NCBI RefSeq assembly: GCF_013035315.1
Contig: NZ_WQHP01000001.1
Coordinates: 806,001-870,000, forward strand
DNA: 64,000 bases
Reading direction: 5' to 3'
DNA from: Ruegeria arenilitoris
GTDB lineage: Bacteria; Pseudomonadota; Alphaproteobacteria; Rhodobacterales; Rhodobacteraceae
The position numbers and the translations under genes were made by a program. This document shows positions 1 through 64,000 of this stretch, in pieces; within the stretch, counting starts at the first letter, position 1, and each line of letters opens with the position of its first letter. The notes below the pieces were generated by a model. The model searched no databases. It was not told the origin of the DNA and was given only the letters and a program-made list of their open reading frames with translations.

Positions 1-696
1 TTATGTCCGCGACGCCTCAAATGCGGCCCAGGCCGCCTCAAAGGCTTCGAAATCAAAACCTGGCTCACGAGCTGGCGCGAGGATTAGCTTCTCGGTTTCC
101 AGGAGCTTATTGATGGCTTGCTCTAACACATCAACAACCTCAGGCGGGATCACCAAAGCGCCGTGCCGATCTGCGTGCACCAGATCACCATCCTGGATCG
201 TCAGACCAAAGATATTCACGGACGTCCCGATTTCCTTTACGTGCACGAATCCATGGCTTGAGCCAACGGACCCGGCCACAACCGGAAACCCATCCGGCAA
301 ATCGCCCAGATCGCGCATGACACCGTTGGTCAGCGCACCGCTGACACCAAACCCTTTATGGACCGTTGTGTTGATCTCTCCCCAATAGGCCCCAATGCAA
401 TGCGGGTAATCCACGTCCTCGACAACGGTGACAGCCGGGCCTGTGCCCGTCGCCATGTGACGATAGTAGTCCATCCGACGTTTTCGGATGATTCCGGGAG
501 GCTCTTCAGGCGGGTTCACAGCGGCGATCTTGGCCGTTCGGGCATAGCCGACCATTGCGCCCGCGTCAGGGTTCGAACACAGCATCGTGCCCCGCGTGAA
601 CGCATTGAACCCGCGCTTGCCTTGGGCGACCTCAATCGCATTGCACACTGTCGGGGTATCAACGGATTTCAGAAGGTCCAGCAGGGATTGTTTCAT
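1..696 (-). CDS. RraA-family aldolase/decarboxylase-like protein
   Basis: A 231-residue soluble protein of the RraA fold, which includes 4-hydroxy-4-methyl-2-oxoglutarate / 4-carboxy-4-hydroxy-2-oxoadipate aldolases and oxaloacetate decarboxylases that need a divalent metal. The family signature is seen at residues 117-130 (GVSGALTNGVMRDL), where R128-D129 match the catalytic Arg-Asp pair, followed by GDLVHADRHGALVIP (170-184). The start ATG at 696 overlaps the stop of the alpha/beta hydrolase, so the two are translationally coupled. The stop codon lies at bases 1-3, so the operon may continue leftward beyond the window. In this catabolic context a retro-aldol cleavage of a 2-oxo-acid intermediate to pyruvate is plausible, but the substrate cannot be read from the sequence. 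Confidence 0.85.
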   Translation of the reverse strand: MKQSLLDLLKSVDTPTVCNAIEVAQGKRGFNAFTRGTMLCSNPDAGAMVGYARTAKIAAVNPPEEPPGIIRKRRMDYYRHMATGTGPAVTVVEDVDYPHCIGAYWGEINTTVHKGFGVSGALTNGVMRDLGDLPDGFPVVAGSVGSSHGFVHVKEIGTSVNIFGLTIQDGDLVHADRHGALVIPPEVVDVLEQAINKLLETEKLILAPAREPGFDFEAFEAAWAAFEASRT

Positions 697-1388
697 ATCG
701 CCTCCAACCAGCGGCGCAGAGCCGCTGTTGTCTTTTCAGGTTGTTCCAGAGTGGGCAGGTGTCCGGCCTGTTCGATAATCTCAAGTCGGCTATCAAGCAC
801 CAGTTCATGCATCAATTCGTGCCGCGAGACGGGGCACAGTACATCATCGCGACCGCACAGGATCAGCGTCTCGCGGGTATAGTTGCGCAGTGTTTCGCTT
901 TGATCAGGACGGTCGCGTAACGCGATGGATTGGTTGACAAAAACGTCAGCCCCCAGACCCATCGCCATTTCCATGCACAAGTCCAGAATGGCCGCGCGAT
1001 TGGGCCCGTCCGTCAGGTAGTTCGGCTTCATTTCTTCCGCCATCACCGTCCGCAAACCACCTTGTTTCGCGGCCTCAATCTGCGGGGTGCGGCGGGCTTT
1101 AACCTCATCCAGTTCGGCCAAAGGGTTCGTATCCAGCAGGGCCAACCCCGAGACACGCTCGGGCGCTTGGCGCAGGATTTCCATCGCCACGATCCCGCCC
1201 ATGGATAGACCCGCCAAAGCAAATCGAGGCGGCGCATAGGCCAATACCTCGGCCGCCAGAGCGGCCGTAGTATCATGCCCTCCAATCGGTGCGCACAGTA
1301 TCGGATAGCTGCCCGACAGCGCTGCGATCTGAGGGCTGAACAGCCGCGCATCGCACATCATGCCGGGCAGAAGAATAAGCGGCGTCAT
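693..1388 (-). CDS. alpha/beta-fold hydrolase
   Basis: A 231-residue hydrolase without a signal peptide. The nucleophile elbow GLSMGG puts the catalytic Ser at residue 62; Asp181 (GRDD) and His210 (QAGHLP) complete a normal triad. It is short for the family, so the cap domain must be small. It overlaps both neighbours by four bases (MetE-like gene upstream, RraA-like gene downstream), which makes it an integral part of the leftward catabolic operon. A likely role is hydrolysis of an ester, lactone or C-C bond of a pathway intermediate before the RraA-type step. Resemblance to MhpC/enol-lactonase-type enzymes is only at fold level, so substrate is unknown. Confidence 0.85.
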   Translation of the reverse strand: MTPLILLPGMMCDARLFSPQIAALSGSYPILCAPIGGHDTTAALAAEVLAYAPPRFALAGLSMGGIVAMEILRQAPERVSGLALLDTNPLAELDEVKARRTPQIEAAKQGGLRTVMAEEMKPNYLTDGPNRAAILDLCMEMAMGLGADVFVNQSIALRDRPDQSETLRNYTRETLILCGRDDVLCPVSRHELMHELVLDSRLEIIEQAGHLPTLEQPEKTTAALRRWLEAI

Positions 1389-2509
1389 TTGACCAGAGCA
1401 GCCCCTTCGGCCAGCGCGCTCAGCTTGGCGTACGCGATATCGGGATCAACCGCGCCGAAACCCGCGAAGGTTCCGAACCCGCAGTCTGATCCGGCAATAA
1501 CCCGGTCCGGGCCGACAATATCCGCAAACCGCTCAATCCGCTGCGCAATCAGTTCGGGGTGTTCGACAAAGTTGGTGGTGGTATCCACCACGCCCGGCAC
1601 CAGAACCTTATCATCCGGGATTTCGGCCTTGCGGTCGCGGAACACAGTCCATTCATGCGCGTGACGGGGGTTCGAGGTCTCAAACAGTACGTAGCGCGCC
1701 TTGGTCGACATTAGGGTAGAAAACACCTTGTCCATGCCGATATCGCAGCAATGCGGCCCTTCGTAGTTGCCCCAGCAGATATGAACACGGACCTTGTCCG
1801 AAGGCACGTTTTCCAATGCGTGGTTCAGCGCCTCAACATGCATGTCGGCGACCTTCACGAATTCTTCGTCCGACAGGTCGGTGAACAGCATGTGGCGCGA
1901 CAACGCCAGATCCGGGCAGTCCAGCTGCAATTCCAGCCCTGCACCCACGATAGTCTCGTATTCCTGCTTCATTGCCTCAGCGAGTGCTTCCAGATACGCC
2001 TCGCGCGTCGCATAGAAATCGTTCTGAAGGAACAGTGAAATAACACCCGGGCTCGCGGCATTCATAAACCCACGTTCGACACCGTGCGCAGCCATCGCAG
2101 CCTTAAGATTGTCGATGTCTTTCTGCAGCTCCCCTTGCCCCTTTGAACGGACTTCACCTACGCACATCGGGCGCGCGTATTGCGGTGTACCACCGTCATC
2201 GGCCAGGCGTTTCAGAAAGCCCGGAAACATCTTCAGATCCGCCGGAGCGTTGCGCGGGCTGTCCCCGTCAAAACCGGTGTAGCGGTCTTTGACGTAGGTC
2301 GCGTAGGAAATTTTCGACGTCTCGCCATCCGACACGATATCGACCCCGGCCTCAGCCTGCTTGCGAACGGTCTCGGAAACCGCCGAGGTCATGCAGGCAT
2401 CAAACGCAGCTTGATCAAACGGCTCTTCCCGCTCGCGCGCGAAGATGAAATCGACAACCTCCTGCGTGCGCGGAAGGCTTCCTACATGCGTGGTCGAAAT
2501 GCGGGTCAT
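1385..2509 (-). CDS. MetE C-terminal-like methyltransferase (cobalamin-independent methionine synthase family)
   Basis: A 374-residue protein resembling the C-terminal catalytic half of cobalamin-independent methionine synthase. It begins MTRISTTHVGSLPR, typical of this half-size family, and retains the zinc-ligand set as HIC (in VHICWGN), LFE (in YVLFETSN) and the Cys of GSDCGFG. The ATG at 2509 is preferred over an upstream alternative start at 2560 because the family homology begins there and AAGAGA precedes it. It lacks the N-terminal half that binds folate in true MetE, so it probably moves a methyl group from another donor to a thiol, or performs a related C-S or C-O reaction. In this operon a demethylation step on the imported compound is a reasonable guess. 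Confidence 0.8.
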   Translation of the reverse strand: MTRISTTHVGSLPRTQEVVDFIFAREREEPFDQAAFDACMTSAVSETVRKQAEAGVDIVSDGETSKISYATYVKDRYTGFDGDSPRNAPADLKMFPGFLKRLADDGGTPQYARPMCVGEVRSKGQGELQKDIDNLKAAMAAHGVERGFMNAASPGVISLFLQNDFYATREAYLEALAEAMKQEYETIVGAGLELQLDCPDLALSRHMLFTDLSDEEFVKVADMHVEALNHALENVPSDKVRVHICWGNYEGPHCCDIGMDKVFSTLMSTKARYVLFETSNPRHAHEWTVFRDRKAEIPDDKVLVPGVVDTTTNFVEHPELIAQRIERFADIVGPDRVIAGSDCGFGTFAGFGAVDPDIAYAKLSALAEGAALVK

Positions 2510-2565
2510 ATCGTGTCTCTTACCAAGTTGTTGGAAGCGCCGCCTGGAAAGGCGGCGCAAGTGTT

Positions 2566-3528
2566 TTAGCTGCCTGTCCAGGTCGGCCCGGCGGGATCGT
2601 CGGTTGCGGTGATCCGGTACAGCCCCGCATCACCGGTCATGGACGGCGCGGCGCTGTAGCTTTCGCCCGGCAGGACCAGAGCCGTGTCCCCATTTGATAG
2701 CGTGACTTCCACGTCATCAATCGTGATACGCCAATGGCCGCTGGCGGGCATAAGCACCACAGGCTTATCGGCCATCACCGGATCAGGCACGCTGGAGCCG
2801 CGCCCAAGGAAATCGACCTCGAACCCGGGTTTATCCTTGATCAGGCCGTTTTCACCGATCACCACCGCAGGCTTGTTCGACGACAGCGCCATCAAGTCCC
2901 AATAGCGGGCCACGTATTTGCCAATGACACTTTCGACCGGAACTTCCGGATAAGCCTTCAGTTCTTCTTCGGTCAGCAGAGGCATCGGCTGCACGTTGTG
3001 TGGCAGTTCCTGGCCCTTCTTGCTGTCATAGAGCACGCCGTTGTTGCCCAGCATCAAGCCATGCGCCTGCGCGTCCTCGATGACTTGCGGTGCCCAGGTG
3101 ACCCCGCCGCCTGCGTCGTCGCCGCCAAGGATCGACATGATCATGCCGTAGTCCTGGCCTACGTTTTCGAAGCCACGGAAGATGCCCGTCGGGATGTTGA
3201 AAATATCGCCCTCTTCAGCAATGAACTCTCCCGCCGTGCCATAGCGCCCCCAGAAAAACCGCCACCGGCCCTTGGCCACAAAAAACACCTCGGCCGTTGT
3301 GTGGCTGTGCAGCGAGTTGCGGCATTTCGGCGGCTGTCCGGCTGCGCCGATGTTGAAACCGATCTTGTCGGTGATGTGGACGTGCTGATCGGGGCTTTCC
3401 GAAACGCCTCCACCGACAATGGTAAAGTTCTCTTTCTGATCCGAGCCCGGCGTGTGCGCGTCGATGAACGCGGTTTTGCAGGGTTGCAATTCGCCATAGC
3501 GGACGATGCGGCTTTGGATTGTGCTCAT
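2566..3528 (-). CDS. cupin-domain protein (two cupin-like halves)
   Basis: A 320-residue cytoplasmic protein with an N-terminal metal-cupin motif: H74, H76 and E80 in LHSHTTAEVF, followed by the second cupin motif IPTGIFRGFEN (112-122). In the canonical second motif (PxGxxHxxxN) the fourth metal ligand is His; here it is Arg118. A second, motif-poor cupin-like half covers roughly 230-310 (SGHWRITIDDVEVTLSNGD). The layout recalls gentisate-dioxygenase-like bicupins in size, but their HRH signature is absent. It follows a 151-bp gap with a strong stem-loop, then 56 bp separate it from the MetE-like start. Role could be a dioxygenase, isomerase or sensor; not resolved. Confidence 0.75.
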   Translation of the reverse strand: MSTIQSRIVRYGELQPCKTAFIDAHTPGSDQKENFTIVGGGVSESPDQHVHITDKIGFNIGAAGQPPKCRNSLHSHTTAEVFFVAKGRWRFFWGRYGTAGEFIAEEGDIFNIPTGIFRGFENVGQDYGMIMSILGGDDAGGGVTWAPQVIEDAQAHGLMLGNNGVLYDSKKGQELPHNVQPMPLLTEEELKAYPEVPVESVIGKYVARYWDLMALSSNKPAVVIGENGLIKDKPGFEVDFLGRGSSVPDPVMADKPVVLMPASGHWRITIDDVEVTLSNGDTALVLPGESYSAAPSMTGDAGLYRITATDDPAGPTWTGS

Positions 3529-3545
3529 ATCTGTTTTCCTTCTGA

Positions 3546-3572
3546 TTGGGGTTTGATTGGTTCAAACCCCAA
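3546..3572 (-). repeat. Strong stem-loop between two operon genes
   Basis: An 11-bp perfect inverted repeat, TTGGGGTTTGA / TCAAACCCCAA, with a 5-nt loop sits in the 151-bp gap between the NTF2-like gene (stop at 3680) and the cupin gene (start 3528). No T-run follows on the minus strand, so it is more likely a processing or mRNA-stabilising element than a terminator. Confidence 0.6.
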
Positions 3573-3679
3573 GCCCCGGAGGACGATTGTTCAGCCGCCG
3601 GGCGCGCAGGCTGGCGCGATGCGTGTGAAACCGCCGCGCCCTCTGCCCCGCATCCAGATTTGAGACCCGGCGCGGCATT

Positions 3680-4678
3680 CTACAGATCGCCGGTTTTCAG
3701 CAGGATCTGCTTCCAGACCGATGTTTCGTCGAACAGCGTGTATTCGCGGCGCAGCTGCGGCTGACCACCGATCAACTCACCGAATTCACCATGGCTGATG
3801 CCCAGCACATAGACCTGAGCGCCGGTCGGAACGCCGAAAGCGCCCCAGCCTTCGTGCTTGCCCCACAGGCTCCAGCGTACAGCTGCACGCGGGGCCATGT
3901 TCGGGTCGTCACGGCCGATCTGGTGCTCGATCTTGAACTCGGCATTCGGGAAACTTGCGCGCAGTCCCATCCAGAACCGGTCGACGGCATCCCAGCCATG
4001 ACCCGTCACGCCACCGACGTATTCAGATTGAACCGCACGGTCATACTCGGTTTCGATAGCGGCCATATCCGCGCTCATGATCCGGGTTAGGATATCGGCA
4101 TAGCGTTGACCCCATTCATTGTCGTTGCCCTTGCCCTTGTAGGGGCCGGGCTGGTCCGTGTTTGGCGTCAGCGGTTTGACGCACTTGTCCGGCCCGCCCT
4201 CACGCGCGATCAGATCAGCCGCATAGTCTTTGGGGTCCCACCCCATCTGGCGGACAATCGCACCCTGATCGCGGATCAACCATTCATCGTTGATCTGATT
4301 GTCGATGGCATGACAGTCGGCGAGAATGCGATAGCGCAGCTCGGTCCCCGTCGCCTTGCCATAAACGCCATCCGACAGATGCGTCGCGGTCGAGATGATG
4401 CGGTGCGAGCTCAGCATGCCCTCTTCTGGCGTACCGGACCAGATCACATCCTCGCCTAGCAATTGCCGGTCTGGAAACTCGGCCAGCGTCGCCATGGTTG
4501 CGCCAATAACGTTCTGGTTGCCCAACACCACCGATGCGGGCGAACGCACGACAATATCGGGCGAGTAGTAATGATGCAGTGTCGAGATACCGCGATCTTC
4601 CCAGATCTCTTTGGTGATCCCGATAATGTAGTCGGGAAAGTCTTTGAATTTGGGATCAAATCCCTTCATGTCTTCCAT
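3680..4678 (-). CDS. SnoaL/NTF2-like protein (tandem domains), paralogue A
   Basis: A 332-residue cytoplasmic protein made of two NTF2/SnoaL-like alpha+beta halves. The second half (about 190-332) carries an Asp/Trp-rich cone-fold pattern (YDRAVQSEYVGGVTGHGWDA...VDRFWMGLRASFPNAEFKIEH would be the span; key residues are the aromatic and acidic positions). The SnoaL family includes polyketide and ester cyclases, dehydratases and isomerases with no fixed catalytic motif. It overlaps the LacI regulator by 13 bases. It is the most divergent of four such proteins in the locus and lacks the C-terminal W-Q-LGVDV tail of the others. A lactonisation, isomerisation or dehydration role is inferred only from the family. 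Confidence 0.75.
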   Translation of the reverse strand: MEDMKGFDPKFKDFPDYIIGITKEIWEDRGISTLHHYYSPDIVVRSPASVVLGNQNVIGATMATLAEFPDRQLLGEDVIWSGTPEEGMLSSHRIISTATHLSDGVYGKATGTELRYRILADCHAIDNQINDEWLIRDQGAIVRQMGWDPKDYAADLIAREGGPDKCVKPLTPNTDQPGPYKGKGNDNEWGQRYADILTRIMSADMAAIETEYDRAVQSEYVGGVTGHGWDAVDRFWMGLRASFPNAEFKIEHQIGRDDPNMAPRAAVRWSLWGKHEGWGAFGVPTGAQVYVLGISHGEFGELIGGQPQLRREYTLFDETSVWKQILLKTGDL

Positions 4679-5685
4679 CCTTCAGGTATGCGGGCCGAGC
4701 CGCGAACGATCAGCGGCCCGTCGATCTCTAACCGGCGCGGACCAACGTCCGGGCCTTCGATTTTGCTCAGTAGAATGTCCACAGTTTCGGCAACCATACG
4801 GTTGGCAGGTTGCCTCACGGTGGTCAGGTCATAGGTGGGCCATGCAGCCACGGCCACGTCATCATATCCGACGACAGAAACATCATTGGGCACGTTCAGC
4901 CCCAACTCGAACCTCAGGGTATCCATCACCGCAATCGCCATATGATCGTTGGCGACAAACACGGCGTCCGGCCGACCAGAGGCAAACATCTCGAGGGTCG
5001 CTTCGCGCGACTTTTCGCTGGAAAAGTCACCAACCCCGCGCGCGTGCAACGCGACGCCCGCTTTGTTCAGCGCAGCTAAAAATCCTGCTTCGCGGTCCCG
5101 CTGGGTCGAGGCGCCTTCCCAGCCCGCGATGTACCCGATTTTCTTGTGGCCGCCTGCCAGAAGAAACTCAGCCACCTTACGGCCTCCGGCAATATTGTCG
5201 GACGAAACCGCTGACATCCCCGGATCGTCCTGCGCCCGGTTGAACAGCACCACCGGAATACCCGCTGCCTGACACCGATCAGACAGGTCCGAGGACAACG
5301 CCACCGACGCTGCAATGATCCCATCCACTTGGAAATCAAGGATTTCCTCGACCACCTTGTCGATGTTCTGCGCCGAGTTCGATGCCATAAAGACCAGAAC
5401 GTGATAGCCACGTTCCTGCAGCGCGTTTGTCAGCTTTTCCAGCGCTTCGGGGTAGAACTGGTTGTTCAGATACGCCACGACCAACCCGATGATCCGGCTT
5501 TTGCCGGAAACAACTGCGCGGGCCAGAACGTTGGGTCGGTACCCCAGCTCATCCGCCGCCTTGCGCACCTTCTCAGCTGTTTTCTTGGAAGCGGATGCGC
5601 CGGGCGTAAACACCCGGCTGACCGCAGATTGACTGACCCCGGCCAGACGGGCAACGTCCAAGGATGTGATCTTTTGCCCAGGCAT
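4666..5685 (-). CDS. LacI-family transcriptional regulator
   Basis: A 339-residue repressor with the N-terminal LacI helix-turn-helix (TSLDVARLAGVSQSAVSRVF, about residues 6-25), a hinge region and a periplasmic-binding-protein-like effector domain (GRPDAVFVANDHMAIAVMDT). The ATG at 5685 shares one base with the TGA of the SDR gene (TGATG), which argues for this start over an in-frame TTG at 5700. Lying inside the operon it probably controls, it is the natural candidate to bind the palindromes at 13916-13929 and 13968-13985 in the divergent promoter. The effector should be the imported compound or an early intermediate. Confidence 0.92.
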   Translation of the reverse strand: MPGQKITSLDVARLAGVSQSAVSRVFTPGASASKKTAEKVRKAADELGYRPNVLARAVVSGKSRIIGLVVAYLNNQFYPEALEKLTNALQERGYHVLVFMASNSAQNIDKVVEEILDFQVDGIIAASVALSSDLSDRCQAAGIPVVLFNRAQDDPGMSAVSSDNIAGGRKVAEFLLAGGHKKIGYIAGWEGASTQRDREAGFLAALNKAGVALHARGVGDFSSEKSREATLEMFASGRPDAVFVANDHMAIAVMDTLRFELGLNVPNDVSVVGYDDVAVAAWPTYDLTTVRQPANRMVAETVDILLSKIEGPDVGPRRLEIDGPLIVRGSARIPEGWKT

Positions 5686-6452
5686 CAGTCTGCTGTCCAA
5701 CCCCCGTCAATCATCATCGCTGTCCCGGTAACAAGCGCCGAGGCGTCCGAAGCGAGATAGACTACCGCCCCCATGATGTCTTCGATTTCACCGGGGCGGC
5801 CCAGTTTGATCTTGTCCAGAATCCAGGCGCGTTTGTCCGGGTCATCGAAGGTCGCGCGCGTCAGGTCCGTCAGGATAAAGGTCGGGCAGATCGTGTTGAC
5901 CCGGATCTTTGCCGGACCGAACTCTAGCGCCATCGCCTTGGTGAACCCTTCGACCGCGAATTTCGAGGCGCAGTACACCGCCCTTTCCCGCCCGCCGACA
6001 TGCCCCATCTGGCTGGAGATGTTGATCAGCGATCCGGCCCGACCTGTCTGCAACAAGCCTTTGGCCACCGCTTGGGTCAGAAAGTACGCACCACGGACGT
6101 TGACATCCATCACGGCGTCAAAATCTTCTGTCGCCGTTTCGATCGCCTTGCCATGTCGCGCCAGACCTGCGGAGTTCAGCAAGATGTCGAACGGCCCGTT
6201 CTCTGCGACAGCTGCAGCCGTTTTGTCGACGTCCGAGACGTCGAGCTCAAGCGTATTGGCCGCCCACCCCCGCGCCTTCATCTCGTCCGCGATATCTTGC
6301 AGCGCGCCAGTGCGGCGCGCTGCCAAAGTCACCTCAGCACCGTGTTCGGCCAAAGCGACAGCACAGGCCATACCGATGCCGGAGGATGCTCCGGCTATCA
6401 ACGCGCGCTTGCCGCTCAGTTGGAAACTTGGGGTGCTGGGGAATTGGGGCAT
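5685..6452 (-). CDS. short-chain dehydrogenase/reductase
   Basis: A 255-residue classical SDR. Seen are the nucleotide-binding GASSGIG, the structural NSAG (LLNSAGLAR), the catalytic Ser region INISSQMG and the YCASK Tyr/Lys pair. It ends DGGWTAD, typical of the family. The ATG at 6452 is chosen because the Rossmann strand begins shortly after (SGKRALIAGASSG). One base overlaps the LacI gene and one base separates it from the stop of the next NTF2-like gene. It probably oxidises or reduces a secondary alcohol/ketone in the pathway; substrate and cofactor preference are not evident. Confidence 0.9.
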   Translation of the reverse strand: MPQFPSTPSFQLSGKRALIAGASSGIGMACAVALAEHGAEVTLAARRTGALQDIADEMKARGWAANTLELDVSDVDKTAAAVAENGPFDILLNSAGLARHGKAIETATEDFDAVMDVNVRGAYFLTQAVAKGLLQTGRAGSLINISSQMGHVGGRERAVYCASKFAVEGFTKAMALEFGPAKIRVNTICPTFILTDLTRATFDDPDKRAWILDKIKLGRPGEIEDIMGAVVYLASDASALVTGTAMMIDGGWTAD

Positions 6453-6453
6453 A

Positions 6454-7506
6454 TCAGACCTCGCCGACCGGGAATGGAATTTCACCCATTACACGAGCTT
6501 TGTTGAACTCGCGCAGACGGGCGAAGACATCTACGCCCAGTTGCCGGTACGCGTCCAGCAGGTCAACCATCACCCAGTTTTCGCGGATCAATCCGTTCTC
6601 CAACCGCCAGAAATCCAGCGACCGCATAGTGATCCGCTGCCCCGAGGGCGCAATCCCCATCCAGCCGTCATGGGTGACGGTCTGGATCATGTTGGGCCAG
6701 CCGGTTACCGCCGCGTATTCGGCATCACCAAAGAAATGATAGGTGATGTCGTCCACGTATTTGCCGCGGTCGGGCATGCCATTGAGGAACGGAATCTGGT
6801 GCCAATTGCGGAAACCCGCAATACCTCGGCCGGTTCCGATGCCCGCGGGCCCGTACCAGTTCATGCGCGGATGCCAGAACTTGTCCATCTCCATCACCTC
6901 TGGCCCACCCTGGCTGGGGTGCTTTTTGAGGTGATTGAGCATCTCGACAATGTGGTCGCATGAGGCCTGAGATTTGGCCTCGTCCCATGGACCGGGCACG
7001 ATGCCGTCCAGCGTCGCGGGCCCGGGAATGCAGAACTCCAGCCCCAAAGACGGGGCCATCGGCCAGGCATTCGCCTGCATCATGACTTCGGGGATATCCC
7101 AAAGCGTCTGAATCTCGACGACCTGGCCGTCCTCGATACGATAGAACTCGTGGAACCGCATGTGGGTCAGATGCCCGGTCGGCGGAATATCCAGCCATGG
7201 CGCTACAAATGTACCGATGTAGTGCCCACCACATCCGATCCAGTCGCCGCCATGCTCGGTGCGTCCGCCCATGACGATCCAGTCACGACGCTCGAGATCA
7301 GGCATAGCCTTCAACAGCGGAGCATAACACGTATCGTACAATTCCTGCGGACCGGTCAGATCGCCAAACGGATGCGGCATATGCACCACGGCATCCGAGG
7401 CGATGGCCCCCTTCAACGCAGCCTGCACACGGACCGCATCAAAGTCATACATTGCGGCCCGAAGCGGCGCGATCAGCGCCTTGTTGGCCGTATGGACGTC
7501 GCTCAT
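6454..7506 (-). CDS. SnoaL/NTF2-like protein (tandem domains), paralogue B
   Basis: A 350-residue protein with two NTF2/SnoaL-like halves. The first half contains [18 protein letters not shown] and the second [18 protein letters not shown]: the repeated pattern aromatic-x-I-x-P-[ST]-G-x-x-[LIV] shows internal duplication. The C-terminal tail [18 protein letters not shown] is shared with the paralogues at 8846 and 14049. The ATG at 7506 overlaps the stop of the HisD-like gene as ATGA. SnoaL-type proteins catalyse ring closures, isomerisations or dehydrations on small polar compounds; having several copies in one catabolic operon suggests successive or subunit roles. No catalytic residue can be assigned with confidence. 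Confidence 0.8.
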
Positions 7507-8834
7507 TCTGCGGCCTCGCGATATGGTGCGGCTTCGCCGTAGGGCACGTTGATTCCACCATAGCGACGGACGCGGACGTTGCATTGCTCGGCGTGCCCAA
7601 CAAACCCTTCGAGCATACACAGGCGTGAGCCGTATTCGCCGATAATGGTCGCCGCCTCGTCGGTCAGAACTTTCTGGTAGCTGTGTGTTTTCAGGAACTT
7701 ACCTACCCAGAGACCACCTGTGTAGCGACCGGCCTTTTTGGTCGGCAGCGTGTGGTTTGTTCCGATCACCTTGTCGCCATTCGCGACATTGGTACGCGGA
7801 CCAAGGAACAACGCGCCATAGCAGGTCATGTTTTCTAGGAACCAGTCGTCGCGGTCTGTCATCACCTGCACATGCTCTGAGGCGATGTCATCAGCCACCT
7901 CAAGCATTTCGTCATAGGTGTCGCAGACGATCACCTCGCCGTACTCTTCCCAGCTGACCTTTGCGGTGTCAGCAGTCGGCAGAATACCCAGAATGCGGTC
8001 GATCTCGCCCAGAGTGGCCTCGGCCAGTTTGCGCGAGTTGGTCAGCAGCACGCAGGGGCTGTTATACCCGTGCTCGGCCTGCCCCAGCAGATCCGTCGCA
8101 CACAGCTCAGCGTCGGCGGCGGTTTCATCAGCGATCACCATGGTTTCGGTCGGGCCAGCGAACAGGTCAATGCCCACGCGTCCGAACAATTGACGCTTGG
8201 CCTCGGCGACAAAGGCGTTGCCGGGTCCGACAAGCATATGGACCGGCTTGATCGTTTCCGTGCCAATCGCCATTGCGCCGACGGCCTGAATGCCACCCAT
8301 GACGTAAATCTCATGCGCGCCGCCCAGATGCATCGCGGCAATCACAGCCGCATTGGGCTTACCTTGAAACGGAGGTGTACACGCAATGATGCGCGGAACA
8401 CCCGCCACTTTGGCCGTGGCAACGGACATATGAGCCGAGGCTACCATCGGGAACTTACCGCCCGGAACATAGCAGCCGACGGACTGCACCGGGATGTTCT
8501 TGTGGCCAAGGATCACGCCAGGCTGCGTTTCGATTTCGATATCCAGCATCGAGTCACGCTGAGCCTGGGCGAAGTTCATCACCTGCTCTTGTGCGAACTT
8601 GATGTCCGCCAGCTCGCGGTCGCTGAGCGAGGCGATCAGATCATCAATTTCCTGCTGGCTCAGGCGGAAGCTGTCGGGCGAATAGTTGTCGAACTTCTCC
8701 GACAACTCACGCACGGCCGCATCACCGCGAGCCTCGATATCCTTCAGCGTCGCCTCGACGACGGCGCGGGTTTTGGCATCATCCTCGGCCCGGTCGGCCT
8801 CGGGTTTGCCGCGTTTGAGATAGTCGATTGCCAT
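7503..8834 (-). CDS. histidinol dehydrogenase-family enzyme (HpsN-like)
   Basis: A 443-residue zinc- and NAD-dependent dehydrogenase of the HisD family. The zinc ligands of HisD are all recognisable: Gln and His in LGQAEHG, Asp in [10 protein letters not shown] and His in EGFVGHAEQ. The Glu-His general-base pair is present as SEHVQV. Length matches HisD. The context is not histidine biosynthesis; it resembles the HpsN subgroup (sulfopropanediol 3-dehydrogenase), which does the same four-electron alcohol-to-acid oxidation on other substrates. It is flanked by NTF2-like genes and served by a sugar-type ABC importer, so a polyol- or sugar-like substrate is more likely than histidinol. Exact substrate is unknown. 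Confidence 0.85.
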
Positions 8835-8845
8835 TGTCCTATTCC

Positions 8846-9376
8846 TCAGTTGTCGGGCCGGGGCGGTGTTTTTTCGCCCCGGTCAAATGCTTCCCAGCCT
8901 TCGCCGTTGAATACGTCCACGCCCAGCTGCGCTGCGACGTGGGCGAAGTCGACGTTCACCCAGTTGTCGACGATCTTGCCGTCGACGACTTTCCAGAAGT
9001 CCATGTATCGGATCTCGACCCGTTTACCGGTGGGCGCAATACCCAGAAACTCGCCCGAATGAGTGGCCTCTTGCCGGCCAAACGCCGCGGCCCATTCGCC
9101 CATGTACAGGCGCGCTTCGTCGATGCAGGTCTTGTCGGAAAACGCGGCCTGAAACGGGCGTTGCCAGTTGTTCTGAAACTCTTCCAACCCGGTCTTTGTT
9201 CCACAGCCCTGGTTACCCAGCCAGCGGAACCCCTGCGAGAAGAACTCGCCAATGTCGTCGATGCGGTGGTCGTTCAATCCATCGACCATCCCCTCGATAA
9301 CCGCTCGGGTTTCTTCGGTTTTGCTCATATCCGTGTCTTTGGTCAGCACGGCCTGTTCGGGGCGTGAACCCTTCAT
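8846..9376 (-). CDS. SnoaL/NTF2-like protein (single domain), paralogue C
   Basis: A 176-residue single-domain SnoaL-like protein. It carries [18 protein letters not shown], matching the aromatic-x-I-x-P-T-G pattern of the tandem paralogues, and the tail [15 protein letters not shown]. The ATG at 9376 is supported by AGGA nine bases upstream; an alternative in-frame ATG lies at 9328. Eleven bases separate its stop from the HisD-like start, so the two are probably co-translated. As a single-domain version it may be the ancestral form or a heteromeric partner of the double-domain proteins. SnoaL-type ester cyclase or dehydratase activity is inferred from the family only. Confidence 0.82.
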
Positions 9377-9406
9377 GATTTTCGTCCTTGTTCTGATGCT
9401 TGAGGA

Positions 9407-9448
9407 ATTTTCTGTTTTTCAGAGCGGCTTAAGTCTCAGACAGAAAAT
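9407..9448 (-). repeat. Inverted repeat in gap after ABC permease gene
   Basis: A 9-bp inverted repeat, ATTTTCTGT / ACAGAAAAT, with a 24-nt loop lies in the 135-bp gap between the permease gene (stop at 9512) and the single-domain NTF2-like gene. It could modulate read-through from transporter to enzyme genes; weak as a terminator. Confidence 0.35.
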
Positions 9449-9511
9449 CCCTCGGCATCCGGTTGAGCGCCGGGTGGCGCCCAATGGCATTATGTCGGGC
9501 AGAAGCGCTCA

Positions 9512-10393
9512 TCAGCCTTTCACCGCCCCTGCAGTCAGACCGCTGACAATCTGGCGCTGGAAGAACAGGATCAGCACGAACAGCGGCGCGGTGGTCGAGA
9601 CCACGGCGGCAACCGCGTACATCACTTTGCCTTCGACCTGGGTGGTGCCCATAAAGCTGTTGATGGCCGGAATGATGGTTTCGTTGTCTGCACTCAGCAG
9701 CATCGCCGTAACGGCAAAGTCGTTATAGGCCAGCAAAAAGCTGAACAGGCCGGTGGTAATCACGCCCGGCCACATGACCGGAACGATCACATGCCAGAAC
9801 GCCTGGAACCGGGTGCAGCCATCGACCATTGCGCTTTCATCCATGTCTTTCGGGATATTCTTGAAGAACGAATGCAGCATCCACAGCGTGAACGGTTGGT
9901 TGATCGCAACCAACACGATGATCGTGGTCGGCAGAATGCCCCAGACGTTCCACTCGAAGAACGGCAGCAGGTAGCCGGAGACCAGTGTGATATGCGGCAT
10001 GGCGCGGAACACCAGAGCAGCCATCAAAATCCAGAAGGCATAGCGGAAGCCGGATCTGGCGAGCGCATAACCACCGAGCGTCCCAAAGGTCAGCGAGATG
10101 ACAACGGTACAGAACACCACAATCCCGGTGTTTCTGAAATTGAACCAAAAATCCTCAAGCACCCAGGCGCCGTAGTAACCCGCACCGGTGAAGGCGCTGC
10201 CGGTTTGTTCGATTGTGTTTGTGCCCCGCAGCGCGTTCATCCAATCGGCCTTGGACAAAAAGTCAGCCTGCACTTTGAAGCTGCCCCAGAACGTCCAGAA
10301 GAATGGGAATGCTGCGATAATGAGCCAAACTGCAACAAAGCCATAAGAGAACAGCTTGAGCGGGGTCATGCGGGATTGTGCGTTGGTCGCCAT
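9512..10393 (-). CDS. sugar-type ABC transporter permease (MalG family)
   Basis: A 293-residue inner-membrane protein with about six hydrophobic segments and the binding-protein-dependent permease loop ESAMVDGCTRFQAFWHVIVP (about residues 195-214) that docks to the ATPase. Size and order fit the MalG/UgpE (CUT1) family. It lies nine bases after the MalF-type permease, and together with the binding protein and UgpC-type ATPase upstream makes a full importer. The operon content suggests uptake of a carbohydrate-like or glycoside-like compound, but CUT1 systems also import other polar solutes. Confidence 0.92.
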   Translation of the reverse strand: MATNAQSRMTPLKLFSYGFVAVWLIIAAFPFFWTFWGSFKVQADFLSKADWMNALRGTNTIEQTGSAFTGAGYYGAWVLEDFWFNFRNTGIVVFCTVVISLTFGTLGGYALARSGFRYAFWILMAALVFRAMPHITLVSGYLLPFFEWNVWGILPTTIIVLVAINQPFTLWMLHSFFKNIPKDMDESAMVDGCTRFQAFWHVIVPVMWPGVITTGLFSFLLAYNDFAVTAMLLSADNETIIPAINSFMGTTQVEGKVMYAVAAVVSTTAPLFVLILFFQRQIVSGLTAGAVKG

Positions 10394-10402
10394 GTCGTGT
10401 CC

Positions 10403-11434
10403 TCAGTGAGATTTGCGGGTGAAGTCGCGCCATGTGCGTATCAGCACGGGCATCATCAGGATGATCACAAGGATAATGGTGATCAGCGAGGTTGCACCCG
10501 CAGATGCATAGAGCGGATTGCCGCTTTCGCGCAGGTCATTGTAGATGATCCAGCTGAGCGACTGAGCATGCGCCTCGGCCTTGAAGCTTACGATCGGCTC
10601 GAACACTCGGAAGTTGTCCATGATCAGCATCAGCGTCACGAACGATACCAAGGGCATCAGGTGCGGAACTACCACGTGGATCATGCGCTGCCATTTGCTG
10701 GCACCGTCGATCTGGGCTGCCTCCATCGTGTCTTCGGGCACGGTCTGAAGACCTGCGTAGAAGGTGATGAAACTGAACGGCAGGGTGTGCCAGACGCCAT
10801 AAACCATCAACATCGTCCAGGTCAGCGCGGTCGAAGCCTTAAGGCTGAGGGATGGATCATTGAATATGCGTTGAATGGTGGCCCCAATCACGCCATCGCT
10901 GTCGACCATCCAAAACAGGATCAGCGAGCCGACAAGCGGTGTGACAAGAAAGGGCAGAAGCGAAATGAAGATCGCCAACCCCTTGAGCATACCGGGCAAG
11001 TTATTGACGCCAACAGCGATGGCCATACCAAGGATCAGAACCAGCGGGGTGACAACCGCGGTGTAGGCCAGCGTGAACGCCAGCGCGCTATAGAACGGCA
11101 GATTGTAGACCTTGCCCCAGAACTCACCGAACGACGCGGAGCTGGACCATGCCTCACCCACCTCAGAGAAGGCCAGATGCGAACGGTTGGCATATGTCCC
11201 AAGCCCGTTGAATTGGCCAAGCGGCTGATCAGCGCGCAGTTTTTCGGTTGCTTCAACATCAACCGCAGTCGACTCGGTACATCCGAAAGGGCCGCAGTTT
11301 TCGGTCACAACCAAAACCTGCTCGTGCTCGACAAAAAGCGATTGGACAAAGACCGAGACAATGGGCAGCGCGATAAACAGGATCATCGCGGAGAGCGTCG
11401 GCAGAATGAACCAGAAAAAGGTACGGTGCTTCAT
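10403..11434 (-). CDS. sugar-type ABC transporter permease (MalF family)
   Basis: A 343-residue inner-membrane permease. A first membrane segment (about 10-32) is followed by a roughly 60-residue periplasmic loop with two Cys residues (ENCGPFGCTES), then five more segments. The EAA loop EAAQIDGASKWQRMIHVVVP is intact. Pairs with the MalG-type permease immediately downstream. A terminator-like stem-loop separates it from the binding-protein gene upstream, consistent with lower expression of permeases than binding protein. Confidence 0.92.
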   Translation of the reverse strand: MKHRTFFWFILPTLSAMILFIALPIVSVFVQSLFVEHEQVLVVTENCGPFGCTESTAVDVEATEKLRADQPLGQFNGLGTYANRSHLAFSEVGEAWSSSASFGEFWGKVYNLPFYSALAFTLAYTAVVTPLVLILGMAIAVGVNNLPGMLKGLAIFISLLPFLVTPLVGSLILFWMVDSDGVIGATIQRIFNDPSLSLKASTALTWTMLMVYGVWHTLPFSFITFYAGLQTVPEDTMEAAQIDGASKWQRMIHVVVPHLMPLVSFVTLMLIMDNFRVFEPIVSFKAEAHAQSLSWIIYNDLRESGNPLYASAGATSLITIILVIILMMPVLIRTWRDFTRKSH

Positions 11435-11466
11435 AGCGGATGTCCCGATCTAATATCCGAAAAGAG

Positions 11467-11490
11467 AGGGGGCCAAGTGCAGCCCCCTCA
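11467..11490 (-). terminator. Attenuating stem-loop after the binding-protein gene
   Basis: A perfect 8-bp stem, GAGGGGGC / GCCCCCTC, with an 8-nt loop lies just after the binding-protein stop (11502). On the minus strand it is followed by TCTTTTC. Such hairpins between binding-protein and permease genes commonly protect the upstream message and partly terminate transcription. Confidence 0.65.
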
Positions 11491-11501
11491 GTCGGGGAGA
11501 T

Positions 11502-12746
11502 TTACTGAAGGAACCCGGCTTCTTTGGCCGACGTTCTGTACGCAGATTCAACATCCGCCAGTGCCTGTTCGGCACTCTCGTCACCTTTGATGAAATCCGA
11601 CAGTTCGGTGCCAAGTGCCGCGTGCAGCAAGCCCATTTGCGGGATCATCGGATAAGGCTTGGCCCCACCTTGCGCGGTCTGGGCAACACCTGCCGCAGCC
11701 GGTCCGGGGGTAAAGCCATCCAGTAGCCAAACGGCATCATCGTTGTTCGCCGAAACCATTTCAGGTGTCAGAGCGCTGACGAGGGCCGCAAAAGTCGCCT
11801 CGGCTTCTTCGTCCGAAACGTTGGAGGCAATGGAGATGCCATCCCACCATAGAGTAGCCGATGGGATCGAACCGCCACCTACGGTCGGCGCACCGGACAG
11901 AACGGTGTTCGATGTCACCTCTTCGGTCGATCCTTCGTCATCAAGGATCGGCGCGCCGCGTGACCCCCACATGACACCCAAAGCGGCCTGGCCGGATTCC
12001 CACAGGCCCTGCGTTTCATTCGATGCGTGTGTCAGATGGTCGGGATGCGCGTATTCGGCAATCGCCTTCATGGTTTCCAGCGCGGCCAGACCTTTTTCAT
12101 TGTTGATCGAAGGTTCCGCCGAACCGGGCTCGAAAAACTCGCCGCCATGACCGAGGTAGATCATGTTGAAGACTTCGGCGAGGTTCCAACCGGTCTGCAT
12201 GTTGATAACGATCGGATGCTCCATGATACCCGCCTCGCGGATCATTTTCGCAGCCTCGATCACTTCCTCATAAGTCGCCGGGATACCCTCGAAACCGGCT
12301 TGCTCAAGGATGTCCTTGCGCGAGAAGAGGTGCTGAGAGTTCGCCATGAACGCCACAGCCATAACATTGCCGTCGATGGTGATCAGCAGGTTCGGCGAGA
12401 TGTTTTCGCCGTATTTCTCAACCAGATCATTCAGCGGGCGGACCAGACCGTCATTCATCAGCTGGGTCAGGGTCGCGTTTGCCAGAATGACCGAGGAATA
12501 CTCGGACGGGTTCGGCGTCAGAGCTGCGTTCATAATCGAACGTGCCTCGGTCGTGTGGTTGGTTGCAAAGTCCGACGCGCCGCCTGCACAGTTGGCTTCT
12601 GCCGCGCCCGCGACGGCGTGGATCGCCGGGAAGTCGCTGGCCAGAATGCGGATGGATTGACCTTCCGGACCACAATTGGCGGCATAAGCGGCCGATCCCA
12701 TCAGACCCACAAAGGTCGTTACGGTTGCTAGCTTTCTCAGAAACAT
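11502..12746 (-). CDS. extracellular solute-binding protein of sugar-type ABC importer
   Basis: A 414-residue periplasmic protein. The start at 12746 is chosen because it gives a clean signal peptide (MFLRKLATVTTFVGLMGSAA, cleavage near YA-AN) and is preceded by AGGGAGA. The mature protein has the family-1 binding-protein pattern, including the GLWESGQAALGVMWGSRG stretch and repeated TLWWDGISIA-type strands. It lies between the ATPase gene and the two permease genes. It should define the specificity of the first importer; ligand cannot be read from the sequence. Confidence 0.92.
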   Translation of the reverse strand: MFLRKLATVTTFVGLMGSAAYAANCGPEGQSIRILASDFPAIHAVAGAAEANCAGGASDFATNHTTEARSIMNAALTPNPSEYSSVILANATLTQLMNDGLVRPLNDLVEKYGENISPNLLITIDGNVMAVAFMANSQHLFSRKDILEQAGFEGIPATYEEVIEAAKMIREAGIMEHPIVINMQTGWNLAEVFNMIYLGHGGEFFEPGSAEPSINNEKGLAALETMKAIAEYAHPDHLTHASNETQGLWESGQAALGVMWGSRGAPILDDEGSTEEVTSNTVLSGAPTVGGGSIPSATLWWDGISIASNVSDEEAEATFAALVSALTPEMVSANNDDAVWLLDGFTPGPAAAGVAQTAQGGAKPYPMIPQMGLLHAALGTELSDFIKGDESAEQALADVESAYRTSAKEAGFLQ

Positions 12747-12807
12747 CTCAGTCTCCCTGTTTCTTTGAGTTTTGGTTGCGCGCCCCTTACACGCAGTGGG
12801 TTTGATC

Positions 12808-12824
12808 CCGGGGCTTTTCCCCGG
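12808..12824 (-). repeat. GC-rich stem-loop between ATPase and binding-protein genes
   Basis: A perfect 6-bp inverted repeat, CCGGGG / CCCCGG, with a 5-nt loop lies in the 97-bp gap between the ATPase stop and the binding-protein start. There is no T-run on the minus strand; it is probably an mRNA processing or stability element for the downstream binding-protein message. Confidence 0.5.
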
Positions 12825-12843
12825 TGATTGAGCGGGGGAAATG

Positions 12844-13890
12844 TCAGATCCGTTGTCCGGTCTGACCGTCAAACAGATGACAAATCTCGCTGGGAACCGA
12901 GATCGACACCATGTCGTCAATTTCGGCACGGTAGTTTTTGTCGGCTTTCACGGACACCAGTGCTCCGCCCACGCGGACGGAAATCATGGTCGCGTCGCCC
13001 AGCAATTCCTGGGTGTAGATCGGCGCGTTGATCTGGCCCTGTCCTTCGGCGGCCAATGTGGCATCCTCGGCCCGGAAGCCCAGTGTCATGGGACCGTCGG
13101 GTGCGTTCACGCCGGAAATCTCGACGTTCTTCGCGGTGAAGGTGCCGCCCTGCACTTCGCCTTCCATCAGGTTCATCGCCGGGTTGCCAATGAAGCTGGC
13201 GACAAAGGTGTTGGCGGGCGTGTCATAAATCTCGGTCGGGCTGCCAACCTGCTGAACAACACCGCTTTTCATCACGACCACGCGGTCGGCTAGAGTCATC
13301 GCTTCGATCTGGTCGTGGGTCACATAGATCGTGGTGACGGCCAGTTCGTGGCTGAGGTTCTTGATCTGGGCGCGTGTCGAAACGCGCAGCTTGGCGTCAA
13401 GGTTCGACAGCGGTTCGTCCATCAAAAAGACGTTCGGTTCGCGCACGATAGCACGCGCCAGTGCAACCCGCTGCCGCTGACCGCCCGACAGTTCAGCCGG
13501 TTTACGGTGCAGAAAGTCATCCAGTTCAACCATGGCCGAAGCGCGACGTACTTTTTCGTCATGCGTCGAGGGGTCAATGCCCCGAACTTTCAGCGGGAAC
13601 CGGATGTTTTCATAGACGTTCATGTTCGGGTACAGGGCGTAAGACTGGAACACCATCGCCACATCGCGGTCTTTGGGTTCCATGTCGTTAACGCGTTGAC
13701 CGTCAATCAGAATGTCGCCTTCGCTGGCATCCTCGAGCCCCGCGATCATGCGCATCGTGGTGGTTTTTCCACAGCCGGACGGGCCAAGAAGCACCAGAAA
13801 CTCTTTGTCAGAAATTGTAAGGTCGAAATTGTCGACCCCAACAAACGAGCCCCAACGCTTTCCAACATTGCGAAGTTGAATCTCGGCCAT
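12844..13890 (-). CDS. sugar-type ABC transporter ATPase (UgpC/MalK family)
   Basis: A 348-residue cytoplasmic ATPase: Walker A GPSGCGKTTT, signature LSGGQRQRVALARA, Walker B VFLMDEPLSNLD, switch His in VTHDQIEAMTLA, and a C-terminal TOBE/OB regulatory domain (from about 235). The ATG at 13890 follows GGGAGGA and starts the standard MAEIQLRNV strand. It is the first gene of the long leftward operon. The promoter, with two palindromic operators, lies directly upstream and is shared with the divergent NTF2-like gene. Confidence 0.95.
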   Translation of the reverse strand: MAEIQLRNVGKRWGSFVGVDNFDLTISDKEFLVLLGPSGCGKTTTMRMIAGLEDASEGDILIDGQRVNDMEPKDRDVAMVFQSYALYPNMNVYENIRFPLKVRGIDPSTHDEKVRRASAMVELDDFLHRKPAELSGGQRQRVALARAIVREPNVFLMDEPLSNLDAKLRVSTRAQIKNLSHELAVTTIYVTHDQIEAMTLADRVVVMKSGVVQQVGSPTEIYDTPANTFVASFIGNPAMNLMEGEVQGGTFTAKNVEISGVNAPDGPMTLGFRAEDATLAAEGQGQINAPIYTQELLGDATMISVRVGGALVSVKADKNYRAEIDDMVSISVPSEICHLFDGQTGQRI

Positions 13891-13915
13891 TCTGTCCTCC
13901 CTGCCGCACGCACAA

Positions 13916-13929
13916 TGCATACGTTTGCA
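13916..13929. promoter_or_regulatory. LacI-type operator, site 1
   Basis: TGCATACGTTTGCA, a near-perfect palindrome centred on CG (6 of 7 positions symmetric), lies 26 bp upstream of the ATPase start and just downstream of the proposed leftward -10. The TGCA arms are shared with site 2. Likely bound by the LacI protein encoded at 4666-5685. Confidence 0.6.
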
Positions 13930-13931
13930 AA

Positions 13932-13961
13932 AGCATAGACATCATAAGGAACATCTGGCAA
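13932..13961 (-). promoter_or_regulatory. Candidate leftward promoter
   Basis: On the minus strand TTGCCA (13961-13956), an 18-bp spacer and TATGCT (13937-13932) resemble -35 and -10 boxes for the operon beginning at 13890. It is flanked by the two palindromic operators, as expected for LacI repression. Position is inferred, not mapped. Confidence 0.4.
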
Positions 13962-13967
13962 GAATTT

Positions 13968-13985
13968 TTTGCATGCGCATGCAAA
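13968..13985. promoter_or_regulatory. LacI-type operator, site 2 (18-bp perfect palindrome)
   Basis: TTTGCATGCGCATGCAAA is a perfect 18-bp palindrome with a central CG, the usual LacI/GalR layout. It lies upstream of both proposed -35 boxes, 52 bp from site 1 centre to centre (about five helical turns), so looping or joint control of the divergent promoters is possible. Confidence 0.7.
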
Positions 13986-14000
13986 TCGCCTACATTCATC

Positions 14001-14029
14001 TTGCAAAGCAATGCGCACAATCGGTTAAT
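14001..14029 (+). promoter_or_regulatory. Candidate rightward promoter
   Basis: TTGCAA, a 17-bp spacer and GTTAAT (4 of 6 to the -10 consensus) precede the NTF2-like gene at 14049. The 18-bp palindrome ends 15 bp upstream of the -35. Inferred from spacing only. Confidence 0.4.
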
Positions 14030-14048
14030 GCCCTGAAAGAAAAACAAA

Positions 14049-15050
14049 ATGTCCTATGAAGCCGAAAAGAAGGTCGTCCTGGATTTCTATGACGCACTCG
14101 ACAAGGCACAAGAATCGTCCATCGCCAGTGCAATCGCGGATCATTGCGCGCCAGACTATTTGTGGCGCGGTTTTCATCCCTTTGACGAACAGCGCGGCGC
14201 AGAGGCCGTAGCGCAGAATTTCTGGACCCCGCTTAGGAAAAGCCTGACCCGCCTGCAACGCCGCATGGACGTGTTCATGGCCGGAACCAATGAGATGGAC
14301 GGGTTCGATTCGGTGTGGGTGGCGTCGATGGGTCACTTGATGGGCCTGTTCGACACTCCCTGGCTGGGGATCGCACCAACGGGCAAACTGGCCTTTCTTC
14401 GGTATTGCGAGTTCCACAAGGTCGAGAACGGCAAGATCACTGAAACCGCGATGTATTTCGATATTCCGCATCTCATGATGCAGGCCGGTCTGCAGCCGTT
14501 CCCTCCGCAAACCGCTGCACAGCTGGTTCAGCCGGGGCCCATGACCCATGACGGGTTGATGTTCACGTCTCAGCCCGCTGAGGAGGCCGATCGAACATTG
14601 GCCGCAATCAACGCGATGATTTCAGATCTGGGTCAGTGGAACAGCGGCCTGAGCCTTGAGGATGAGCTGCGGCGCACCTGGCACGAAGACATGCTCTGGT
14701 GGGGACCGACTGGAATCGGCGCGACCTACACAATCGAACGCTATGCCAAACAACATGCTGGCCCGTTCCGTGCCTCGTTCACCGATCGGTCGAAAACGGG
14801 ACATATCTGCCGTATGGCCGAGGGGCACTATGGCGGCTTCTTTGGTTGGCCCAACTTCACTGCCCGCCCCACCGGCGGCTTCATGGGCATGCCTGCAACC
14901 GACAAACCCGGTGAGTTCCGTGTGATCGACATTTACCGCCGCGACGGCGACAAACTGGCCGAAAACTGGATCTTCATCGACCTGCTGCATTTCTGGAAAC
15001 AGCAAGGCGTCGATATTCTGGCCCGCATGGCCGAGGTACCTAGGACATGA
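14049..15050 (+). CDS. SnoaL/NTF2-like protein (tandem domains), paralogue D
   Basis: A 333-residue protein with two NTF2/SnoaL-like halves. The first contains [18 protein letters not shown], the second the YGGFFGWPNF region, and it ends with the paralogue tail IDLLHFWKQQGVDILARM. It is divergent from the leftward operon but shares its control region, so it is probably part of the same regulon. Its stop overlaps the amidohydrolase start (ATGA). Length and architecture match the 6454-7506 protein, including GIGATYTIERYAKQH against [15 protein letters not shown]. Cyclase, isomerase or dehydratase activity is inferred from the family. Confidence 0.82.
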   Translation: MSYEAEKKVVLDFYDALDKAQESSIASAIADHCAPDYLWRGFHPFDEQRGAEAVAQNFWTPLRKSLTRLQRRMDVFMAGTNEMDGFDSVWVASMGHLMGLFDTPWLGIAPTGKLAFLRYCEFHKVENGKITETAMYFDIPHLMMQAGLQPFPPQTAAQLVQPGPMTHDGLMFTSQPAEEADRTLAAINAMISDLGQWNSGLSLEDELRRTWHEDMLWWGPTGIGATYTIERYAKQHAGPFRASFTDRSKTGHICRMAEGHYGGFFGWPNFTARPTGGFMGMPATDKPGEFRVIDIYRRDGDKLAENWIFIDLLHFWKQQGVDILARMAEVPRT

Positions 15051-15940
15051 CCCAATGGATCGACGCGCATCACCACCTTTGGGACCTGAACGCCGTAAGC
15101 TATCCTTGGCTGATGGCGCGCGGGGTCGAGCGATTTTTTGGGGATCCCACTCCAATCCAGCGAAACTATCTGCTGGATGAGTTCCGGTCCGAGGCTGAAC
15201 CCTGCGGCGTGCGCGCCTCGGTGCATATTCAGGTTGGGGCCGAAAGCGGACTGGACGAAGCCCGCTGGGTGCAGTCTGTCGCCGATGCCAATCGTGATTG
15301 GCCGATGGCACAGGTTGTGTTCTGCGATCTGACCTCAGCGAACCTTTCCGCGCAACTGGATACGTTTCAGAGCCTCACCACCGTGCGAGGCCTGCGCCAG
15401 ATTGTCGGGCGCGCGCCCGGCGAGGACGCGCAGACGGGGACAAATACCCTGCTGGACAGCGCGGCGTTTGTGACAGGCCTGCAAGAGGCCGGCCGTCGCG
15501 GCCTCAGCTTTGATTTGCAAATCATCCCGGAACTGATGGAGAAAACCGCTCGGGTTCTTGCACAGGCGCCAGAGACCCAGATCGCCTTATGCCATGCGGG
15601 ATCACCACATGACCACAGCCCCGAAAGGCTACGAGACTGGGCGCAGCACCTGCGTGCACTATCCGCCCTGCCCCATGTGACGTGCAAACTGTCAGGGTTG
15701 GGTATGTTCGACCACACATGGACACCAGACAGTATCCGTCCGATCATCGAAACCTGCCTTGATCAGTTTGGCCCAGACCGGGTCATGTTCGGATCAAATT
15801 TCCCGGTCGATAAGTTGTATAGCGATTACGCCACTCTGGCAGACGCGTATCGCGATCTGGTCCCGGTCAAGGCGCACCAGGCTGTGTTCCAAGACACGGC
15901 AGCGCGGTTTTATGACCTGCAGTTGCCGCAAGCAGACTAG
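15047..15940 (+). CDS. amidohydrolase-family lactonase-like enzyme
   Basis: A 297-residue TIM-barrel protein of the amidohydrolase_2 group, which includes L-fuconolactonase and 2-pyrone-4,6-dicarboxylate lactonase. The N-terminal metal motif reads IDAHHHLWDL and the late Asp-bearing strand MFGSNFPVDK. No signal peptide. It is coupled to the NTF2-like gene by a four-base overlap. A lactonase following a sugar dehydrogenase, next to a sugar-type ABC importer and an HpaI/RraA-type aldolase gene, would fit an oxidative non-phosphorylated sugar-acid route; this is inference from the family and context. Confidence 0.85.
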   Translation: MTQWIDAHHHLWDLNAVSYPWLMARGVERFFGDPTPIQRNYLLDEFRSEAEPCGVRASVHIQVGAESGLDEARWVQSVADANRDWPMAQVVFCDLTSANLSAQLDTFQSLTTVRGLRQIVGRAPGEDAQTGTNTLLDSAAFVTGLQEAGRRGLSFDLQIIPELMEKTARVLAQAPETQIALCHAGSPHDHSPERLRDWAQHLRALSALPHVTCKLSGLGMFDHTWTPDSIRPIIETCLDQFGPDRVMFGSNFPVDKLYSDYATLADAYRDLVPVKAHQAVFQDTAARFYDLQLPQAD

Positions 15941-15990
15941 AGAGGTTCCTAAAAACTCCGCCTTGACCTGAGCGCTATCTAGGCCACGTG

Positions 15991-17313
15991 ATGCGAACGA
16001 TGGCGAAACGTTTAGCGATAGTCTCAAGTGGAGTGGCCAGCCCGCTCAGCAGCGCATTGGAATTTGCCAAGCGCGCCCAGTCGCTTGGGTACGAGGTCGG
16101 AGTGTTCGCACCTTGCGCCGCGCGCGGGTTGATTTTGCATTGCGACCTGCAACATATCGAAACTCCCGAACCGCGCGTCGACGCCTTTGCTCCGCTCCTG
16201 ACGCGGGAAGAGATGAAGGGCCTGACCGCAAAACAGCGGAAGGATGCAGCTGTTGACGCGCTGGGTGCAGAGGCTTTCGCCGATGCGTTGACCGGTTTTC
16301 AACCCGACGCCCTTTTTGTCGACTGCGAGCTTCATGCCCAAATTCTGGTCGGGCTGTCCCAGGGCCTTCCTACGGCTCAGTTCAGCAATATGTTTCTGTC
16401 TCCCCCTGGCCTTCGCGCCCCACCGCTGAATAAGCGCGCCCATCCGGGCGTTGGCCTGCGCGGCAGTCGCATCGGTGTCTTGCTGATTTGGACCAGTTTC
16501 CTTCTATGGAAGCTCAGGAAACGCCTGTGCAACAGATACAGGTACGGAGAGGCGGAATACAGCGCCGCCCTGCGTGAGCTGGCCAGACGCCTTGGCGTCC
16601 CCCTCGCACAAAAGCGCAGACTACTCTGCTGGCAAATGCCCTGGACTTACCGAATTCCCACCGCGCTGTTGCTGCCCAAGGCCCTCGACCTGCCCACGCG
16701 CTTGTATCCGGGTTTCGCATATCTGGGATCGATGATCCTGCAGGATCGACCAGAAAAACCCCACGACCACGATGCGGTTGCAAGGTTTTGTTCCGCCCCG
16801 GATGGCAAAAAACGCATCTTTGTTGGGTTCGGCACGATGATGCACCCCAAAAGCGGCCTTCTATCCAGTCTATGGGCCGTCGCCCGCAAGCACCCGGAAT
16901 GGCAGTTCCTTTTCGCGGCTGGACGCAAATGGGAAGACGATTCCCTGACAGGCCTGCCACCCAATGTCGAAGTGGTGGCTTGGGTTCCTCAGCAAGAGCT
17001 GATGCACCATGCTGATCTGGCCATCATGCATGGTGGCACGGGTGGTTTTGCTGAGGCGGTTGAGGCTGCAACCCCAGTTTTGCTTTACCCACATGTCAAC
17101 GACCAGCAAGGCAGTGCTGCCAGGGCCATTTTCCACGGGATCGGCCGCGCAGGTCGACAAACGGATACACCGGATCAGATCGAATCTGACATCCAGTCTC
17201 TGCTAAGTGATCCAGGCTACAAGGAAAACTGCAAAGCACTGCAGGCCGCATGCGTTGCAGAGACAGGTGCGGCGAGCTTGGCCAATATCTTGCGGAACTT
17301 CATCGATAAATAA
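15991..17313 (+). CDS. UGT/MGT-type glycosyltransferase (GT1 family)
   Basis: A 440-residue GT-B fold glycosyltransferase. The C-terminal donor-binding signature is clear: HGGTGGFAEAVEAATPVLLYP followed by HVNDQQGSAA, the pattern of macrolide and flavonoid UDP-glycosyltransferases. The N-terminal half begins with the expected Rossmann strand KRLAIVSSG. Starts at 15991 (ATG, AGG upstream) or 16000 are both possible; a GTG at 15988 is less likely. It stands alone between the catabolic amidohydrolase and the AT-rich gap before the NRPS operon. It may decorate the nonribosomal product or a lipid; nothing in the sequence decides this. Confidence 0.85.
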   Translation: MRTMAKRLAIVSSGVASPLSSALEFAKRAQSLGYEVGVFAPCAARGLILHCDLQHIETPEPRVDAFAPLLTREEMKGLTAKQRKDAAVDALGAEAFADALTGFQPDALFVDCELHAQILVGLSQGLPTAQFSNMFLSPPGLRAPPLNKRAHPGVGLRGSRIGVLLIWTSFLLWKLRKRLCNRYRYGEAEYSAALRELARRLGVPLAQKRRLLCWQMPWTYRIPTALLLPKALDLPTRLYPGFAYLGSMILQDRPEKPHDHDAVARFCSAPDGKKRIFVGFGTMMHPKSGLLSSLWAVARKHPEWQFLFAAGRKWEDDSLTGLPPNVEVVAWVPQQELMHHADLAIMHGGTGGFAEAVEAATPVLLYPHVNDQQGSAARAIFHGIGRAGRQTDTPDQIESDIQSLLSDPGYKENCKALQAACVAETGAASLANILRNFIDK

Positions 17314-17329
17314 ATTCATAAATTTATTT
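17308..17329 (+). terminator. AT-rich stem-loop at the end of the glycosyltransferase gene
   Basis: AAATAAAT / ATTTATTT form an 8-bp stem with a 6-nt loop spanning the glycosyltransferase stop codon. The 17313-17366 stretch is far more AT-rich than the surroundings. Weak stem, so termination is only possible. The remaining gap to 17513 (about 200 bp) has no gene and should hold the NRPS operon promoter. Confidence 0.35.
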
Positions 17330-17513
17330 AAAATCAAAATATTAAGCAAAAAAACTAATGTAACTCAGATCAGTTCAGCTTGCCTATTTGCGACGATCTG
17401 TTTGTCCTTGCGGCCACACACGACACGCACAACGCATCGGTAACACTGAATATTGTGATCCGCTGCGGTTCTGTTTGCGTAACGATTACATGCGCAACTG
17501 AATACGAACGACA

Positions 17514-18686
17514 GTGGACCAGACGACAAGACATACTGATCGCGACCGCAGCCGGGCCGTCCGAACCTTTGCGAACACAATCCGTGATCCCCAACCTGAG
17601 AACCTACGCGATTTATGGCATACCGCGGGTCAAAGTGGCCTGTTCAGTTATCTGGTGCCCTCCTCAGACGGAGGATCAGGGGATAATGCCAGCGAACTTG
17701 TCGAAGACATGCTTGATTTTGGCGAGCACTGTTCGGATGGCGGGTTCGCGATGGCCGTTCTTTCCCACGTCCTGACCATCCAAAAACCACTACTTGGGTT
17801 TGCAAGCCCTGAAATCCGCCAGCACTACATCCCGCGCCTATTAGCCGGCGACCTGATCGGAGCCTTTGCCCTGACCGAGCCCGCCTCGGGGTCTGATGCG
17901 CTGTCCCTGACCACTACAGCCGCCCCTAAAGACGGCGGGTATGTGCTGAACGGGCACAAGTCGTTTGTCGGGATGGGACCGATTTGCGATTTCGCGATCG
18001 TCTTCGCCCAAACCGACCCGGACAAAGGGCGGTGGGGCCTATCGGCCTTCGTTGTGACCGCCAACGATCCGGGGTTCCTGCGGGGCGATCGGAAGGAAAA
18101 GCTGGGGCTGAACACATCCCCAATCGGCCAGTTGGAATTCCGCGACTGCTGGATACCCGAAACACGCCGGATCGGACCAGAGGGCGCAGGGGCCAACATC
18201 ATTCAAACAACGCTCGACTGGGAGCGTTGTTTTATCCTGACCGCTCAGGTCGGGGCGATGCGCCGTCAATTGGCGGAATGCGTTGAGTTCGCCGCGTCGC
18301 GGCATCAGTTCGGCAAACCCATCTCTGCGTTTCAGTCGGTTTCAAACCGCCTTGCAGATATGCGTGTTCGCCTAGAAACCTGCGAACTGATGCTGGCGCG
18401 CGCAGCCCAGCTTTATGACTCAAGCCAGCCGCTCAGCCAGTTTGCAGCCATGGCGAACCTGCACATTTCCGAGGCCTGCCTGAGTTCTAGCATCGACGCG
18501 ATGCGTACCTTTGGCGGGCGCGGATACCTTAAGGGATCGAATTCCAGCGCTGACGTGACCGATGCCCTGGGCGGCGTCATCTATTCCGGCACCTCGGACA
18601 TTCAGCGCGAGATCATTGCAAAGATGGAGCTTGGGCAAAGACCCCAACCCCAAAAAGTTGGAGACGGGACCAATGGCAGTAACTGA
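17514..18686 (+). CDS. acyl-CoA dehydrogenase-like oxidase, probably acting on a carrier-bound aminoacyl group
   Basis: A 390-residue FAD flavoprotein of the acyl-CoA dehydrogenase fold: FALTEPASGSDA in the middle beta domain, RHQFGKPISAFQSV and the FGGRGYL helix region. The usual catalytic Glu of the YEGTS motif is replaced (YSGTSD, Ser358). Instead Glu237 lies in TTLDWER, the position used by isovaleryl-CoA dehydrogenase and by prolyl-carrier-protein oxidases such as PltE. The start is GTG at 17514; an in-frame TGA lies five codons upstream. It is the first gene of the NRPS operon and overlaps the HupE-like gene by 14 bases. With the stand-alone A domain and free PCP it probably oxidises the loaded amino acid. 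Confidence 0.85.
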   Translation: MDQTTRHTDRDRSRAVRTFANTIRDPQPENLRDLWHTAGQSGLFSYLVPSSDGGSGDNASELVEDMLDFGEHCSDGGFAMAVLSHVLTIQKPLLGFASPEIRQHYIPRLLAGDLIGAFALTEPASGSDALSLTTTAAPKDGGYVLNGHKSFVGMGPICDFAIVFAQTDPDKGRWGLSAFVVTANDPGFLRGDRKEKLGLNTSPIGQLEFRDCWIPETRRIGPEGAGANIIQTTLDWERCFILTAQVGAMRRQLAECVEFAASRHQFGKPISAFQSVSNRLADMRVRLETCELMLARAAQLYDSSQPLSQFAAMANLHISEACLSSSIDAMRTFGGRGYLKGSNSSADVTDALGGVIYSGTSDIQREIIAKMELGQRPQPQKVGDGTNGSN

Positions 18687-19923
18687 ATGCAAGATCATGG
18701 CCTGCCCAGCGCCTCGCAGAACCCCCATGACAATGGGTCTGGCAGCGCTGTTTCTCTGGCTTTGTACCTTCTTTTTGACGGCCCTCGCCACTCCGGCATA
18801 CGCCCACAGGGTCAATGAGACCTATGTCTATTTCGACGTGACAGAAAACACGTTGAGCGGCCGCATCGAAGTCACACTGACCGACCTCGCCCGAATTCAG
18901 CAAGGTCTGCCTCAGGTCGAAAACGCGCTGACAGAGGATGAAGTGCGCGCGACGCAAACCGCGTTCTTCGACTATTTCAAAGATCGGTTGCAGTTGTCCG
19001 CCAACGACCAACCCTACCAGATAGACTTCGACGACATCACCTTCTTTGGCTCGTCCATCGACACCTTCGCACAGTTTCATTTCAACGTGCTTGACGTCGA
19101 CAGAACTCCGACCACGATCCAGATATCCTATGACGGCTTGCTGGATGTCGATCCCGGCCATCGCGGCTTTGCGTTGATCGGCAGTAACAGCCGAAACGGG
19201 ATGGATGAGAACGAGGCCTATATCTCGCTGGTTTTCGCGCCCGGGGACGGCACGAAAGACCTTTATCTGAACGACGAACCGATCAAGGATATTGCGCGCT
19301 CTTTCTTTGAATATGGTGTCTGGCACATCTGGCTGGGGTTTGACCACCTGCTGTTTTTGGTGACGCTTCTGCTGGCCGCAGTTATGCGGATTGACAACGA
19401 CCATTGGGTGCCCTCGGACAGTATCCGTGACAGCCTGTGGCAAGCCGTCAAGGTCGTAACGCTCTTTACCATCGCCAATACCATCGCGCTGAGCCTTGCG
19501 ACCTTCGGAATCATCACCCTTCCCGTGACCCTGGTCGAAGCTGTTATCGCCCTGTCTATCGCCGCAGTGGCGTTGGGCAACCTTATCCCTCGCTTTCACG
19601 CAAGCGTCTGGAAACTGGCCATTCTGTTCGGCATTTTCCACGGGTTCGGCTTTGCTAATGTGCTGGAACCACTTGGGTTGGACGCCTCTCGCAAAGCGAC
19701 GGGATTGGCCACGTTCAACATCGGGATCGAGATCGGGCAGCTCGCCGTAGTTATGGTGTTGTTCCCAATCTTCTTCATCTTGCGTCGCCTGACCGCCTAT
19801 CGAGTCGTCTTTCTGCAATTTGGTTCGATTGCCCTGATCGCAGTATCGGTCCTTTGGTTCCTTGATCGGACCATTGGCTGGTTCCCACAAGTCGCAGCCA
19901 CTGCTTCCTCGGTGATCCAGTGA
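18673..19923 (+). CDS. HupE/UreJ-family membrane protein
   Basis: A 416-residue protein with a signal peptide-like N-terminus (hydrophobic stretch LAALFLWLCTFFLTALATPA then AYA-H), a periplasmic domain of about 170 residues, and a C-terminal HupE/UreJ domain of six or so membrane helices. The family motif HxWxGxDH is seen in WHIWLGFDHLL, with a second His in GIFHGFGFANVL. Family members are linked to nickel or other metal uptake for hydrogenase and urease. The start at 18673 is preferred for GGAG upstream; ATGs at 18697 and 18727 are alternatives. It overlaps the oxidase gene by 14 bases and the A-domain gene by one (TGATG), so it is co-translated with the NRPS genes. Metal transport or membrane support for the pathway is inference. 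Confidence 0.82.
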   Translation: MAVTECKIMACPAPRRTPMTMGLAALFLWLCTFFLTALATPAYAHRVNETYVYFDVTENTLSGRIEVTLTDLARIQQGLPQVENALTEDEVRATQTAFFDYFKDRLQLSANDQPYQIDFDDITFFGSSIDTFAQFHFNVLDVDRTPTTIQISYDGLLDVDPGHRGFALIGSNSRNGMDENEAYISLVFAPGDGTKDLYLNDEPIKDIARSFFEYGVWHIWLGFDHLLFLVTLLLAAVMRIDNDHWVPSDSIRDSLWQAVKVVTLFTIANTIALSLATFGIITLPVTLVEAVIALSIAAVALGNLIPRFHASVWKLAILFGIFHGFGFANVLEPLGLDASRKATGLATFNIGIEIGQLAVVMVLFPIFFILRRLTAYRVVFLQFGSIALIAVSVLWFLDRTIGWFPQVAATASSVIQ

Positions 19924-21428
19924 TGGAGAAGGCGGTGTTTCTGGATGACGCGCTCAGGCACAATGCGCAAACGACACCCGACGCTGCCGCGGTCCGGATG
20001 CTGGGTCGTGCTACGACCTACGCAGAACTCGACGGCCATGTAGACAAGATCGCACACGCCCTGCTGGATCGGGGCATCGGTCGAGGAGACCGAGTGGTCA
20101 TCTGTTCGATCAAAAGCGTGGAAACCATCGCCTCGATCTATGCGATCCTTCGCGTCGGAGGGACTTACGTACCGATTGACCCTGCAGCCCCGGCCGAGCG
20201 CGCCTTGGCCCAACTGTCCGCAGCTTCGCCCAAGATGGTCCTGACTGATACGGTCCGACTGCCAAAGTTTTCTGACGCAGTACCCGAAGTTCAACTACTG
20301 GACATCTCTGAACCTTTGCCAGCCGACCCGCGGATATTGCCGATCCCGCAAAGAGACGAACAGGACCCGGCTTACATCCTGATGACGTCTGGCACTACCG
20401 GAACGCCAAAAGGCATTGTCCATACGCACAAGAGTGGCCTGGTTTACGCGAAGATGGCTGCCGATTTATGCGGGTTGCGCGCCTCGGACCGGGTCAGCCA
20501 CCACACGCCTGTGCATTTCGATATGTCGATTTTCGACATTTTTAGCACGGCCCAAGCTGGTGCTTGCGCGGTGATCATCCCTGAAATGCACGCAAAACTG
20601 CCCGCAACCCTTTCCGAGCTTACAGAACACGAGAAGATCACCGTTTGGTATTCGGTCCCCCATGCCCTGATCCAAATGGTCGAACGCGGCGCGCTGGACA
20701 GCCGCGATCTCGGGGGCTTGCGGGTCGTTATGTTCGCCGGTGAGAAAATGCCCCCTGCCGCGTTGAAGGCGTTTTCCCAGTACACCCCAAACGCTATCTT
20801 CCTGAATGCCTATGGCCCGACCGAAACCAATCACTGCACCACGGCCAAGCTGACGCATGCAGATCTGGACGGGACAAGCCCAATTCCAATCGGCCACCCA
20901 GACACTGGCGTGACCGCGCGTATTGGTACTGAAGCAGAGGATGCCGAAACAGGAGAGTTATTGATCGCCGCAGATCAGGTCATGCTGGAATACTGGAACG
21001 CGCCAAACCTGACCGACGCATCGTTCTGTACTTTGCCCGACACGCACGGCGTTACCCGCAGATTCTACCGGACCGGTGACATCGTGCGCCGTGTGCCCGA
21101 CAAGGGACTGATTTTGATCGGCCGCAAGGATCGTCAGATCAAGCTCCGAGGTTTTCGGATCGAGTTGGACGAAGTCGAACTGGCACTGGTTAACGCGCCC
21201 ACGGTTACCGAAGCAGTTGCAGTCGTGGTCAGTGACGAAATCCGCGCCTTTGTAACAGGTGGCACGCCCGAGGACGTTGTAGATGTGCGGTCCCACATCC
21301 AAGGCATCCTGCCCCGCTATGCCGTGCCGCATCACATCACGTGGCTAGCAGATATGCCGCGCACGTCGACGGGCAAGATAGATCGGGCAAAGCTTACAGG
21401 GAAAGACGATGAACAACACGCAGCATGA
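19923..21428 (+). CDS. stand-alone NRPS adenylation domain (amino acid-PCP ligase)
   Basis: A 501-residue A domain: A3 MTSGTTGTPKG (from T155), A4 HFDMSIFDIFS, A5 NAYGPTE (from N295), A7 YRTGDIV, A8 RQIKLRGFRIE and A10 STGKIDR with the catalytic Lys. There is no attached carrier domain; the free PCP gene follows with a 20-base overlap. The layout and the run ITVWYSVPHALIQM resemble the proline-activating ligases of pyrrole starter pathways (PltF, AnaC type). My by-eye pocket reading is D-M-F-Y-M-A-A-H-C-K, which shares D, Y278, A301 and C331 with the code I recall for PltF but differs elsewhere, so proline is only one candidate. Confidence 0.9.
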   Translation: MEKAVFLDDALRHNAQTTPDAAAVRMLGRATTYAELDGHVDKIAHALLDRGIGRGDRVVICSIKSVETIASIYAILRVGGTYVPIDPAAPAERALAQLSAASPKMVLTDTVRLPKFSDAVPEVQLLDISEPLPADPRILPIPQRDEQDPAYILMTSGTTGTPKGIVHTHKSGLVYAKMAADLCGLRASDRVSHHTPVHFDMSIFDIFSTAQAGACAVIIPEMHAKLPATLSELTEHEKITVWYSVPHALIQMVERGALDSRDLGGLRVVMFAGEKMPPAALKAFSQYTPNAIFLNAYGPTETNHCTTAKLTHADLDGTSPIPIGHPDTGVTARIGTEAEDAETGELLIAADQVMLEYWNAPNLTDASFCTLPDTHGVTRRFYRTGDIVRRVPDKGLILIGRKDRQIKLRGFRIELDEVELALVNAPTVTEAVAVVVSDEIRAFVTGGTPEDVVDVRSHIQGILPRYAVPHHITWLADMPRTSTGKIDRAKLTGKDDEQHAA

Positions 21429-21660
21429 AACACAACGCCAGGCTGTCCGCAGTTACGTGCACGGTACTTTGCTGGGCGGCCAAACGGTTTCGGATGATGA
21501 AGAGCTGTTGCTGAGTGGCATGGTCGACTCGCTGGGTGTCATGTCGCTGGTTTCGTTCATCGAACAAACCTACGGGATTGAGATTCCCTTCGAAGATGTG
21601 ACCCTAGAAAATCTCTGCTCGATCACAGCAATTTCCAGATATGCCGATGGTCGTGCCTGA
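21409..21660 (+). CDS. free peptidyl/acyl carrier protein
   Basis: An 83-residue acidic carrier protein. The phosphopantetheine attachment Ser is S41 in SGMVDSLGVMSLV. It starts inside the A-domain gene (20-base overlap) and its end overlaps the possible start of the C-A-PCP synthetase, so the three are tightly coupled. It should be loaded by the stand-alone A domain, present the amino acid to the acyl-CoA-dehydrogenase-like oxidase, and pass the product to the condensation domain of the next protein. No phosphopantetheinyl transferase is encoded in the window. Confidence 0.92.
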   Translation: MNNTQHETQRQAVRSYVHGTLLGGQTVSDDEELLLSGMVDSLGVMSLVSFIEQTYGIEIPFEDVTLENLCSITAISRYADGRA

Positions 21661-24600
21661 CATGTCTGGTCAGTCGTATCATCTATCCGAAAGTCAGCTC
21701 AGGTTCTGGAAGGGTCATCGCCTGCAACCGGATATGCCGATCTACAACATGGCTTGGCGGTTTGAACTACAGCTCGACTTGGATCCCGACCTGTTTAAAA
21801 AGGCATTCCAAGGGGCGGTGCAGGACAATGAGATCCTGCGCGCTGTGTTTCGCGAAGGGCCGGACGGGCCTTATCAGGTCGCGCAGGCGATGCCGGATGA
21901 TCTGTTGGAGCACATCGACCTCAGCCAATCTGCAGAACCAGCGGCATCGCTGCACGAGCACCTTAAATCATGGACACAAGCCGCGTTTGATCTGGAACGC
22001 GAGCCACTGCGCAGCCAACTGATCAAGCTATCCGATACGCACTGGGTCTGGGCTCTCTGCCAGCATCACATCCTGTGCGACGCGCAATCCGGCGCGCTTT
22101 TGTTTGATCATGTCTCTCGCCGGTATTCGGCCTTGATGCAGGACGAGATATACCGGGCCGATCCTCTTCCACGCTTTTTTGACCGCCTGCCGACCCCAAA
22201 GTCGGACCCGATCCCGGTCGCAACTCCGCATCCCCCAACCGCTCCTTACGGAAGTGCAGCCAAGCGCAGAGGATATTCCCAACGCCTTCCCGTGCCGCTG
22301 GATGCCGACACTGCTCAGAAACTCGACAATGCAACCGAACGACCCGAGTTCCGTCTGTTCACCTCTGACCTGTCGAAACTGGCGATCTACCTGACCGCCT
22401 ATCTTGGGTATCTGCACAGGGTCACGGGGGATGATCAGATCACCATCGGCCTGCCCTCTCATAACCGGCTGACAGGTCAAGACAAAAAGACCATGGGGCC
22501 ATTTGTCGAAGTTTTGCCTTTTATCGTGGAAATCAGCCCTGATGAACCGATTTTGGACCTACATGCAAAGGTAAAGACTGCGCTCGGAGCGTTTCTTCGG
22601 CAGGCAAAGCCCGGTGCCGTCGCGGCCATGGACACGTCGGCCATCAGCGCCGTGTGCAACTACATTCAAGCTGAATTCCCGGACATTGCCGGGCATCCAG
22701 CTGATGTTCAGTGGCTGCACAGCGGTGCGCACGACGCCGCCCATGCCATGCGATTGCACATTACGGATTTCAGAGGCGACGGCAAGCCGCAACTGTATCT
22801 GGATGTCCACGATGAAATCTTGGAAGCAGTTGACCCCGAGCATGTCCAACACCACTTTGCGCGAGTTTTGGCGGCCACCCTTGAGGCCCCGGAAACGCCC
22901 CTAGATGCAGTGGATATGGCTGCGTGCGCGCAGGATCAGGCCATCGTTTTTGGGCCATCAGAGCCTGAAGATTTGCCTTCCACGGTGCTTGAGGCTTTTG
23001 CCGCTCAGGTCGCCAAGACACCAGATACCTTTGCGATGTGTCAGGCCGACCAGCAGATTACCTACGCGCAACTCAATGCGCAGAGTGACCGGGTCGCATC
23101 CTATCTTGCAGCCTTGGGCATCGCACGGGGATCATCAATCGCCGTCCACATGCCCCGTTCGACTGCATTTGTGCAGGTCGTACTGGGTATCCTTAAGGCC
23201 GGGTGCAACTTTGTCCCAATTGCCGCTAACACGCCTTTTGCGCGGGTCGATCAGATCATCAGAAGCGCCGAGGCCGCAGCGGTATTTGTCGCCCCACAGG
23301 ATGACCGCACATTCCCTTGCCAGATTTTGACCGCAGCAACGGCAACGTCGGAAGACCCACTGGATGTCTCGCCACCGCAAGGGAGCGAACGGGCTTACGT
23401 CCTGTTCACCTCTGGCTCTACCGGTGTGCCTAAGGGGGTTGAGGTCAGCCATGCCGAGCTGTCGCGATACATCCACTGGGCCGCCGATACGTTCGGCGAC
23501 ACCCCCGCCCCGTCCTACGCGTTCTTTTCGTCGATCTCGTTCGATCTAACGCTAACCTCTCTGTTCGCGCCGTTGATCAGCGGCGGCACGATCCACGTAT
23601 ACCCCGAGCGTGCAGACCCCGATCTTGCCGTGCTGGATGTGTTCGCCGAGGACGCGGTGGATGTGGTAAAGCTAACCCCGTCGCACTTGGCGCTGGCCTG
23701 CAAGCAGGGCCGTCCGGTTGAGCGTATTCAAACGCTTGTGCTGGGTGGCGAAAACCTGACGTCGCAACTCTGCCTTATGGCGGCTAAGGTCCTGTCCCCG
23801 TCCCTGAAGCTTATCAACGAATACGGCCCGACCGAAGCAGTGGTCGGCGCAATGCACCACGCCTTTGATCCCGCCGCAGACACCAAAGCCTCGGTTCAGA
23901 TTGGAATCCCCGCAGATGGAGTCTCAATCAGTGTTCGAGACGCGGGCATGAACCTATGCCCCATCGGTGTAACCGGCGAAATCGTGATCGGTGGTCGGTT
24001 GGCCGAAGGCTATTTGGGTGATCTATCCAAAACCGCAGCAAAGTTCCTGGACGATCCGAAAGCGATCCAAGGGAAAGTTTATCGCAGCGGTGACATCGGT
24101 CGGATCAACCGCGACGGCAGCTTTGACTACCTTGGCCGCGCGGATCAGCAGATCAAGATTGGTGGTATCCGGTTCGAAACTGCCGAGTTTGATCGCGTGC
24201 TACGCCAAATCCCCGGTGTGAATGCCGTTCATGTGTCATTTGGGCACCCGACCTCAGATTTGGGTAGCACCCAACAGTGCCGAACCTGCGGTCTGACCGA
24301 TGCCGTACCCGGTGTTGAATTTGCAGATGATGACTTATGCGGAGTATGCGCAGAGTTCGAAAGCTACAAGGATCGCGCCCAGGCCTATTTCCGCGACGAA
24401 CCCGCTCTGCAAAGCCAGATCACGCGTGCAGCCGAGACACGTCGCGGAGGCTACGACGCCGTGATGATGCTAAGCGGCGGCAAAGACAGCACCTATGCGG
24501 CTTACCGGCTGGCCGACTACACCTCTCGCGTTTTGGCCGTGACACTGGACAACGGCTATATCTCAGAACAGTCGAAGACCAATATTCAAAGGGTTGTCAA

Positions 24601-25774
24601 AGACCTGGGCTGGGATCATCGCTATCTCAGCACGGACAAGATGAACCAGATTTTTGTCGACAGTCTGAAAGCGCATTCCAACGTGTGCCAGGGGTGCTTC
24701 AAGGCGCTCTACACTCTGGCTTTTCGCACGGCCCTGTCCGAAGGTGCGCCCTTGGTTGTCACAGGTCTGTCCCGAGGACAGTTCTTTGAAACGCGCCTGA
24801 CCCCGGACTTGTTCCGAAACGCAGCCCCCACTTGTGAGCAGCTGGATGACATGGTCACCAAGGCGCGCAAAGCCTATCACGCAGAAGATGATGAGCTGTC
24901 CAGGCTTTTGGAAACCGAAGACCTGAAGGACGGCGACTTCCTGAACCGGGTCGAAGTGTTGGACATCTACCGCTATATTGATGTCCCCGTGTCCGAGATT
25001 TACGACTTTCTCGATACCCGCACTGCGTGGCAGCGACCGGCTGATACAGGACGTTCGACCAATTGTCTGATCAACGATGCCGGCATCTACTTGCACAAGT
25101 CCCGCGAGGGGTATCACAACTATGCCCTGCCCTATTCCTGGGACGTACGCATGGGCCACAAAACGCGCGCGCAGGCTCTGGACGAGTTGAATGACGAAAT
25201 CGATACCCAGAGGGTCGAAGCGATCCTTGAGGAGATTGGTTTTGACGAACCTGTCACACCACAAAACCTCAGCGTGTATGTGGCGGGTCAAGGCTTTACA
25301 GAACAGGATGTCTGGGAGGCATTGCAGGCGCATTTCCCACGCGCGATGTTGCCGGACTCGGTGTTTGTTCTTCCGGATATGCCGCTGAATACCAACGGTA
25401 AGGTCGATCCTTCCCGACTTCCCAAAGGGCGAAGCCGCGGGCGAGACGATGCGGATTTCGTTGCCCCCAGAAATGAAATGGAACAGCGCCTGGCCAGCAT
25501 TCTGGCGACAGCGCTCGGCGCATCTCGCGTCAGCGTGACCCAGGACTTTTTCGATCTTGGCGTCGACAGCCTGACAGCCATCGAGATCGCGGTTAAAGCC
25601 AATGAAAACGGACTGCCCCTGCCGGCCACGTCCCTGTTTGAATACCGGACCATTCGCGCCTTGGCAGAGCATGCCGATCACCTGCCCGCCACCACATCTG
25701 CCGAAGGTGAAAATGAGGCGCTGATCGATCTGGACGACGATGACCTTTCAAGCATCACGGAGGCATTGAGCTGA
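21641..25774 (+). CDS. NRPS: C - interrupted A (PP-loop ATPase insert) - PCP
   Basis: A 1377-residue synthetase. The C domain (about 10-430) has H142-H143-x3-D147, with Ala in place of the motif Gly. The A domain has A3 TSGSTGVPKG (590-599), A5 NEYGPTE (from 726), A7 YRSGDIG (from 814) and A8 QIKIGGIRFE (about 837-846). About residues 872-1205 are an insert: a zinc-ribbon-like CXXC pair (C880/C883, C900/C903), the PP-loop SGGKDS (945-950) and a third CXXC (C1016/C1019), matching N-acetyl-sugar amidotransferase (WbuX/PseA/LegM-type) PP-loop enzymes. The A domain resumes at N1209, with A10 NTNGKVD (from 1250), then a PCP with S1310 in GVDSL. The pocket read by eye is D-L-T-K-V-G-E-V-G-K, close to the Asn code. 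The start is 21641 or ATG 21662; neither has a good ribosome site. Confidence 0.93.
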   Translation: MPMVVPDMSGQSYHLSESQLRFWKGHRLQPDMPIYNMAWRFELQLDLDPDLFKKAFQGAVQDNEILRAVFREGPDGPYQVAQAMPDDLLEHIDLSQSAEPAASLHEHLKSWTQAAFDLEREPLRSQLIKLSDTHWVWALCQHHILCDAQSGALLFDHVSRRYSALMQDEIYRADPLPRFFDRLPTPKSDPIPVATPHPPTAPYGSAAKRRGYSQRLPVPLDADTAQKLDNATERPEFRLFTSDLSKLAIYLTAYLGYLHRVTGDDQITIGLPSHNRLTGQDKKTMGPFVEVLPFIVEISPDEPILDLHAKVKTALGAFLRQAKPGAVAAMDTSAISAVCNYIQAEFPDIAGHPADVQWLHSGAHDAAHAMRLHITDFRGDGKPQLYLDVHDEILEAVDPEHVQHHFARVLAATLEAPETPLDAVDMAACAQDQAIVFGPSEPEDLPSTVLEAFAAQVAKTPDTFAMCQADQQITYAQLNAQSDRVASYLAALGIARGSSIAVHMPRSTAFVQVVLGILKAGCNFVPIAANTPFARVDQIIRSAEAAAVFVAPQDDRTFPCQILTAATATSEDPLDVSPPQGSERAYVLFTSGSTGVPKGVEVSHAELSRYIHWAADTFGDTPAPSYAFFSSISFDLTLTSLFAPLISGGTIHVYPERADPDLAVLDVFAEDAVDVVKLTPSHLALACKQGRPVERIQTLVLGGENLTSQLCLMAAKVLSPSLKLINEYGPTEAVVGAMHHAFDPAADTKASVQIGIPADGVSISVRDAGMNLCPIGVTGEIVIGGRLAEGYLGDLSKTAAKFLDDPKAIQGKVYRSGDIGRINRDGSFDYLGRADQQIKIGGIRFETAEFDRVLRQIPGVNAVHVSFGHPTSDLGSTQQCRTCGLTDAVPGVEFADDDLCGVCAEFESYKDRAQAYFRDEPALQSQITRAAETRRGGYDAVMMLSGGKDSTYAAYRLADYTSRVLAVTLDNGYISEQSKTNIQRVVKDLGWDHRYLSTDKMNQIFVDSLKAHSNVCQGCFKALYTLAFRTALSEGAPLVVTGLSRGQFFETRLTPDLFRNAAPTCEQLDDMVTKARKAYHAEDDELSRLLETEDLKDGDFLNRVEVLDIYRYIDVPVSEIYDFLDTRTAWQRPADTGRSTNCLINDAGIYLHKSREGYHNYALPYSWDVRMGHKTRAQALDELNDEIDTQRVEAILEEIGFDEPVTPQNLSVYVAGQGFTEQDVWEALQAHFPRAMLPDSVFVLPDMPLNTNGKVDPSRLPKGRSRGRDDADFVAPRNEMEQRLASILATALGASRVSVTQDFFDLGVDSLTAIEIAVKANENGLPLPATSLFEYRTIRALAEHADHLPATTSAEGENEALIDLDDDDLSSITEALS

Positions 25775-25775
25775 C

Positions 25776-28700
25776 ATGGGATACCCGCAAGGCGTCGCTG
25801 ATATTCTTCCCCTGTCCTCGGCCCAGCGCGGGATGCTATTCCATGTTGAAGGCCAGGCTCAATTGCGCGGGCAATATGTGGCGGTCATCAGTTGCGCCCT
25901 GAATGGTCCGTTGGACGCGGAACGCCTGAAGGACGCTATGGAGAAATTGGTCGAGTCGCACGACGCCTTACGCGCTGGGTTCGTCTGGAAAGGCGTGAAG
26001 CAACCGGTTCAGGTCATTCAGGAACACGTAAAGCTACCCTGGACTGAACTAGACTGGGCCGATCGACCAGAACCAGGACGCGGGCTTGAAGATTTATTGA
26101 AATTGGAACAACTGCGCCAATTCGAGCTGAAGAAACCGCCACTGATGGCAGTCACGTTGATCAAACTTGCCAAGGACCGCTGGCACTTTGTCTGGACGAT
26201 GCACCATCTGATCAGTGATGGTTGGTCGACCGGCGTCGCCTTTCGGGATCTCTTTCGCCGTTACAATGGCGATCCCCAAGACGGCGCGTCACCAAGTTTC
26301 AAGACCTACCTGACCTGGCTCAAGAAACAGGGCCCTCTGACGGACAAGGGGTTCTGGACCAGCTACCTTGCTGGTCTTGATGCACCCAGCATGCTGCCTG
26401 AATTGGACAATCAATCCGAGGCGTCGATACAGCTGTCCCATTCCGAACTTTTGGGCCAAGACCTGATGGACCGGATCGACCGCGCAGCAGCCGGGCTGAA
26501 GGTGACCACCAATACGGTTCTGTCGGGTGCCTGGGCCTTGGTAATACGGCGTTATCTGCAACAGGACGATGTGGTTTTCGGCACCACAACGGCAGGCCGA
26601 CCACCGGAAATTCCCAATATCTCACAGGCGGTTGGTGCGTATATCAGCACCTTGCCGGTCAGGTTCAGAATTGACCCGGAAAAACCCGTCGGCGCGTTTC
26701 TCCAAGATCACGCGATGGCCGAGGTTGAGCGACTGAAACACGAATATGCTTCCTTGGCCGAGGTGCAAACCTGCGCACCGTTTCCCAAGGGAACCCCTGT
26801 TTTCGACACTGTTTTTGTGAACGAAGGTGTCCAGAAAACCGGCTACGACTTTGGCGAGATACAGGTTGCGGGCTTGAAGACGACCCAATTCAGCAACTAC
26901 CCGCTGTCGATACTGGTGACGCCGCAAAACGATCTGGGTGTCGAGGTTTATTTCGACCCGGCGCGCATCACACTGGATGCGGTGCGCTCGTGCCTTTCCA
27001 GCTACAAACAGGTTCTGACCGTGATCGCAGCCAAGCCGGATACGCTGATAGGCGATGTGATGAAGGATCAGGCGCCGGCGATTTCTGTCGCTCTCGCGCC
27101 GGAGACCCAGAATGTCGTACAACGTTTCTTGCAACAGGCCGAACTATCGCCAAACGCCGCGGCACTGACCGACGGTCACCGGACGCTTTCCTATGCTGAA
27201 ACATCCCGACGCGCGCGTCAGATTGCGTTTGCGCTACGTCAGTCTGGTGTTCGGGAAACTGATATTGTCCCAGTTGCCCTTCCACGCGGTGCCGATGCGA
27301 TTGTGGGATTTCTCGGCGCTATGATGGCAGGGGCATCTTATGTTCCGCTGGATCTGGATTACCCTGAAACCCGCCTTGAACAAATTCTCCAGGCAACCCA
27401 ACCGCGTTTCGTGGTGACCACGCAAGACGCGTTTTCAAACCTGCCCGAGACAGAGGCTGAACCGGTCTTCCTCGACGCTTTGGAACAGGCACTGGAACCG
27501 TCCGAGGTTGCAACCGGCTCTCGGGCCTATGTCATGTTTACCTCAGGGTCCGAGAACCGACCCAAGGGCGTTGAAATCTCTCACGAAGGGCTGGCAATCT
27601 CCACGGCGGCACGGGATCAGGTTTATGGCACAGCACCAGAGGTTTACCTGCTGCTCTCGTCGCTGGCGTTCGATAGTTCAGTCGCGGGTGTCTACTGGAC
27701 TCTGTGCACCGGCGGGCACCTTGTCATCGCCGAAAAGCAAGCTGAACAGCGCCCAGCCGCGTTGGGGCAGTTGATAGCGCAGCACGGTGTCACCCACACG
27801 CTCTGCCTGCCCAGCCTTGCAGGCGCGCTGCTGGCCTCGGTGCCGCCGCAAGATTTGCAATCACTCAAGGTTCTGATCGCTGCCGGAGAGGCACTATACC
27901 CGACCCTGCCCCGCGACTTGCGACGAGTACTGCCGGATTGCCAGTTGATGAACGAATACGGCCCGACCGAGGGCACCGTGTGGTGTACCGGTTTCGACGC
28001 GACCGGGTTCGATGATGGATCGATCGTGCCGATCGGAACCGCCATTCCCGGTACTTGGGTTGGTATCTTCGACAGCGACGATTGCCCGGCCGCGCCGGGC
28101 ATTGCTGGTGAGATCATTGTCGCCGGTCAAACAGTCGCGAATGGGTATCTGAACGATGACGCGCAAACCAAAGACCGCTTTTTCCAGATTGGCTCGGTCA
28201 GAGCTTACAGGACCGGCGATCTTGGCGTTGCGGATGAGGCAGGCTGCATCACATTTCTGGGCCGCAAAGACAAGCAGGTCAAAATTCGCGGCCACCGCGT
28301 TGAATTGACCGAGATCGAAGCCGCTGCGCAGGTGGTGACAGCCGACCGGCGGGTCGCAGCACTTGCCGTGGATCGCGCGGGTTCGAACACGGTCGTTCTG
28401 GCTGTCGAATGCCCACCGGACGACCCTATGTGCGAGGCCGCCGCCCGGCACATCCAAGCCAGCCTTCCGGATCCGTTTCACCCAAGCGCGGTCCTCGGGG
28501 TTCAGGTCTTTCCGACCCTTCCCAACGGCAAGTTGGACCAGAAAGCGCTGCGAGCCTTGATCACAGACCAAACCCGATCTCAGAGCGGAGCAGCCCCCAA
28601 AGATGGTCTGGAGTCTCAAGTCGCAGCAATTTTTACGGAAACGCTGAAGACCGAGTGTCAGACGCGCGACGCGAATTTCTTTGATCTGGGTGGGACCAGC

Positions 28701-29603
28701 CTTGCCACGATCACCGCTTACACCAAAGGCCAGGAACAAGGCGTCCACTTTGAACCCATTGACTTGTTCAGCTGTCCCACCGTGGCAGAACTGGCCAAAC
28801 GCGTGGCTGATCGGCGCGCGGGAGCCGCGTTTTCGAAAACCGAAAGCACCGTTCAAATCTCGAACCCGGGATCGGGCAAAACAACGGTTGTGATCGCGCA
28901 TTGCTCGGTCAAGTTCAGCAAATACATGGCACGCAGTCTGGGCGAGGATCATTCCGTTGTTCACATCCCCAGCCATCGCACCGAAAGCACTCCTGTCCCC
29001 TTCGGAAAATCGTTTGAGCAGCTAGCCGATGAGGCCATCGTGCGCCTGAAGCAGACTGGAAACACGGGACCGTTCGTGTTGTGTGGCTATTCCGCCGGGT
29101 GTCCGATGGTGATGGAGATGGCTCGGCAACTGGGTGATGAGGCCGTCAAGGGCATGATCCTTCTGGACCCGCCGTTCAAGATGGTAGGGGCCGAACCTGC
29201 GCTGCAACCTTTGTATTTCCGCAGCTACAAACGGTTGAGATATATAATCAAAGGTTGGAAACGCCACTACAGGGCGCGGCGCACGCTGCCGGATATCAAA
29301 CGCATATTGGCAGAGCAAGCTGACGCCGAAGAAACGCGGATTAGAGGTGTTGAGATCGCCCATGAACTGGCAGTCAGCGACTTTCGAGTGCCGCGATTTG
29401 ACCGGCCTTCGCACGTGTTTTTGTCACGGGGCAACCCATCCCTCACACCGGGCGATGTTCTGGATACGCATTTGCGGGACAAGCGGTGCTACAGCCTGGA
29501 TATGGAACACGTCGAACTGATGAACCGGCCCGACGTGTTTTCAACCATCGCCTCGGTTATCTCCGAGTGTGCAAATCATGAGGCCAACGGCGGATACGCC
29601 TAA
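25776..29603 (+). CDS. NRPS: C - A - PCP - thioesterase (terminal module)
   Basis: A 1275-residue terminal synthetase. The C domain (about 1-430) has the full motif HHLISDGWS (H143-H144, D148). The A domain has A5 NEYGPTE, A7 YRTGDLG, A8 KQVKIRGHRVE and A10 NGKLDQ (about 917); its A3 loop is TSGSENRPKG (589-598), with Glu593 where Thr is usual. The PCP Ser is S975 in LGGTSL. The C-terminal thioesterase has S1106 (GYSAG), D1131 (LLDPP) and H1245 (MEHVEL). It starts one base after the preceding stop. By-eye pocket: D-S-A-L-I-A-E-V-W-K, which I cannot assign. It should add the last residue and release the product. Confidence 0.93.
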   Translation: MGYPQGVADILPLSSAQRGMLFHVEGQAQLRGQYVAVISCALNGPLDAERLKDAMEKLVESHDALRAGFVWKGVKQPVQVIQEHVKLPWTELDWADRPEPGRGLEDLLKLEQLRQFELKKPPLMAVTLIKLAKDRWHFVWTMHHLISDGWSTGVAFRDLFRRYNGDPQDGASPSFKTYLTWLKKQGPLTDKGFWTSYLAGLDAPSMLPELDNQSEASIQLSHSELLGQDLMDRIDRAAAGLKVTTNTVLSGAWALVIRRYLQQDDVVFGTTTAGRPPEIPNISQAVGAYISTLPVRFRIDPEKPVGAFLQDHAMAEVERLKHEYASLAEVQTCAPFPKGTPVFDTVFVNEGVQKTGYDFGEIQVAGLKTTQFSNYPLSILVTPQNDLGVEVYFDPARITLDAVRSCLSSYKQVLTVIAAKPDTLIGDVMKDQAPAISVALAPETQNVVQRFLQQAELSPNAAALTDGHRTLSYAETSRRARQIAFALRQSGVRETDIVPVALPRGADAIVGFLGAMMAGASYVPLDLDYPETRLEQILQATQPRFVVTTQDAFSNLPETEAEPVFLDALEQALEPSEVATGSRAYVMFTSGSENRPKGVEISHEGLAISTAARDQVYGTAPEVYLLLSSLAFDSSVAGVYWTLCTGGHLVIAEKQAEQRPAALGQLIAQHGVTHTLCLPSLAGALLASVPPQDLQSLKVLIAAGEALYPTLPRDLRRVLPDCQLMNEYGPTEGTVWCTGFDATGFDDGSIVPIGTAIPGTWVGIFDSDDCPAAPGIAGEIIVAGQTVANGYLNDDAQTKDRFFQIGSVRAYRTGDLGVADEAGCITFLGRKDKQVKIRGHRVELTEIEAAAQVVTADRRVAALAVDRAGSNTVVLAVECPPDDPMCEAAARHIQASLPDPFHPSAVLGVQVFPTLPNGKLDQKALRALITDQTRSQSGAAPKDGLESQVAAIFTETLKTECQTRDANFFDLGGTSLATITAYTKGQEQGVHFEPIDLFSCPTVAELAKRVADRRAGAAFSKTESTVQISNPGSGKTTVVIAHCSVKFSKYMARSLGEDHSVVHIPSHRTESTPVPFGKSFEQLADEAIVRLKQTGNTGPFVLCGYSAGCPMVMEMARQLGDEAVKGMILLDPPFKMVGAEPALQPLYFRSYKRLRYIIKGWKRHYRARRTLPDIKRILAEQADAEETRIRGVEIAHELAVSDFRVPRFDRPSHVFLSRGNPSLTPGDVLDTHLRDKRCYSLDMEHVELMNRPDVFSTIASVISECANHEANGGYA

Positions 29604-29618
29604 ATCCAATCGTATCCG

Positions 29619-30521
29619 TCAGTTTTGCAAGCTCTGAGAGGCGTCAGAGACATCTGAGAGTGCTTTTTGGTACGCTTCAACAAAGGTTCCTTCGGTCGGC
29701 TCGTGCGCCAACGTAGGGAAGATAACGTTCTGCAATCCAAGCTGTTCCACGGCTTCCAGCGCCGCTGCGGGCGGTGCTGCTTCCCAAATCAGGATCTCTG
29801 CACCCAACTGGTTTTGCAAAGCACTCAGCTCAGCAAGCTGATCCGGGTTGGGGGCTTCGCCCGCCTCCCAATCCATCGAGGCAATCGTAAGCCCGTAGCG
29901 CCGCGCAAGGTACTGATACCGTGGATGTGTGGCGATCATCGGCACGGCTTCAAGGTCAGCAAAGACGTCCGCAGCCGTCTGATCCAACGCGGCAATGTCA
30001 GTACGGAGCTGTTCAAGCCGATCCTCAACCTCTCCTACGGGGGCAATGTCGCGGGTCGTGATCGCCGCCGCAATGGCCTCGGCCTGAGCGGTGGCCAGCA
30101 CTGGGTCGAGCCAGACGTAGGACGCAAGCCCTTCGTGCGAATGCTCACCCCCGTCGCCGTGGCTATGGGTGATGCTCTCGGTGACGATAAACTGATCTTC
30201 GATGGCGGCCGAGCTGTTGAAGACGCGGGACCGAGGCAGCGACACCCGGTCGATCCAGGTGGCGAATTCTGCACCGTTCAAAAGGATCAGGTCCGCCGAT
30301 TGAACATCGCTAATATCCGAAATGGACGGGCGCCAGAAAGACGGGTCCACATCAGTTGGCACTGGGAATACAACATCTGCTGCGTCGCCGACTAGGCGTT
30401 CGGTGAAATACTGCAGTGGATAGTTCACCGTCACCACCTTGGGTCGATCCTGCGCCCCTGCAGCCGTCGCCACCATCAGTGCCAGGATCAAGGCTGTAAC
30501 GCGATTGAAGAACCGTAGCAT
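29619..30521 (-). CDS. ZnuA-like metal ABC transporter substrate-binding protein
   Basis: About 300 residues, periplasmic (signal peptide LRFFNRVTALILALMVATAA-GA). It has the cluster-9 metal-binder fold: VVTVNYPLQYFTERL, a short His-rich loop (ITHSHGDGGEHSHEG) that could collect Zn, the ATHPRYQYLARRYGL region, and LGAEILIWEA near the end. Three consecutive ATGs (30527, 30524, 30521) are possible; 30521 has GGGAG at the best spacing, whereas 30527 overlaps the upstream stop. It is last in the leftward operon and only 15 bp from the convergent NRPS gene. No matching ZnuB-type permease is present; the operon instead has FtsX/LolD-type components. Confidence 0.85.
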   Translation of the reverse strand: MLRFFNRVTALILALMVATAAGAQDRPKVVTVNYPLQYFTERLVGDAADVVFPVPTDVDPSFWRPSISDISDVQSADLILLNGAEFATWIDRVSLPRSRVFNSSAAIEDQFIVTESITHSHGDGGEHSHEGLASYVWLDPVLATAQAEAIAAAITTRDIAPVGEVEDRLEQLRTDIAALDQTAADVFADLEAVPMIATHPRYQYLARRYGLTIASMDWEAGEAPNPDQLAELSALQNQLGAEILIWEAAPPAAALEAVEQLGLQNVIFPTLAHEPTEGTFVEAYQKALSDVSDASQSLQN

Positions 30522-30523
30522 CA

Positions 30524-30871
30524 TCATCTCCCGCATTTGCGCGCGATATCTTCGGGGGTCACGATCCAATAGTTGTCATGGCCCCCGGTATCGACCTCGA
30601 TCACCAGACCCGTCGCGTAATCCACGCTGGCTAACGGCACCAGCGCAGTACCGTCACTGCTCAGCTGCAACGTCGTCTGCAAAGCGTTCTCACCGTCCAA
30701 CACACGTACTTCACCCTGCTGAGCCGGTTTCCCATTCGAGAACTTTGCCTCGACCGTGACTGCCTGGCAATCAACCGAGGCAAAAACGACCAACTGATGC
30801 GCAGCCGCTGCCACAGGGGCAACGGCCAGCAGTGCGGTCAGGCCCACGGCCCGGATCACTGGCCCGTCCAT
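30524..30871 (-). CDS. small exported protein of unknown function
   Basis: A 115-residue protein with an N-terminal signal peptide (about residues 7-24, cleavage after AAA-AH) and a beta-rich mature part of about 90 residues. Two Cys (in VDCQAV and the C-terminal RKCGR) could pair. The strand pattern AVTVEAKFSNGKPAQQGEVRV resembles small beta-sandwich periplasmic components that accompany DUF4198 proteins in nickel/cobalt uptake loci. It overlaps the DUF4198 gene by 16 bases and the ZnuA-like gene downstream. A metal-related periplasmic accessory role is inferred from neighbours only. Confidence 0.65.
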   Translation of the reverse strand: MDGPVIRAVGLTALLAVAPVAAAAHQLVVFASVDCQAVTVEAKFSNGKPAQQGEVRVLDGENALQTTLQLSSDGTALVPLASVDYATGLVIEVDTGGHDNYWIVTPEDIARKCGR

Positions 30872-31626
30872 TCTTCGAAATGGACCCAGATCACCGCGCC
30901 CAGTTCGACAGCCTTGTCTTCACCATCCTGCGGCAGTGTGTAGTCCGCCGTGTTCAGCGCGGCGAACCCCCACCAACCATACGAGGGCGCGGCATAGGTG
31001 AACACACCGTTCGCGTCAGCCTTGACCGTCTGCGTGATCATCAGCTCATCCGGCACAGTGGCGTTGGTGCCATCGTTCAGAAACTCGACTTCGACCTCGG
31101 CATACGGCACGGCTTCGCCATCCATCTTCACGATGCCTTGGAAAACGTTACGCTCCCACAGGCCGAAAGGTTTGGACAGGGGCACGATTTCGGTCTTGAG
31201 GCCCAGCTCGGCATCCCACCCCTCATCATCACCATAAGCGGTTACATATGTCTTGGTGTAGTGGATGATAAACGCGTCTTCGGCTGGCTCCCAATAGGGT
31301 TTGGGTTCCATGGCAAAGACGTAAGTTCCGGGACGTTCCAGCGCGAAGTCGAGCGTATAGCCCTGATCATCCATAACGGTGGCGTCCTGCAGATCACCCA
31401 GCAAATCCGTGGTGCTGCCGTCATGCGTGACGGTGAACGCCTCGGGCCGGTCCAGCATCATGCCATCCATTTCGAACGGGTGCGAAAACGACATGGTCAG
31501 CGAGACGGTGCGCCCGTCTTCCTGGCTGATCATCGGATCGTTTGGAATGATCATCCCATAATGCGCCAGCGCCGGAGTTGCCGCAACGCTGCCCGCCAAA
31601 GCCGCCGATAGAATACGCCGTTTCAT
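30856..31626 (-). CDS. DUF4198-like periplasmic protein (metal-uptake accessory)
   Basis: A 256-residue exported protein. The ATG at 31626 (AGGGAGA upstream) gives a clean signal peptide ending TPALA-HYG. The mature N-terminus HYGMIIPND, the SFSHPFEMDGM motif and the ALERPGTYVFAMEPKPYW region match DUF4198, a family found with Ni/Co uptake systems (NikK-like) and thought to bind metal through its N-terminal His and other His residues. It lies between the FtsX-type permease and the small exported protein. Its role is probably metal capture or delivery in the periplasm. Confidence 0.78.
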   Translation of the reverse strand: MKRRILSAALAGSVAATPALAHYGMIIPNDPMISQEDGRTVSLTMSFSHPFEMDGMMLDRPEAFTVTHDGSTTDLLGDLQDATVMDDQGYTLDFALERPGTYVFAMEPKPYWEPAEDAFIIHYTKTYVTAYGDDEGWDAELGLKTEIVPLSKPFGLWERNVFQGIVKMDGEAVPYAEVEVEFLNDGTNATVPDELMITQTVKADANGVFTYAAPSYGWWGFAALNTADYTLPQDGEDKAVELGAVIWVHFEEWTGQ

Positions 31627-31639
31627 AATTCTCCCTTTC

Positions 31640-32809
31640 TCATGCGCCCAGCGAGAGCAGCCAGCCCACCCAAGTCTCGGCATTTCGCGAAACCAACGCG
31701 GCGCCAAAGGCCGCAATACACCCTGAAATTAAAAGCAAAGTCACCGTCTCGGCCGCCAACAAGCGCAGCACCATACCTCGCCGCGCGCCCAGTTTCACGG
31801 CAGTCGCGATCTCGCGCGCCCGCAGCCGGTAACTGAGAAACACCGCTAACCCAACGGCAGCCAGAGCCGCCACCGCGATGATCGCTGTCACGACGTCCAG
31901 CAGCGACTTGATCCGAAAGATGCGATCCACCAGCCCTTGGATCACCCCGGCGGGCTCGATCAACTGACTGGGGTTCTCTCCATCCAGATAGCGACCTTTC
32001 AGGATGGTCGCCGCGCGCGTATCCGTAGGGACGACGATGACTGCGGTGGCCGGAAAATCATCCTGCGCGCCGTGGAAGTGAAAGCTGTCGATGTTTTCGG
32101 GGGTGATACGCTGAAACTGCACCACAGACGCATTGGACAGCGTCTCGGCCCCGGACGCGATGTCAGCGGCTGTGACAACGTCTTCGTGGCCGTGACCGAT
32201 CCCCTGAATCACCCAAGCCGTTTTAATATCAGCAAAAATCGCCTGATCGTCTGGTGTGTTGGTCGGTGCCAGAACGCCGACGATTGGCATTTCCAACGGA
32301 TAGACTCCGTCAAGATCGAACAGGTTTTCCGGCGACGAAACCAGAGTATCGCCCACTCCCTTACCCAAGGCCTGCGCCACATCCGCGCCGATCACTGCGT
32401 CACCAAGCACGGACAAGCCCCGCCCTTCGGAAAACATCAGATCGCGAAAGTCGAAATAGTCCAGGGTTGTACCGACGATCCTGAACCCGCCAGACGAAAA
32501 CGCGGTATGCACGGGGATCGGTATAGCCATGCCACTGTCCCAAACCGCCTCGACCTCGCCCATCAAGATCGGATCCGGGCGCTCGTCCGAAAAGTAAAGC
32601 GCGGCCATTGTCAGATCCAACTGTGATCCTCGACTGCCCAGCAGCAGCGGCGTCGCTTCACCACGGGCCACAAGCGCCGTCTGGCTGGTGGACAGAAGTA
32701 TCTGAGTGGCCGCGGGCACGAACAAGATCAGAGCTGCGACGACCACAAGCACCAGACTGCGTGCCCAGTGAAACCGCAGATAGGCAAAGGCAAGGTACAA
32801 CGCATTCAT
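31640..32809 (-). CDS. FtsX/MacB-type ABC permease
   Basis: A 389-residue membrane protein with one N-terminal helix (about 15-38), a large periplasmic domain (40-270) and three C-terminal helices, the FtsX layout. The end shows the FtsX signature region YRLRAREIATAVKLGARRGMV. It overlaps the LolD-type ATPase gene (ATGA). This class moves lipoproteins or drives mechanotransmission rather than classic import, so its pairing with a metal-binding protein is unusual. It could extract or export a ligand or complex in the periplasm. Confidence 0.85.
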   Translation of the reverse strand: MNALYLAFAYLRFHWARSLVLVVVAALILFVPAATQILLSTSQTALVARGEATPLLLGSRGSQLDLTMAALYFSDERPDPILMGEVEAVWDSGMAIPIPVHTAFSSGGFRIVGTTLDYFDFRDLMFSEGRGLSVLGDAVIGADVAQALGKGVGDTLVSSPENLFDLDGVYPLEMPIVGVLAPTNTPDDQAIFADIKTAWVIQGIGHGHEDVVTAADIASGAETLSNASVVQFQRITPENIDSFHFHGAQDDFPATAVIVVPTDTRAATILKGRYLDGENPSQLIEPAGVIQGLVDRIFRIKSLLDVVTAIIAVAALAAVGLAVFLSYRLRAREIATAVKLGARRGMVLRLLAAETVTLLLISGCIAAFGAALVSRNAETWVGWLLSLGA

Positions 32810-33474
32810 GCCGCCGCCCCTTCGCGATATTGCGCAAAGTCGATCACCCTTTCGAATCGCGGCAAAAGCTCGTGATCGTGGGTTACGGCGAGAACGGTCG
32901 CACCGGCTTCGGACGCTTGTTCAAAAAGTAGATCCAGTATGCGGCCCTTGCTCTCAGGGTCCAAATTGCCTGTCGCCTCATCCGAAAGGATCAGCTTGGG
33001 CTGCGTGACCAAAGCGCGGCAAATCGCGACGCGTTGCTGTTCACCCTGGCTCAGAGCGGTGGGATGCCGGTCCAATTTGCCCCCGATACCGCAGGCCTCG
33101 GCCAGCGCCTGCGCGCGGTCCCGGGCTGCGGTATCCAGTTTCAGCGCCGGAGTGATCCGATAGGGGTACAGGATGTTTTGACGTGCAGATAAATAATCCA
33201 GCAGGGCAAAGTCCTGAAACACAAACCCGATGTGACTGGCACGGAATTCGCGGCGTTCGGCATCGGACAGACCCGACACCTCGGTACCGTCAACCTCAAT
33301 CCGCCCGCTATCGGGCAATAGGATACCCGCGATCAGGTTCAGAAGCGTTGTCTTGCCACTGCCGCTTGGCCCAACAATTGCCAGCCGCTCGCCCTGTTGC
33401 AGCGTCAATTCTGGGACGTTCAACCGAAAGCCACCCGAGCTGTATCCGAACGAGACTGCGTTGACCCCAATCAT
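32806..33474 (-). CDS. LolD/MacB-type ABC ATPase
   Basis: A 222-residue ATPase: Walker A GPSGSGKTTLL, Q-loop FVFQDFALLDYL, signature ALSQGEQQRVAICRA (Q in place of the usual GG), Walker B LILSDEATGNLD and the H-loop AVTHDHELL. The size and the SDEATGNLD variant fit the LolD/MacB/FtsE group. It overlaps both the permease and the upstream hypothetical gene by four bases, so ATPase and permease form one complex. Confidence 0.9.
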   Translation of the reverse strand: MIGVNAVSFGYSSGGFRLNVPELTLQQGERLAIVGPSGSGKTTLLNLIAGILLPDSGRIEVDGTEVSGLSDAERREFRASHIGFVFQDFALLDYLSARQNILYPYRITPALKLDTAARDRAQALAEACGIGGKLDRHPTALSQGEQQRVAICRALVTQPKLILSDEATGNLDPESKGRILDLLFEQASEAGATVLAVTHDHELLPRFERVIDFAQYREGAAA

Positions 33475-34061
33475 TGGTGATCCTCTTGCGAAATCTCGAA
33501 TGTCTCACCTGCCGTATCCCGGTTGACGTCGCGCAGGGTAAAATCGGTGATACGCCAGGCTCCCTCGACAGGCGACACCGACAGGTCCGCGCTGTAGGTG
33601 TTGCCGCGAACATGCAGGTGTTCTGCATGGCCGACGGTACCTATCACTTGCCAAGTGGCGTCGATAACCAGTTCGGCACCATCGCGCGATACCGTGCTGT
33701 CCAAAAGATTGATTTCGTGGATGGTTTGGTCCGCTTCATCCAGACCGCCCCCAGCCATCGCGCCGACCCGTTCAAGATAAAGATACTCCAACGCATCCCC
33801 ATGGGTCACACCGGCCAGCGTGTCGTATATCTCATCTTCCTGCGTTTTTCCGAAGGCGTCGTAGACGACAAGCAACAGCGCAGATGTCAGTTCTCCTGAC
33901 AATTGCTCGGCTACGGGGATCGTCATGCCCGGTTTGCTCGGGACCGAATAAGCCTGCGTCTCGGAAACGCGCGCTTGTTCGCCCGATGACAGAAACACAA
34001 GACCTGCGATTGTGCCCACGCCCAAGGCGAAGACTATGCCTAACAGAACTTCTTGACGCAC
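33471..34061 (-). CDS. membrane-anchored protein of unknown function
   Basis: About 196 residues from a GTG at 34061: a short cytoplasmic tail, one membrane helix (EVLLGIVFALGVGTIAGLVF) and a periplasmic domain of about 165 residues ending with a sheet-like GAWRITDFTLRDVNRD, reminiscent of NTF2-like periplasmic domains. The frame stays open up to an ATG at 34298, but that extension is basic and low-complexity and has no membrane logic, so I prefer the GTG with AGGG upstream. First gene of the operon with the LolD/FtsX pair. It may be a third, adaptor-like component. Confidence 0.65.
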   Translation of the reverse strand: MRQEVLLGIVFALGVGTIAGLVFLSSGEQARVSETQAYSVPSKPGMTIPVAEQLSGELTSALLLVVYDAFGKTQEDEIYDTLAGVTHGDALEYLYLERVGAMAGGGLDEADQTIHEINLLDSTVSRDGAELVIDATWQVIGTVGHAEHLHVRGNTYSADLSVSPVEGAWRITDFTLRDVNRDTAGETFEISQEDHQ

Positions 34062-34383
34062 TAGCCCTGATCCCAATTTGACTACGATACGCGGTCGTCG
34101 GGCGTTTGGATCATTTTTTGGGCCAGAAACCGGCCGCTTGCAGCATTGGATGGGTCCGACCCTACCGCGCACCGGTGATTTTTTGCCGCAGGGCAAGGCT
34201 TGGGCCAAAGAATTCGCGCGTGCGGACAGTCCTTTGATGTTAGGGAAAAATTCCAAACGACAGGCGGCATTGCCCTGCGCGACGACGAAAACAGGCACAT
34301 AAACCTTACCTTGTCACATGTCTGACAACCGGACATGCTGCACTTGCAGCAATTCTGTTTGTTCTGCGGATTGAGTCGCGTCC
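34062..34383. other. 322-bp divergent intergenic region
   Basis: No convincing gene. It must contain the promoters of the leftward metal/ABC operon and the rightward FabI-like gene. Visible structure: CATGTC / GACATG with a 9-nt spacer (34317-34337) and GCTGC-ACTT-GCAGC (34337-34350). No clear Zur, Fur or LacI box was recognised. Confidence 0.5.
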
Positions 34384-35148
34384 ATGTTTCAAATGCACGG
34401 CAAAAAAGTTCTGGTTGTTGGCGTAGCCAATGAAAACTCGATTGCCTGGGGGTGCGCCAAGGCTTTCAGGGCTTTGGGGGCTGATCTGGCAATAACCTAT
34501 TTGAACGACAAGGCAGAACAGGCTGTGCGCCCACTGGCCCAAGAGCTGGAGGCTGAGATCGTCCTGCCGCTGGATGTCCGCAACACTGATCAAATGGACG
34601 CCCTATTTCAAGAAATCACGCAAAGATGGGGACAGCTGGATACGCTTTTGCACTCCATAGCCTTTGCACCGCGGGACGATTTGCATGGGCGCGTCGTTGA
34701 TTGCTCGGCCGATGGGTTCGGGTTGGCCATGGACGTTTCGGTGCATTCCTTTCTGCGCATGATCCACCGGGCCGAGCCGCTGATGCCAAAGGGCGGAACC
34801 TGCATGACAGTTTCGTTTCAGGGTTCTACCCGTGTTGTCGAGCATTACAACATGATGGGTCCGGTCAAGGCCGCGCTGGAATGTGCCGTTCGCTATGCCG
34901 CTGCTGAGCTGGGCCCCAAGGGAATCTCGGTCCATGCGCTGTCGCCGGGTCCGCTGATGACGCGGGCTGCCAGCGGAATAGACGAATTTGACGAATTATT
35001 GGACGCAGCCGCACAGCATGCACCAACGCACCAGCTTGCCACAACCGAAGATGTGGGGGCCTATGCCGCTTTTCTGGCCAGCAGCGAAGCTACGAACGTG
35101 ACCGGTGGCGTACACCAGATAGATGGCGGCTATAGCATCGTCGCCTAA
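34384..35148 (+). CDS. FabI-type enoyl-[acyl-carrier-protein] reductase
   Basis: A 254-residue SDR-fold reductase of the FabI type: GVANENSIAWG nucleotide-binding loop, HSIAFA strand, and the Tyr-x6-Lys active site in YNMMGPVKAAL. It ends GGVHQIDGGYSIVA. It reduces trans-2-enoyl-ACP with NAD(P)H. It is 17 bp upstream of the DUF3141 gene, so it is likely a second FabI copy with a specialised role (for instance in storage polymer or lipid metabolism) rather than the housekeeping enzyme; this is inferred from context. Confidence 0.88.
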   Translation: MFQMHGKKVLVVGVANENSIAWGCAKAFRALGADLAITYLNDKAEQAVRPLAQELEAEIVLPLDVRNTDQMDALFQEITQRWGQLDTLLHSIAFAPRDDLHGRVVDCSADGFGLAMDVSVHSFLRMIHRAEPLMPKGGTCMTVSFQGSTRVVEHYNMMGPVKAALECAVRYAAAELGPKGISVHALSPGPLMTRAASGIDEFDELLDAAAQHAPTHQLATTEDVGAYAAFLASSEATNVTGGVHQIDGGYSIVA

Positions 35149-35165
35149 CGCAAAAGGAGTCAGCG

Positions 35166-37583
35166 ATGACACCGAATTTTATCGACGAAAACAACGTCAA
35201 ATGGCTGTTCGGCACCGAGGCGACCCAAGCCATGACCGAAAACCTGAACGCCCAGCCTGCCACTGAAATGAAAGAACTGGCCGAGCTATTTGGCGAAGCC
35301 GCGACAACTGCGGAATTGCTGATGCGTTCGGCCACACGTCAGGGCAAATCGATTTCCGAAGAGCATACGCAGCGTGTCCGCAACCAGATGGAAGACTTGT
35401 CCAGGATCGCGGGCGCCATGGCGAAAACTGGCAATGGTCTGGCAGAACATTACGCGACCTACGTGCAAGACGCGGCCAAGCGCTGGCTGTTGACGCTGGA
35501 TGTGCTGCGTCAGCGCGGTGACAATTTCGTCGAACACGAGGCTGCCGGCTGCCCTCCGGTTTTAATTTACGATTATGAGGTCGTCGTCGATGGTCGGAAC
35601 CTCGATCGGCCCTGCAACTACCAGCTGTTGCGCATCGTACCGCCCCAAGGCACCGAAGTGCATGACTGGAAGCGTCCCTATATCATTATCGACCCCCGGG
35701 CCGGACATGGCGGGGGTATTGGCGGATTCAAAACCGACAGTCAGGTCGGCGTGGCCCTGCATGACGGGCACCCGGTCTATTTCGTAAATTTCACCCGTGA
35801 TCCGGTTCCCGGTCAGACCTTGGCCGATGTCACCAACGCCGAGGCCGAGTTTGTCCGTGAGGTCCAGCGCCGCCACCCTGACAGCGCCAAGCCGGTCGTC
35901 ACCGGAAATTGTCAGGGCGGTTGGGCAACGCTGCTTTTGGCGGCAACCAACCCTGATCTGACCGGGCCTATCGTTCTGAACGGTGCGCCGGTGCAACCTT
36001 GGTCTGGCGAGGTCGGTAAATATCCAATGCGCTATAACGGAGGCATCCTGGGCGGAACTTGGCAACCGATGCTCTGGTCCGATCTTGGCGGTGGGCAGTT
36101 TGACGGTGCCAATCTGGTGTCGAACTTTGAGATGCTGAACCCCGGCCGAAACTTTTTTGCAAAATACTACGACCTTTTCGCCAACCCGGATGGTGGCAAG
36201 GATCGGTTCCTGGAATTCGAACGCTGGTGGGGCGGTTTCTTCATCCTCAACGAGGCCGAGATCAAATGGATCGTCGAGCAACTGTTTGTTGGCAACAAGC
36301 TGGTCAAGAACCAGGCACAGCTAGAGCCCGGTCAGACGGTCGATATTAAGCACGTCAAAGCGCCGATCATCGTGTTTACCAGCTATGGCGACAACATCAC
36401 CCCGCCTCAACAAGCGCTCAACTGGATCGTGGACAGCTTTACGGATGTCGACGAAATTCGCATCCGCGGGCAGCGCATCATTTACATGATCCACGAGCAG
36501 GTGGGGCATCTGGGTATTTTCGTCTCGTCCAAGGTCGCGAAGAAGGAACATACCGAAGTCACCTCCACCATGAAAACGATCGAAGCACTGCCACCTGGTC
36601 TTTATGAGATGAAAATCGATAGTGTCGAAGGGCATGGCCAAGACAAAAGCTTTACCGTCAGCTTTGCCGAACGCACGATCGATGACCTGCGCAAGATCGA
36701 TGACGGGCGCGAAGAAGAGGCAGGATTTGCCGCCGTTGCTCGGATGTCGGAAATCCAGTCCGAAATTTATGACATCGCGGTCCGCCCGGTTGTGAAGTCC
36801 ATGGTCAATCCCGCGCTCAGTGAAACCATGCGGAAGCTGCATCCGCTGCGCCTGCAACGCTCGCTTGTTTCCAGTGTAAATCCGTTCTTTGCGATGCTCG
36901 AAAACGCGGCCCAGCAGATGGATCCGCGCGCGCCTGTCTCGGACAGTAATCCGTTTGTGCAGGCAGAAAGACTGTGGGCACGGATGGTCGAACAGCAAAT
37001 GGATTTCGTTCGCGATGCGCGTGATGCGCTGTACGAAATGACGTTTCTTTCGCTTTGGACCAACCCGCTGGCGGTTGATTTTGGCAAACCGCAGGCCATC
37101 GGCCGGACGCTCAAGAGCGAAACCGAACTGCGCGCCCTGCCCGAGGTCGAAATGGCTTTGGCGCATATGTCATCAGGTGGGTTTGTCGAGGCAGTGGTCC
37201 GTATGCTTGTTCTGATGGCGGATAGTCGCGGCAATGTGCGGCGCGACCGTCTTGAACGTTCGGCCACAGTGATGACGCAGGATGAGCCCTTCAAATCCCT
37301 GACCATGGACGAACGCACGCGGATCATTCACGAGCAGACCTTGATCGTCACATTCGAGCGTGACAAGGCCATCGCTACTCTGCCCGATCTGCTGCCCAAC
37401 AAAAAAGACCGCGAACAGGCGGTGAAGGTTGTGCAGTTCATCCCCGGTAAGATCGAAGAAATGGCCCCTGACACGCTGGAGTTACTACAGCAATTCCATA
37501 AGGTTCTGGGGTTGAAGCCCGTCACCGAGGATGTTCTGGAGGATCCTCTTAAGAAAACGAAACCCTCAACGGCCGCTGAATAG
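35166..37583 (+). CDS. DUF3141 alpha/beta-hydrolase, polyhydroxyalkanoate synthase-like
   Basis: An 805-residue protein. Residues about 1-130 are helical; the central part (about 150-470) is an alpha/beta-hydrolase domain with the GNCQGGW nucleophile elbow (Cys in place of Ser, as in PHA synthases), followed by a long helical C-terminal part of about 330 residues. DUF3141 proteins resemble poly(3-hydroxyalkanoate) synthases but have no proven activity that I know of. AAGGAG precedes the start. It pairs with FabI, which could supply or divert acyl-ACP or acyl-CoA intermediates. It converges on the LacI gene with only 22 bp between. Confidence 0.82.
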   Translation: MTPNFIDENNVKWLFGTEATQAMTENLNAQPATEMKELAELFGEAATTAELLMRSATRQGKSISEEHTQRVRNQMEDLSRIAGAMAKTGNGLAEHYATYVQDAAKRWLLTLDVLRQRGDNFVEHEAAGCPPVLIYDYEVVVDGRNLDRPCNYQLLRIVPPQGTEVHDWKRPYIIIDPRAGHGGGIGGFKTDSQVGVALHDGHPVYFVNFTRDPVPGQTLADVTNAEAEFVREVQRRHPDSAKPVVTGNCQGGWATLLLAATNPDLTGPIVLNGAPVQPWSGEVGKYPMRYNGGILGGTWQPMLWSDLGGGQFDGANLVSNFEMLNPGRNFFAKYYDLFANPDGGKDRFLEFERWWGGFFILNEAEIKWIVEQLFVGNKLVKNQAQLEPGQTVDIKHVKAPIIVFTSYGDNITPPQQALNWIVDSFTDVDEIRIRGQRIIYMIHEQVGHLGIFVSSKVAKKEHTEVTSTMKTIEALPPGLYEMKIDSVEGHGQDKSFTVSFAERTIDDLRKIDDGREEEAGFAAVARMSEIQSEIYDIAVRPVVKSMVNPALSETMRKLHPLRLQRSLVSSVNPFFAMLENAAQQMDPRAPVSDSNPFVQAERLWARMVEQQMDFVRDARDALYEMTFLSLWTNPLAVDFGKPQAIGRTLKSETELRALPEVEMALAHMSSGGFVEAVVRMLVLMADSRGNVRRDRLERSATVMTQDEPFKSLTMDERTRIIHEQTLIVTFERDKAIATLPDLLPNKKDREQAVKVVQFIPGKIEEMAPDTLELLQQFHKVLGLKPVTEDVLEDPLKKTKPSTAAE

Positions 37584-37605
37584 GCAAGGCCCCCGGTCTG
37601 ATCGC

Positions 37606-38610
37606 TCAGACGCTTTTTGTGGTTTGCCGCAGCACCAATCGCGTTGGTGTTCGCGTAAGCTGGGCTGGGGTTTCCGCATCCTGCAACCAGGACAAGACGG
37701 TGTCTGCCACACGTTCGCCGAACTCCGGCACACCACAGTGGACAGTAGACAGGGCCGGCCAGCATTCCGACGCTTCTTTAATGTCATCGAACCCGATGAT
37801 CTGAAAATCGGCCCCGATCCTGACCTGCGCGGCATGGCAGGCATTGATCATCCCAAACGCAACAAGGTCATTGAAACAGAGGGCCGCATCGCAATCGGGA
37901 TGTTCTTTGAACAAATCAACTGCCGCGTCGTACCCGAACGAGCGGCTGGATTGCCCGGTTTTTATGATTGGCTGCAGCCCATGTTCCTGCATCGTCCCAA
38001 TGTAGCCGCACAGCCTTTCTTGCGTGACCTCAGCCCCGGCCAAGCCGCCTATAAACGCAATCCGGCGGGCTCCGGTTTGGATCAGGTACTGTGTGGCCTC
38101 TCGCCCGCCTGCTGCGTAGTCCGGCGCAACAAACGGGACCTTGGCGTCAGCGTCGTCGACTTTTCGCAAGACCTGCATCATCGGGATGCCTGCCCTTTCA
38201 ACCGCGGCCAGCGTATTGGACACGTCGCCATATGCGGGCGACAGGATCAGGGCCGATACCCCGTGTTCCAGCATCGCGGCGACCACCTGATCCTGCAGCG
38301 CGGCGTCTTCGTTTGTGTTTGCCATAACAACCGCGTACCCACGCGAGCCCAAGGCCATCTGTAACGAGGTCGCGAACTCGGTAAAAAACGGGTTGGTCAG
38401 ATCGTTTATGACAAGCCCGATCAGCGCAGTACCCGTCGACCGCAGGTTGGCGGCCGACCGGTTGTACACATACCCGATCTCTTTCATAGCGGCGTGAACC
38501 AGCTTGCGCGTTTCCGGTTTCACCTGCGGGCTGCCTTGCAGAACCAGGCTGACCGTGGATTTTGAAACGCCTGCCGAGTTGGCAACATCTATGATCGTGG
38601 GTCTGCGCAT
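37606..38610 (-). CDS. LacI-family transcriptional regulator
   Basis: A 334-residue repressor: N-terminal helix-turn-helix TIIDVANSAGVSKSTVSLVL, hinge YVYNRSAANLRS, then a sugar-binding-like effector domain (CDAALCFNDLVAFGMI). It is the last gene of the 15.5-kb leftward operon starting at 53112, five bases after the DUF993 gene. The tandem GGAACGTTCC operators before that operon have the LacI-family form, and this is the only LacI gene in the operon, so autoregulation through them is the simplest reading. Confidence 0.93.
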   Translation of the reverse strand: MRRPTIIDVANSAGVSKSTVSLVLQGSPQVKPETRKLVHAAMKEIGYVYNRSAANLRSTGTALIGLVINDLTNPFFTEFATSLQMALGSRGYAVVMANTNEDAALQDQVVAAMLEHGVSALILSPAYGDVSNTLAAVERAGIPMMQVLRKVDDADAKVPFVAPDYAAGGREATQYLIQTGARRIAFIGGLAGAEVTQERLCGYIGTMQEHGLQPIIKTGQSSRSFGYDAAVDLFKEHPDCDAALCFNDLVAFGMINACHAAQVRIGADFQIIGFDDIKEASECWPALSTVHCGVPEFGERVADTVLSWLQDAETPAQLTRTPTRLVLRQTTKSV

Positions 38611-38615
38611 TCAGG

Positions 38616-39785
38616 CTATTGTTCAACTCCATGCAGGCTGAGAAGCGTGGTCATCCGTGCTTTAGCCAGTTCCGGGTCTGAGAGCAAACCGGCCTGATCC
38701 GCGAGCCTGAAGACCTGCGCGTAGTGGCAGATATCGCGGCTGGATTGGAACCCGCCCGGCATGATGAAATGGGACTGTGACCCGTTCAGCCACGCCAGAT
38801 AGGCGATCCCGGCTTTATAGAACCGCGTCGGGGCCTTGAAAATCTCTCGGCTAAGGGGAACGGTCGGTGTGAACAGCGCGTTGTAGCGGTCCATGTCACC
38901 CATTGCCAACGCCTCAAGCGCTTGACTGGCGGCAGGGGCAATGGCGGCAAAAATACCCAGCAGAGCATGCGAAAAATGTGTTCCATCCCCGGCAATTAGA
39001 TCCGCATAGTTAAAGTCATCACCGGTGTAGAGGCGCACGCCTTCCGGCAGCCGCGCGCGGAAGGCTTCTTCGTGCGCTTGGTCCAGCAAGGAAATTTTGA
39101 TCCCGTCCACTTTGGCCGGGTTCTCATTGATCAAAGACAGAACGAAATCGCTGGCGGTATCGACATCCGCACTGCCCCAATAGCCGGTCAACGCAGGATC
39201 GAACATGTCGCCCAGCCAATGCAAGATCACCGGTTCCGCCGCCCCATCGATCAACGCGCGATAGACGTCGTGATAGGTATCTGGGCCCGCGTTGATCGCC
39301 GGGAAGGCCCGCGAGGCCATGAGGATCAGTTGGCCACCCGCAGCCTCAATCGCTTCGGCCTGATGTTCGTAGGCCGACAAGATTTCGCCAGCGGTGTTCA
39401 ATGCGCTCAGCGGCAGGTGATCGGTCCCTGCTCCACAGGCCACGCGGGGTGACATTGGGTGTGCCTTTGCGGCCGTCATGGTGCGCTGGATCAACTCCAA
39501 CGCAGTCGCCCAATCGACGCCCATCCCGCGTTGCGCGGTGTCCATCGCCTCGGCCAGACCCAAACCCTGATCCCAGAGCCCTTGTCGGAAACGCAGCGTT
39601 GCATCCCAATCCACCGCGGGACGGCCATCCCAAGGGTCACGTTCCGCCAACGGGTCCGAGACCACATGTGCCGCAGCAAACGCCGTGCGTGTCAGAGGCA
39701 CCTTCGGTGCTCGTGGCACCAAAGGCGTGCCGGTCAGCTTATAGGGTTCAAGCTGCCCCTCAGGATTTGGCAAAATCAGTTTCAT
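38616..39785 (-). CDS. DUF993 / dihydrodipicolinate synthase-like protein
   Basis: A 389-residue TIM-barrel protein of the DHDPS superfamily (DUF993). Visible are the LILMASRAFPAINAG, VILHWLGDMFDP and VDGIKISLLDQ barrel strands; the Lys in GIKIS occupies the usual Schiff-base strand. The ATG at 39785 follows the Dabb gene by four bases. Family members sit in sugar and polyol catabolic operons; a pyruvate- or aldehyde-forming aldolase step is plausible but not demonstrated from sequence. Confidence 0.82.
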   Translation of the reverse strand: MKLILPNPEGQLEPYKLTGTPLVPRAPKVPLTRTAFAAAHVVSDPLAERDPWDGRPAVDWDATLRFRQGLWDQGLGLAEAMDTAQRGMGVDWATALELIQRTMTAAKAHPMSPRVACGAGTDHLPLSALNTAGEILSAYEHQAEAIEAAGGQLILMASRAFPAINAGPDTYHDVYRALIDGAAEPVILHWLGDMFDPALTGYWGSADVDTASDFVLSLINENPAKVDGIKISLLDQAHEEAFRARLPEGVRLYTGDDFNYADLIAGDGTHFSHALLGIFAAIAPAASQALEALAMGDMDRYNALFTPTVPLSREIFKAPTRFYKAGIAYLAWLNGSQSHFIMPGGFQSSRDICHYAQVFRLADQAGLLSDPELAKARMTTLLSLHGVEQ

Positions 39786-39789
39786 TGTC

Positions 39790-40098
39790 TCAGACCTCCA
39801 AATCCAGAACCAGAATGCCGTCGATGCCGCCCACGGCGTTCTCGACCAGTTGCGCGCCCAGCGCCTTGTGCGTTTCGTTGTTTTGATAGGTCTCCAGCGC
39901 GGCCCAATCATCGAAGTCGATCACAAACCCATGCATGTATCCGCGTTCGATCTGCTCGGGGCTTTCACTGCGGCCACCGGTGAACCCACTGGCCCCCGGC
40001 AGGGCATGGGACACGTCTGCAAGGCCTTTATAGATGGCCCCGATTGTCTCTTCTGTCACGTCGGAACGGAACTTGGTCAGTACGATATGGCGGATCAT
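39790..40098 (-). CDS. Dabb (stress-responsive alpha/beta-barrel) protein
   Basis: A 102-residue single-domain Dabb/ferredoxin-like barrel protein. It starts with the typical strand IRHIVLTKFRSDV and has HGFVIDFDDWAALETYQ and the HKALGAQLV helix. Such proteins dimerise and are found as small accessory enzymes or binding proteins in catabolic operons. It is immediately between the GMC oxidoreductase and DUF993 genes. No catalytic residues can be named. Confidence 0.82.
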   Translation of the reverse strand: MIRHIVLTKFRSDVTEETIGAIYKGLADVSHALPGASGFTGGRSESPEQIERGYMHGFVIDFDDWAALETYQNNETHKALGAQLVENAVGGIDGILVLDLEV

Positions 40099-40100
40099 GT

Positions 40101-41687
40101 TCAGAATCCCTGATCTTGTTTGATCATGTCAGCAGCCTTTTCGCCGATCATGATTGTCGGAGCATTGGTGTTCGAGGAATTGACCGTTGGCATGATCGAC
40201 GCATCCGCGACGCGCAGCCCTTCGATCCCATTGAACCGCAAACGCGGGTCCAGCACAGCCTCAGCATCGCTACCCATCCGGCAGGTGCCCGCGCAGTGGT
40301 GCGATGTCTTGGAATGGACGCAGATAAAGTCGAAATACTCCTGCTCGGTCTGTACGTTCGGCCCCGGCAAGCGTTCGGCCAAGACGTAGGGCTTCAGCGC
40401 ATCCTGAGCGAGGATGTTCTGTACCAGTTTCAGCCCACGAATGGACATCTCGCGATCATAAGCGTCGGCGAGATAGTTGGGGTCGATCAGTGGCATCGCC
40501 GCGGGATCGGCGCTTTGCAACCGAACCGTTCCGCGCGACCTTGGCCGCAGAAAGCAGGCGTTCAGGGTGACACCACCGTTGGGCATCGCCTCGACGCCCG
40601 CCTCGATGCCCGTACCCAGCCCCAGATGCATCTGAATGTCCGGCGAGCGCGCATCAGGGTCGGCGTACCAGAACCCACCTGTTTCAAACAGGCTGGACGC
40701 AACCGGCCCTTTGCGGGTGAACACGTATTGCAGCGCGGCCAGAGCCGAGAGGTGCAGCTTGGCGAAACGGTCATAAGTGTGCGGCCCGGTCACTTCGCAG
40801 ATCGAGTACAAATCCAGATGGTCTTGCAGGTTCGCGCCCACCTGAGGCTGGTGATAGACCGCATCGATTCCGAGCCCATCCAAATGATCCGCTGGGCCAA
40901 TACCCGACAGTTGCAACAGACGCGGCGAACCGATGGCGCCCGAGGACAGAATGACCTCTTTCGCGGCGGTGATCTTGTCACCATTCATCATCTCAATGCC
41001 GATCGCCCTACCCTTGTCCACCATGATGCGGCGGACCTGTGCGCCGGTGCGCACCGTCAGGTTCGGCCGACTACGGTTCGGCGCAATGAACGCCATCGCG
41101 GCGGATGAGCGCCGCGCGTTGCGTTGGGTCAATTGATAATACCCCGCGCCGTCCTGCTTCGCGCCGTTCACATCGCGTGTTTCTGGAATGCCCAACTGCC
41201 CCGCGGCCTTGATATAGGCATCGCAGATTGGCAGAGGCGCGGCGGGCATGGAGACGCCCAACGGTCCGCCCTTGCCGTGGAACTCGTCTTCATAAGTGTC
41301 GTTGTCTTCGGACTTTTTGAAATAGGGCAGCACGTCGGCATAGCTCCACCCCTCGCAGCCCATCTGCCGCCAGTCGTCGTAATCCTGGGCCGCGCCACGG
41401 GTATAGATCTGCGCGTTGATCGCCGAACCTCCGCCGATCACCTTGGCCTGCGTGTAGTTGAAGACCTTGTTCTGCATGTGTTTTTGCGGAACCGTAGACC
41501 AACCCCAGCTGCCGATGCCCTTGGTCATCTTTGCGAACCCTGCGGGCAGGTGAAAGAACGGGTGGCGGTCGGTTGAGCCGGCCTCTAACAACAGCACTTT
41601 TGCCGATGGTTCTTCGGACAGGCGCGCGGCAATGACCGAGCCTGCCGAGCCGCCTCCGACAACAATGAAATCAAATCCTTCAGACAT
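40101..41687 (-). CDS. GMC-family FAD oxidoreductase (choline dehydrogenase-like)
   Basis: A 528-residue FAD enzyme. N-terminal dinucleotide motif DFIVVGGGSAGSVIAARL, the GMC signature around YTQAKVIGGGSAINAQIY, GSPRLLQLSGIGP, and the active-site His in SHHCAGTCRMG, with Asn in SNTNAPTIMI near the end. The ATG at 41687 is chosen because the FAD fold starts there. GMC enzymes oxidise alcohols, including sugars and choline. Together with the second GMC gene at 42459 and the SDR between them, it points to successive oxidation of a polyhydroxy substrate. Confidence 0.92.
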   Translation of the reverse strand: MSEGFDFIVVGGGSAGSVIAARLSEEPSAKVLLLEAGSTDRHPFFHLPAGFAKMTKGIGSWGWSTVPQKHMQNKVFNYTQAKVIGGGSAINAQIYTRGAAQDYDDWRQMGCEGWSYADVLPYFKKSEDNDTYEDEFHGKGGPLGVSMPAAPLPICDAYIKAAGQLGIPETRDVNGAKQDGAGYYQLTQRNARRSSAAMAFIAPNRSRPNLTVRTGAQVRRIMVDKGRAIGIEMMNGDKITAAKEVILSSGAIGSPRLLQLSGIGPADHLDGLGIDAVYHQPQVGANLQDHLDLYSICEVTGPHTYDRFAKLHLSALAALQYVFTRKGPVASSLFETGGFWYADPDARSPDIQMHLGLGTGIEAGVEAMPNGGVTLNACFLRPRSRGTVRLQSADPAAMPLIDPNYLADAYDREMSIRGLKLVQNILAQDALKPYVLAERLPGPNVQTEQEYFDFICVHSKTSHHCAGTCRMGSDAEAVLDPRLRFNGIEGLRVADASIMPTVNSSNTNAPTIMIGEKAADMIKQDQGF

Positions 41688-41703
41688 TCTGATGTGTCCT
41701 GCG

Positions 41704-42462
41704 TTAAAGACGTGAGATCGACAGACCGCCATCCACGGGGATCGCGGCTCCGGTCGCAAAATGCATGTGTCCCTGCACCAGCGGGACAACGACGGACCCG
41801 ATATCTTCGGGCTCACCCCAGCGGGCGGCGGGGACAAGGCCGCCCTCGATACGGTCGGTGTATTTGTCGCGTACGCCCGCGGTCATCTCTGTCGCAATGA
41901 TACCCGGTCGCAGCTCAAACACGCCGATGCCGTGGGGGGCCATGCGCACCGAGAAAAGTTGCGTCATCATTGCAGCCGCTGCTTTGGACACGCAGTATTC
42001 GGCCCTCTCAATGGACACCATGGTCGCACTAACCGAGGTGACAAAGATGATCGACCGGTACGCATCATCTGGCTGTTCCAGCATGCGTCGCGCCACTTCT
42101 TGCGCCAGAAAGAACGCACCGCGCAGGTTGATGTTTTGCACGAAATCCCAATTCTCGGGCTTCAATTCCAGCATGTCTCCCCGCACTGGCGCACCGACAC
42201 CGGCATTGTTGACTAGGGTTGTGATCGGCCCCAAATTGGCCTCAACCTGATGCAACAGCGCTGGTACGTGATCGATGTCCGAGACATCATGCTGGACATA
42301 GATTGCATTCGGACCAAGCTCGTCCAGCGCTGCCTGCACAGCCGATTTTTCGGGACCCGAACGTGAGGCCAGTGCCACTTTGTACCCCGCTGCAATCAGC
42401 GCGCGCGAGACACCAAGGCCAATGCCCTGCTGGCCGCCTGTCACCAAAGCAATTCCGGTCAT
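41704..42462 (-). CDS. short-chain dehydrogenase/reductase
   Basis: A 252-residue classical SDR: TGGQQGIG cofactor loop, NNAG, the Ser in VTSVSATMV and YCVSK. It ends IPVDGGLSISRL. Its ATG overlaps the stop of the GMC gene upstream (ATGA) and 16 bp separate it from the next GMC gene. It is probably a carbonyl/alcohol oxidoreductase in the same sugar-like pathway; substrate is unknown. Confidence 0.9.
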   Translation of the reverse strand: MTGIALVTGGQQGIGLGVSRALIAAGYKVALASRSGPEKSAVQAALDELGPNAIYVQHDVSDIDHVPALLHQVEANLGPITTLVNNAGVGAPVRGDMLELKPENWDFVQNINLRGAFFLAQEVARRMLEQPDDAYRSIIFVTSVSATMVSIERAEYCVSKAAAAMMTQLFSVRMAPHGIGVFELRPGIIATEMTAGVRDKYTDRIEGGLVPAARWGEPEDIGSVVVPLVQGHMHFATGAAIPVDGGLSISRL

Positions 42463-43949
42463 GCCGCGAACTCCATTTCGATAATGTGTCGCCCCGCCCG
42501 CAACGCGAGGGCTGCAATGGTCAGGGCCGGGTTCACCGCCGCCGAAGTCGGCAAAACCGAAGCGTCGACGATGAACAGGTTTTTGTGATCATGGCTGCGG
42601 CAATAGGTGTCCACCACGCTGCTGGCCGGATCATGGCCCATCCGCGCTGTGCCGCATTGATGCGACGGCGTACGCCGATCAAAAGGCCGCGACAGGACAA
42701 TCGGAAACCCGGCCTGCCGCAGATGCTGTTTCAGCTTCGCAACCAGCGCCTCATGCGCGGCCCAGTTCGAGCGTTTCCAGTCCAGTCGGATTTGCCCGCC
42801 TTTGACCGTTACCCGGCTGTCCGGATTCGGCAAATCCTCGGACATGGCATAGAAATCAAAGCTGCGATCGGCGATCAGTGCCGCAACCGGACCCGGCAGT
42901 GGCGTTTGCGACGCCAAGATCGGGCCGGTGATTTTACCCAACATCTGAATGTTGCCCAGGGGCAGACCGCCCTCTCCATCATCGTTGTAATAGTCGTTAA
43001 ACATCAACGTCTTCTGGTACACCGCTCGATTTCGACGCAGCGGGTGCATTGCCAACACAGCCGAGCAATTGTGGTTCATGAAATTCCGACCAACCTGATC
43101 AGATCGGTTCGCAAGGCCCGTTGGGCAATTGTCATTTGCGGATTGCAACAATAGAGCCGAAGACTGCACCGCACCCGCAGCCAGCGCGATGACCGGCGCG
43201 TGTAAGACCCCGTGGCCGTCAACCTCAACACCTGTAACCCGCCCATCGTGGTCGGCGACAAGCCGACGGACCAGCGCTCCGGTCAATAGTTCAACATTCC
43301 CGTGCTGCAGAGCCTTAGCCAAAGCGCAGGTTTCAGCGTCCATTTTTCCCCCGCGCGTATTCGGGAACGCATCCCAGGTGGTCTGTCCCTCGGCAAGCCA
43401 CTGGTCGATATCGACGCCCAAAGGCACCGAGGATGGCGTAAGGCCGGCGCGCTGCAAACGGGTGCGAAGGTCGGCAATGTCTGCCTCATCCGAGACCGGA
43501 GGGTGCGGATAGCCCTTGCTGTGCGGCGGCTCGGTCGGGTCTTCGTCGGTACGGCCATGCACATCATAGAGCTCCTCGGCGGCTGTATAGTCCGCCTCAA
43601 GCGCGTCGTAAGGGATGGGCCAGCCGGGCGAGTGGCCGCCCATGTGCTGGCGCGCCTCAAAGTCCTCTTTGCGGTAGCGGATCAGCGCGGCCCCATAGAA
43701 TTTCGAGTTGCCGCCGACGCAATAGTAGTTTCCGGGATTGAAGGCCTGACCTTCCCCGTCCAGCCAAGTTTCATCGGGGCGAAAATGCCCGTCGGCAAAG
43801 ATCGCCTGCGGGTCGCGGTCTTTCGCCGAGGGCCGCAAATGCTCTCCTCGTTCCAGGATTAGAATGCGACGACCGGACGGTGCCAATGCCGCCGCCAAAG
43901 TCGCGCCCCCCATTCCTGATCCGATGATTATGACGTCGGCCTGTGTCAC
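42459..43949 (-). CDS. GMC-family FAD oxidoreductase, second copy
   Basis: A 496-residue GMC enzyme: FAD motif DVIIIGSGMGGATLAAALA, then GGNSKFYGAALIRYR, ALAAGAVQSSALLLQS, and the C-terminal catalytic region HQCGTARMGHD with LPTSAAVNPALTI. The glucose-methanol-choline C-terminal Asn is present. It is in the subgroup closer to gluconate 2-dehydrogenase and pyranose/cyclitol dehydrogenases than to choline dehydrogenase, judging from the AVNPALTI tail. The start is GTG at 43949, overlapping the ATPase stop as GTGA. Likely oxidises a sugar or cyclitol hydroxyl. Confidence 0.88.
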   Translation of the reverse strand: MTQADVIIIGSGMGGATLAAALAPSGRRILILERGEHLRPSAKDRDPQAIFADGHFRPDETWLDGEGQAFNPGNYYCVGGNSKFYGAALIRYRKEDFEARQHMGGHSPGWPIPYDALEADYTAAEELYDVHGRTDEDPTEPPHSKGYPHPPVSDEADIADLRTRLQRAGLTPSSVPLGVDIDQWLAEGQTTWDAFPNTRGGKMDAETCALAKALQHGNVELLTGALVRRLVADHDGRVTGVEVDGHGVLHAPVIALAAGAVQSSALLLQSANDNCPTGLANRSDQVGRNFMNHNCSAVLAMHPLRRNRAVYQKTLMFNDYYNDDGEGGLPLGNIQMLGKITGPILASQTPLPGPVAALIADRSFDFYAMSEDLPNPDSRVTVKGGQIRLDWKRSNWAAHEALVAKLKQHLRQAGFPIVLSRPFDRRTPSHQCGTARMGHDPASSVVDTYCRSHDHKNLFIVDASVLPTSAAVNPALTIAALALRAGRHIIEMEFAA

Positions 43950-45058
43950 GGAACGATCCGCATCTCGCTTTCCGGGTCAAAGGCCACGGCCTTTTCCATG
44001 TTCACGGCAAAGGCGAAATCCTGACCCGGTGCGACCTCGGCATCCGAGCGCATCCGCGCGATCACATCGCGGCCCCCCAACTGCATCGACACGAACGTGT
44101 CCGATCCGGCCGGTTCTGTCACAACGATCCGGTTGGTCATCTGCGCGATGTTCGAGGATTTGCGGTCTGCCCCGTCCATATCTGTGATCGTCTCAGGCCG
44201 GATGCCCAGCAGGATATCGCGACCGTCCCAAGCGGCCAGATTGTCCTGACTGAACGGCAGTTGCGCCATCGACCCATCATGGACTGCAACCTCGGCATGC
44301 GGACGGCCATCCAGAACGACGACCTTGGCGGGCACCACGTTCATTGCTGGGGATCCCATGAAGGTTGCCACAAAGATATTGGCCGGAGTGTCATAGATTT
44401 CCTGCGGTGTGCCCAATTGCTGAACGTACCCGCCGTTCATCACAGCGATGCGGCTGGACAGCGTCATCGCCTCAATCTGGTCGTGGGTCACGTAGACAAT
44501 GGTGGTGCCAAGGTTCTGGTGTAGCTTCTTGATCTCGGTCCGCATGTCCACGCGCAGTTTGGCGTCGAGGTTCGACAGCGGTTCGTCGAACAAGAAAACA
44601 TCCGGGTTCCGCACCAGCGCGCGGCCCATTGCAACCCGCTGACGTTGACCCCCCGAGAGCTGGCCGGGCTTTCGATCCAGCAACTGCTCGATCTGCAACA
44701 GCTTGGCGACCTCGGCCATGGCCTTGTCACGCTCGGGCTTTGGGACGCCATGCATCTCAAGACCAAAGGTGATGTTCTGGCCCACAGTCATGTTGGGGTA
44801 CAAAGCATAGCTTTGGAACACCATCGCGATGTTGCGATTGGACGGGTGCACCCCGTTCATCACCTGCTCTTTGATGCGGATTTCGCCGCTGGTAATTTCT
44901 TCCAACCCCGCGATCATGTTCAGCAAGGTCGACTTACCACAGCCCGACGGGCCAACAAGAACCAGGAATTCGCCTTCCTGCACCGAGATATCGACCTTGT
45001 GCAGAACCTCGACCGCCCCGTAGGACTTGGTCGCGTTGTCTATGTCCAGAAAACCCAT
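43946..45058 (-). CDS. sugar-type ABC transporter ATPase (UgpC family)
   Basis: A 370-residue ATPase: Walker A GPSGCGKSTLL, signature LSGGQRQRVAMGRA, Walker B VFLFDEPLSNLD, H-loop VTHDQIEAMTLS and a TOBE-containing C-terminus (from about 240) that ends SEMRIVP. It overlaps the GMC gene downstream and lies six bases after the permease gene. Energises the second importer of the window. Confidence 0.95.
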   Translation of the reverse strand: MGFLDIDNATKSYGAVEVLHKVDISVQEGEFLVLVGPSGCGKSTLLNMIAGLEEITSGEIRIKEQVMNGVHPSNRNIAMVFQSYALYPNMTVGQNITFGLEMHGVPKPERDKAMAEVAKLLQIEQLLDRKPGQLSGGQRQRVAMGRALVRNPDVFLFDEPLSNLDAKLRVDMRTEIKKLHQNLGTTIVYVTHDQIEAMTLSSRIAVMNGGYVQQLGTPQEIYDTPANIFVATFMGSPAMNVVPAKVVVLDGRPHAEVAVHDGSMAQLPFSQDNLAAWDGRDILLGIRPETITDMDGADRKSSNIAQMTNRIVVTEPAGSDTFVSMQLGGRDVIARMRSDAEVAPGQDFAFAVNMEKAVAFDPESEMRIVP

Positions 45059-45064
45059 CAGGCC

Positions 45065-45946
45065 TTATCCTTTCACGGAACCCGCCATCAGGCCGCGGAC
45101 GAAGTACCGTCCGGCCACGATGTAGACGAGCAGAGTTGGCATGGCGGCCAGAATGGCGCCTGCGAAATGAACGTTGTATTCCTTCACACCGGTTGACGAC
45201 TGCACCAGATTGTTGAGTGCGACTGTCATCGGCTGGCTGTTGGCATCGGCAAAGGACGCACCGAACAGGAAGTCATTCCAGATGTTGGTGAACTGCCAGA
45301 TGATCGACACCACGGCGATCGGCCCGGAACTGGGCAGAAGGATGCGCCAAAAGATTTGGAAGAACCCCGCTCCATCGATCTGGGCGGCCCGGATCAGCTC
45401 GGTCGGGAACACGGCGTAGTAGTTGCGGAAATACAGCGTCGTGAAGCCGATCCCGTAGACCACATGCACCAGTGCAAGGCCCCAAGTCGTGCCCGCCAGC
45501 CCGATGATGCCCAACATACGCGCCATTGGGATCAACACGATCTGGAACGGGATGAAGCAGGCGAACAGCATCAGGCCGAACAGGATGGTATCATATTTGA
45601 AGCGCCATTTGGTCAGCACGTAGCCGTTCAGCGCGCCAAGGATGGTCGAGACGATCACCGCCGGAACCACCATTTTGATCGAGTTCCAGAAGTACGGCTT
45701 CAACCCCGTCGGATCGACACCGATCTGCGCCGAGGACCACGCCTTGAGCCATGGCTCTAGCGTGAAGACCTGAGGCAAGTTCATCATGCCACCGCCGGTG
45801 ATCTCTTCCAGCGGTTTCACCGAGTTCACCAGCATCACGTAAAGTGGCAGCAGGTAGAACAGACCAAACAGCAGCAGCACCAGATAGATCAGCGTGCGGG
45901 TGACGCGGCCGGTACGAATTGCGGTATCCTGAGTTGCTTGGGACAT
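45065..45946 (-). CDS. sugar-type ABC transporter permease (MalG family)
   Basis: A 293-residue inner-membrane protein with six hydrophobic segments and the coupling loop RAAQIDGAGFFQIFWRILLP. Ends GLMAGSVKG, as in many CUT1 MalG-type permeases. It shares one base with the upstream permease gene (TGATG). Confidence 0.93.
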   Translation of the reverse strand: MSQATQDTAIRTGRVTRTLIYLVLLLFGLFYLLPLYVMLVNSVKPLEEITGGGMMNLPQVFTLEPWLKAWSSAQIGVDPTGLKPYFWNSIKMVVPAVIVSTILGALNGYVLTKWRFKYDTILFGLMLFACFIPFQIVLIPMARMLGIIGLAGTTWGLALVHVVYGIGFTTLYFRNYYAVFPTELIRAAQIDGAGFFQIFWRILLPSSGPIAVVSIIWQFTNIWNDFLFGASFADANSQPMTVALNNLVQSSTGVKEYNVHFAGAILAAMPTLLVYIVAGRYFVRGLMAGSVKG

Positions 45947-46839
45947 CAGCGTTTCTCCCGCAATTCGGCGTAGAGGTAGGGGATCATGATCGCCGCAATG
46001 GTCATCAGCATGATCGTGGCCGAGGCCGCGCCAATCCCCATCTGGTTCCGCGTGAACGTGTAGGAATACATGAAGGTCGCGGGCAGCTCGGTCGCACGGC
46101 CTGGCCCGCCTCCGGTCAGAGCGATCACAAGGTCAAAGGTCTTGATCGCAAGGTGGCTGAGGATCACGAAGGCAGACAGGAACGCCGGACGCAGCTGCGG
46201 GATGATGATCCGGCGATAGAGGTTCCAGTTCGAGGCCCCATCCATTTGCGCGGCCCGCAGGATTTCGTTGTCGATCCCACGAAGACCGGCCAGAAACATC
46301 GCCATCACGAAACCGCTGGTCTGCCAGACGGCCGCCAGAACCACCGTATAGATGGCGTAATCCCGGTTCTTGATCCAGTCGAACTCGAAGCTGGTCCAGC
46401 CCCAGGTGTGCATCACGTTTTCCAGGCCAATGCCGGGGTCGAGGAACCACTTCCAGGCGGTGCCGGTGACGATGAAGCTCAGCGCCATCGGGTACAGGTA
46501 GATCGGGCGAAGCAGACCTTCGCCGCGGATTTTCTGATCAAGGAAGATCGCCAGGCCAAGACCGATGCAGGTGCAGATCACGATATAGAGGCTCGCAAAG
46601 ATCCCCATATTGATCAGCGAGGTTTCCCAATGACTTAACCGCCAAAGTTTATCGTAATTCTCCCAGCCAACCCAGCCATAGGTCGGCAGGATGCGGCTGT
46701 CGGTAAAGGACAGGTAGACCGAGAACAAAATGAACCCGTAAACAAAGACCAGCATCATCGCCAGTGATGGCGACAGGACCAGTTTGGGTATCCAGTTCTG
46801 AAGGCGTGTCTTGAAATCCGCGTCGGCTGATCCAGCCAT
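45946..46839 (-). CDS. sugar-type ABC transporter permease (MalF family)
   Basis: A 297-residue inner-membrane protein, six hydrophobic segments, with the coupling loop RAAQMDGASNWNLYRRIIIP. The short periplasmic loop after helix 1 contains SFTDSRILPTYGWVGWENY, typical of CUT1 permeases. It is separated from the binding-protein gene by a 101-bp gap with a GC-rich hairpin. Confidence 0.93.
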   Translation of the reverse strand: MAGSADADFKTRLQNWIPKLVLSPSLAMMLVFVYGFILFSVYLSFTDSRILPTYGWVGWENYDKLWRLSHWETSLINMGIFASLYIVICTCIGLGLAIFLDQKIRGEGLLRPIYLYPMALSFIVTGTAWKWFLDPGIGLENVMHTWGWTSFEFDWIKNRDYAIYTVVLAAVWQTSGFVMAMFLAGLRGIDNEILRAAQMDGASNWNLYRRIIIPQLRPAFLSAFVILSHLAIKTFDLVIALTGGGPGRATELPATFMYSYTFTRNQMGIGAASATIMLMTIAAIMIPYLYAELREKR

Positions 46840-46898
46840 GGCGCGCCCTCCTCGTTCGAGTGGTGGTATGTTGGAGCGTTTGCGCCCTCTTGGTGACA

Positions 46899-46918
46899 GG
46901 GCGGCAGACGCGCCGCCC
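46899..46918 (-). repeat. GC-rich stem-loop after binding-protein gene
   Basis: GGGCGGC / GCCGCCC form a perfect 7-bp stem with a 6-nt loop between the binding-protein stop (46941) and the permease start (46839). There is no T-run on the minus strand. Same position as the hairpin at 11467-11490 in the first ABC operon; probably protects the binding-protein message. Confidence 0.6.
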
Positions 46919-46940
46919 CATCGGGAGGATCACTTTCGGA

Positions 46941-48191
46941 TCACTTGGCGATCGAGACCGCGTCGACCAGCTCGGTCACTGCGGTTTCGCTGTCATACTC
47001 ACCGTTAAAGTGCGCGGTGACGACGTCATAGACCGCGTTCTTCACCGATGCCGGTGCAGCGTGGCCGTGGGCCATCGAACCGAACAGATTGCCGGACGAA
47101 GCGGCTGCAGCCAGATCCTTCATGCCCTGCTGACCGCACGCATCCAGATCGCTGCCATCCACGTCGGTACGCGCCGGGACCGAACCTTTCACCTTGTTGA
47201 AGGCAATCTGGAAGCTTGGCGACAGGATCGCGCTGGCCAGTGCGGCCTGTTCAGCCGACACCGCGCCACCCTGATCGAACATCATGAACTGGTCCGCGTT
47301 GAACGTGACCTGATCCTGCGTGCCCGGGAAGCGGAAGCACAGGAAGTCCTCGCCCGGTACTTTGCCCGCGTTCAGGAACTCACCTTTTGCCCAGTCACCC
47401 ATCATCTGGAAACCGGCCTCACCATTGATGACCATTGCCGTCGCCAGGTTCCAGTCGCGACCCGAGAAGTTCTCATCGACGTTGTCGCGGATAAAGGCCA
47501 TGCGGTCGAACGCTTCTTTCATGGCATCGCCACCAAGCGTTTCCTCGTCCAGATCAATGAAGGCAGCCTTGTAGCCATCTGGACCCAGCGTGGACATCGC
47601 TACCGCGTCGAATATGGTCGCATCCTGCCACGCCTGACCACCATGAGCGATCGGGGTGACACCAGCCGCTTTCAGCGCCTCAACGGCGGCGACGAACTCA
47701 TCCCAGTTCGTCGGCTGAGCGATGCCGTTCGCATCCAGAACCGCCTTGTTCGCCCAGACCCAGTTGGTCGAGTGCACGTTCACGGGTGCCGAGACCCATT
47801 TACCGTCATGCTTAGCGAAGGCTTTCAGCGCGTCCGGCACGACGTCATCCCAACCTTCTTTGGCGGCCACTTCATTCAGGTCGGCCAGCGCGCCCTGATT
47901 GGCCCAGTCGATGATGTCAAAGCCCAGCGCCTGAACAGCTGTAGGAGCGTTGCCAGCGGTGACACGCGCACGCAGAACGGTCATGGCTTGCTCGCCACCA
48001 CCACCTGCAACCGGCATGTCGGTCCAGCCAATACCCTGACCTGACAGGTCGTCCTTGAGAACATTCAGCGCAGCAGCTTCGCCACCCGAGGTCCACCAGT
48101 GCAGAACCTCAACCTCTTCAGCTTGCGCCAGGCTGGTCGTGCACAGCAGACCCGCCACAATCAGCGATTTTGTCTTAAGCAGTTTACGCAT
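46941..48191 (-). CDS. extracellular solute-binding protein of sugar-type ABC importer
   Basis: A 416-residue periplasmic protein. The ATG at 48191 gives a signal peptide ([20 protein letters not shown], cleavage near AQA-EE) and the mature start [17 protein letters not shown] is the hallmark of CUT1 sugar binders. It contains [18 protein letters not shown] and GDWAKGEF. It sits between ALDH and permease genes. Ligand probably a mono- or disaccharide or related polyol, from the family. Confidence 0.93.
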
Positions 48192-48247
48192 TCTTGTTTC
48201 CTCCCTTAATGCGTTCTTCTTATTCGGGACCGATCCGGTGCCCGGTC

Positions 48248-49771
48248 TTAGTCTTGTGGAACCCATGGCGTGCGGCTGTTACCGATACGCATGACCACTG
48301 ATTTCACTTCGAAAAATTCCTCGAACCCGTAGCGTCCGATTTCCCGCCCCTGCCCGGATTGCTTGAACCCACCGAAGGCAACCTCGGGGAATCCGTCCAT
48401 CCAGGTGTTGGTCCAGACCGTTCCCGTTTCTGCACGACGGGCGAATTCCAGGCAGGTGTGGACGTTTTCGCTCCAGACCCCTGCCGACAGACCGTAAGCG
48501 CTATCATTGGTCAGCGCGACGGCTTCGTCCAGTGTTTTGAACGTCAGAACGGATAGGACGGGGCCAAACACTTCGTCCCGCGCAATCGGCATCTCGGGCT
48601 GAACGTTCGTAACGATGGTAGGCTGATAGAACTGATCGCCCAGCCCTTCGACCTGCAGCGGCGCACCGCCCAAGGCGATGGTGGCACCCGATGCCTGCGC
48701 CTGTTTGACGTATGCGTCGATTTTCGCGTTATGCTCGGGCGTGACAATCGCGCCAACCTGCGTCGTTGGGTCCAACGGGTCACCGAACTTGACCTTGCGC
48801 GACAGGGCAACGACACGCTCGCGGAAGTCATCGGCAATGTCTTCGTGCACGATGATACGACTGCTGGAGTTGCAGCACTGGCCGACGTTGAAATAGACGC
48901 CGAACACAACAGCATCGGCGGCTGCGTCCAAATCGGCGTCCGGAAAGATGACCTGCGGGTTCTTGCCCCCAAGCTCCAGCGCAACTTTCTTGAGCGTGTC
49001 CGACGCAACAGCGCTGATCGTCTTGCCCACGGCGGTCGAGCCGGTAAAGCTGACCATGTCCACGCCGTCGTGGGTGGACATCAAACTGCCAACCGGAACG
49101 CCGTAGCCCAGCACCATGTTGCAGACACCTGCGGGCAATCCCGCCTCGACCAGCAGCTCGCCCAGCATCAAGGTCGTCGAAGGCGTCATCTCGGAGGGTT
49201 TCACCACGACGGTGCAGCCTGCGGCCAGTGCAAAGGGCAATTTCTGGCTAAGAATCCAGAACGGGAAGTTCCACGGAGTGATGATCGACACGACACCGAT
49301 GGGTTCCTTCAGCACGACACCCATCATGTCCGCACCCAGCGTGTTGTGGCTGTCGCCATGGGTACTGCGCGCCAATGAGGCCGCATAGCGCCACAGATCC
49401 GCGGCACCGCCAACCTCGCCCTTGGATTGACTGATCGGCTTGCCGCTCTCCAGCGTTTCGATCAGGGCGATGCGGTCCACATTCTGTTCGATCAGGTCAG
49501 CGACTTTCAGTAGAAGGGTGGCGCGTTCCTTTCCCGATGCCCGGCTCCAGACACCGCTGTCGAATGCTTTTCGTGCGGCTTGGATTGCGGCCTCAGTCTC
49601 AACTTCGCCACCCATGGCCGAACGGCTAACGATGTGGCCGTGCGAGGGTGAGCGGCGCTCGAACGTCTCGCCCGACGCGCTGTCCTGCCAAGTGCCATTG
49701 ATGAGGTGCCGACCTTCAAACAGTGGCGGCAGCTCGAACGGGATGGCAGGGTTGATGGTGATGTCTTTCAT
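48248..49771 (-). CDS. NAD(P)-dependent aldehyde dehydrogenase
   Basis: A 507-residue ALDH: cofactor region [23 protein letters not shown], the general base Glu in [11 protein letters not shown] and the nucleophile in [11 protein letters not shown]. It ends with the standard [13 protein letters not shown]. The ATG at 49771 is chosen because [17 protein letters not shown] is the normal ALDH N-terminus. It would oxidise an aldehyde formed by the GMC/SDR steps or by an aldol cleavage. It is four bases after the enoyl-CoA hydratase gene. Confidence 0.93.
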
Positions 49772-49775
49772 ATCG

Positions 49776-50543
49776 TCAGTGGCCCGAAAATGTGGGGTTT
49801 CGTTTTTCCATGAACGCCGCGACGCCTTCTTCGCGGTCGGCCGAGGCGGCAATTGCGGCACTGCCCAGAGCCTCGACCGCGGCATGGGTGTCTTCACCGA
49901 CCGCAGCATGGATCATGTTTTTGGAGATTTCGGTGGCGCGGGGTGACAGGTCGTCAAGATCAGCTGTGATCTCAAGGGCGCGCGCCAGAACGTCGTCGTT
50001 CACCTCGGTCGCATAGCCCAAGGCAAGTGCACGGTCGGCACCAATTCGGCGTCCAAAAAGAGCCATCTCTTTCACCGCAGCCTCGGGGATAAGCCGGGTC
50101 AACCGCTGCGTACCGGACCAGCCCGGCACGATGCCGACCCGTGCTTCGGGCAAAGCCAGCGTGGCACGCGGGGTCATCAGGCGCAGGTCGCAGCAGCTAG
50201 CCAGCTCCAGCCCGCCGCCAAAGGCGTGACCGTTGATCGCGGCGATCGTTGGTTTGCCGATCCGTGCCAGCCGGTCAAAGATACGATGCCCGTCACGGAC
50301 CCAATGGCGGGCGAACTCGGCGGGGCTCAGAGCACCCCAAGCGCCAATATCGGCCCCGCAACAAAACGCTTTTTCCCCTGCGCCGGTTAGAACAAGCGCA
50401 CGAATGGCCCCGTCACGCTCGACCGCTTGCAGGCCAGCCTCCAGCGCGTCCAGCATGTCCACGGTCAGAGCATTCAGCTTGGACACGTTGTCCAGTGTCA
50501 GGACGGCGGTTGGACCCTCGATATGAAACCCGAGCTTGCTCAC
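49776..50543 (-). CDS. enoyl-CoA hydratase/isomerase-family protein
   Basis: A 255-residue crotonase-fold protein: AFCCGADIGAW oxyanion-hole region, GKPTIAAINGHAFGGGLELA and the late helix. The start is a GTG at 50543 that overlaps the stop of the CoA-transferase gene (GTGAGC). Crotonase enzymes hydrate, isomerise or cleave CoA thioesters. Paired with a CoA transferase and ALDH, it implies that part of the substrate is processed as a CoA ester, unusual in an otherwise sugar-like operon. Confidence 0.9.
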   Translation of the reverse strand: MSKLGFHIEGPTAVLTLDNVSKLNALTVDMLDALEAGLQAVERDGAIRALVLTGAGEKAFCCGADIGAWGALSPAEFARHWVRDGHRIFDRLARIGKPTIAAINGHAFGGGLELASCCDLRLMTPRATLALPEARVGIVPGWSGTQRLTRLIPEAAVKEMALFGRRIGADRALALGYATEVNDDVLARALEITADLDDLSPRATEISKNMIHAAVGEDTHAAVEALGSAAIAASADREEGVAAFMEKRNPTFSGH

Positions 50544-52111
50544 AGCGCCATCCCCATCGGCCCGACTGCGAACAGGGATTTGGGCATCTGAACTGCATTT
50601 TCCGCGACTTTGACGCGACCACCCGACGCTTCGACAATGTCGCGCTGCGCCTCGATGCCGGGCATGATTTCCGTCGCAACCAGACCCTGATCCGTCAGAC
50701 GAATGACGCAGCGCTCGGTCACATAAAGTACATCCTGACCCGTTTCGCGGGCGCGGCGGCCCGAGAATGTGACGTGTTCGACCTGATCCACCATCTTGGT
50801 GAATTTGCCGGGGGCATCCACCCGGATACCGTCGTCCGTCAGATCGATCTTGGCACCGGCTTCGAACCAGCCCGAGAACACGATCTTTTTGGCGCGGGCA
50901 GTTATGTCGACGAACCCACCGCATCCTGCGGTCAGGTAAGGTTTCTTACCCAGCTTGGAAACGTTCACGTTGCCTTCGACATCGACCTCAAGGAACGAGA
51001 GGAATGACATGTCGAACCCGCCGCCCTGAAAATAGATGAATTGTTGTGGGGACGGCACAAAAGCATGTGCATTGGACGCGCAGCCAAAGGCAAAGCCGGT
51101 CAATGGGACGCCGCCAACGGCCCCCTGCTCAATCGCCCAGGTTACAGCCTGCGGATACCCCTCTTCCAACAAAACACGCGGGACCATGGCGCTGATACCA
51201 AAGCCCAAATTAGCGCTCATACCGCTGCGCAGCTCTTGCGCGGCGCGGCGGGCGATGACCTTTTCGACTCCATGTTCGGCCAGCGAAAAACTGTCCCACG
51301 GGCGCATAATCTGGCCAGAGATCGCAGGGTCGTAAGACGTTTCCGTCGTCTGCATCTGTTCTGGGTCTTCGACGATCAAATCGACCAGATGCCCAGGTAC
51401 GCGCACATCATGAGGGCGCAAGCTGCCCTCGGCGGTGACGCGTTGAACCTGCGCGATCACGATTCCGCCGTGGTTTCGGACGCATATCGCTTGCTCCAGC
51501 CCGCCCAGATAGGCACCTTCATGTTCATAGGTCAGGTTGCCGAACTCATCCGCCGTGGTCGCGCGCAACACGCAGACATTCGGGTTGATATTCGGGAAGT
51601 GCAGCCAGGTCTGACCGTCAAACTCTTTCCTTGCGACGATGGGCGCGGCTGACCCGCGTTCGTTCATCGCACACCCCTCGCGCACCGGATCCACGAAGGT
51701 CTCAAGACCCACTTGCGTCAGAACACCGGGGCGATGCGCTGCGGCTTCGCGGTGCATGTCGAACAGAATGCCCGACGGCACGTTGTAGGCGGCGACCCGA
51801 TCCTCGACGATCATCTTCCAGATTTCCGGCATCTCTAGGCTGGAGGGGCCCGACGGGTATGACCCGGCCAAAACACGGCTGAGCAGCCCATCCTGCGCCA
51901 AGTGGTCCATACCCTTCACACCGTACATATCGCCGGCGGCAATCGGGTGCAGCGCGGTGATGTTGCGCGGATGGCCCTCTTTGCGAAACCGCTCACCCAA
52001 TGCCTTGAGAACCAGGTCAGGACAGCCCAGCGCCGAGGAGGACGAAACGGTAACAACCGCGTTGTCCGGGATGCGAGAAACGGCCTCGGAAACGGAAACA
52101 AGCTTGGTCAT
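50540..52111 (-). CDS. family I CoA transferase (fused alpha-beta)
   Basis: A 523-residue CoA transferase with both halves in one chain, like YdiF or propionate CoA-transferase. The N-terminal half has VTVSSSSALGCPDLVLKAL; the C-terminal half has ANLGFGISAMVP and the active-site Glu in TWAIEQGAVGGVP. It transfers CoA from a donor such as acetyl-CoA to a carboxylic acid. It shares one base with the Gfo/Idh gene (TGATG). Confidence 0.9.
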   Translation of the reverse strand: MTKLVSVSEAVSRIPDNAVVTVSSSSALGCPDLVLKALGERFRKEGHPRNITALHPIAAGDMYGVKGMDHLAQDGLLSRVLAGSYPSGPSSLEMPEIWKMIVEDRVAAYNVPSGILFDMHREAAAHRPGVLTQVGLETFVDPVREGCAMNERGSAAPIVARKEFDGQTWLHFPNINPNVCVLRATTADEFGNLTYEHEGAYLGGLEQAICVRNHGGIVIAQVQRVTAEGSLRPHDVRVPGHLVDLIVEDPEQMQTTETSYDPAISGQIMRPWDSFSLAEHGVEKVIARRAAQELRSGMSANLGFGISAMVPRVLLEEGYPQAVTWAIEQGAVGGVPLTGFAFGCASNAHAFVPSPQQFIYFQGGGFDMSFLSFLEVDVEGNVNVSKLGKKPYLTAGCGGFVDITARAKKIVFSGWFEAGAKIDLTDDGIRVDAPGKFTKMVDQVEHVTFSGRRARETGQDVLYVTERCVIRLTDQGLVATEIMPGIEAQRDIVEASGGRVKVAENAVQMPKSLFAVGPMGMAL

Positions 52112-53112
52112 CAGAAGCCACCGTAATCTACGTTGATGCGCTGGCCCGAGGCTGCGGCCTCGCGCACGCTCAGAGCGACGGACAAGGATTTCACACCGTC
52201 CGGTCCATCCGCGGCCGGGCGACCTTGGCCTGCGGCTGCGGCGACAAACTCGGATACACCTTGAACGTATAGCGAGTGGTCCGAGAACGGGATTTCTTCG
52301 CGTCCTTCCTCGGTGACCAATGCGATCTGCCCGACCGGGCGCTGTGTCATCACACCTTCGGCAAAGATCGACCCCTTGGTTCCATGCACCTGCAGGCTAG
52401 AACCGGCAAAGGGGTGCGTAAAGCTTTCGTGCGTCATGACCATCGCGCCCGAGGGCATCGTCCAGACGGACATGCACGAGTCCTCGACCCCCTGCCCCAT
52501 ACCTGAGCTTGCCATTTGTGCCACTACGGAAACCGGGTCCTCTTTCAGCAGGAACCGCGTGACGTCCGCATCGTGAACAACAATGTCCGGGATCACACCA
52601 CCGCCCGCGTCAGCTGAATTGATGCGCCAGCCCTGCAAGTTTCCGGGCAAATGCACCGCATGGTGAATACGCAAGGACAGAACATCGCCGACACGCCCAT
52701 CCGCGATAAGGTCGCGAATAGCACGATGACTTCCCGAACACCGCAGATGGTGATTTGTGCCAAATGCAACCCCTGCGGCCTCGGCAGCGCGAACCATTTC
52801 GACCGCTTCTGCTTGCGTCATCCCAAGCGGCTTTTCACAAAGCACATGCTTACCCGCTGCGATGGCCGCCATGGCCTGGCCATGGTGTTTTTCGTTGGTC
52901 GAAGAGATGTACACCGCCTGCACGCTCGGATCCGAAAGCGCCGCACTCAAGTCGGTGGTGGCATTGGGGATGCCGTGTTCGCTGGCCCAAACCTTCACCC
53001 GATCCGGCGAATTGCTGACCACCCAGGTGACGTCATTGCCGACCTGCTGACGCACAGCATCCAACATATATTGCGAAGCTATCGTGCTCGCCCCGACAAA
53101 GACCCAGTTCAT
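52111..53112 (-). CDS. Gfo/Idh/MocA-family oxidoreductase
   Basis: A 333-residue NAD(P)-dependent oxidoreductase. It begins with the Rossmann strand NWVFVGASTIASQYML; the EKP motif is present (HVLCEKPLGMTQ), and the C-terminal beta-sheet domain includes VIPDIVVHDADVTRFLL with the catalytic Asp/His. ATG at 53112 is preceded by GGGAAG. Family members oxidise sugars, inositols and their derivatives at one hydroxyl. First gene of the operon, directly after the tandem operators. Confidence 0.92.
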   Translation of the reverse strand: MNWVFVGASTIASQYMLDAVRQQVGNDVTWVVSNSPDRVKVWASEHGIPNATTDLSAALSDPSVQAVYISSTNEKHHGQAMAAIAAGKHVLCEKPLGMTQAEAVEMVRAAEAAGVAFGTNHHLRCSGSHRAIRDLIADGRVGDVLSLRIHHAVHLPGNLQGWRINSADAGGGVIPDIVVHDADVTRFLLKEDPVSVVAQMASSGMGQGVEDSCMSVWTMPSGAMVMTHESFTHPFAGSSLQVHGTKGSIFAEGVMTQRPVGQIALVTEEGREEIPFSDHSLYVQGVSEFVAAAAGQGRPAADGPDGVKSLSVALSVREAAASGQRINVDYGGF

Positions 53113-53127
53113 TCTTCCCACCCAGAT

Positions 53128-53143
53128 TTTGGAACGTTCCAAA
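53128..53143. promoter_or_regulatory. LacI-type operator A
   Basis: TTTGGAACGTTCCAAA, a perfect 16-bp palindrome centred on CG, 16 bp upstream of the Gfo/Idh start codon. Its core GGAACGTTCC recurs 21 bp away in operator B. Likely bound by the LacI protein of 37606-38610. Confidence 0.7.
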
Positions 53144-53172
53144 CGTTTAGTGGAACGTTCCAAATTTGGCAA
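53144..53172 (-). promoter_or_regulatory. Candidate leftward promoter
   Basis: On the minus strand TTGCCA (53172-53167), a 17-bp spacer and TAAACG (53149-53144, only 3 of 6 to consensus). Operator B occupies the spacer. Weak -10, so tentative. Confidence 0.3.
53151..53162. promoter_or_regulatory. LacI-type operator B
   Basis: TGGAACGTTCCA, a perfect 12-bp palindrome with the same GGAACGTTCC core as operator A. Centres are 21 bp apart, two helical turns, so both dimers would bind the same face. Confidence 0.7.
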
Positions 53173-53320
53173 GTAGAATTTTCCTGGCGGCAGTCTCGAC
53201 TCGCACAAAGCGTCAGCTTTGCAGGTTTCGCATCCAAGGCAGGCCTCTCTGTTGCTTACAGGGCGACCGCTCAGCTCCTAGCGCCCATTTCGACAATGCT
53301 CATCCGCCCAAACCTTTCCG

Positions 53321-53349
53321 TTGACTTTCGTTGCAAATGTAACGATATT
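53321..53349 (+). promoter_or_regulatory. Candidate rightward promoter
   Basis: TTGACT, a 17-bp spacer and GATATT (4 of 6) for the operon starting at 53424. The direct repeats cover the spacer, the -10 and the start region, as expected for a repressor. Confidence 0.45.
53330..53345. promoter_or_regulatory. Putative MarR operator, repeat 1
   Basis: GTTGCAAATGTAACGA. The internal GTTGCA-AA-TGTAAC is an imperfect dyad. Repeated exactly 20 bp downstream and found in related form before the MarR gene (61167-61182). Confidence 0.55.
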
Positions 53350-53365
53350 GTTGCAAATGTAACGA
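53350..53365. promoter_or_regulatory. Putative MarR operator, repeat 2
   Basis: Second identical copy of the 16-bp motif, 20 bp from the first (two helical turns), directly after the proposed -10 box. Confidence 0.55.
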
Positions 53366-53423
53366 AACAGTCGACTCTGCCAACGACATAGCTCCGACTG
53401 CATCGCATCTTTGGAGGGCACTC

Positions 53424-54374
53424 ATGGCCAAGGCATTCGCGTCCCAGGGGGACATGTCGGAAAAGAAAATCTCGTTCACCGAGGTCGGCGATGGCCTTTA
53501 TGCCTTTACGGCCGAGGGTGATCCGAACTCGGGCGTGATCATTGGCGATGACAGCGTAATGATTGTCGAGGCGCAAGCGACCCCGCGCCTGGCCAACAAG
53601 GTGATCGAATGTGTAAGGTCCGTCACCGACAAACCGATCACCCATGTTGCCCTGACCCACTACCACGCCGTTCGCGTTCTGGGCGCCAGCGCCTTTGGCG
53701 CGCAACAGATCCTGATGTCGGACATGGCCCGCGCTATGGTCGTTGAACGGGGTAAAGAGGACTGGGATAGTGAGTTCCAGCGCTTCCCCCGCTTGTTCGA
53801 AGGCCATGAGAGCATTCCGGGCCTGACTTGGCCCACGACCACCTTCAGCGACACGATTACAGTTTACTTGGGCAATCGCCGGGTCGATCTGATGCACCTG
53901 GGGCGCGCTCATACGGCCGGCGATATCGTCATCCATGTGCCTGATCAGAACGTCATGTTTACTGGCGATATCGTGGAATACCATTCCGCCTGCTATTGCG
54001 GCGACGGGCATTTTGGCGACTGGGGCGACACGCTGGATCAGATCAAGTGGTTTGACGTCGACGCAATCGCGCCAGGTCGCGGCGATGCATTGGTCGGCAA
54101 AGACATGGTTAACGCCGCCATCGAAAACACCCGTGACTTTGTCGAAAGCACCTACCGACCCGCGGCCAAAGTCGCGGCACGCGGCGGGTCCCTGAAAGAA
54201 GCGTGGGACGCCGTACGGGCCGAGTGTGATCCCAAATTCGCCAGCTACGCGATCTACGAACACTGCCTGCCCTTCAACGTCGCCCGCGCCTATGACGAGG
54301 CGCGCGGCATCGACACCCCCCGCATCTGGACCGCTCAGCGTGATCTGGAAATGTGGGAGGCCTTACAGGGCTAA
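53424..54374 (+). CDS. MBL-fold metallohydrolase with a reduced metal site
   Basis: A 316-residue metallo-beta-lactamase-fold protein. Metal-site 1 residues are present: H79 and H81 in THYHAVR and H163 in GRAHTAGD, plus the bridging D182 in MFTGDIVEY. The Asp-His of the usual HxHxDH are V83 and R84, and the last His (PGHG) is Arg in APGRGDAL, so the second metal site is missing. GGAGGG precedes the ATG. First gene of the aromatic-acid-like operon. It may hydrolyse an ester, thioester or lactone with one metal. Confidence 0.85.
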   Translation: MAKAFASQGDMSEKKISFTEVGDGLYAFTAEGDPNSGVIIGDDSVMIVEAQATPRLANKVIECVRSVTDKPITHVALTHYHAVRVLGASAFGAQQILMSDMARAMVVERGKEDWDSEFQRFPRLFEGHESIPGLTWPTTTFSDTITVYLGNRRVDLMHLGRAHTAGDIVIHVPDQNVMFTGDIVEYHSACYCGDGHFGDWGDTLDQIKWFDVDAIAPGRGDALVGKDMVNAAIENTRDFVESTYRPAAKVAARGGSLKEAWDAVRAECDPKFASYAIYEHCLPFNVARAYDEARGIDTPRIWTAQRDLEMWEALQG

Positions 54375-54445
54375 AAAGCGTCGGCCCGGCTGCTTGGCCG
54401 GGTTTCCAACCAAAGCGAAACGCGCGCAGCCAGAGGACAAAACAG

Positions 54446-56068
54446 ATGTTCGATGATCGATACACGCTTGCCTACAAGCGTTATCCCTACAAGAAGTCGA
54501 CCGATCAGGATACCGCGACTCCGGTACGCCACCCGGTCGTTGTGATGGGCGGTGGCCCAGTCGGTGTCGCCACAGCGCTGGACCTTGGGCGTCAGGGCAT
54601 TCCGACGCTGGTACTGGATGACCACGAAGGTGTGGGCATGGGGTCGCGTGCCATTTGTTTCGCCAAGCGCTGCCTTGAGATTGCAGACCGCTATGGGTGC
54701 GGAAAACCGATGGTCGACAAAGGCGTCGTCTGGAACCTTGGCAAGGTTTTTCACAAGGATGACCAGGTATTCGAATTCAACCTTTTGCCCGAAGAAGGGC
54801 ATGAATACCCCGCCTTCATCAACATGCAGCAGCCCTATTTTGAAAGCTATCAACTCGATCGCTTCGAAGACCTGCAGAAACAAGGCGCGCCGATCGAAAT
54901 TCGCGGCAAGAACCGTGTGGATGCGGTCAAAGTTCACGACGACCACGTCACCCTCTCAATCATGACGCCGGACGGCCCTTACACGCTGGAAGCAGACTGG
55001 CTGATCGGGTGTGATGGAGCGTCCTCACCTCTGCGGACGATGTTGGACCTGAATTTCACAGGCAAAGTCTTTCAGGACAGTTTCCTGATTGCCGACATCA
55101 AGATGAAGAACGACAGCTTTCCGACCGAACGCTGGTTCTGGTTCGAACCGTCCCATGGGTCGGGCGCCTCGACCCTGCTGCACAAGCAGCCAGATGACGT
55201 TTGGCGCGTGGATTTCCAGATCGGATGGGATGTCGACCGTGCCGAAGAGATGAAGGAAGAGAACATCCGTCGTCGTCTCGACGCGTTCTTGGGGGACGGT
55301 GTTGAATATGACATGGTCTGGTCATCCATCTACACGTTCCAGTGCAAACGTATGGACAGCTTCCGTCATGGCCGCGTTTTCTTTGCGGGCGACGCGGCGC
55401 ATCAGGTGTCCCCATTCGGCGCGCGCGGTGCAAATTCGGGCATGCAGGATGTCGATAACCTCGGCTGGAAACTGGGCATGGTCATACGTGGTGAAGCCCC
55501 CGAAAGCCTGTTGGAGACATACGACGCCGAACGTATCCACGGAGCGGACGAGAACATTCTGAATTCGACCCGGTCCACCGACTTTATCACTCCGAAAACC
55601 GACGCGAGCCGTACGTTGCGCGATGCGGTTCTGTCTCTGTCGCAAAAGTATGAGTTTGCGCGCCCAATGGTGAATTCAGGGCGCTTATCGGTCCCCTGTA
55701 CCTATGATGGATCGCCGCTCAATTCGGCGGATGCCTTGAACGGTCCGTCGCGATCTCGTCCCGGCGCGGTCTGCCCGGATGCTCCGCTGGGCGACGACTT
55801 CCTTCTGTCCAAACTGGGCGACAAATTCGTCTTGATGACCATCGACGCAGAAGCGCCCGACTTGATCGAAGAAGACGGTATTCAAGTCACGCGTCTGGCC
55901 CTGTCGGTCAAGGATGACAAAACCGGTGCCCTGAAAAAACGGTATCTGGGTGAGGCTGAAAGCGCGGTTTACCTGATCCGTCCGGATCAGCACGTAGCTG
56001 CCCGCCGCCCCAGCTTTGACGAGAACTCAATCCGCGCATCCATCCGACGCGCTGTCGGTAAGGAGTAA
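54446..56068 (+). CDS. FAD-dependent aromatic-ring monooxygenase (MhpA/PheA class)
   Basis: A 540-residue class A flavoprotein hydroxylase: FAD motif VVVMGGGPVGVATALDL, the DG region WLIGCDGASSPLR, and AGDAAHQVSPFGARGANSGM, typical of phenol and 3-hydroxyphenylpropionate hydroxylases. The C-terminus (about 440-540) is the thioredoxin-like domain of this class. The ATG at 54446 has GAGG upstream. It would hydroxylate an aromatic acid with NAD(P)H and O2. Followed by DUF2783, the usual small partner. Confidence 0.9.
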   Translation: MFDDRYTLAYKRYPYKKSTDQDTATPVRHPVVVMGGGPVGVATALDLGRQGIPTLVLDDHEGVGMGSRAICFAKRCLEIADRYGCGKPMVDKGVVWNLGKVFHKDDQVFEFNLLPEEGHEYPAFINMQQPYFESYQLDRFEDLQKQGAPIEIRGKNRVDAVKVHDDHVTLSIMTPDGPYTLEADWLIGCDGASSPLRTMLDLNFTGKVFQDSFLIADIKMKNDSFPTERWFWFEPSHGSGASTLLHKQPDDVWRVDFQIGWDVDRAEEMKEENIRRRLDAFLGDGVEYDMVWSSIYTFQCKRMDSFRHGRVFFAGDAAHQVSPFGARGANSGMQDVDNLGWKLGMVIRGEAPESLLETYDAERIHGADENILNSTRSTDFITPKTDASRTLRDAVLSLSQKYEFARPMVNSGRLSVPCTYDGSPLNSADALNGPSRSRPGAVCPDAPLGDDFLLSKLGDKFVLMTIDAEAPDLIEEDGIQVTRLALSVKDDKTGALKKRYLGEAESAVYLIRPDQHVAARRPSFDENSIRASIRRAVGKE

Positions 56069-56073
56069 CACCC

Positions 56074-56262
56074 ATGACTGACTTGATCTTGACCCCGAAC
56101 ATCGACGGCGTCGACGATTTCTACGCTGAGCTTCTGGCCGCTCATGAGGGGTTGGAGAAAGACGACAGCGATGCATTGAACGCCCGCCTGGTCCTGGTTC
56201 TGGCCAACCATATCGGCAACCGCTCGGTTCTGAGCGAGGCGATCAAAACTGCCGCGAATTAA
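56074..56262 (+). CDS. DUF2783 small protein
   Basis: A 62-residue helical protein of the DUF2783 type, five bases after the monooxygenase. It has an acidic N-terminal helix and NARLVLVLANHIGNRSVL. DUF2783 genes usually sit next to FAD monooxygenases of aromatic pathways; function is unknown, perhaps a stabilising subunit. Confidence 0.82.
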   Translation: MTDLILTPNIDGVDDFYAELLAAHEGLEKDDSDALNARLVLVLANHIGNRSVLSEAIKTAAN

Positions 56263-56281
56263 TCCATTTAGGGAGGATATC

Positions 56282-57316
56282 ATGAAACTGAACTTTAAAG
56301 CCCGTGCGCTCGCATGCGTTGGCGCAACGACCATCGCCCTCTCGTTCGCATCGACCGCGATGGCCGAGACAACGCTTGCCCTGTCCAGCTGGCTGCCGCC
56401 GCGCCACCCAATCGTGACAGGCGCGATCAAGCCCTGGGCGAAACAGGTTGAAGAAGCCACAGACGGTCGCGTGACTGTCCGCGTTCTGGCCAAGCCACTC
56501 GGCCCGCCACCTGCGCACTATGACATGGCCGCTGACGGTATTGCCGACATCACCTACGGCCTGCATTCCTTCACCACGGATGACCGTTTCACCCGTTCGC
56601 GCATCGGCCAGTTCTCGTTTATTGGCGACGATGCCGCGGCCGGCTCCAAGGCGTTCTGGAACGTGTATTCCGGCCCGTTGGAAGCGCAGAAAGAGCATGA
56701 GGGCACCAAGCTTTTGGGGCTTTTCGTGCACGGCCCAGGTATGTTGCACAACAACGTGCGCAAGATCGAAACCGCTGATGATTTTGCTGGACTGAAAATT
56801 CGTGTTCCGGGTGGATACATCTCTGATCTGATGTCAGGCATGGGCTCCACAACGCTGTTCATGTCCTCGGGCGAGGTCTATGAGAAGCTGTCGCGCGGCG
56901 TGATTGACGGGGTGACCTTCCCCTACGACGCCCTTGCCGCCTTCAAACTGACTGAAGACGTCAAATACACAATGACTGTGCCCGGTGGTCTATACAACAC
57001 CACGTGGTTCATGGTGATGAACGAGGACAAGTGGAACGAAATCTCGGCAGAGGACCAGGCCGCCATCGAGGCGATTTCTGGTGAAGCGTTTGCCGCACTT
57101 GTTGGCGAAGCCTGGATCGGCGCAGACGAGAAAGGCAGTGCAGCCGCAGAAAAGGCCGGGATCGAAGTCTATGAAGCCCCGGCTGCTGTTTTGGACACGA
57201 TCAAATCCCAGGCTGCAGATGCCGAAACCGCTTGGTCCGAAGCGATCTCGGCGGACGGCTACGACGGAGCGGCGGCCTTGGAAGAACTGCGCAAGCAGGC
57301 AGGCGTGGACTTCTGA
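56282..57316 (+). CDS. TRAP transporter solute-binding protein (DctP type)
   Basis: A 344-residue periplasmic binding protein. Signal peptide about residues 1-29 (ACVGATTIALSFASTAMA). The mature part begins TTLALSSWLPPRHPIV and contains the Arg-bearing LKIRVPGGYISDLM that contacts a carboxylate in DctP proteins. GGAGG precedes the start. With the DctQ and DctM genes it makes a complete TRAP importer, fitting uptake of the aromatic or other organic acid degraded by the flanking enzymes. Confidence 0.93.
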   Translation: MKLNFKARALACVGATTIALSFASTAMAETTLALSSWLPPRHPIVTGAIKPWAKQVEEATDGRVTVRVLAKPLGPPPAHYDMAADGIADITYGLHSFTTDDRFTRSRIGQFSFIGDDAAAGSKAFWNVYSGPLEAQKEHEGTKLLGLFVHGPGMLHNNVRKIETADDFAGLKIRVPGGYISDLMSGMGSTTLFMSSGEVYEKLSRGVIDGVTFPYDALAAFKLTEDVKYTMTVPGGLYNTTWFMVMNEDKWNEISAEDQAAIEAISGEAFAALVGEAWIGADEKGSAAAEKAGIEVYEAPAAVLDTIKSQAADAETAWSEAISADGYDGAAALEELRKQAGVDF

Positions 57317-57319
57317 TCC

Positions 57320-57868
57320 ATGGAGCGGCTTCGCCATCGTTTCCCCGACCAGCCCCCGGAAGAGGGGCTGGATATTGGGCTGCTACTCGACAGATCACTT
57401 GGTGCCGGTGCCGCTCTGATCCTGTTTTGCCTTATCCTCATCACCTGTGTGGACGTGATCGGGCGTTACTTTCTGAATGCACCTCTGACAGGTGCATTCG
57501 AACTGACTGAAATTCTATTGGCGGCCCTGGTGTTCCTTGCTCTGCCATTGACGACTGAGCGACGGGAGCATGTCGAGGTCGACCTGCTGAATATGGCCCT
57601 CGGCAAACATGCTCAGCGCCTGCTCTCGGCGTTTGCCGGGCTGTTTTCGGCGGCATTGCTGGCCACTTTCTCGTGGCGGCTTTTCACCCATGCGGCCAAG
57701 GCGGCCCACGACGGCGCGGTCAGTAACGCGCTGGAAATTCCGCTGGCTCCATTCGGCTATCTCGCTGGCGTGTCCTGCATGGTTTCCGCCTTCATTGCCT
57801 TTCTGCGCGGTCTGCAGCCGCCAAAAGAACGCAACACCGATAAGTCCACGCCGGAGGCTCTGCCATGA
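57320..57868 (+). CDS. TRAP transporter small permease (DctQ type)
   Basis: A 182-residue membrane protein with four helices: about 30-52, 64-85 (with LPLTTERREHVEVDL), 100-122 and 140-160. It starts three bases after the binding-protein stop and overlaps DctM by four bases. Small subunit of the TRAP importer. Confidence 0.92.
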   Translation: MERLRHRFPDQPPEEGLDIGLLLDRSLGAGAALILFCLILITCVDVIGRYFLNAPLTGAFELTEILLAALVFLALPLTTERREHVEVDLLNMALGKHAQRLLSAFAGLFSAALLATFSWRLFTHAAKAAHDGAVSNALEIPLAPFGYLAGVSCMVSAFIAFLRGLQPPKERNTDKSTPEALP

Positions 57869-59181
57869 TTGAATCCCTGATTGGTTTTGCCGTCCTTCTT
57901 GGGCTGATCCTGTTGCGGGTTCCGATTGCCTTTGCCATGGCAGCCGTCGGAGGCTTTGGCTTTGCCTATATGCGCGGCTGGGAACCGGCCTGGGCAATGA
58001 CAGGCCAAGTGGCCTTCGACACCGCGCTATCCTACAGTCTGTCGGTCATTCCGCTCTTTATTTTCATGGGCAATGTCCTGGCCGGATCTGGTGTCGCGCA
58101 TGGCCTTTTTGCGGGCGCTGATCGCCTGTTCGGCAGGCTGCGCGGTGGGCTTGCCATGGCGTCGGTGTTCTCTTGCGGTGGGTTTTCCGCAGTGTGCGGG
58201 TCCTCGTTGGCAACAGCGGCAACCATGTCCAAGGTCGCCATGCCCTCGATGCGCAAGTTTGGCTATGATGACCGGCTCGCGACCGGCTCCATCGCTGCCG
58301 GAGGCACGCTGGGCATTCTGATCCCACCCTCGGTGATCCTGATCATCTATGGGCTGTTGACCGAAACAAACATCGCCAAATTGTTCATCGCCGGTATCAT
58401 TCCGGGTATCATCGGTGTTCTGCTGTATCTCGGCGCAGTGATGGTTGCAGTTCGCGTGAACCCTGCCCTCGCACCCGAAGAAGAAAACACCGAACCGATG
58501 AGCCGAACCGATCTGGTTGGTGTCTTCTGCGTGCTGGGTCTGTTTCTGTTCATCATGACTGGGATCTACGGCGGATTTTTCACCCCAACCGAGGCGGCAG
58601 GTATGGGCGCAGGTGCATCGGTGCTGATCGCGGTGGCCTTGCGGACCATGACATGGAGCGCATTCTTCACGGCAACTATGGATTCCATCCGCGCGACCGC
58701 GATGATCTTTGCGGTCATCATTGGCGCGGAACTCTTCACTAATTTCATCAACTTCGCCGGACTGCCCGATGCTCTGTCCAGTTTTGTGATCGACAACGAA
58801 ATGCCGGTCTGGGCCGTAATCGTGTTCATCATTGTGGTCTACATGGTGCTCGGCTGTGTGCTTGAAAGCCTGTCGATGATCCTACTGACGGTGCCGGTCT
58901 TCTACCCGCTGATGTTCGAGCTGGAATTTGCAAACGAGTTGCTGCTTGACCCCGAGAACGCTCTGATCTGGTTCGCCATCGTCGTCGTTGTCGCGACCGA
59001 GATCAGCCTGATCACACCTCCGGTCGGCATGAATGTCTTCGTGCTCAAAGGCGTTCTTCAAGACGTTTCTCTGGCCACTATCTTCAAAGGCGTCCTGCCC
59101 TTCTGGATTGCTGACATCGTGCGGCTGACGCTTCTGATCCTCGTTCCCTCACTATCGCTTTGGTTAGTGGGGCTGATGTGA
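57865..59181 (+). CDS. TRAP transporter large permease (DctM type)
   Basis: A 438-residue protein with about twelve membrane segments. It contains the DctM-specific stretches FSCGGFSAVCGSSLATAATM and GILIPPSVILIIYG. It is the transport-catalysing subunit, driven by the Na+ gradient in known systems. The operon continues 46 bp later with the VOC gene. Confidence 0.95.
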   Translation: MIESLIGFAVLLGLILLRVPIAFAMAAVGGFGFAYMRGWEPAWAMTGQVAFDTALSYSLSVIPLFIFMGNVLAGSGVAHGLFAGADRLFGRLRGGLAMASVFSCGGFSAVCGSSLATAATMSKVAMPSMRKFGYDDRLATGSIAAGGTLGILIPPSVILIIYGLLTETNIAKLFIAGIIPGIIGVLLYLGAVMVAVRVNPALAPEEENTEPMSRTDLVGVFCVLGLFLFIMTGIYGGFFTPTEAAGMGAGASVLIAVALRTMTWSAFFTATMDSIRATAMIFAVIIGAELFTNFINFAGLPDALSSFVIDNEMPVWAVIVFIIVVYMVLGCVLESLSMILLTVPVFYPLMFELEFANELLLDPENALIWFAIVVVVATEISLITPPVGMNVFVLKGVLQDVSLATIFKGVLPFWIADIVRLTLLILVPSLSLWLVGLM

Positions 59182-59227
59182 ACCGCGCGACCCCATTCAA
59201 TCTTGCCTCTCAAGAAAGGAGGACACG

Positions 59228-59773
59228 ATGAAAATCGAGAAAATCCACCACGTCGCCTATCGCTGCAAAGACGCCAAGGAAACCGTTGAGTGGTATGGAA
59301 AGATGCTGAACATGGATTTCATTCTGGCCATTGCCGAAGACCATGTGCCCTCGACCCACGAGCCGGACCCTTACATGCATCTGTTCCTGGATGCAGGTGA
59401 CGGTAACGTGCTGGCTTTTTTTGAACTGCCAACGAAACCAGAGATGGGCCGCGATCCGAATACGCCAATCTGGGTGCAGCACATCGCTTTCAAGGTCAAA
59501 GACCGCGCCACCCTGATTGAATTCAAGGAGCATCTTGAAGCCAACGGCGTCGAAGTTCTTGGTGTTACCGACCACTCGATCTTTCACTCGATCTATTTCT
59601 TCGATCCATCGGGCCACCGGATCGAGCTGGCCTGCCCTGATCCAGACGAAGAAGCCATGCTGGCACGGATGGACGAAGTGAAGTGGTTGATGCTGGAAGA
59701 CTGGTCAAAAACCAAGAAAGCACCCAAGCATGCAGATTGGCTGCACGCCAAAGAGCTTAACAAAAACGCCTGA
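59228..59773 (+). CDS. VOC-family protein, extradiol dioxygenase-like metal triad
   Basis: A 181-residue vicinal-oxygen-chelate protein with two beta-alpha-beta-beta-beta modules. The metal triad of the extradiol type is H8 (IHHVAY), H85 (VQHIAF) and E133 (HRIELA). AAAGGAGG precedes the ATG. It follows a ring-hydroxylating monooxygenase and precedes a maleylacetoacetate isomerase, so ring cleavage is the attractive role, but glyoxalase-, epimerase- and resistance-type VOC proteins share the triad. The long C-terminal tail (about 140-181) is charged. Confidence 0.82.
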   Translation: MKIEKIHHVAYRCKDAKETVEWYGKMLNMDFILAIAEDHVPSTHEPDPYMHLFLDAGDGNVLAFFELPTKPEMGRDPNTPIWVQHIAFKVKDRATLIEFKEHLEANGVEVLGVTDHSIFHSIYFFDPSGHRIELACPDPDEEAMLARMDEVKWLMLEDWSKTKKAPKHADWLHAKELNKNA

Positions 59774-59861
59774 TGCACTGCCCGCGGCGGATATCCGATC
59801 CGGCGCGGGAACAGATTGCAAAGGCGCCTCCGCAACACACCAGAAGCGACTGGGGAAGGTC

Positions 59862-60494
59862 ATGAAACTCTACTCTTATTGGCGTTCTACGACCTCATAC
59901 CGGGTTCGGATTGCCCTGAACCTCAAAGGTCTCAGCTATGAGATCTGCCCCATCAACCTGGTCGCCGGAGAGCAGAAAGCACCCGACTACACCGCCCTCA
60001 ACCCCGGCAAAGGTGTTCCAACGCTTGACCTCGGGGATGGCACGCTTTTGACCCAGTCTCTGGCGATCATCGAATACCTGGACGCCGTGGTGCCCGAACC
60101 TCGGCTGTTGCCGACAGACCCGCTGCAGCGTGCTCGCGTGCAGGCTGCGGCTCAGACCATTGCGATGGACATCCACCCGGTGAACAACCTCAGGGTCATG
60201 TCATACCTCAAGGCTAATGAAGGGCTGACCACGGACGGCCAGCTTGAATGGTTCCACCATTGGATGACCGAGGGGTTTGCCGCCTACGAGGCCTTGTTGC
60301 CAGAGGGCACGACCTTCAGCTTTGGGGACAACCCCGACCTCGCCGATGTATGCCTTGTTGCTCAGCTTTATAACGCGCATCGCTGGGGCGTTGATATGTC
60401 TCCCTTCCCTCGCCTTCTTGAAATCGAAGAACGCGCCCTTTCCCTTTCGGCGTTCGACGGCGCACGTCCGGAAAACCAGCCCGACGCGACCTAA
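59862..60494 (+). CDS. maiA: maleylacetoacetate/maleylpyruvate isomerase (zeta-class GST)
   Basis: A 210-residue zeta glutathione transferase. The N-terminal motif LYSYWRSTTSYRVRIALNLKG contains the glutathione-binding SSCxWRVRIAL equivalent with Thr in place of Ser/Cys. Then DGTLLTQSLAIIEYLD and the C-terminal helical domain. The start at 59862 has GGGGAAGG upstream. It isomerises a cis (maleyl) ring-cleavage product to the fumaryl form, which supports gentisate- or homogentisate-like chemistry for the operon. The corresponding hydrolase is not adjacent. Confidence 0.88.
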   Translation: MKLYSYWRSTTSYRVRIALNLKGLSYEICPINLVAGEQKAPDYTALNPGKGVPTLDLGDGTLLTQSLAIIEYLDAVVPEPRLLPTDPLQRARVQAAAQTIAMDIHPVNNLRVMSYLKANEGLTTDGQLEWFHHWMTEGFAAYEALLPEGTTFSFGDNPDLADVCLVAQLYNAHRWGVDMSPFPRLLEIEERALSLSAFDGARPENQPDAT

Positions 60495-60693
60495 AGATCC
60501 AGGCATGTAGTTCTTCCTTTGTGGGGCGGAGGCGCGATGTCTATCGCGACCAATCCTGCCCGAGCCTTCTGAAAGGCAATTATACCCGAACCCTTTCGCA
60601 GCAAGGCCCAAGGCGACAACTGACGTATGGGATTTGGCGATTGCACCAGCACTCTGCGTGCAGGGAAAGACCTGCAAAAACAACAGAAACTTA

Positions 60694-60711
60694 GGTCGGC
60701 GCAACCCGACC
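60694..60711 (-). terminator. Terminator-like hairpin after MarR gene
   Basis: GGTCGG / CCGACC form a 6-bp stem with a 6-nt loop two bases beyond the MarR stop. On the minus strand it is followed by a T-rich stretch ending TTGTTTTT. The 60495-60693 part of the convergent gap shows no gene. Confidence 0.5.
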
Positions 60712-60713
60712 AG

Positions 60714-61166
60714 TCAGTTGGTTTTCGCCACTTTCATCAGCGCTGAAATACCTTTCTCCAACGCTTCACGATCTTCGGGAGACATCGCATCAAGCATGCG
60801 GTTGGCACGTTCCTGAACCTTTGGCTCCAAATGCTGAAATTGGCGCACCCCTTCTGGCGTGCAGCGATAGACACGGATCCTACGGTCTTCGTCTGAAATC
60901 TCACGAACGATAAGCCCCTTTTCATCAAGGCGCTTTGCAGCCCGGCTGACTTGTACTTTGTCCAGTGTTGATCGATGGGCGAGGTCCAGTGACGTCATGC
61001 TCTTGGCATTTGCCAGCAGGAACAACAATCGCCATTCCTCTCGCGACAGACCCAATTCACGCTCATAGACGTCCGTCAGATTTCTCGAGAAAGCTTCGGA
61101 CGCCACAGCCAATCGGTATGGGAAAAATGAATCTAGCTGCATACTCTGCCAAAGATAATTCAGCAT
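60714..61166 (-). CDS. MarR-family transcriptional regulator
   Basis: A 150-residue winged-helix regulator: LSREEWRLLFLLANAKSMT, recognition helix STLDKVQVSRAAKRLDEKGL and the wing DEDRRIRVYRCTPEG. The start is 61166 or ATG 61142. It is convergent with the aromatic operon, and a copy of that operon's direct-repeat motif lies just upstream of its own start (61167-61182), so it probably represses both and is released by an aromatic ligand. Confidence 0.92.
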   Translation of the reverse strand: MLNYLWQSMQLDSFFPYRLAVASEAFSRNLTDVYERELGLSREEWRLLFLLANAKSMTSLDLAHRSTLDKVQVSRAAKRLDEKGLIVREISDEDRRIRVYRCTPEGVRQFQHLEPKVQERANRMLDAMSPEDREALEKGISALMKVAKTN

Positions 61167-61182
61167 GGTTTCATCTGCAACG
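61167..61182 (-). promoter_or_regulatory. Putative MarR operator at its own gene
   Basis: On the minus strand CGTTGCAGATGAAACC, matching CGTTGCAAATGTAACG (53329-53344) at 13 of 16 positions and keeping GTTGCA-NN-TGNAAC. It abuts the first possible ATG, consistent with autoregulation. Bases 61183-61327 hold nothing else recognised. Confidence 0.45.
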
Positions 61183-61327
61183 ATTTGTTTTTTTCGCGCG
61201 CCCTACGCAAAGCTTTGATCCAATTTGATAGGCACTATCAGAATGAACTGGCGTCGATCATGCCCAGAAACAATGGCCCCTCGATTCATCGCTGGATCAA
61301 GCCTCCAAACAAAACTATCGAAACAAA

Positions 61328-62056
61328 TCAGGGCGCGAGCAGTTTGCGACCTTGTGCCTCCAGCGTCCAACACTGAGTTCCTTCCAGCACCACTGCGGTC
61401 AGCGCGTGCTCGTACCCCGCTCCGGTATCAATATTGACGCGATTGCCACGATGTTCCGGCGCGGGCACGTGGCTGTGCCCGTGTACGATCAACCAAGGGT
61501 ATTCCCCTGTGTGATCCAAAAACTCATTGCGTATCCAGATCAGGTCGTCGCGGTCTTGTTGGTCCAATGGTATGCCCGGTCGAATACCAGCGTGAACGAA
61601 CAGCACGTCCTCGGTCAGGTGGAATGGTTGTAGGTTGCTCATAAAGTCCAGATGTGCCTGTGGCACGACCTGTTTGGCTTGCGCGTGAACCTGATAGATC
61701 CGGTCCCCGTCCTCGACCCCTACCCCGTAGGACTTCAACGTCTCAACGCCGCCAATCCGGGGATGAAGCCAGTGATAGCCGACAAGCAGACGAGCGTCGT
61801 TGCGCGGATAGTCCTCTAGGAACATCGCGTACATCTGGTCGTGGTTCCCGCGGAGAAAGGTCCAGTTTTTGCCCTCGGCCTGCCCATGGATCAGAAGGTC
61901 AAGAACGTCTCGGCTATGGCCACCTCGATCAGTGTAGTCGCCAATAAACACCACCTTGGCGTCTGGGCCACCGTCGCGTTCAATCCGCGTCAGCGCATCT
62001 TGCAGCATCTCCAACTGGCCGTGAATATCGCCGATGGCGTAGATTGGTTCTGGCAT
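61328..62056 (-). CDS. metallophosphoesterase (PPP-type serine/threonine phosphatase fold)
   Basis: A 242-residue calcineurin-like phosphoesterase with all motifs: GDIHGQ, GDYTDRG, GNHDQ and HGHSH. ATG at 62056 (GAGGAG upstream) is favoured over one at 62074. Family members dephosphorylate proteins or split diadenosine tetraphosphate. It stands alone between the MarR gene and the HpaI-like gene; no pathway link is evident. Confidence 0.88.
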   Translation of the reverse strand: MPEPIYAIGDIHGQLEMLQDALTRIERDGGPDAKVVFIGDYTDRGGHSRDVLDLLIHGQAEGKNWTFLRGNHDQMYAMFLEDYPRNDARLLVGYHWLHPRIGGVETLKSYGVGVEDGDRIYQVHAQAKQVVPQAHLDFMSNLQPFHLTEDVLFVHAGIRPGIPLDQQDRDDLIWIRNEFLDHTGEYPWLIVHGHSHVPAPEHRGNRVNIDTGAGYEHALTAVVLEGTQCWTLEAQGRKLLAP

Positions 62057-62174
62057 TATCTCCTCGCGTCGCATCGCGCACTGGGCCGGTTATTGGGTCC
62101 ACTCGATCTCAAAGTCTTCCCTAAAGGCGAAGCGGGTCAGGTGGGTTTCGATTACTTCTTGCCGCTTTGTTAAG

Positions 62175-62984
62175 TCACCCAGAGGTCTCGGCAGCGCCGG
62201 ATTCGACCTGTTCCGCAAGCAAGCTCAACCCGGTTTGGGCGGCTTGCCGCATCGCCTTCGCGAACAGCGTGACATCAATATCGGTCGCCAAGAATGTCAC
62301 CCCCAGATCCAGACACTTGCGCTGCATTTCCGGATCGAGCGTCAGAATGCCCGCCGCCTTTCCCGACGCAATGATGCGTTGCAGCGCGTCCAACACCGCC
62401 TCGACGACTTCGGGGTGGCCGGCATTCCCGATATGCCCCATGTCCGCCGCCAAGTCCGCCGGTCCGACGAAAACGCCATCCACATCCGTGGTCAAAATGT
62501 CATCCAGAGCCGCCAGACCAAGGCGGTTTTCCACCTGAACCAAAAGGCAAATCTGCTCGTCTGCCGTTTTCAAGTAATCCGGAATAGCAGCAAACCGGGA
62601 AGCACGCGCCAAGGAGGAGCCCACACCCCGGACCCCGTGAGGTGGATACCGAACAGCCCGCACCAATTCCCGCGCCTGATCACCGCTTTCCACCATTGGA
62701 ACGAGAATGCTTTGAACCCCGGCATCGAGGTACTGTTTGATCATCCAGGTCTCGCCAATCGGCAAGCGGGCGACTGCAGCGCTGCCCGATCCCTCGATCA
62801 CCCGCACTTGTTCAAGGATCGAACGCAGATCGTTTGGTGCATGTTCGCCATCGACCAACAGCCAGTCAAAATCCGCGGTCGCGGCGATTTCGGCGGCATA
62901 CGCATTGGCCATTCCGATCCAGCAACCGATCTGCGGATGCCCGGCCGTAAGCGCTGCTTTAAATGAGTTCTTTGGCGCAGGCAT
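62175..62984 (-). CDS. hpaI: HpcH/HpaI-family 4-hydroxy-2-oxoheptanedioate aldolase
   Basis: A 269-residue class II aldolase: WLLVDGEHAPND, the substrate Arg in AAVARLP, LVQVEN with the metal-binding Glu, and VFVGPADLAADMG with the Asp. It cleaves 4-hydroxy-2-oxo-heptane-1,7-dioate to pyruvate and succinate semialdehyde in homoprotocatechuate meta-cleavage. It follows the HpaH-like gene by 14 bp, giving the order HpaG-HpaH-HpaI. Related aldolases act on keto-deoxy sugar acids, but the neighbours fix the assignment. Confidence 0.88.
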   Translation of the reverse strand: MPAPKNSFKAALTAGHPQIGCWIGMANAYAAEIAATADFDWLLVDGEHAPNDLRSILEQVRVIEGSGSAAVARLPIGETWMIKQYLDAGVQSILVPMVESGDQARELVRAVRYPPHGVRGVGSSLARASRFAAIPDYLKTADEQICLLVQVENRLGLAALDDILTTDVDGVFVGPADLAADMGHIGNAGHPEVVEAVLDALQRIIASGKAAGILTLDPEMQRKCLDLGVTFLATDIDVTLFAKAMRQAAQTGLSLLAEQVESGAAETSG

Positions 62985-62998
62985 ACGCGACGCTCCTT

Positions 62999-63799
62999 TC
63001 AGGCAAAATTAATATCGACCGAGCCGAAAGGCCCAAAATCTGCGTGGATTGCCGTGCCCGGCGGGCATTCGATGGGGCGGATAAAACTGCCGGACAAGAT
63101 GATCTGTCCCGGTTCGATGCTCTGACCATATTGCGCCATTCGGCGCGCAAGCCAGACAACGCTTTCGATCGGGTCGTTCAATACACCCGCCCCCAGACCG
63201 GTCTCTTCGATCTCACCATTGCGGAAGGTCAGCGCGCCGACCCAGCGCAGATCAAGGGCGTCGACCGCGTGGCGTTCCGCGCCCAGCACAATGCCTGCAT
63301 TGGCAGCATTGTCGCTGATTGTATCGTAGACGGTGCGCGCATTACCACTTTCGGGGTCTACACGCTGAATGCGGGTGTCCAGAATTTCGATTGAGGGCGC
63401 GACATAGTCCGTGGCGGCGACAACGTCTTCGCGCGTGACGTTTTGCCCGCCGACAGAGGATTTCATAACAAAGGCAATCTCGGCCTCGATCCGTGGCTGA
63501 ATGAAGCGACCGGCAGGGACCGTACCGCTATTGGCAAAAGCCATGTCATCGAACAGGATGCCACTATCGGGAATGTCAATGTTAAGCGCGTATTGCATCG
63601 CCTTCGAGGTCAGGCCGATTTTCCAACCTATGACCTTGCGCCCTTCCGCCAGCTTCTGCCGGTAAATCGCATTTTGCACCGCGTACGCATCATCCATCCC
63701 GATCTCGGGGTGGCGCAGGCTCAGCAGACCGATCTGCTGTCCGGTGCGTTCCGCCTGCAGCAGATCGGCCGCGGCGCGGGCGTGATCTTCGGGTGTCAT
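62999..63799 (-). CDS. hpaH: 2-oxo-hept-3-ene-1,7-dioate hydratase
   Basis: A 266-residue member of the hydratase/decarboxylase (FAH-like) family: VIGWKIGLTSKAMQ, the metal ligands in PRIEAEIAFVM, and the late IILSGSF. Length and sequence style match HpaH/MhpD. It hydrates the dienol product of decarboxylation in homoprotocatechuate degradation, supplying the HpaI aldolase. It overlaps the downstream-encoded HpaG-like gene by four bases. Confidence 0.9.
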   Translation of the reverse strand: MTPEDHARAAADLLQAERTGQQIGLLSLRHPEIGMDDAYAVQNAIYRQKLAEGRKVIGWKIGLTSKAMQYALNIDIPDSGILFDDMAFANSGTVPAGRFIQPRIEAEIAFVMKSSVGGQNVTREDVVAATDYVAPSIEILDTRIQRVDPESGNARTVYDTISDNAANAGIVLGAERHAVDALDLRWVGALTFRNGEIEETGLGAGVLNDPIESVVWLARRMAQYGQSIEPGQIILSGSFIRPIECPPGTAIHADFGPFGSVDINFA

Positions 63800-64000
63800 G
63801 GCTGCTCATCCTCGACAGTATTTCGCAGCGTCCCAATGCCGTCGACTGACACCTCAACAACGTCACCGGGGGCAAGGTATTTCGGCGGATCAAATCGCGC
63901 TCCTGCCCCGGTGGGTGTTCCGGTGACGATGATATCCCCCGGCTGCAAGGTCATGAAGGTCGAGATGTATTCGATCTCGCGCCGGATCGGGAACATCATG
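63796..64000 (-). CDS. FAH-family isomerase/decarboxylase, C-terminal part (HpaG-like), truncated by window end
   Basis: At least 67 residues of the C-terminus of a fumarylacetoacetate-hydrolase-family protein: TLQPGDIIVTGTPTGAG and LAPGDVVEVSVDGIGTLRN are the signature end of HpaG/HpcE, 5-carboxymethyl-2-oxo-hex-3-ene-1,7-dioate decarboxylase/isomerase. The start lies beyond base 64000. Position before HpaH and HpaI supports that role. Confidence 0.85.
   Translation of the reverse strand, partial: MMFPIRREIEYISTFMTLQPGDIIVTGTPTGAGARFDPPKYLAPGDVVEVSVDGIGTLRNTVEDEQP

Follow-up and report, generated by a model that had tools for sequence, protein, structure and literature searches.

The window analyzed here, a stretch of 64,000 nt from Ruegeria arenilitoris, harbors an operon with the order dehydrogenase, HupE, A, PCP, C-A(AMDH)-T, C-A-T-TE. 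It includes a synthetase of the nonribosomal peptide type whose adenylation (A) domain is split by an insert. A search for the same A-insert arrangement elsewhere, as proposed in a preliminary description of this DNA, was successful and provided 80 loci for comparison. The features are as follows:

15988..17313, plus strand: glycosyltransferase accompanying the unit, in 25 of 80 loci
17514..18686, plus strand: acyl-CoA-dehydrogenase-like protein, near prolyl-carrier dehydrogenases, in 46 of 80 loci
18562..19923, plus strand: HupE/UreJ-family membrane protein (PF13795), in 45 of 80 loci
19920..21428, plus strand: stand-alone A domain with the code DMFSMAAHCK and an uncertain substrate
21409..21660, plus strand: stand-alone carrier protein of 83 aa, assigned by sequence, homologues in 33 of 80 loci
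21641..25774, plus strand: synthetase C-A(AMDH)-T, by domain composition, with the C-domain motif HHILCDA
22997..24235, plus strand: A-domain core, code DLTKVGEVGK (asparagine type)
24236..25255, plus strand: AMDH-type PP-loop insert (residues 866-1205) within the A domain
24278..24349, plus strand: zinc-ribbon-like cysteines C880, C883, C900 and C903, from the alignment of inserts and WbuX relatives
24473..24490, plus strand: PP-loop motif SGGKDS (945-950), conserved in homologues
24686..24697, plus strand: CxxC (C1016, C1019), which would provide cysteines 1 and 2 of a [4Fe-4S] site
25064..25066, plus strand: C1142, which would provide cysteine 3 of this [4Fe-4S] site
25256..25402, plus strand: rest of the C-terminal subdomain of the A domain, to the A10 lysine
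25484..25672, plus strand: carrier (T/PCP) domain (Pfam PF00550, residues 1282-1344), which would hold asparagine
25776..29603, plus strand: synthetase C-A-T-TE, code DSACIAEVWK (histidine-like)

For the ten A-code positions we use the numbering that we take to apply; the alignments were made in the present analysis.

The preliminary description had recognized a PP-loop domain that interrupts the A domain of the 21641-25774 synthetase. This was confirmed: the insert comprises about 340 residues and splits the A domain between A8 and A10. The size of about 38 kDa and the SGGKD motif expected of an AMDH (aminomutase/amide dehydratase) domain are both present. Structure prediction, which had been named as a check, gave a WbuX-like fold with an N-acetyl sugar amidotransferase as the closest solved fold and with TtuA, LarE and NcsA also among the fold neighbors. 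By hhalign the insert was aligned to WbuX over 315 columns, nearly its whole length, with a probability of 99.9. Its assignment to the PP-loop ATP pyrophosphatase type and its homology to the WbuX/LegM amidotransferases were supported as well. In the model of the interrupted domain, strands 421-429 and 770-777 (model numbering) flank the insert on either side; since the pTM of this model was 0.61, we drew nothing from how it positions the insert against the A domain.

Against the WbuX model TIGR03573 the insert scored 111 bits, which is under the curated cut-off of 203.2. It showed 49% identity to the AMDH domain of a CysH-type gene from a presumed cystobactamid-like cluster (325 aa, 3 gaps, E 6e-109), and the identity of the whole A-AMDH-T part to the CysH-type protein was 40% over 945 aa. 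In the tree the insert grouped with 61 other inserts and one free AMDH, and this supported group was separate from 29 of the 30 WbuX rows; the remaining row formed a very long branch. The SGGKDS motif was conserved in all proteins of two homologue sets (120/120 and 118/118) and in 110 of 120 proteins, mostly fragments, of a third set. As judged from its sequence, the insert is an AMDH domain of the kind found in AlbIV and CysH. The CysH-type gene with 49% identity, at locus L125, has as neighbors a two-module NRPS with TE, a TauD dioxygenase, an O-methyltransferase and a thioesterase. At L124, the sister locus, a PabB-like, chorismate-binding enzyme is encoded; from this gene content we infer that both are cystobactamid-like clusters.

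No PP-loop insert in an A domain had been known to the authors of the preliminary description. AlbIV and CysH, which belong to the antibiotics albicidin and cystobactamid, have one, however, and as this architecture has been in print since 2015/2021, the headline of an unprecedented insert falls. The AMDH domain of CysH and its AlbIV homologue, an alpha-ANH-like domain, resemble the insert in length (about 340 aa), in the SGGKD motif and in their location in an Asn-specific A domain beside a T domain. CysH and AlbIV are stand-alone A-T modules feeding another line, whereas the host of the insert is C-A(AMDH)-T and belongs to a short line that also comprises a stand-alone set of A, PCP and dehydrogenase and, as second module, a histidine-like one. 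Other A domains are interrupted by methyltransferase, oxidase or ketoreductase domains, mostly at a8-a9, as is the case for our insert, but these enzymes are unrelated to it. Further literature used here is PMC8949500, PMC11355689 and PMC3207962.

Each of the 80 loci contained one SGGKDS ORF, and the A code was readable in 79. All 79 codes were asparagine-type, D[LM][TS]K[IV]GE[VI][GA]. The listed code of cyanoalanine/AlbIV, DLTKIGEVGK, was matched exactly by 53 of them, and one further code equals it minus the final letter. The A(AMDH)-T ORFs of seven loci were too short for a C domain ahead of the A core, indicating that the reaction there is independent of peptide bond formation by the same protein.

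The 2021 CysH study reports that the AMDH domain of CysH dehydrated carrier-bound asparagine to beta-cyanoalanine in vitro, with a shift of the bound Asn from +114 to +96 that did not occur in CysH lacking the AMDH domain; it also describes seven conserved core motifs of AMDH domains (PMC7966384). By analogy with CysH, the insert probably acts on the carrier-bound residue, as had been proposed. The installation of N or S, put forward before as a possibility, is not supported as the likeliest chemistry: CysH, the closest relative that has been tested, dehydrates bound Asn or isomerizes it to isoasparagine according to this study. Dehydration needs neither an N nor an S donor.

We consider it likely that the AMDH-type PP-loop insert in this Asn-code A domain dehydrates the side-chain amide of carrier-bound Asn to the nitrile (beta-cyanoalanine). 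The sequence itself shows the interrupted A domain, including motifs and Asn code, the intact PP-loop, the AMDH homology, the carrier and the upstream and downstream modules. As in CysH, the A domain would load Asn and the insert would then act on the thioester in cis. In line with PP-loop chemistry and with QueC, ArtA and PesC, ATP would adenylate the oxygen of the amide, yielding an imidate-AMP from which the nitrile would form as AMP leaves. The C domain would couple the Asn-derived residue to an acyl group, perhaps derived from proline, that the stand-alone A/PCP/dehydrogenase line supplies; the C-A-T-TE module would then append a histidine-like residue and set the peptide free. The chemistry proposed for the insert is that of the nitrile synthetases QueC/ToyM, ArtA and PesC, for which PMC13060819 gives ATP-dependent amide-to-nitrile conversion by adenylation and PP-loop or asparagine-synthetase-like folds. 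In a census of the neighboring genes, 80 of 234 listed ORFs were scanned, and of the 130 Pfam families obtained the 25 most frequent were inspected. Neither an amidotransferase nor a cysteine desulfurase was among these 25 families, which, together with the lack of need for a donor, favors dehydration.

The insert may instead function mainly as an asparaginyl aminomutase and produce isoasparagine, as CysH does in the major cystobactamids. It belongs to the same domain family as CysH, and deletion of the AMDH domain abolished the isoasparagine linkers (PMC7966384). We nevertheless regard this function as unlikely. The authors of that study speculated that isomerization is more efficient following beta-hydroxylation by CysJ; no TauD (CysJ-like) family was seen among the 25 commonest of the 130 neighbor families or among the operon genes scanned, which mildly favors the nitrile over isoasparagine. 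The same study states that CysH still makes isoasparagine from Asn after hydroxylase deletion, so the nitrile does not follow from a missing hydroxylase, and that no isoasparagine-bearing albicidin had been found, which also speaks against an aminomutase.

The zinc-ribbon-like CXXC pairs 880/883 and 900/903 of the preliminary description were invariant in 52 of 52 inserts and were conserved in 28-30 of 30 WbuX relatives per position; these cysteines would bind a structural zinc. To this extent the cysteine pattern is that of the amidotransferases, but the complete CxxC + Cys triad (C1016, C1019, C1142) is missing in 27 of the 30 WbuX relatives and in the solved amidotransferase 8wex. The complete triad was found in 357 of 358 homologues, with C1142 invariant in 52 of 52 inserts, and C1016/C1019 align with the CxxC of a LarE solved with a [4Fe-4S] cluster. 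Two CysH-type proteins also have the zinc-ribbon cysteines and the complete triad. The triad as an exclusive mark of NRPS inserts was ruled out by its presence in 3 of 30 WbuX rows. As these three branch first on the WbuX side of the midpoint-rooted tree, the triad may be old and lost in the other WbuX rows, or else gained twice.

The triad is similar to the [4Fe-4S] site of TtuA/LarE, which also has three cysteines, and may be a metal site of the AMDH kind; for TtuA, three cysteines for the cluster are described in PMC6225789. Purified CysH was dark brown, which a putative [4Fe-4S] cluster on the triad would explain. The authors of the CysH study sought a radical-SAM CxxCxxxC motif, found none and left the AMDH mechanism open (PMC7966384). 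We tentatively suggest, with some doubt, that AMDH domains including the insert are [4Fe-4S] enzymes: C1016, C1019 and C1142 would bind the cluster, and its fourth, open iron would face the PP-loop and hold, polarize or activate the adenylated Asn amide on its way to the nitrile. A literature search, with most subscription papers outside its reach, found no report of an Fe-S cluster in an AMDH domain. We know of no example of a nitrile-forming Fe-S ATP pyrophosphatase mechanism, which AMDH would then represent, and the insert would share an ancestor with the WbuX amidotransferases and bear a cluster site of the thiolating type. On this reading, the unit in the window and its relatives would build a conserved acyl-cyanoalanine-histidine peptide, perhaps a metal binder. 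The triad in AMDH and the widely recurring operon go beyond the literature found, and the triad makes the mechanism question left open in 2021 directly testable. Thiolating PP-loop enzymes typically have a triad of this kind, which known nitrile formers do not, an observation at odds with a nitrile.

For this reason the transfer of sulfur is a rival reading: as a [4Fe-4S] sulfur inserter, the domain would adenylate the Asn amide, and iron-held sulfide would replace AMP to give a thioamide (thioasparagine). The conservation of the triad in the homologues and its alignment to LarE fit this, as do the fold neighbors, and the donor-free dehydration in vitro could arise as a side reaction of the amide so activated. 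The [4Fe-4S] PP-loop sulfurtransferases TtuA, NcsA and [4Fe-4S] LarE, whose three conserved cysteines the insert matches, transfer sulfur to tRNA or cofactors, differ in accessory domains and have low identity to the insert. Against a thioamide, albicidin contains a nitrile, the cystobactamid linkers described are without sulfur although the CysH-type AMDHs have the same triad, and no sulfur-donor gene was among the operon genes scanned. We consider a thioamide improbable; it had been the leading reading and was dropped when the same triad turned up in CysH-type AMDHs.

WbuX-type N-acetyl sugar amidotransferases have an ammonia-supplying partner of the HisH/HisF type. Installation of nitrogen (amide or amidine) as by PseA/LegM/WbuX, to which the nearly full-length WbuX homology and the closest solved fold would point, is very improbable, given the score under the TIGR03573 cut-off, the separate tree group, the triad in place of the usual WbuX residues, the lack of a HisH/HisF-type partner among the operon genes scanned (the wider neighbor census covering 80 of 234 ORFs) and the different activity of the tested CysH domain. 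WbuX/PseA/LegM have sugar substrates by name and lie outside A domains.

Parts of the operon recur next to the insert in 12 phyla. As a widespread and conserved unit, it is clearly a place to look for a new nitrile (or isoasparagine) peptide. The literature search, limited as above, found no report of its product. The code of the C-A-T-TE module is close to DSALIAEVWK, named in the histidine section of PMC12283262. According to the same source, common Pro codes have Val236/Gln239, and these are missing from the code of the stand-alone A domain. Its best PDB match was linear gramicidin synthase A (393 bits), and the L-prolyl-carrier ligase 6o6e reached 240 bits. We suspect proline as its substrate from two genes only: the dehydrogenase, whose best PDB match 6cxt is named butyryl-CoA dehydrogenase and is followed by three prolyl-carrier dehydrogenases, and genes resembling ornithine cyclodeaminase, present in 19 of the 80 loci and with one member scanned.

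A ZnuA-like/ABC operon (29619-34298, minus strand) follows the cluster. A link to zinc uptake was rejected: homologues occurred in just 3 of 80 loci, and a Zur-like palindrome gave 6 matches versus 8.8 expected. The true start of the HupE/UreJ ORF is probably later than annotated. One TonB-receptor cluster (c8, one member scanned) was present in 7 of 80 loci, and this and the frequency of HupE led us to the guess that the operon makes a metallophore.

Synthetases that carry a PP-loop domain inside an adenylation (A) domain are real and widespread, and the insert proposed in the preliminary description is neither a chance product nor an artefact, since many homologues share the same arrangement with invariant key residues. 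With the insert alone as query, 2101 proteins scored E <= 1e-3 among candidates between 0.55 and 1.75 times as long as the synthetase; the best 120 of them were listed. A genome scan for the insert gave 212 confirmed stretches, and the best 80 of these were kept as loci; each of the 80 contained one SGGKDS ORF of the insert type. The PP-loop, the four zinc-ribbon-like cysteines, the further CxxC, and C1142 were all invariant in 121 aligned proteins. In the window's own class, an NRPS-size frame (>1300 aa) matching WbuX, a stand-alone N-acetyl sugar amidotransferase, was found in 3 of 289 sampled genomes, including its own genome.

The view that no such insert was known did not hold, as AMDH-type (aminomutase/amide dehydratase) domains had already been published for albicidin and cystobactamid (PMC8949500, PMC7966384). 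The available text of PMC8949500 recounts such a domain inside an A domain, renamed AMDH in cystobactamid. According to the available text of PMC7966384, CysH loads Asn (+114) and then dehydrates it to +96, dehydration is lost in CysH lacking the AMDH domain, in vivo deletion abolishes the cyanoalanine and isoasparagine linkers alike, and many AMDH homologues reside in Asn-type A domains belonging to uncharacterized clusters. The insert joins this known kind and is not a first case. At E <= 1e-30 its profile matched 6 of 195 Myxococcota genomes, three strongly, one of these being the genome on which that search was centered (L055), and three weakly, with frames of 389-412 aa lacking the CxxC + C pattern (L121-L123). 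The two further strong matches are the CysH-type genes in L124 and L125, with frames of 1036 and 1004 aa. Their surroundings are cystobactamid-like in gene content: the neighbors scanned were a chorismate-binding enzyme in L124 and, in L125, a TauD dioxygenase, an O-methyltransferase, a thioesterase, and a two-module NRPS with TE. The window insert and the AMDH domain of L125 share 49% identity over 325 residues, and the whole A-AMDH-T regions 40% over 945.

The code of the window's interrupted A domain is DLTKVGEVGK. Among the 80 SGGKDS ORFs, DLTKIGEVGK occurred 53 times, DLTKVGEVGK 16 times, and close variants 9 times; of the remaining two, one lacked only the last code letter and the other (L057) ended before the code. 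All 120 listed proteins (best 120 of 2101) had an Asn-type code or were one letter away, and the 118 new proteins of a second listing comprised 112 of Asn type (two without one letter) and 6 that were cut.

The insert had been proposed to install N or S on the bound residue. This is not favored, because the tested homologue CysH does neither and dehydration requires no donor gene. By analogy with CysH, dehydration is the likely reaction of the window family. PesC, QueC, and ArtA are described, in the accessible part of PMC13060819, as forming nitriles via amide adenylation and loss of AMP.

Seven loci (L051, L058, L060, L062, L063, L068, L070) contained A(AMDH)-T ORFs of only 990-1017 aa. Just 196-220 residues precede their A3 motif SGSTG, and no HHxxxD was found in this stretch, so that there is no room for a C domain. 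In these loci the reaction therefore cannot depend on a peptide bond formed earlier by the A(AMDH)-T protein itself, which implicates the side chain. These minimal forms occurred in Bradyrhizobium, Microvirga, Mesorhizobium, and one Gemmatimonadota bin, together with a PPTase-family gene (that of L070 was scanned) and a dehydrogenase, and mostly also with a TubC_N-thioesterase-family gene (that of L060 was scanned; none was labelled in L051). The product released by such loci might be just one modified amino acid.

C1016, C1019, and C1142 were invariant in 52 of 52 inserts, and 357 of the 358 proteins listed had the full triad (120/120, 117/118, and 120/120, the third set being largely fragments), all of them top-ranked and hence close homologues. 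It was also kept in both CysH-type proteins and in a free AMDH encoded on a Streptomyces plasmid. Among 30 stand-alone WbuX proteins, taken from the 30 loci retrieved in the genome scan of the window's class, cysteine occupied the three positions in 3, 4, and 5 cases, and the complete triad occurred in 3 (L094, L104, L107); the solved structure 8wex has HPFQPF in place of CxxC. The CxxC of the insert aligns with that of LarE solved with a [4Fe-4S] cluster (according to the entry titles), and in TtuA the cluster is held by three conserved cysteines with one iron left free, as stated in the accessible part of PMC6225789. CysH was dark brown and no CxxCxxxC motif was found in it (available text of PMC7966384). 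We infer that this color stems from a putative three-cysteine [4Fe-4S] cluster; no Fe-S explanation was found in the text of PMC7966384 or in the mostly open-access literature searched. For specialists, this cofactor prediction would be the part of the finding worth testing.

A tree built from 93 rows placed the 62 inserts together with the free AMDH in a single group (99/99), separate from 29 of the 30 WbuX proteins; the remaining one (L111) had a very long branch and was placed beside the insert group. With the root set at the midpoint rather than inferred, the triad-bearing WbuX rows branch off first among the WbuX proteins, so the triad may be old, with later loss in most WbuX proteins, or may have been gained twice. 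These three stand-alone WbuX-like proteins (L094, L104, and L107), which possess CxxC + C where the other 27 do not, group together with support and are possible Fe-S or thiolating variants. The insert rows span 12 phyla (taxa taken from record titles, many being metagenome bins), and their partial mixing suggests transfer between lineages. The free AMDH (L116:11932-14112, Streptomyces sp. NBC_01216 plasmid unnamed3) lies outside any A domain, is fused ahead of a condensation-like domain, and has asnB and an uninterrupted A-T gene as neighbors. Its zinc ribbon, SGGKDS motif, and cysteine triad are all retained. The domain could perhaps work in trans.

Of the 80 loci, many of which lie on short contigs, 46 had a homologue of the window's dehydrogenase, 45 of HupE, 47 of the A domain, 33 of the carrier protein, and 60 of the C-A-T-TE gene; dehydrogenase, HupE, A, C-A(AMDH)-T, and C-A-T-TE occurred all together in 25. 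An annotated Roseovarius plasmid encodes a fused C-A(AMDH)-T-C-A-T-TE beside A, methyltransferase, dehydrogenase, carrier protein, and HupE genes. The best PDB match of the window dehydrogenase was 6cxt (named butyryl-CoA dehydrogenase), and the next three were prolyl-carrier dehydrogenases. The second module has the code DSACIAEVWK; DSALIAEVWK is given as a His code in the accessible part of PMC12283262. The predicted product backbone is acyl (perhaps dehydroprolyl or pyrrolyl)-cyanoalanine-histidine, with the first residue as its weakest part. Ornithine-cyclodeaminase-like genes, of which one was scanned, were present in 19 of the 80 loci (L031:3107-4213 and 18 others), consistent with proline or another cyclised unit as starter.

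As called, the HupE ORF shares 125 bases with the dehydrogenase (window 18562-18686); many of its homologues are shorter, which makes a start further downstream probable. Genes for a ZnuA-like binding protein, a DUF4198 protein, a MacB-like permease, and an ABC ATPase follow the cluster (window 29619-34298, minus strand), and this block recurred in only 3 of 80 loci (L002, L007, L046). A TonB-dependent receptor family, of which one member was scanned, adjoined the cluster in 7 of the 80 (L048:12062-14293 and 6 others), and six of these loci are Bacteroidota according to the record titles.
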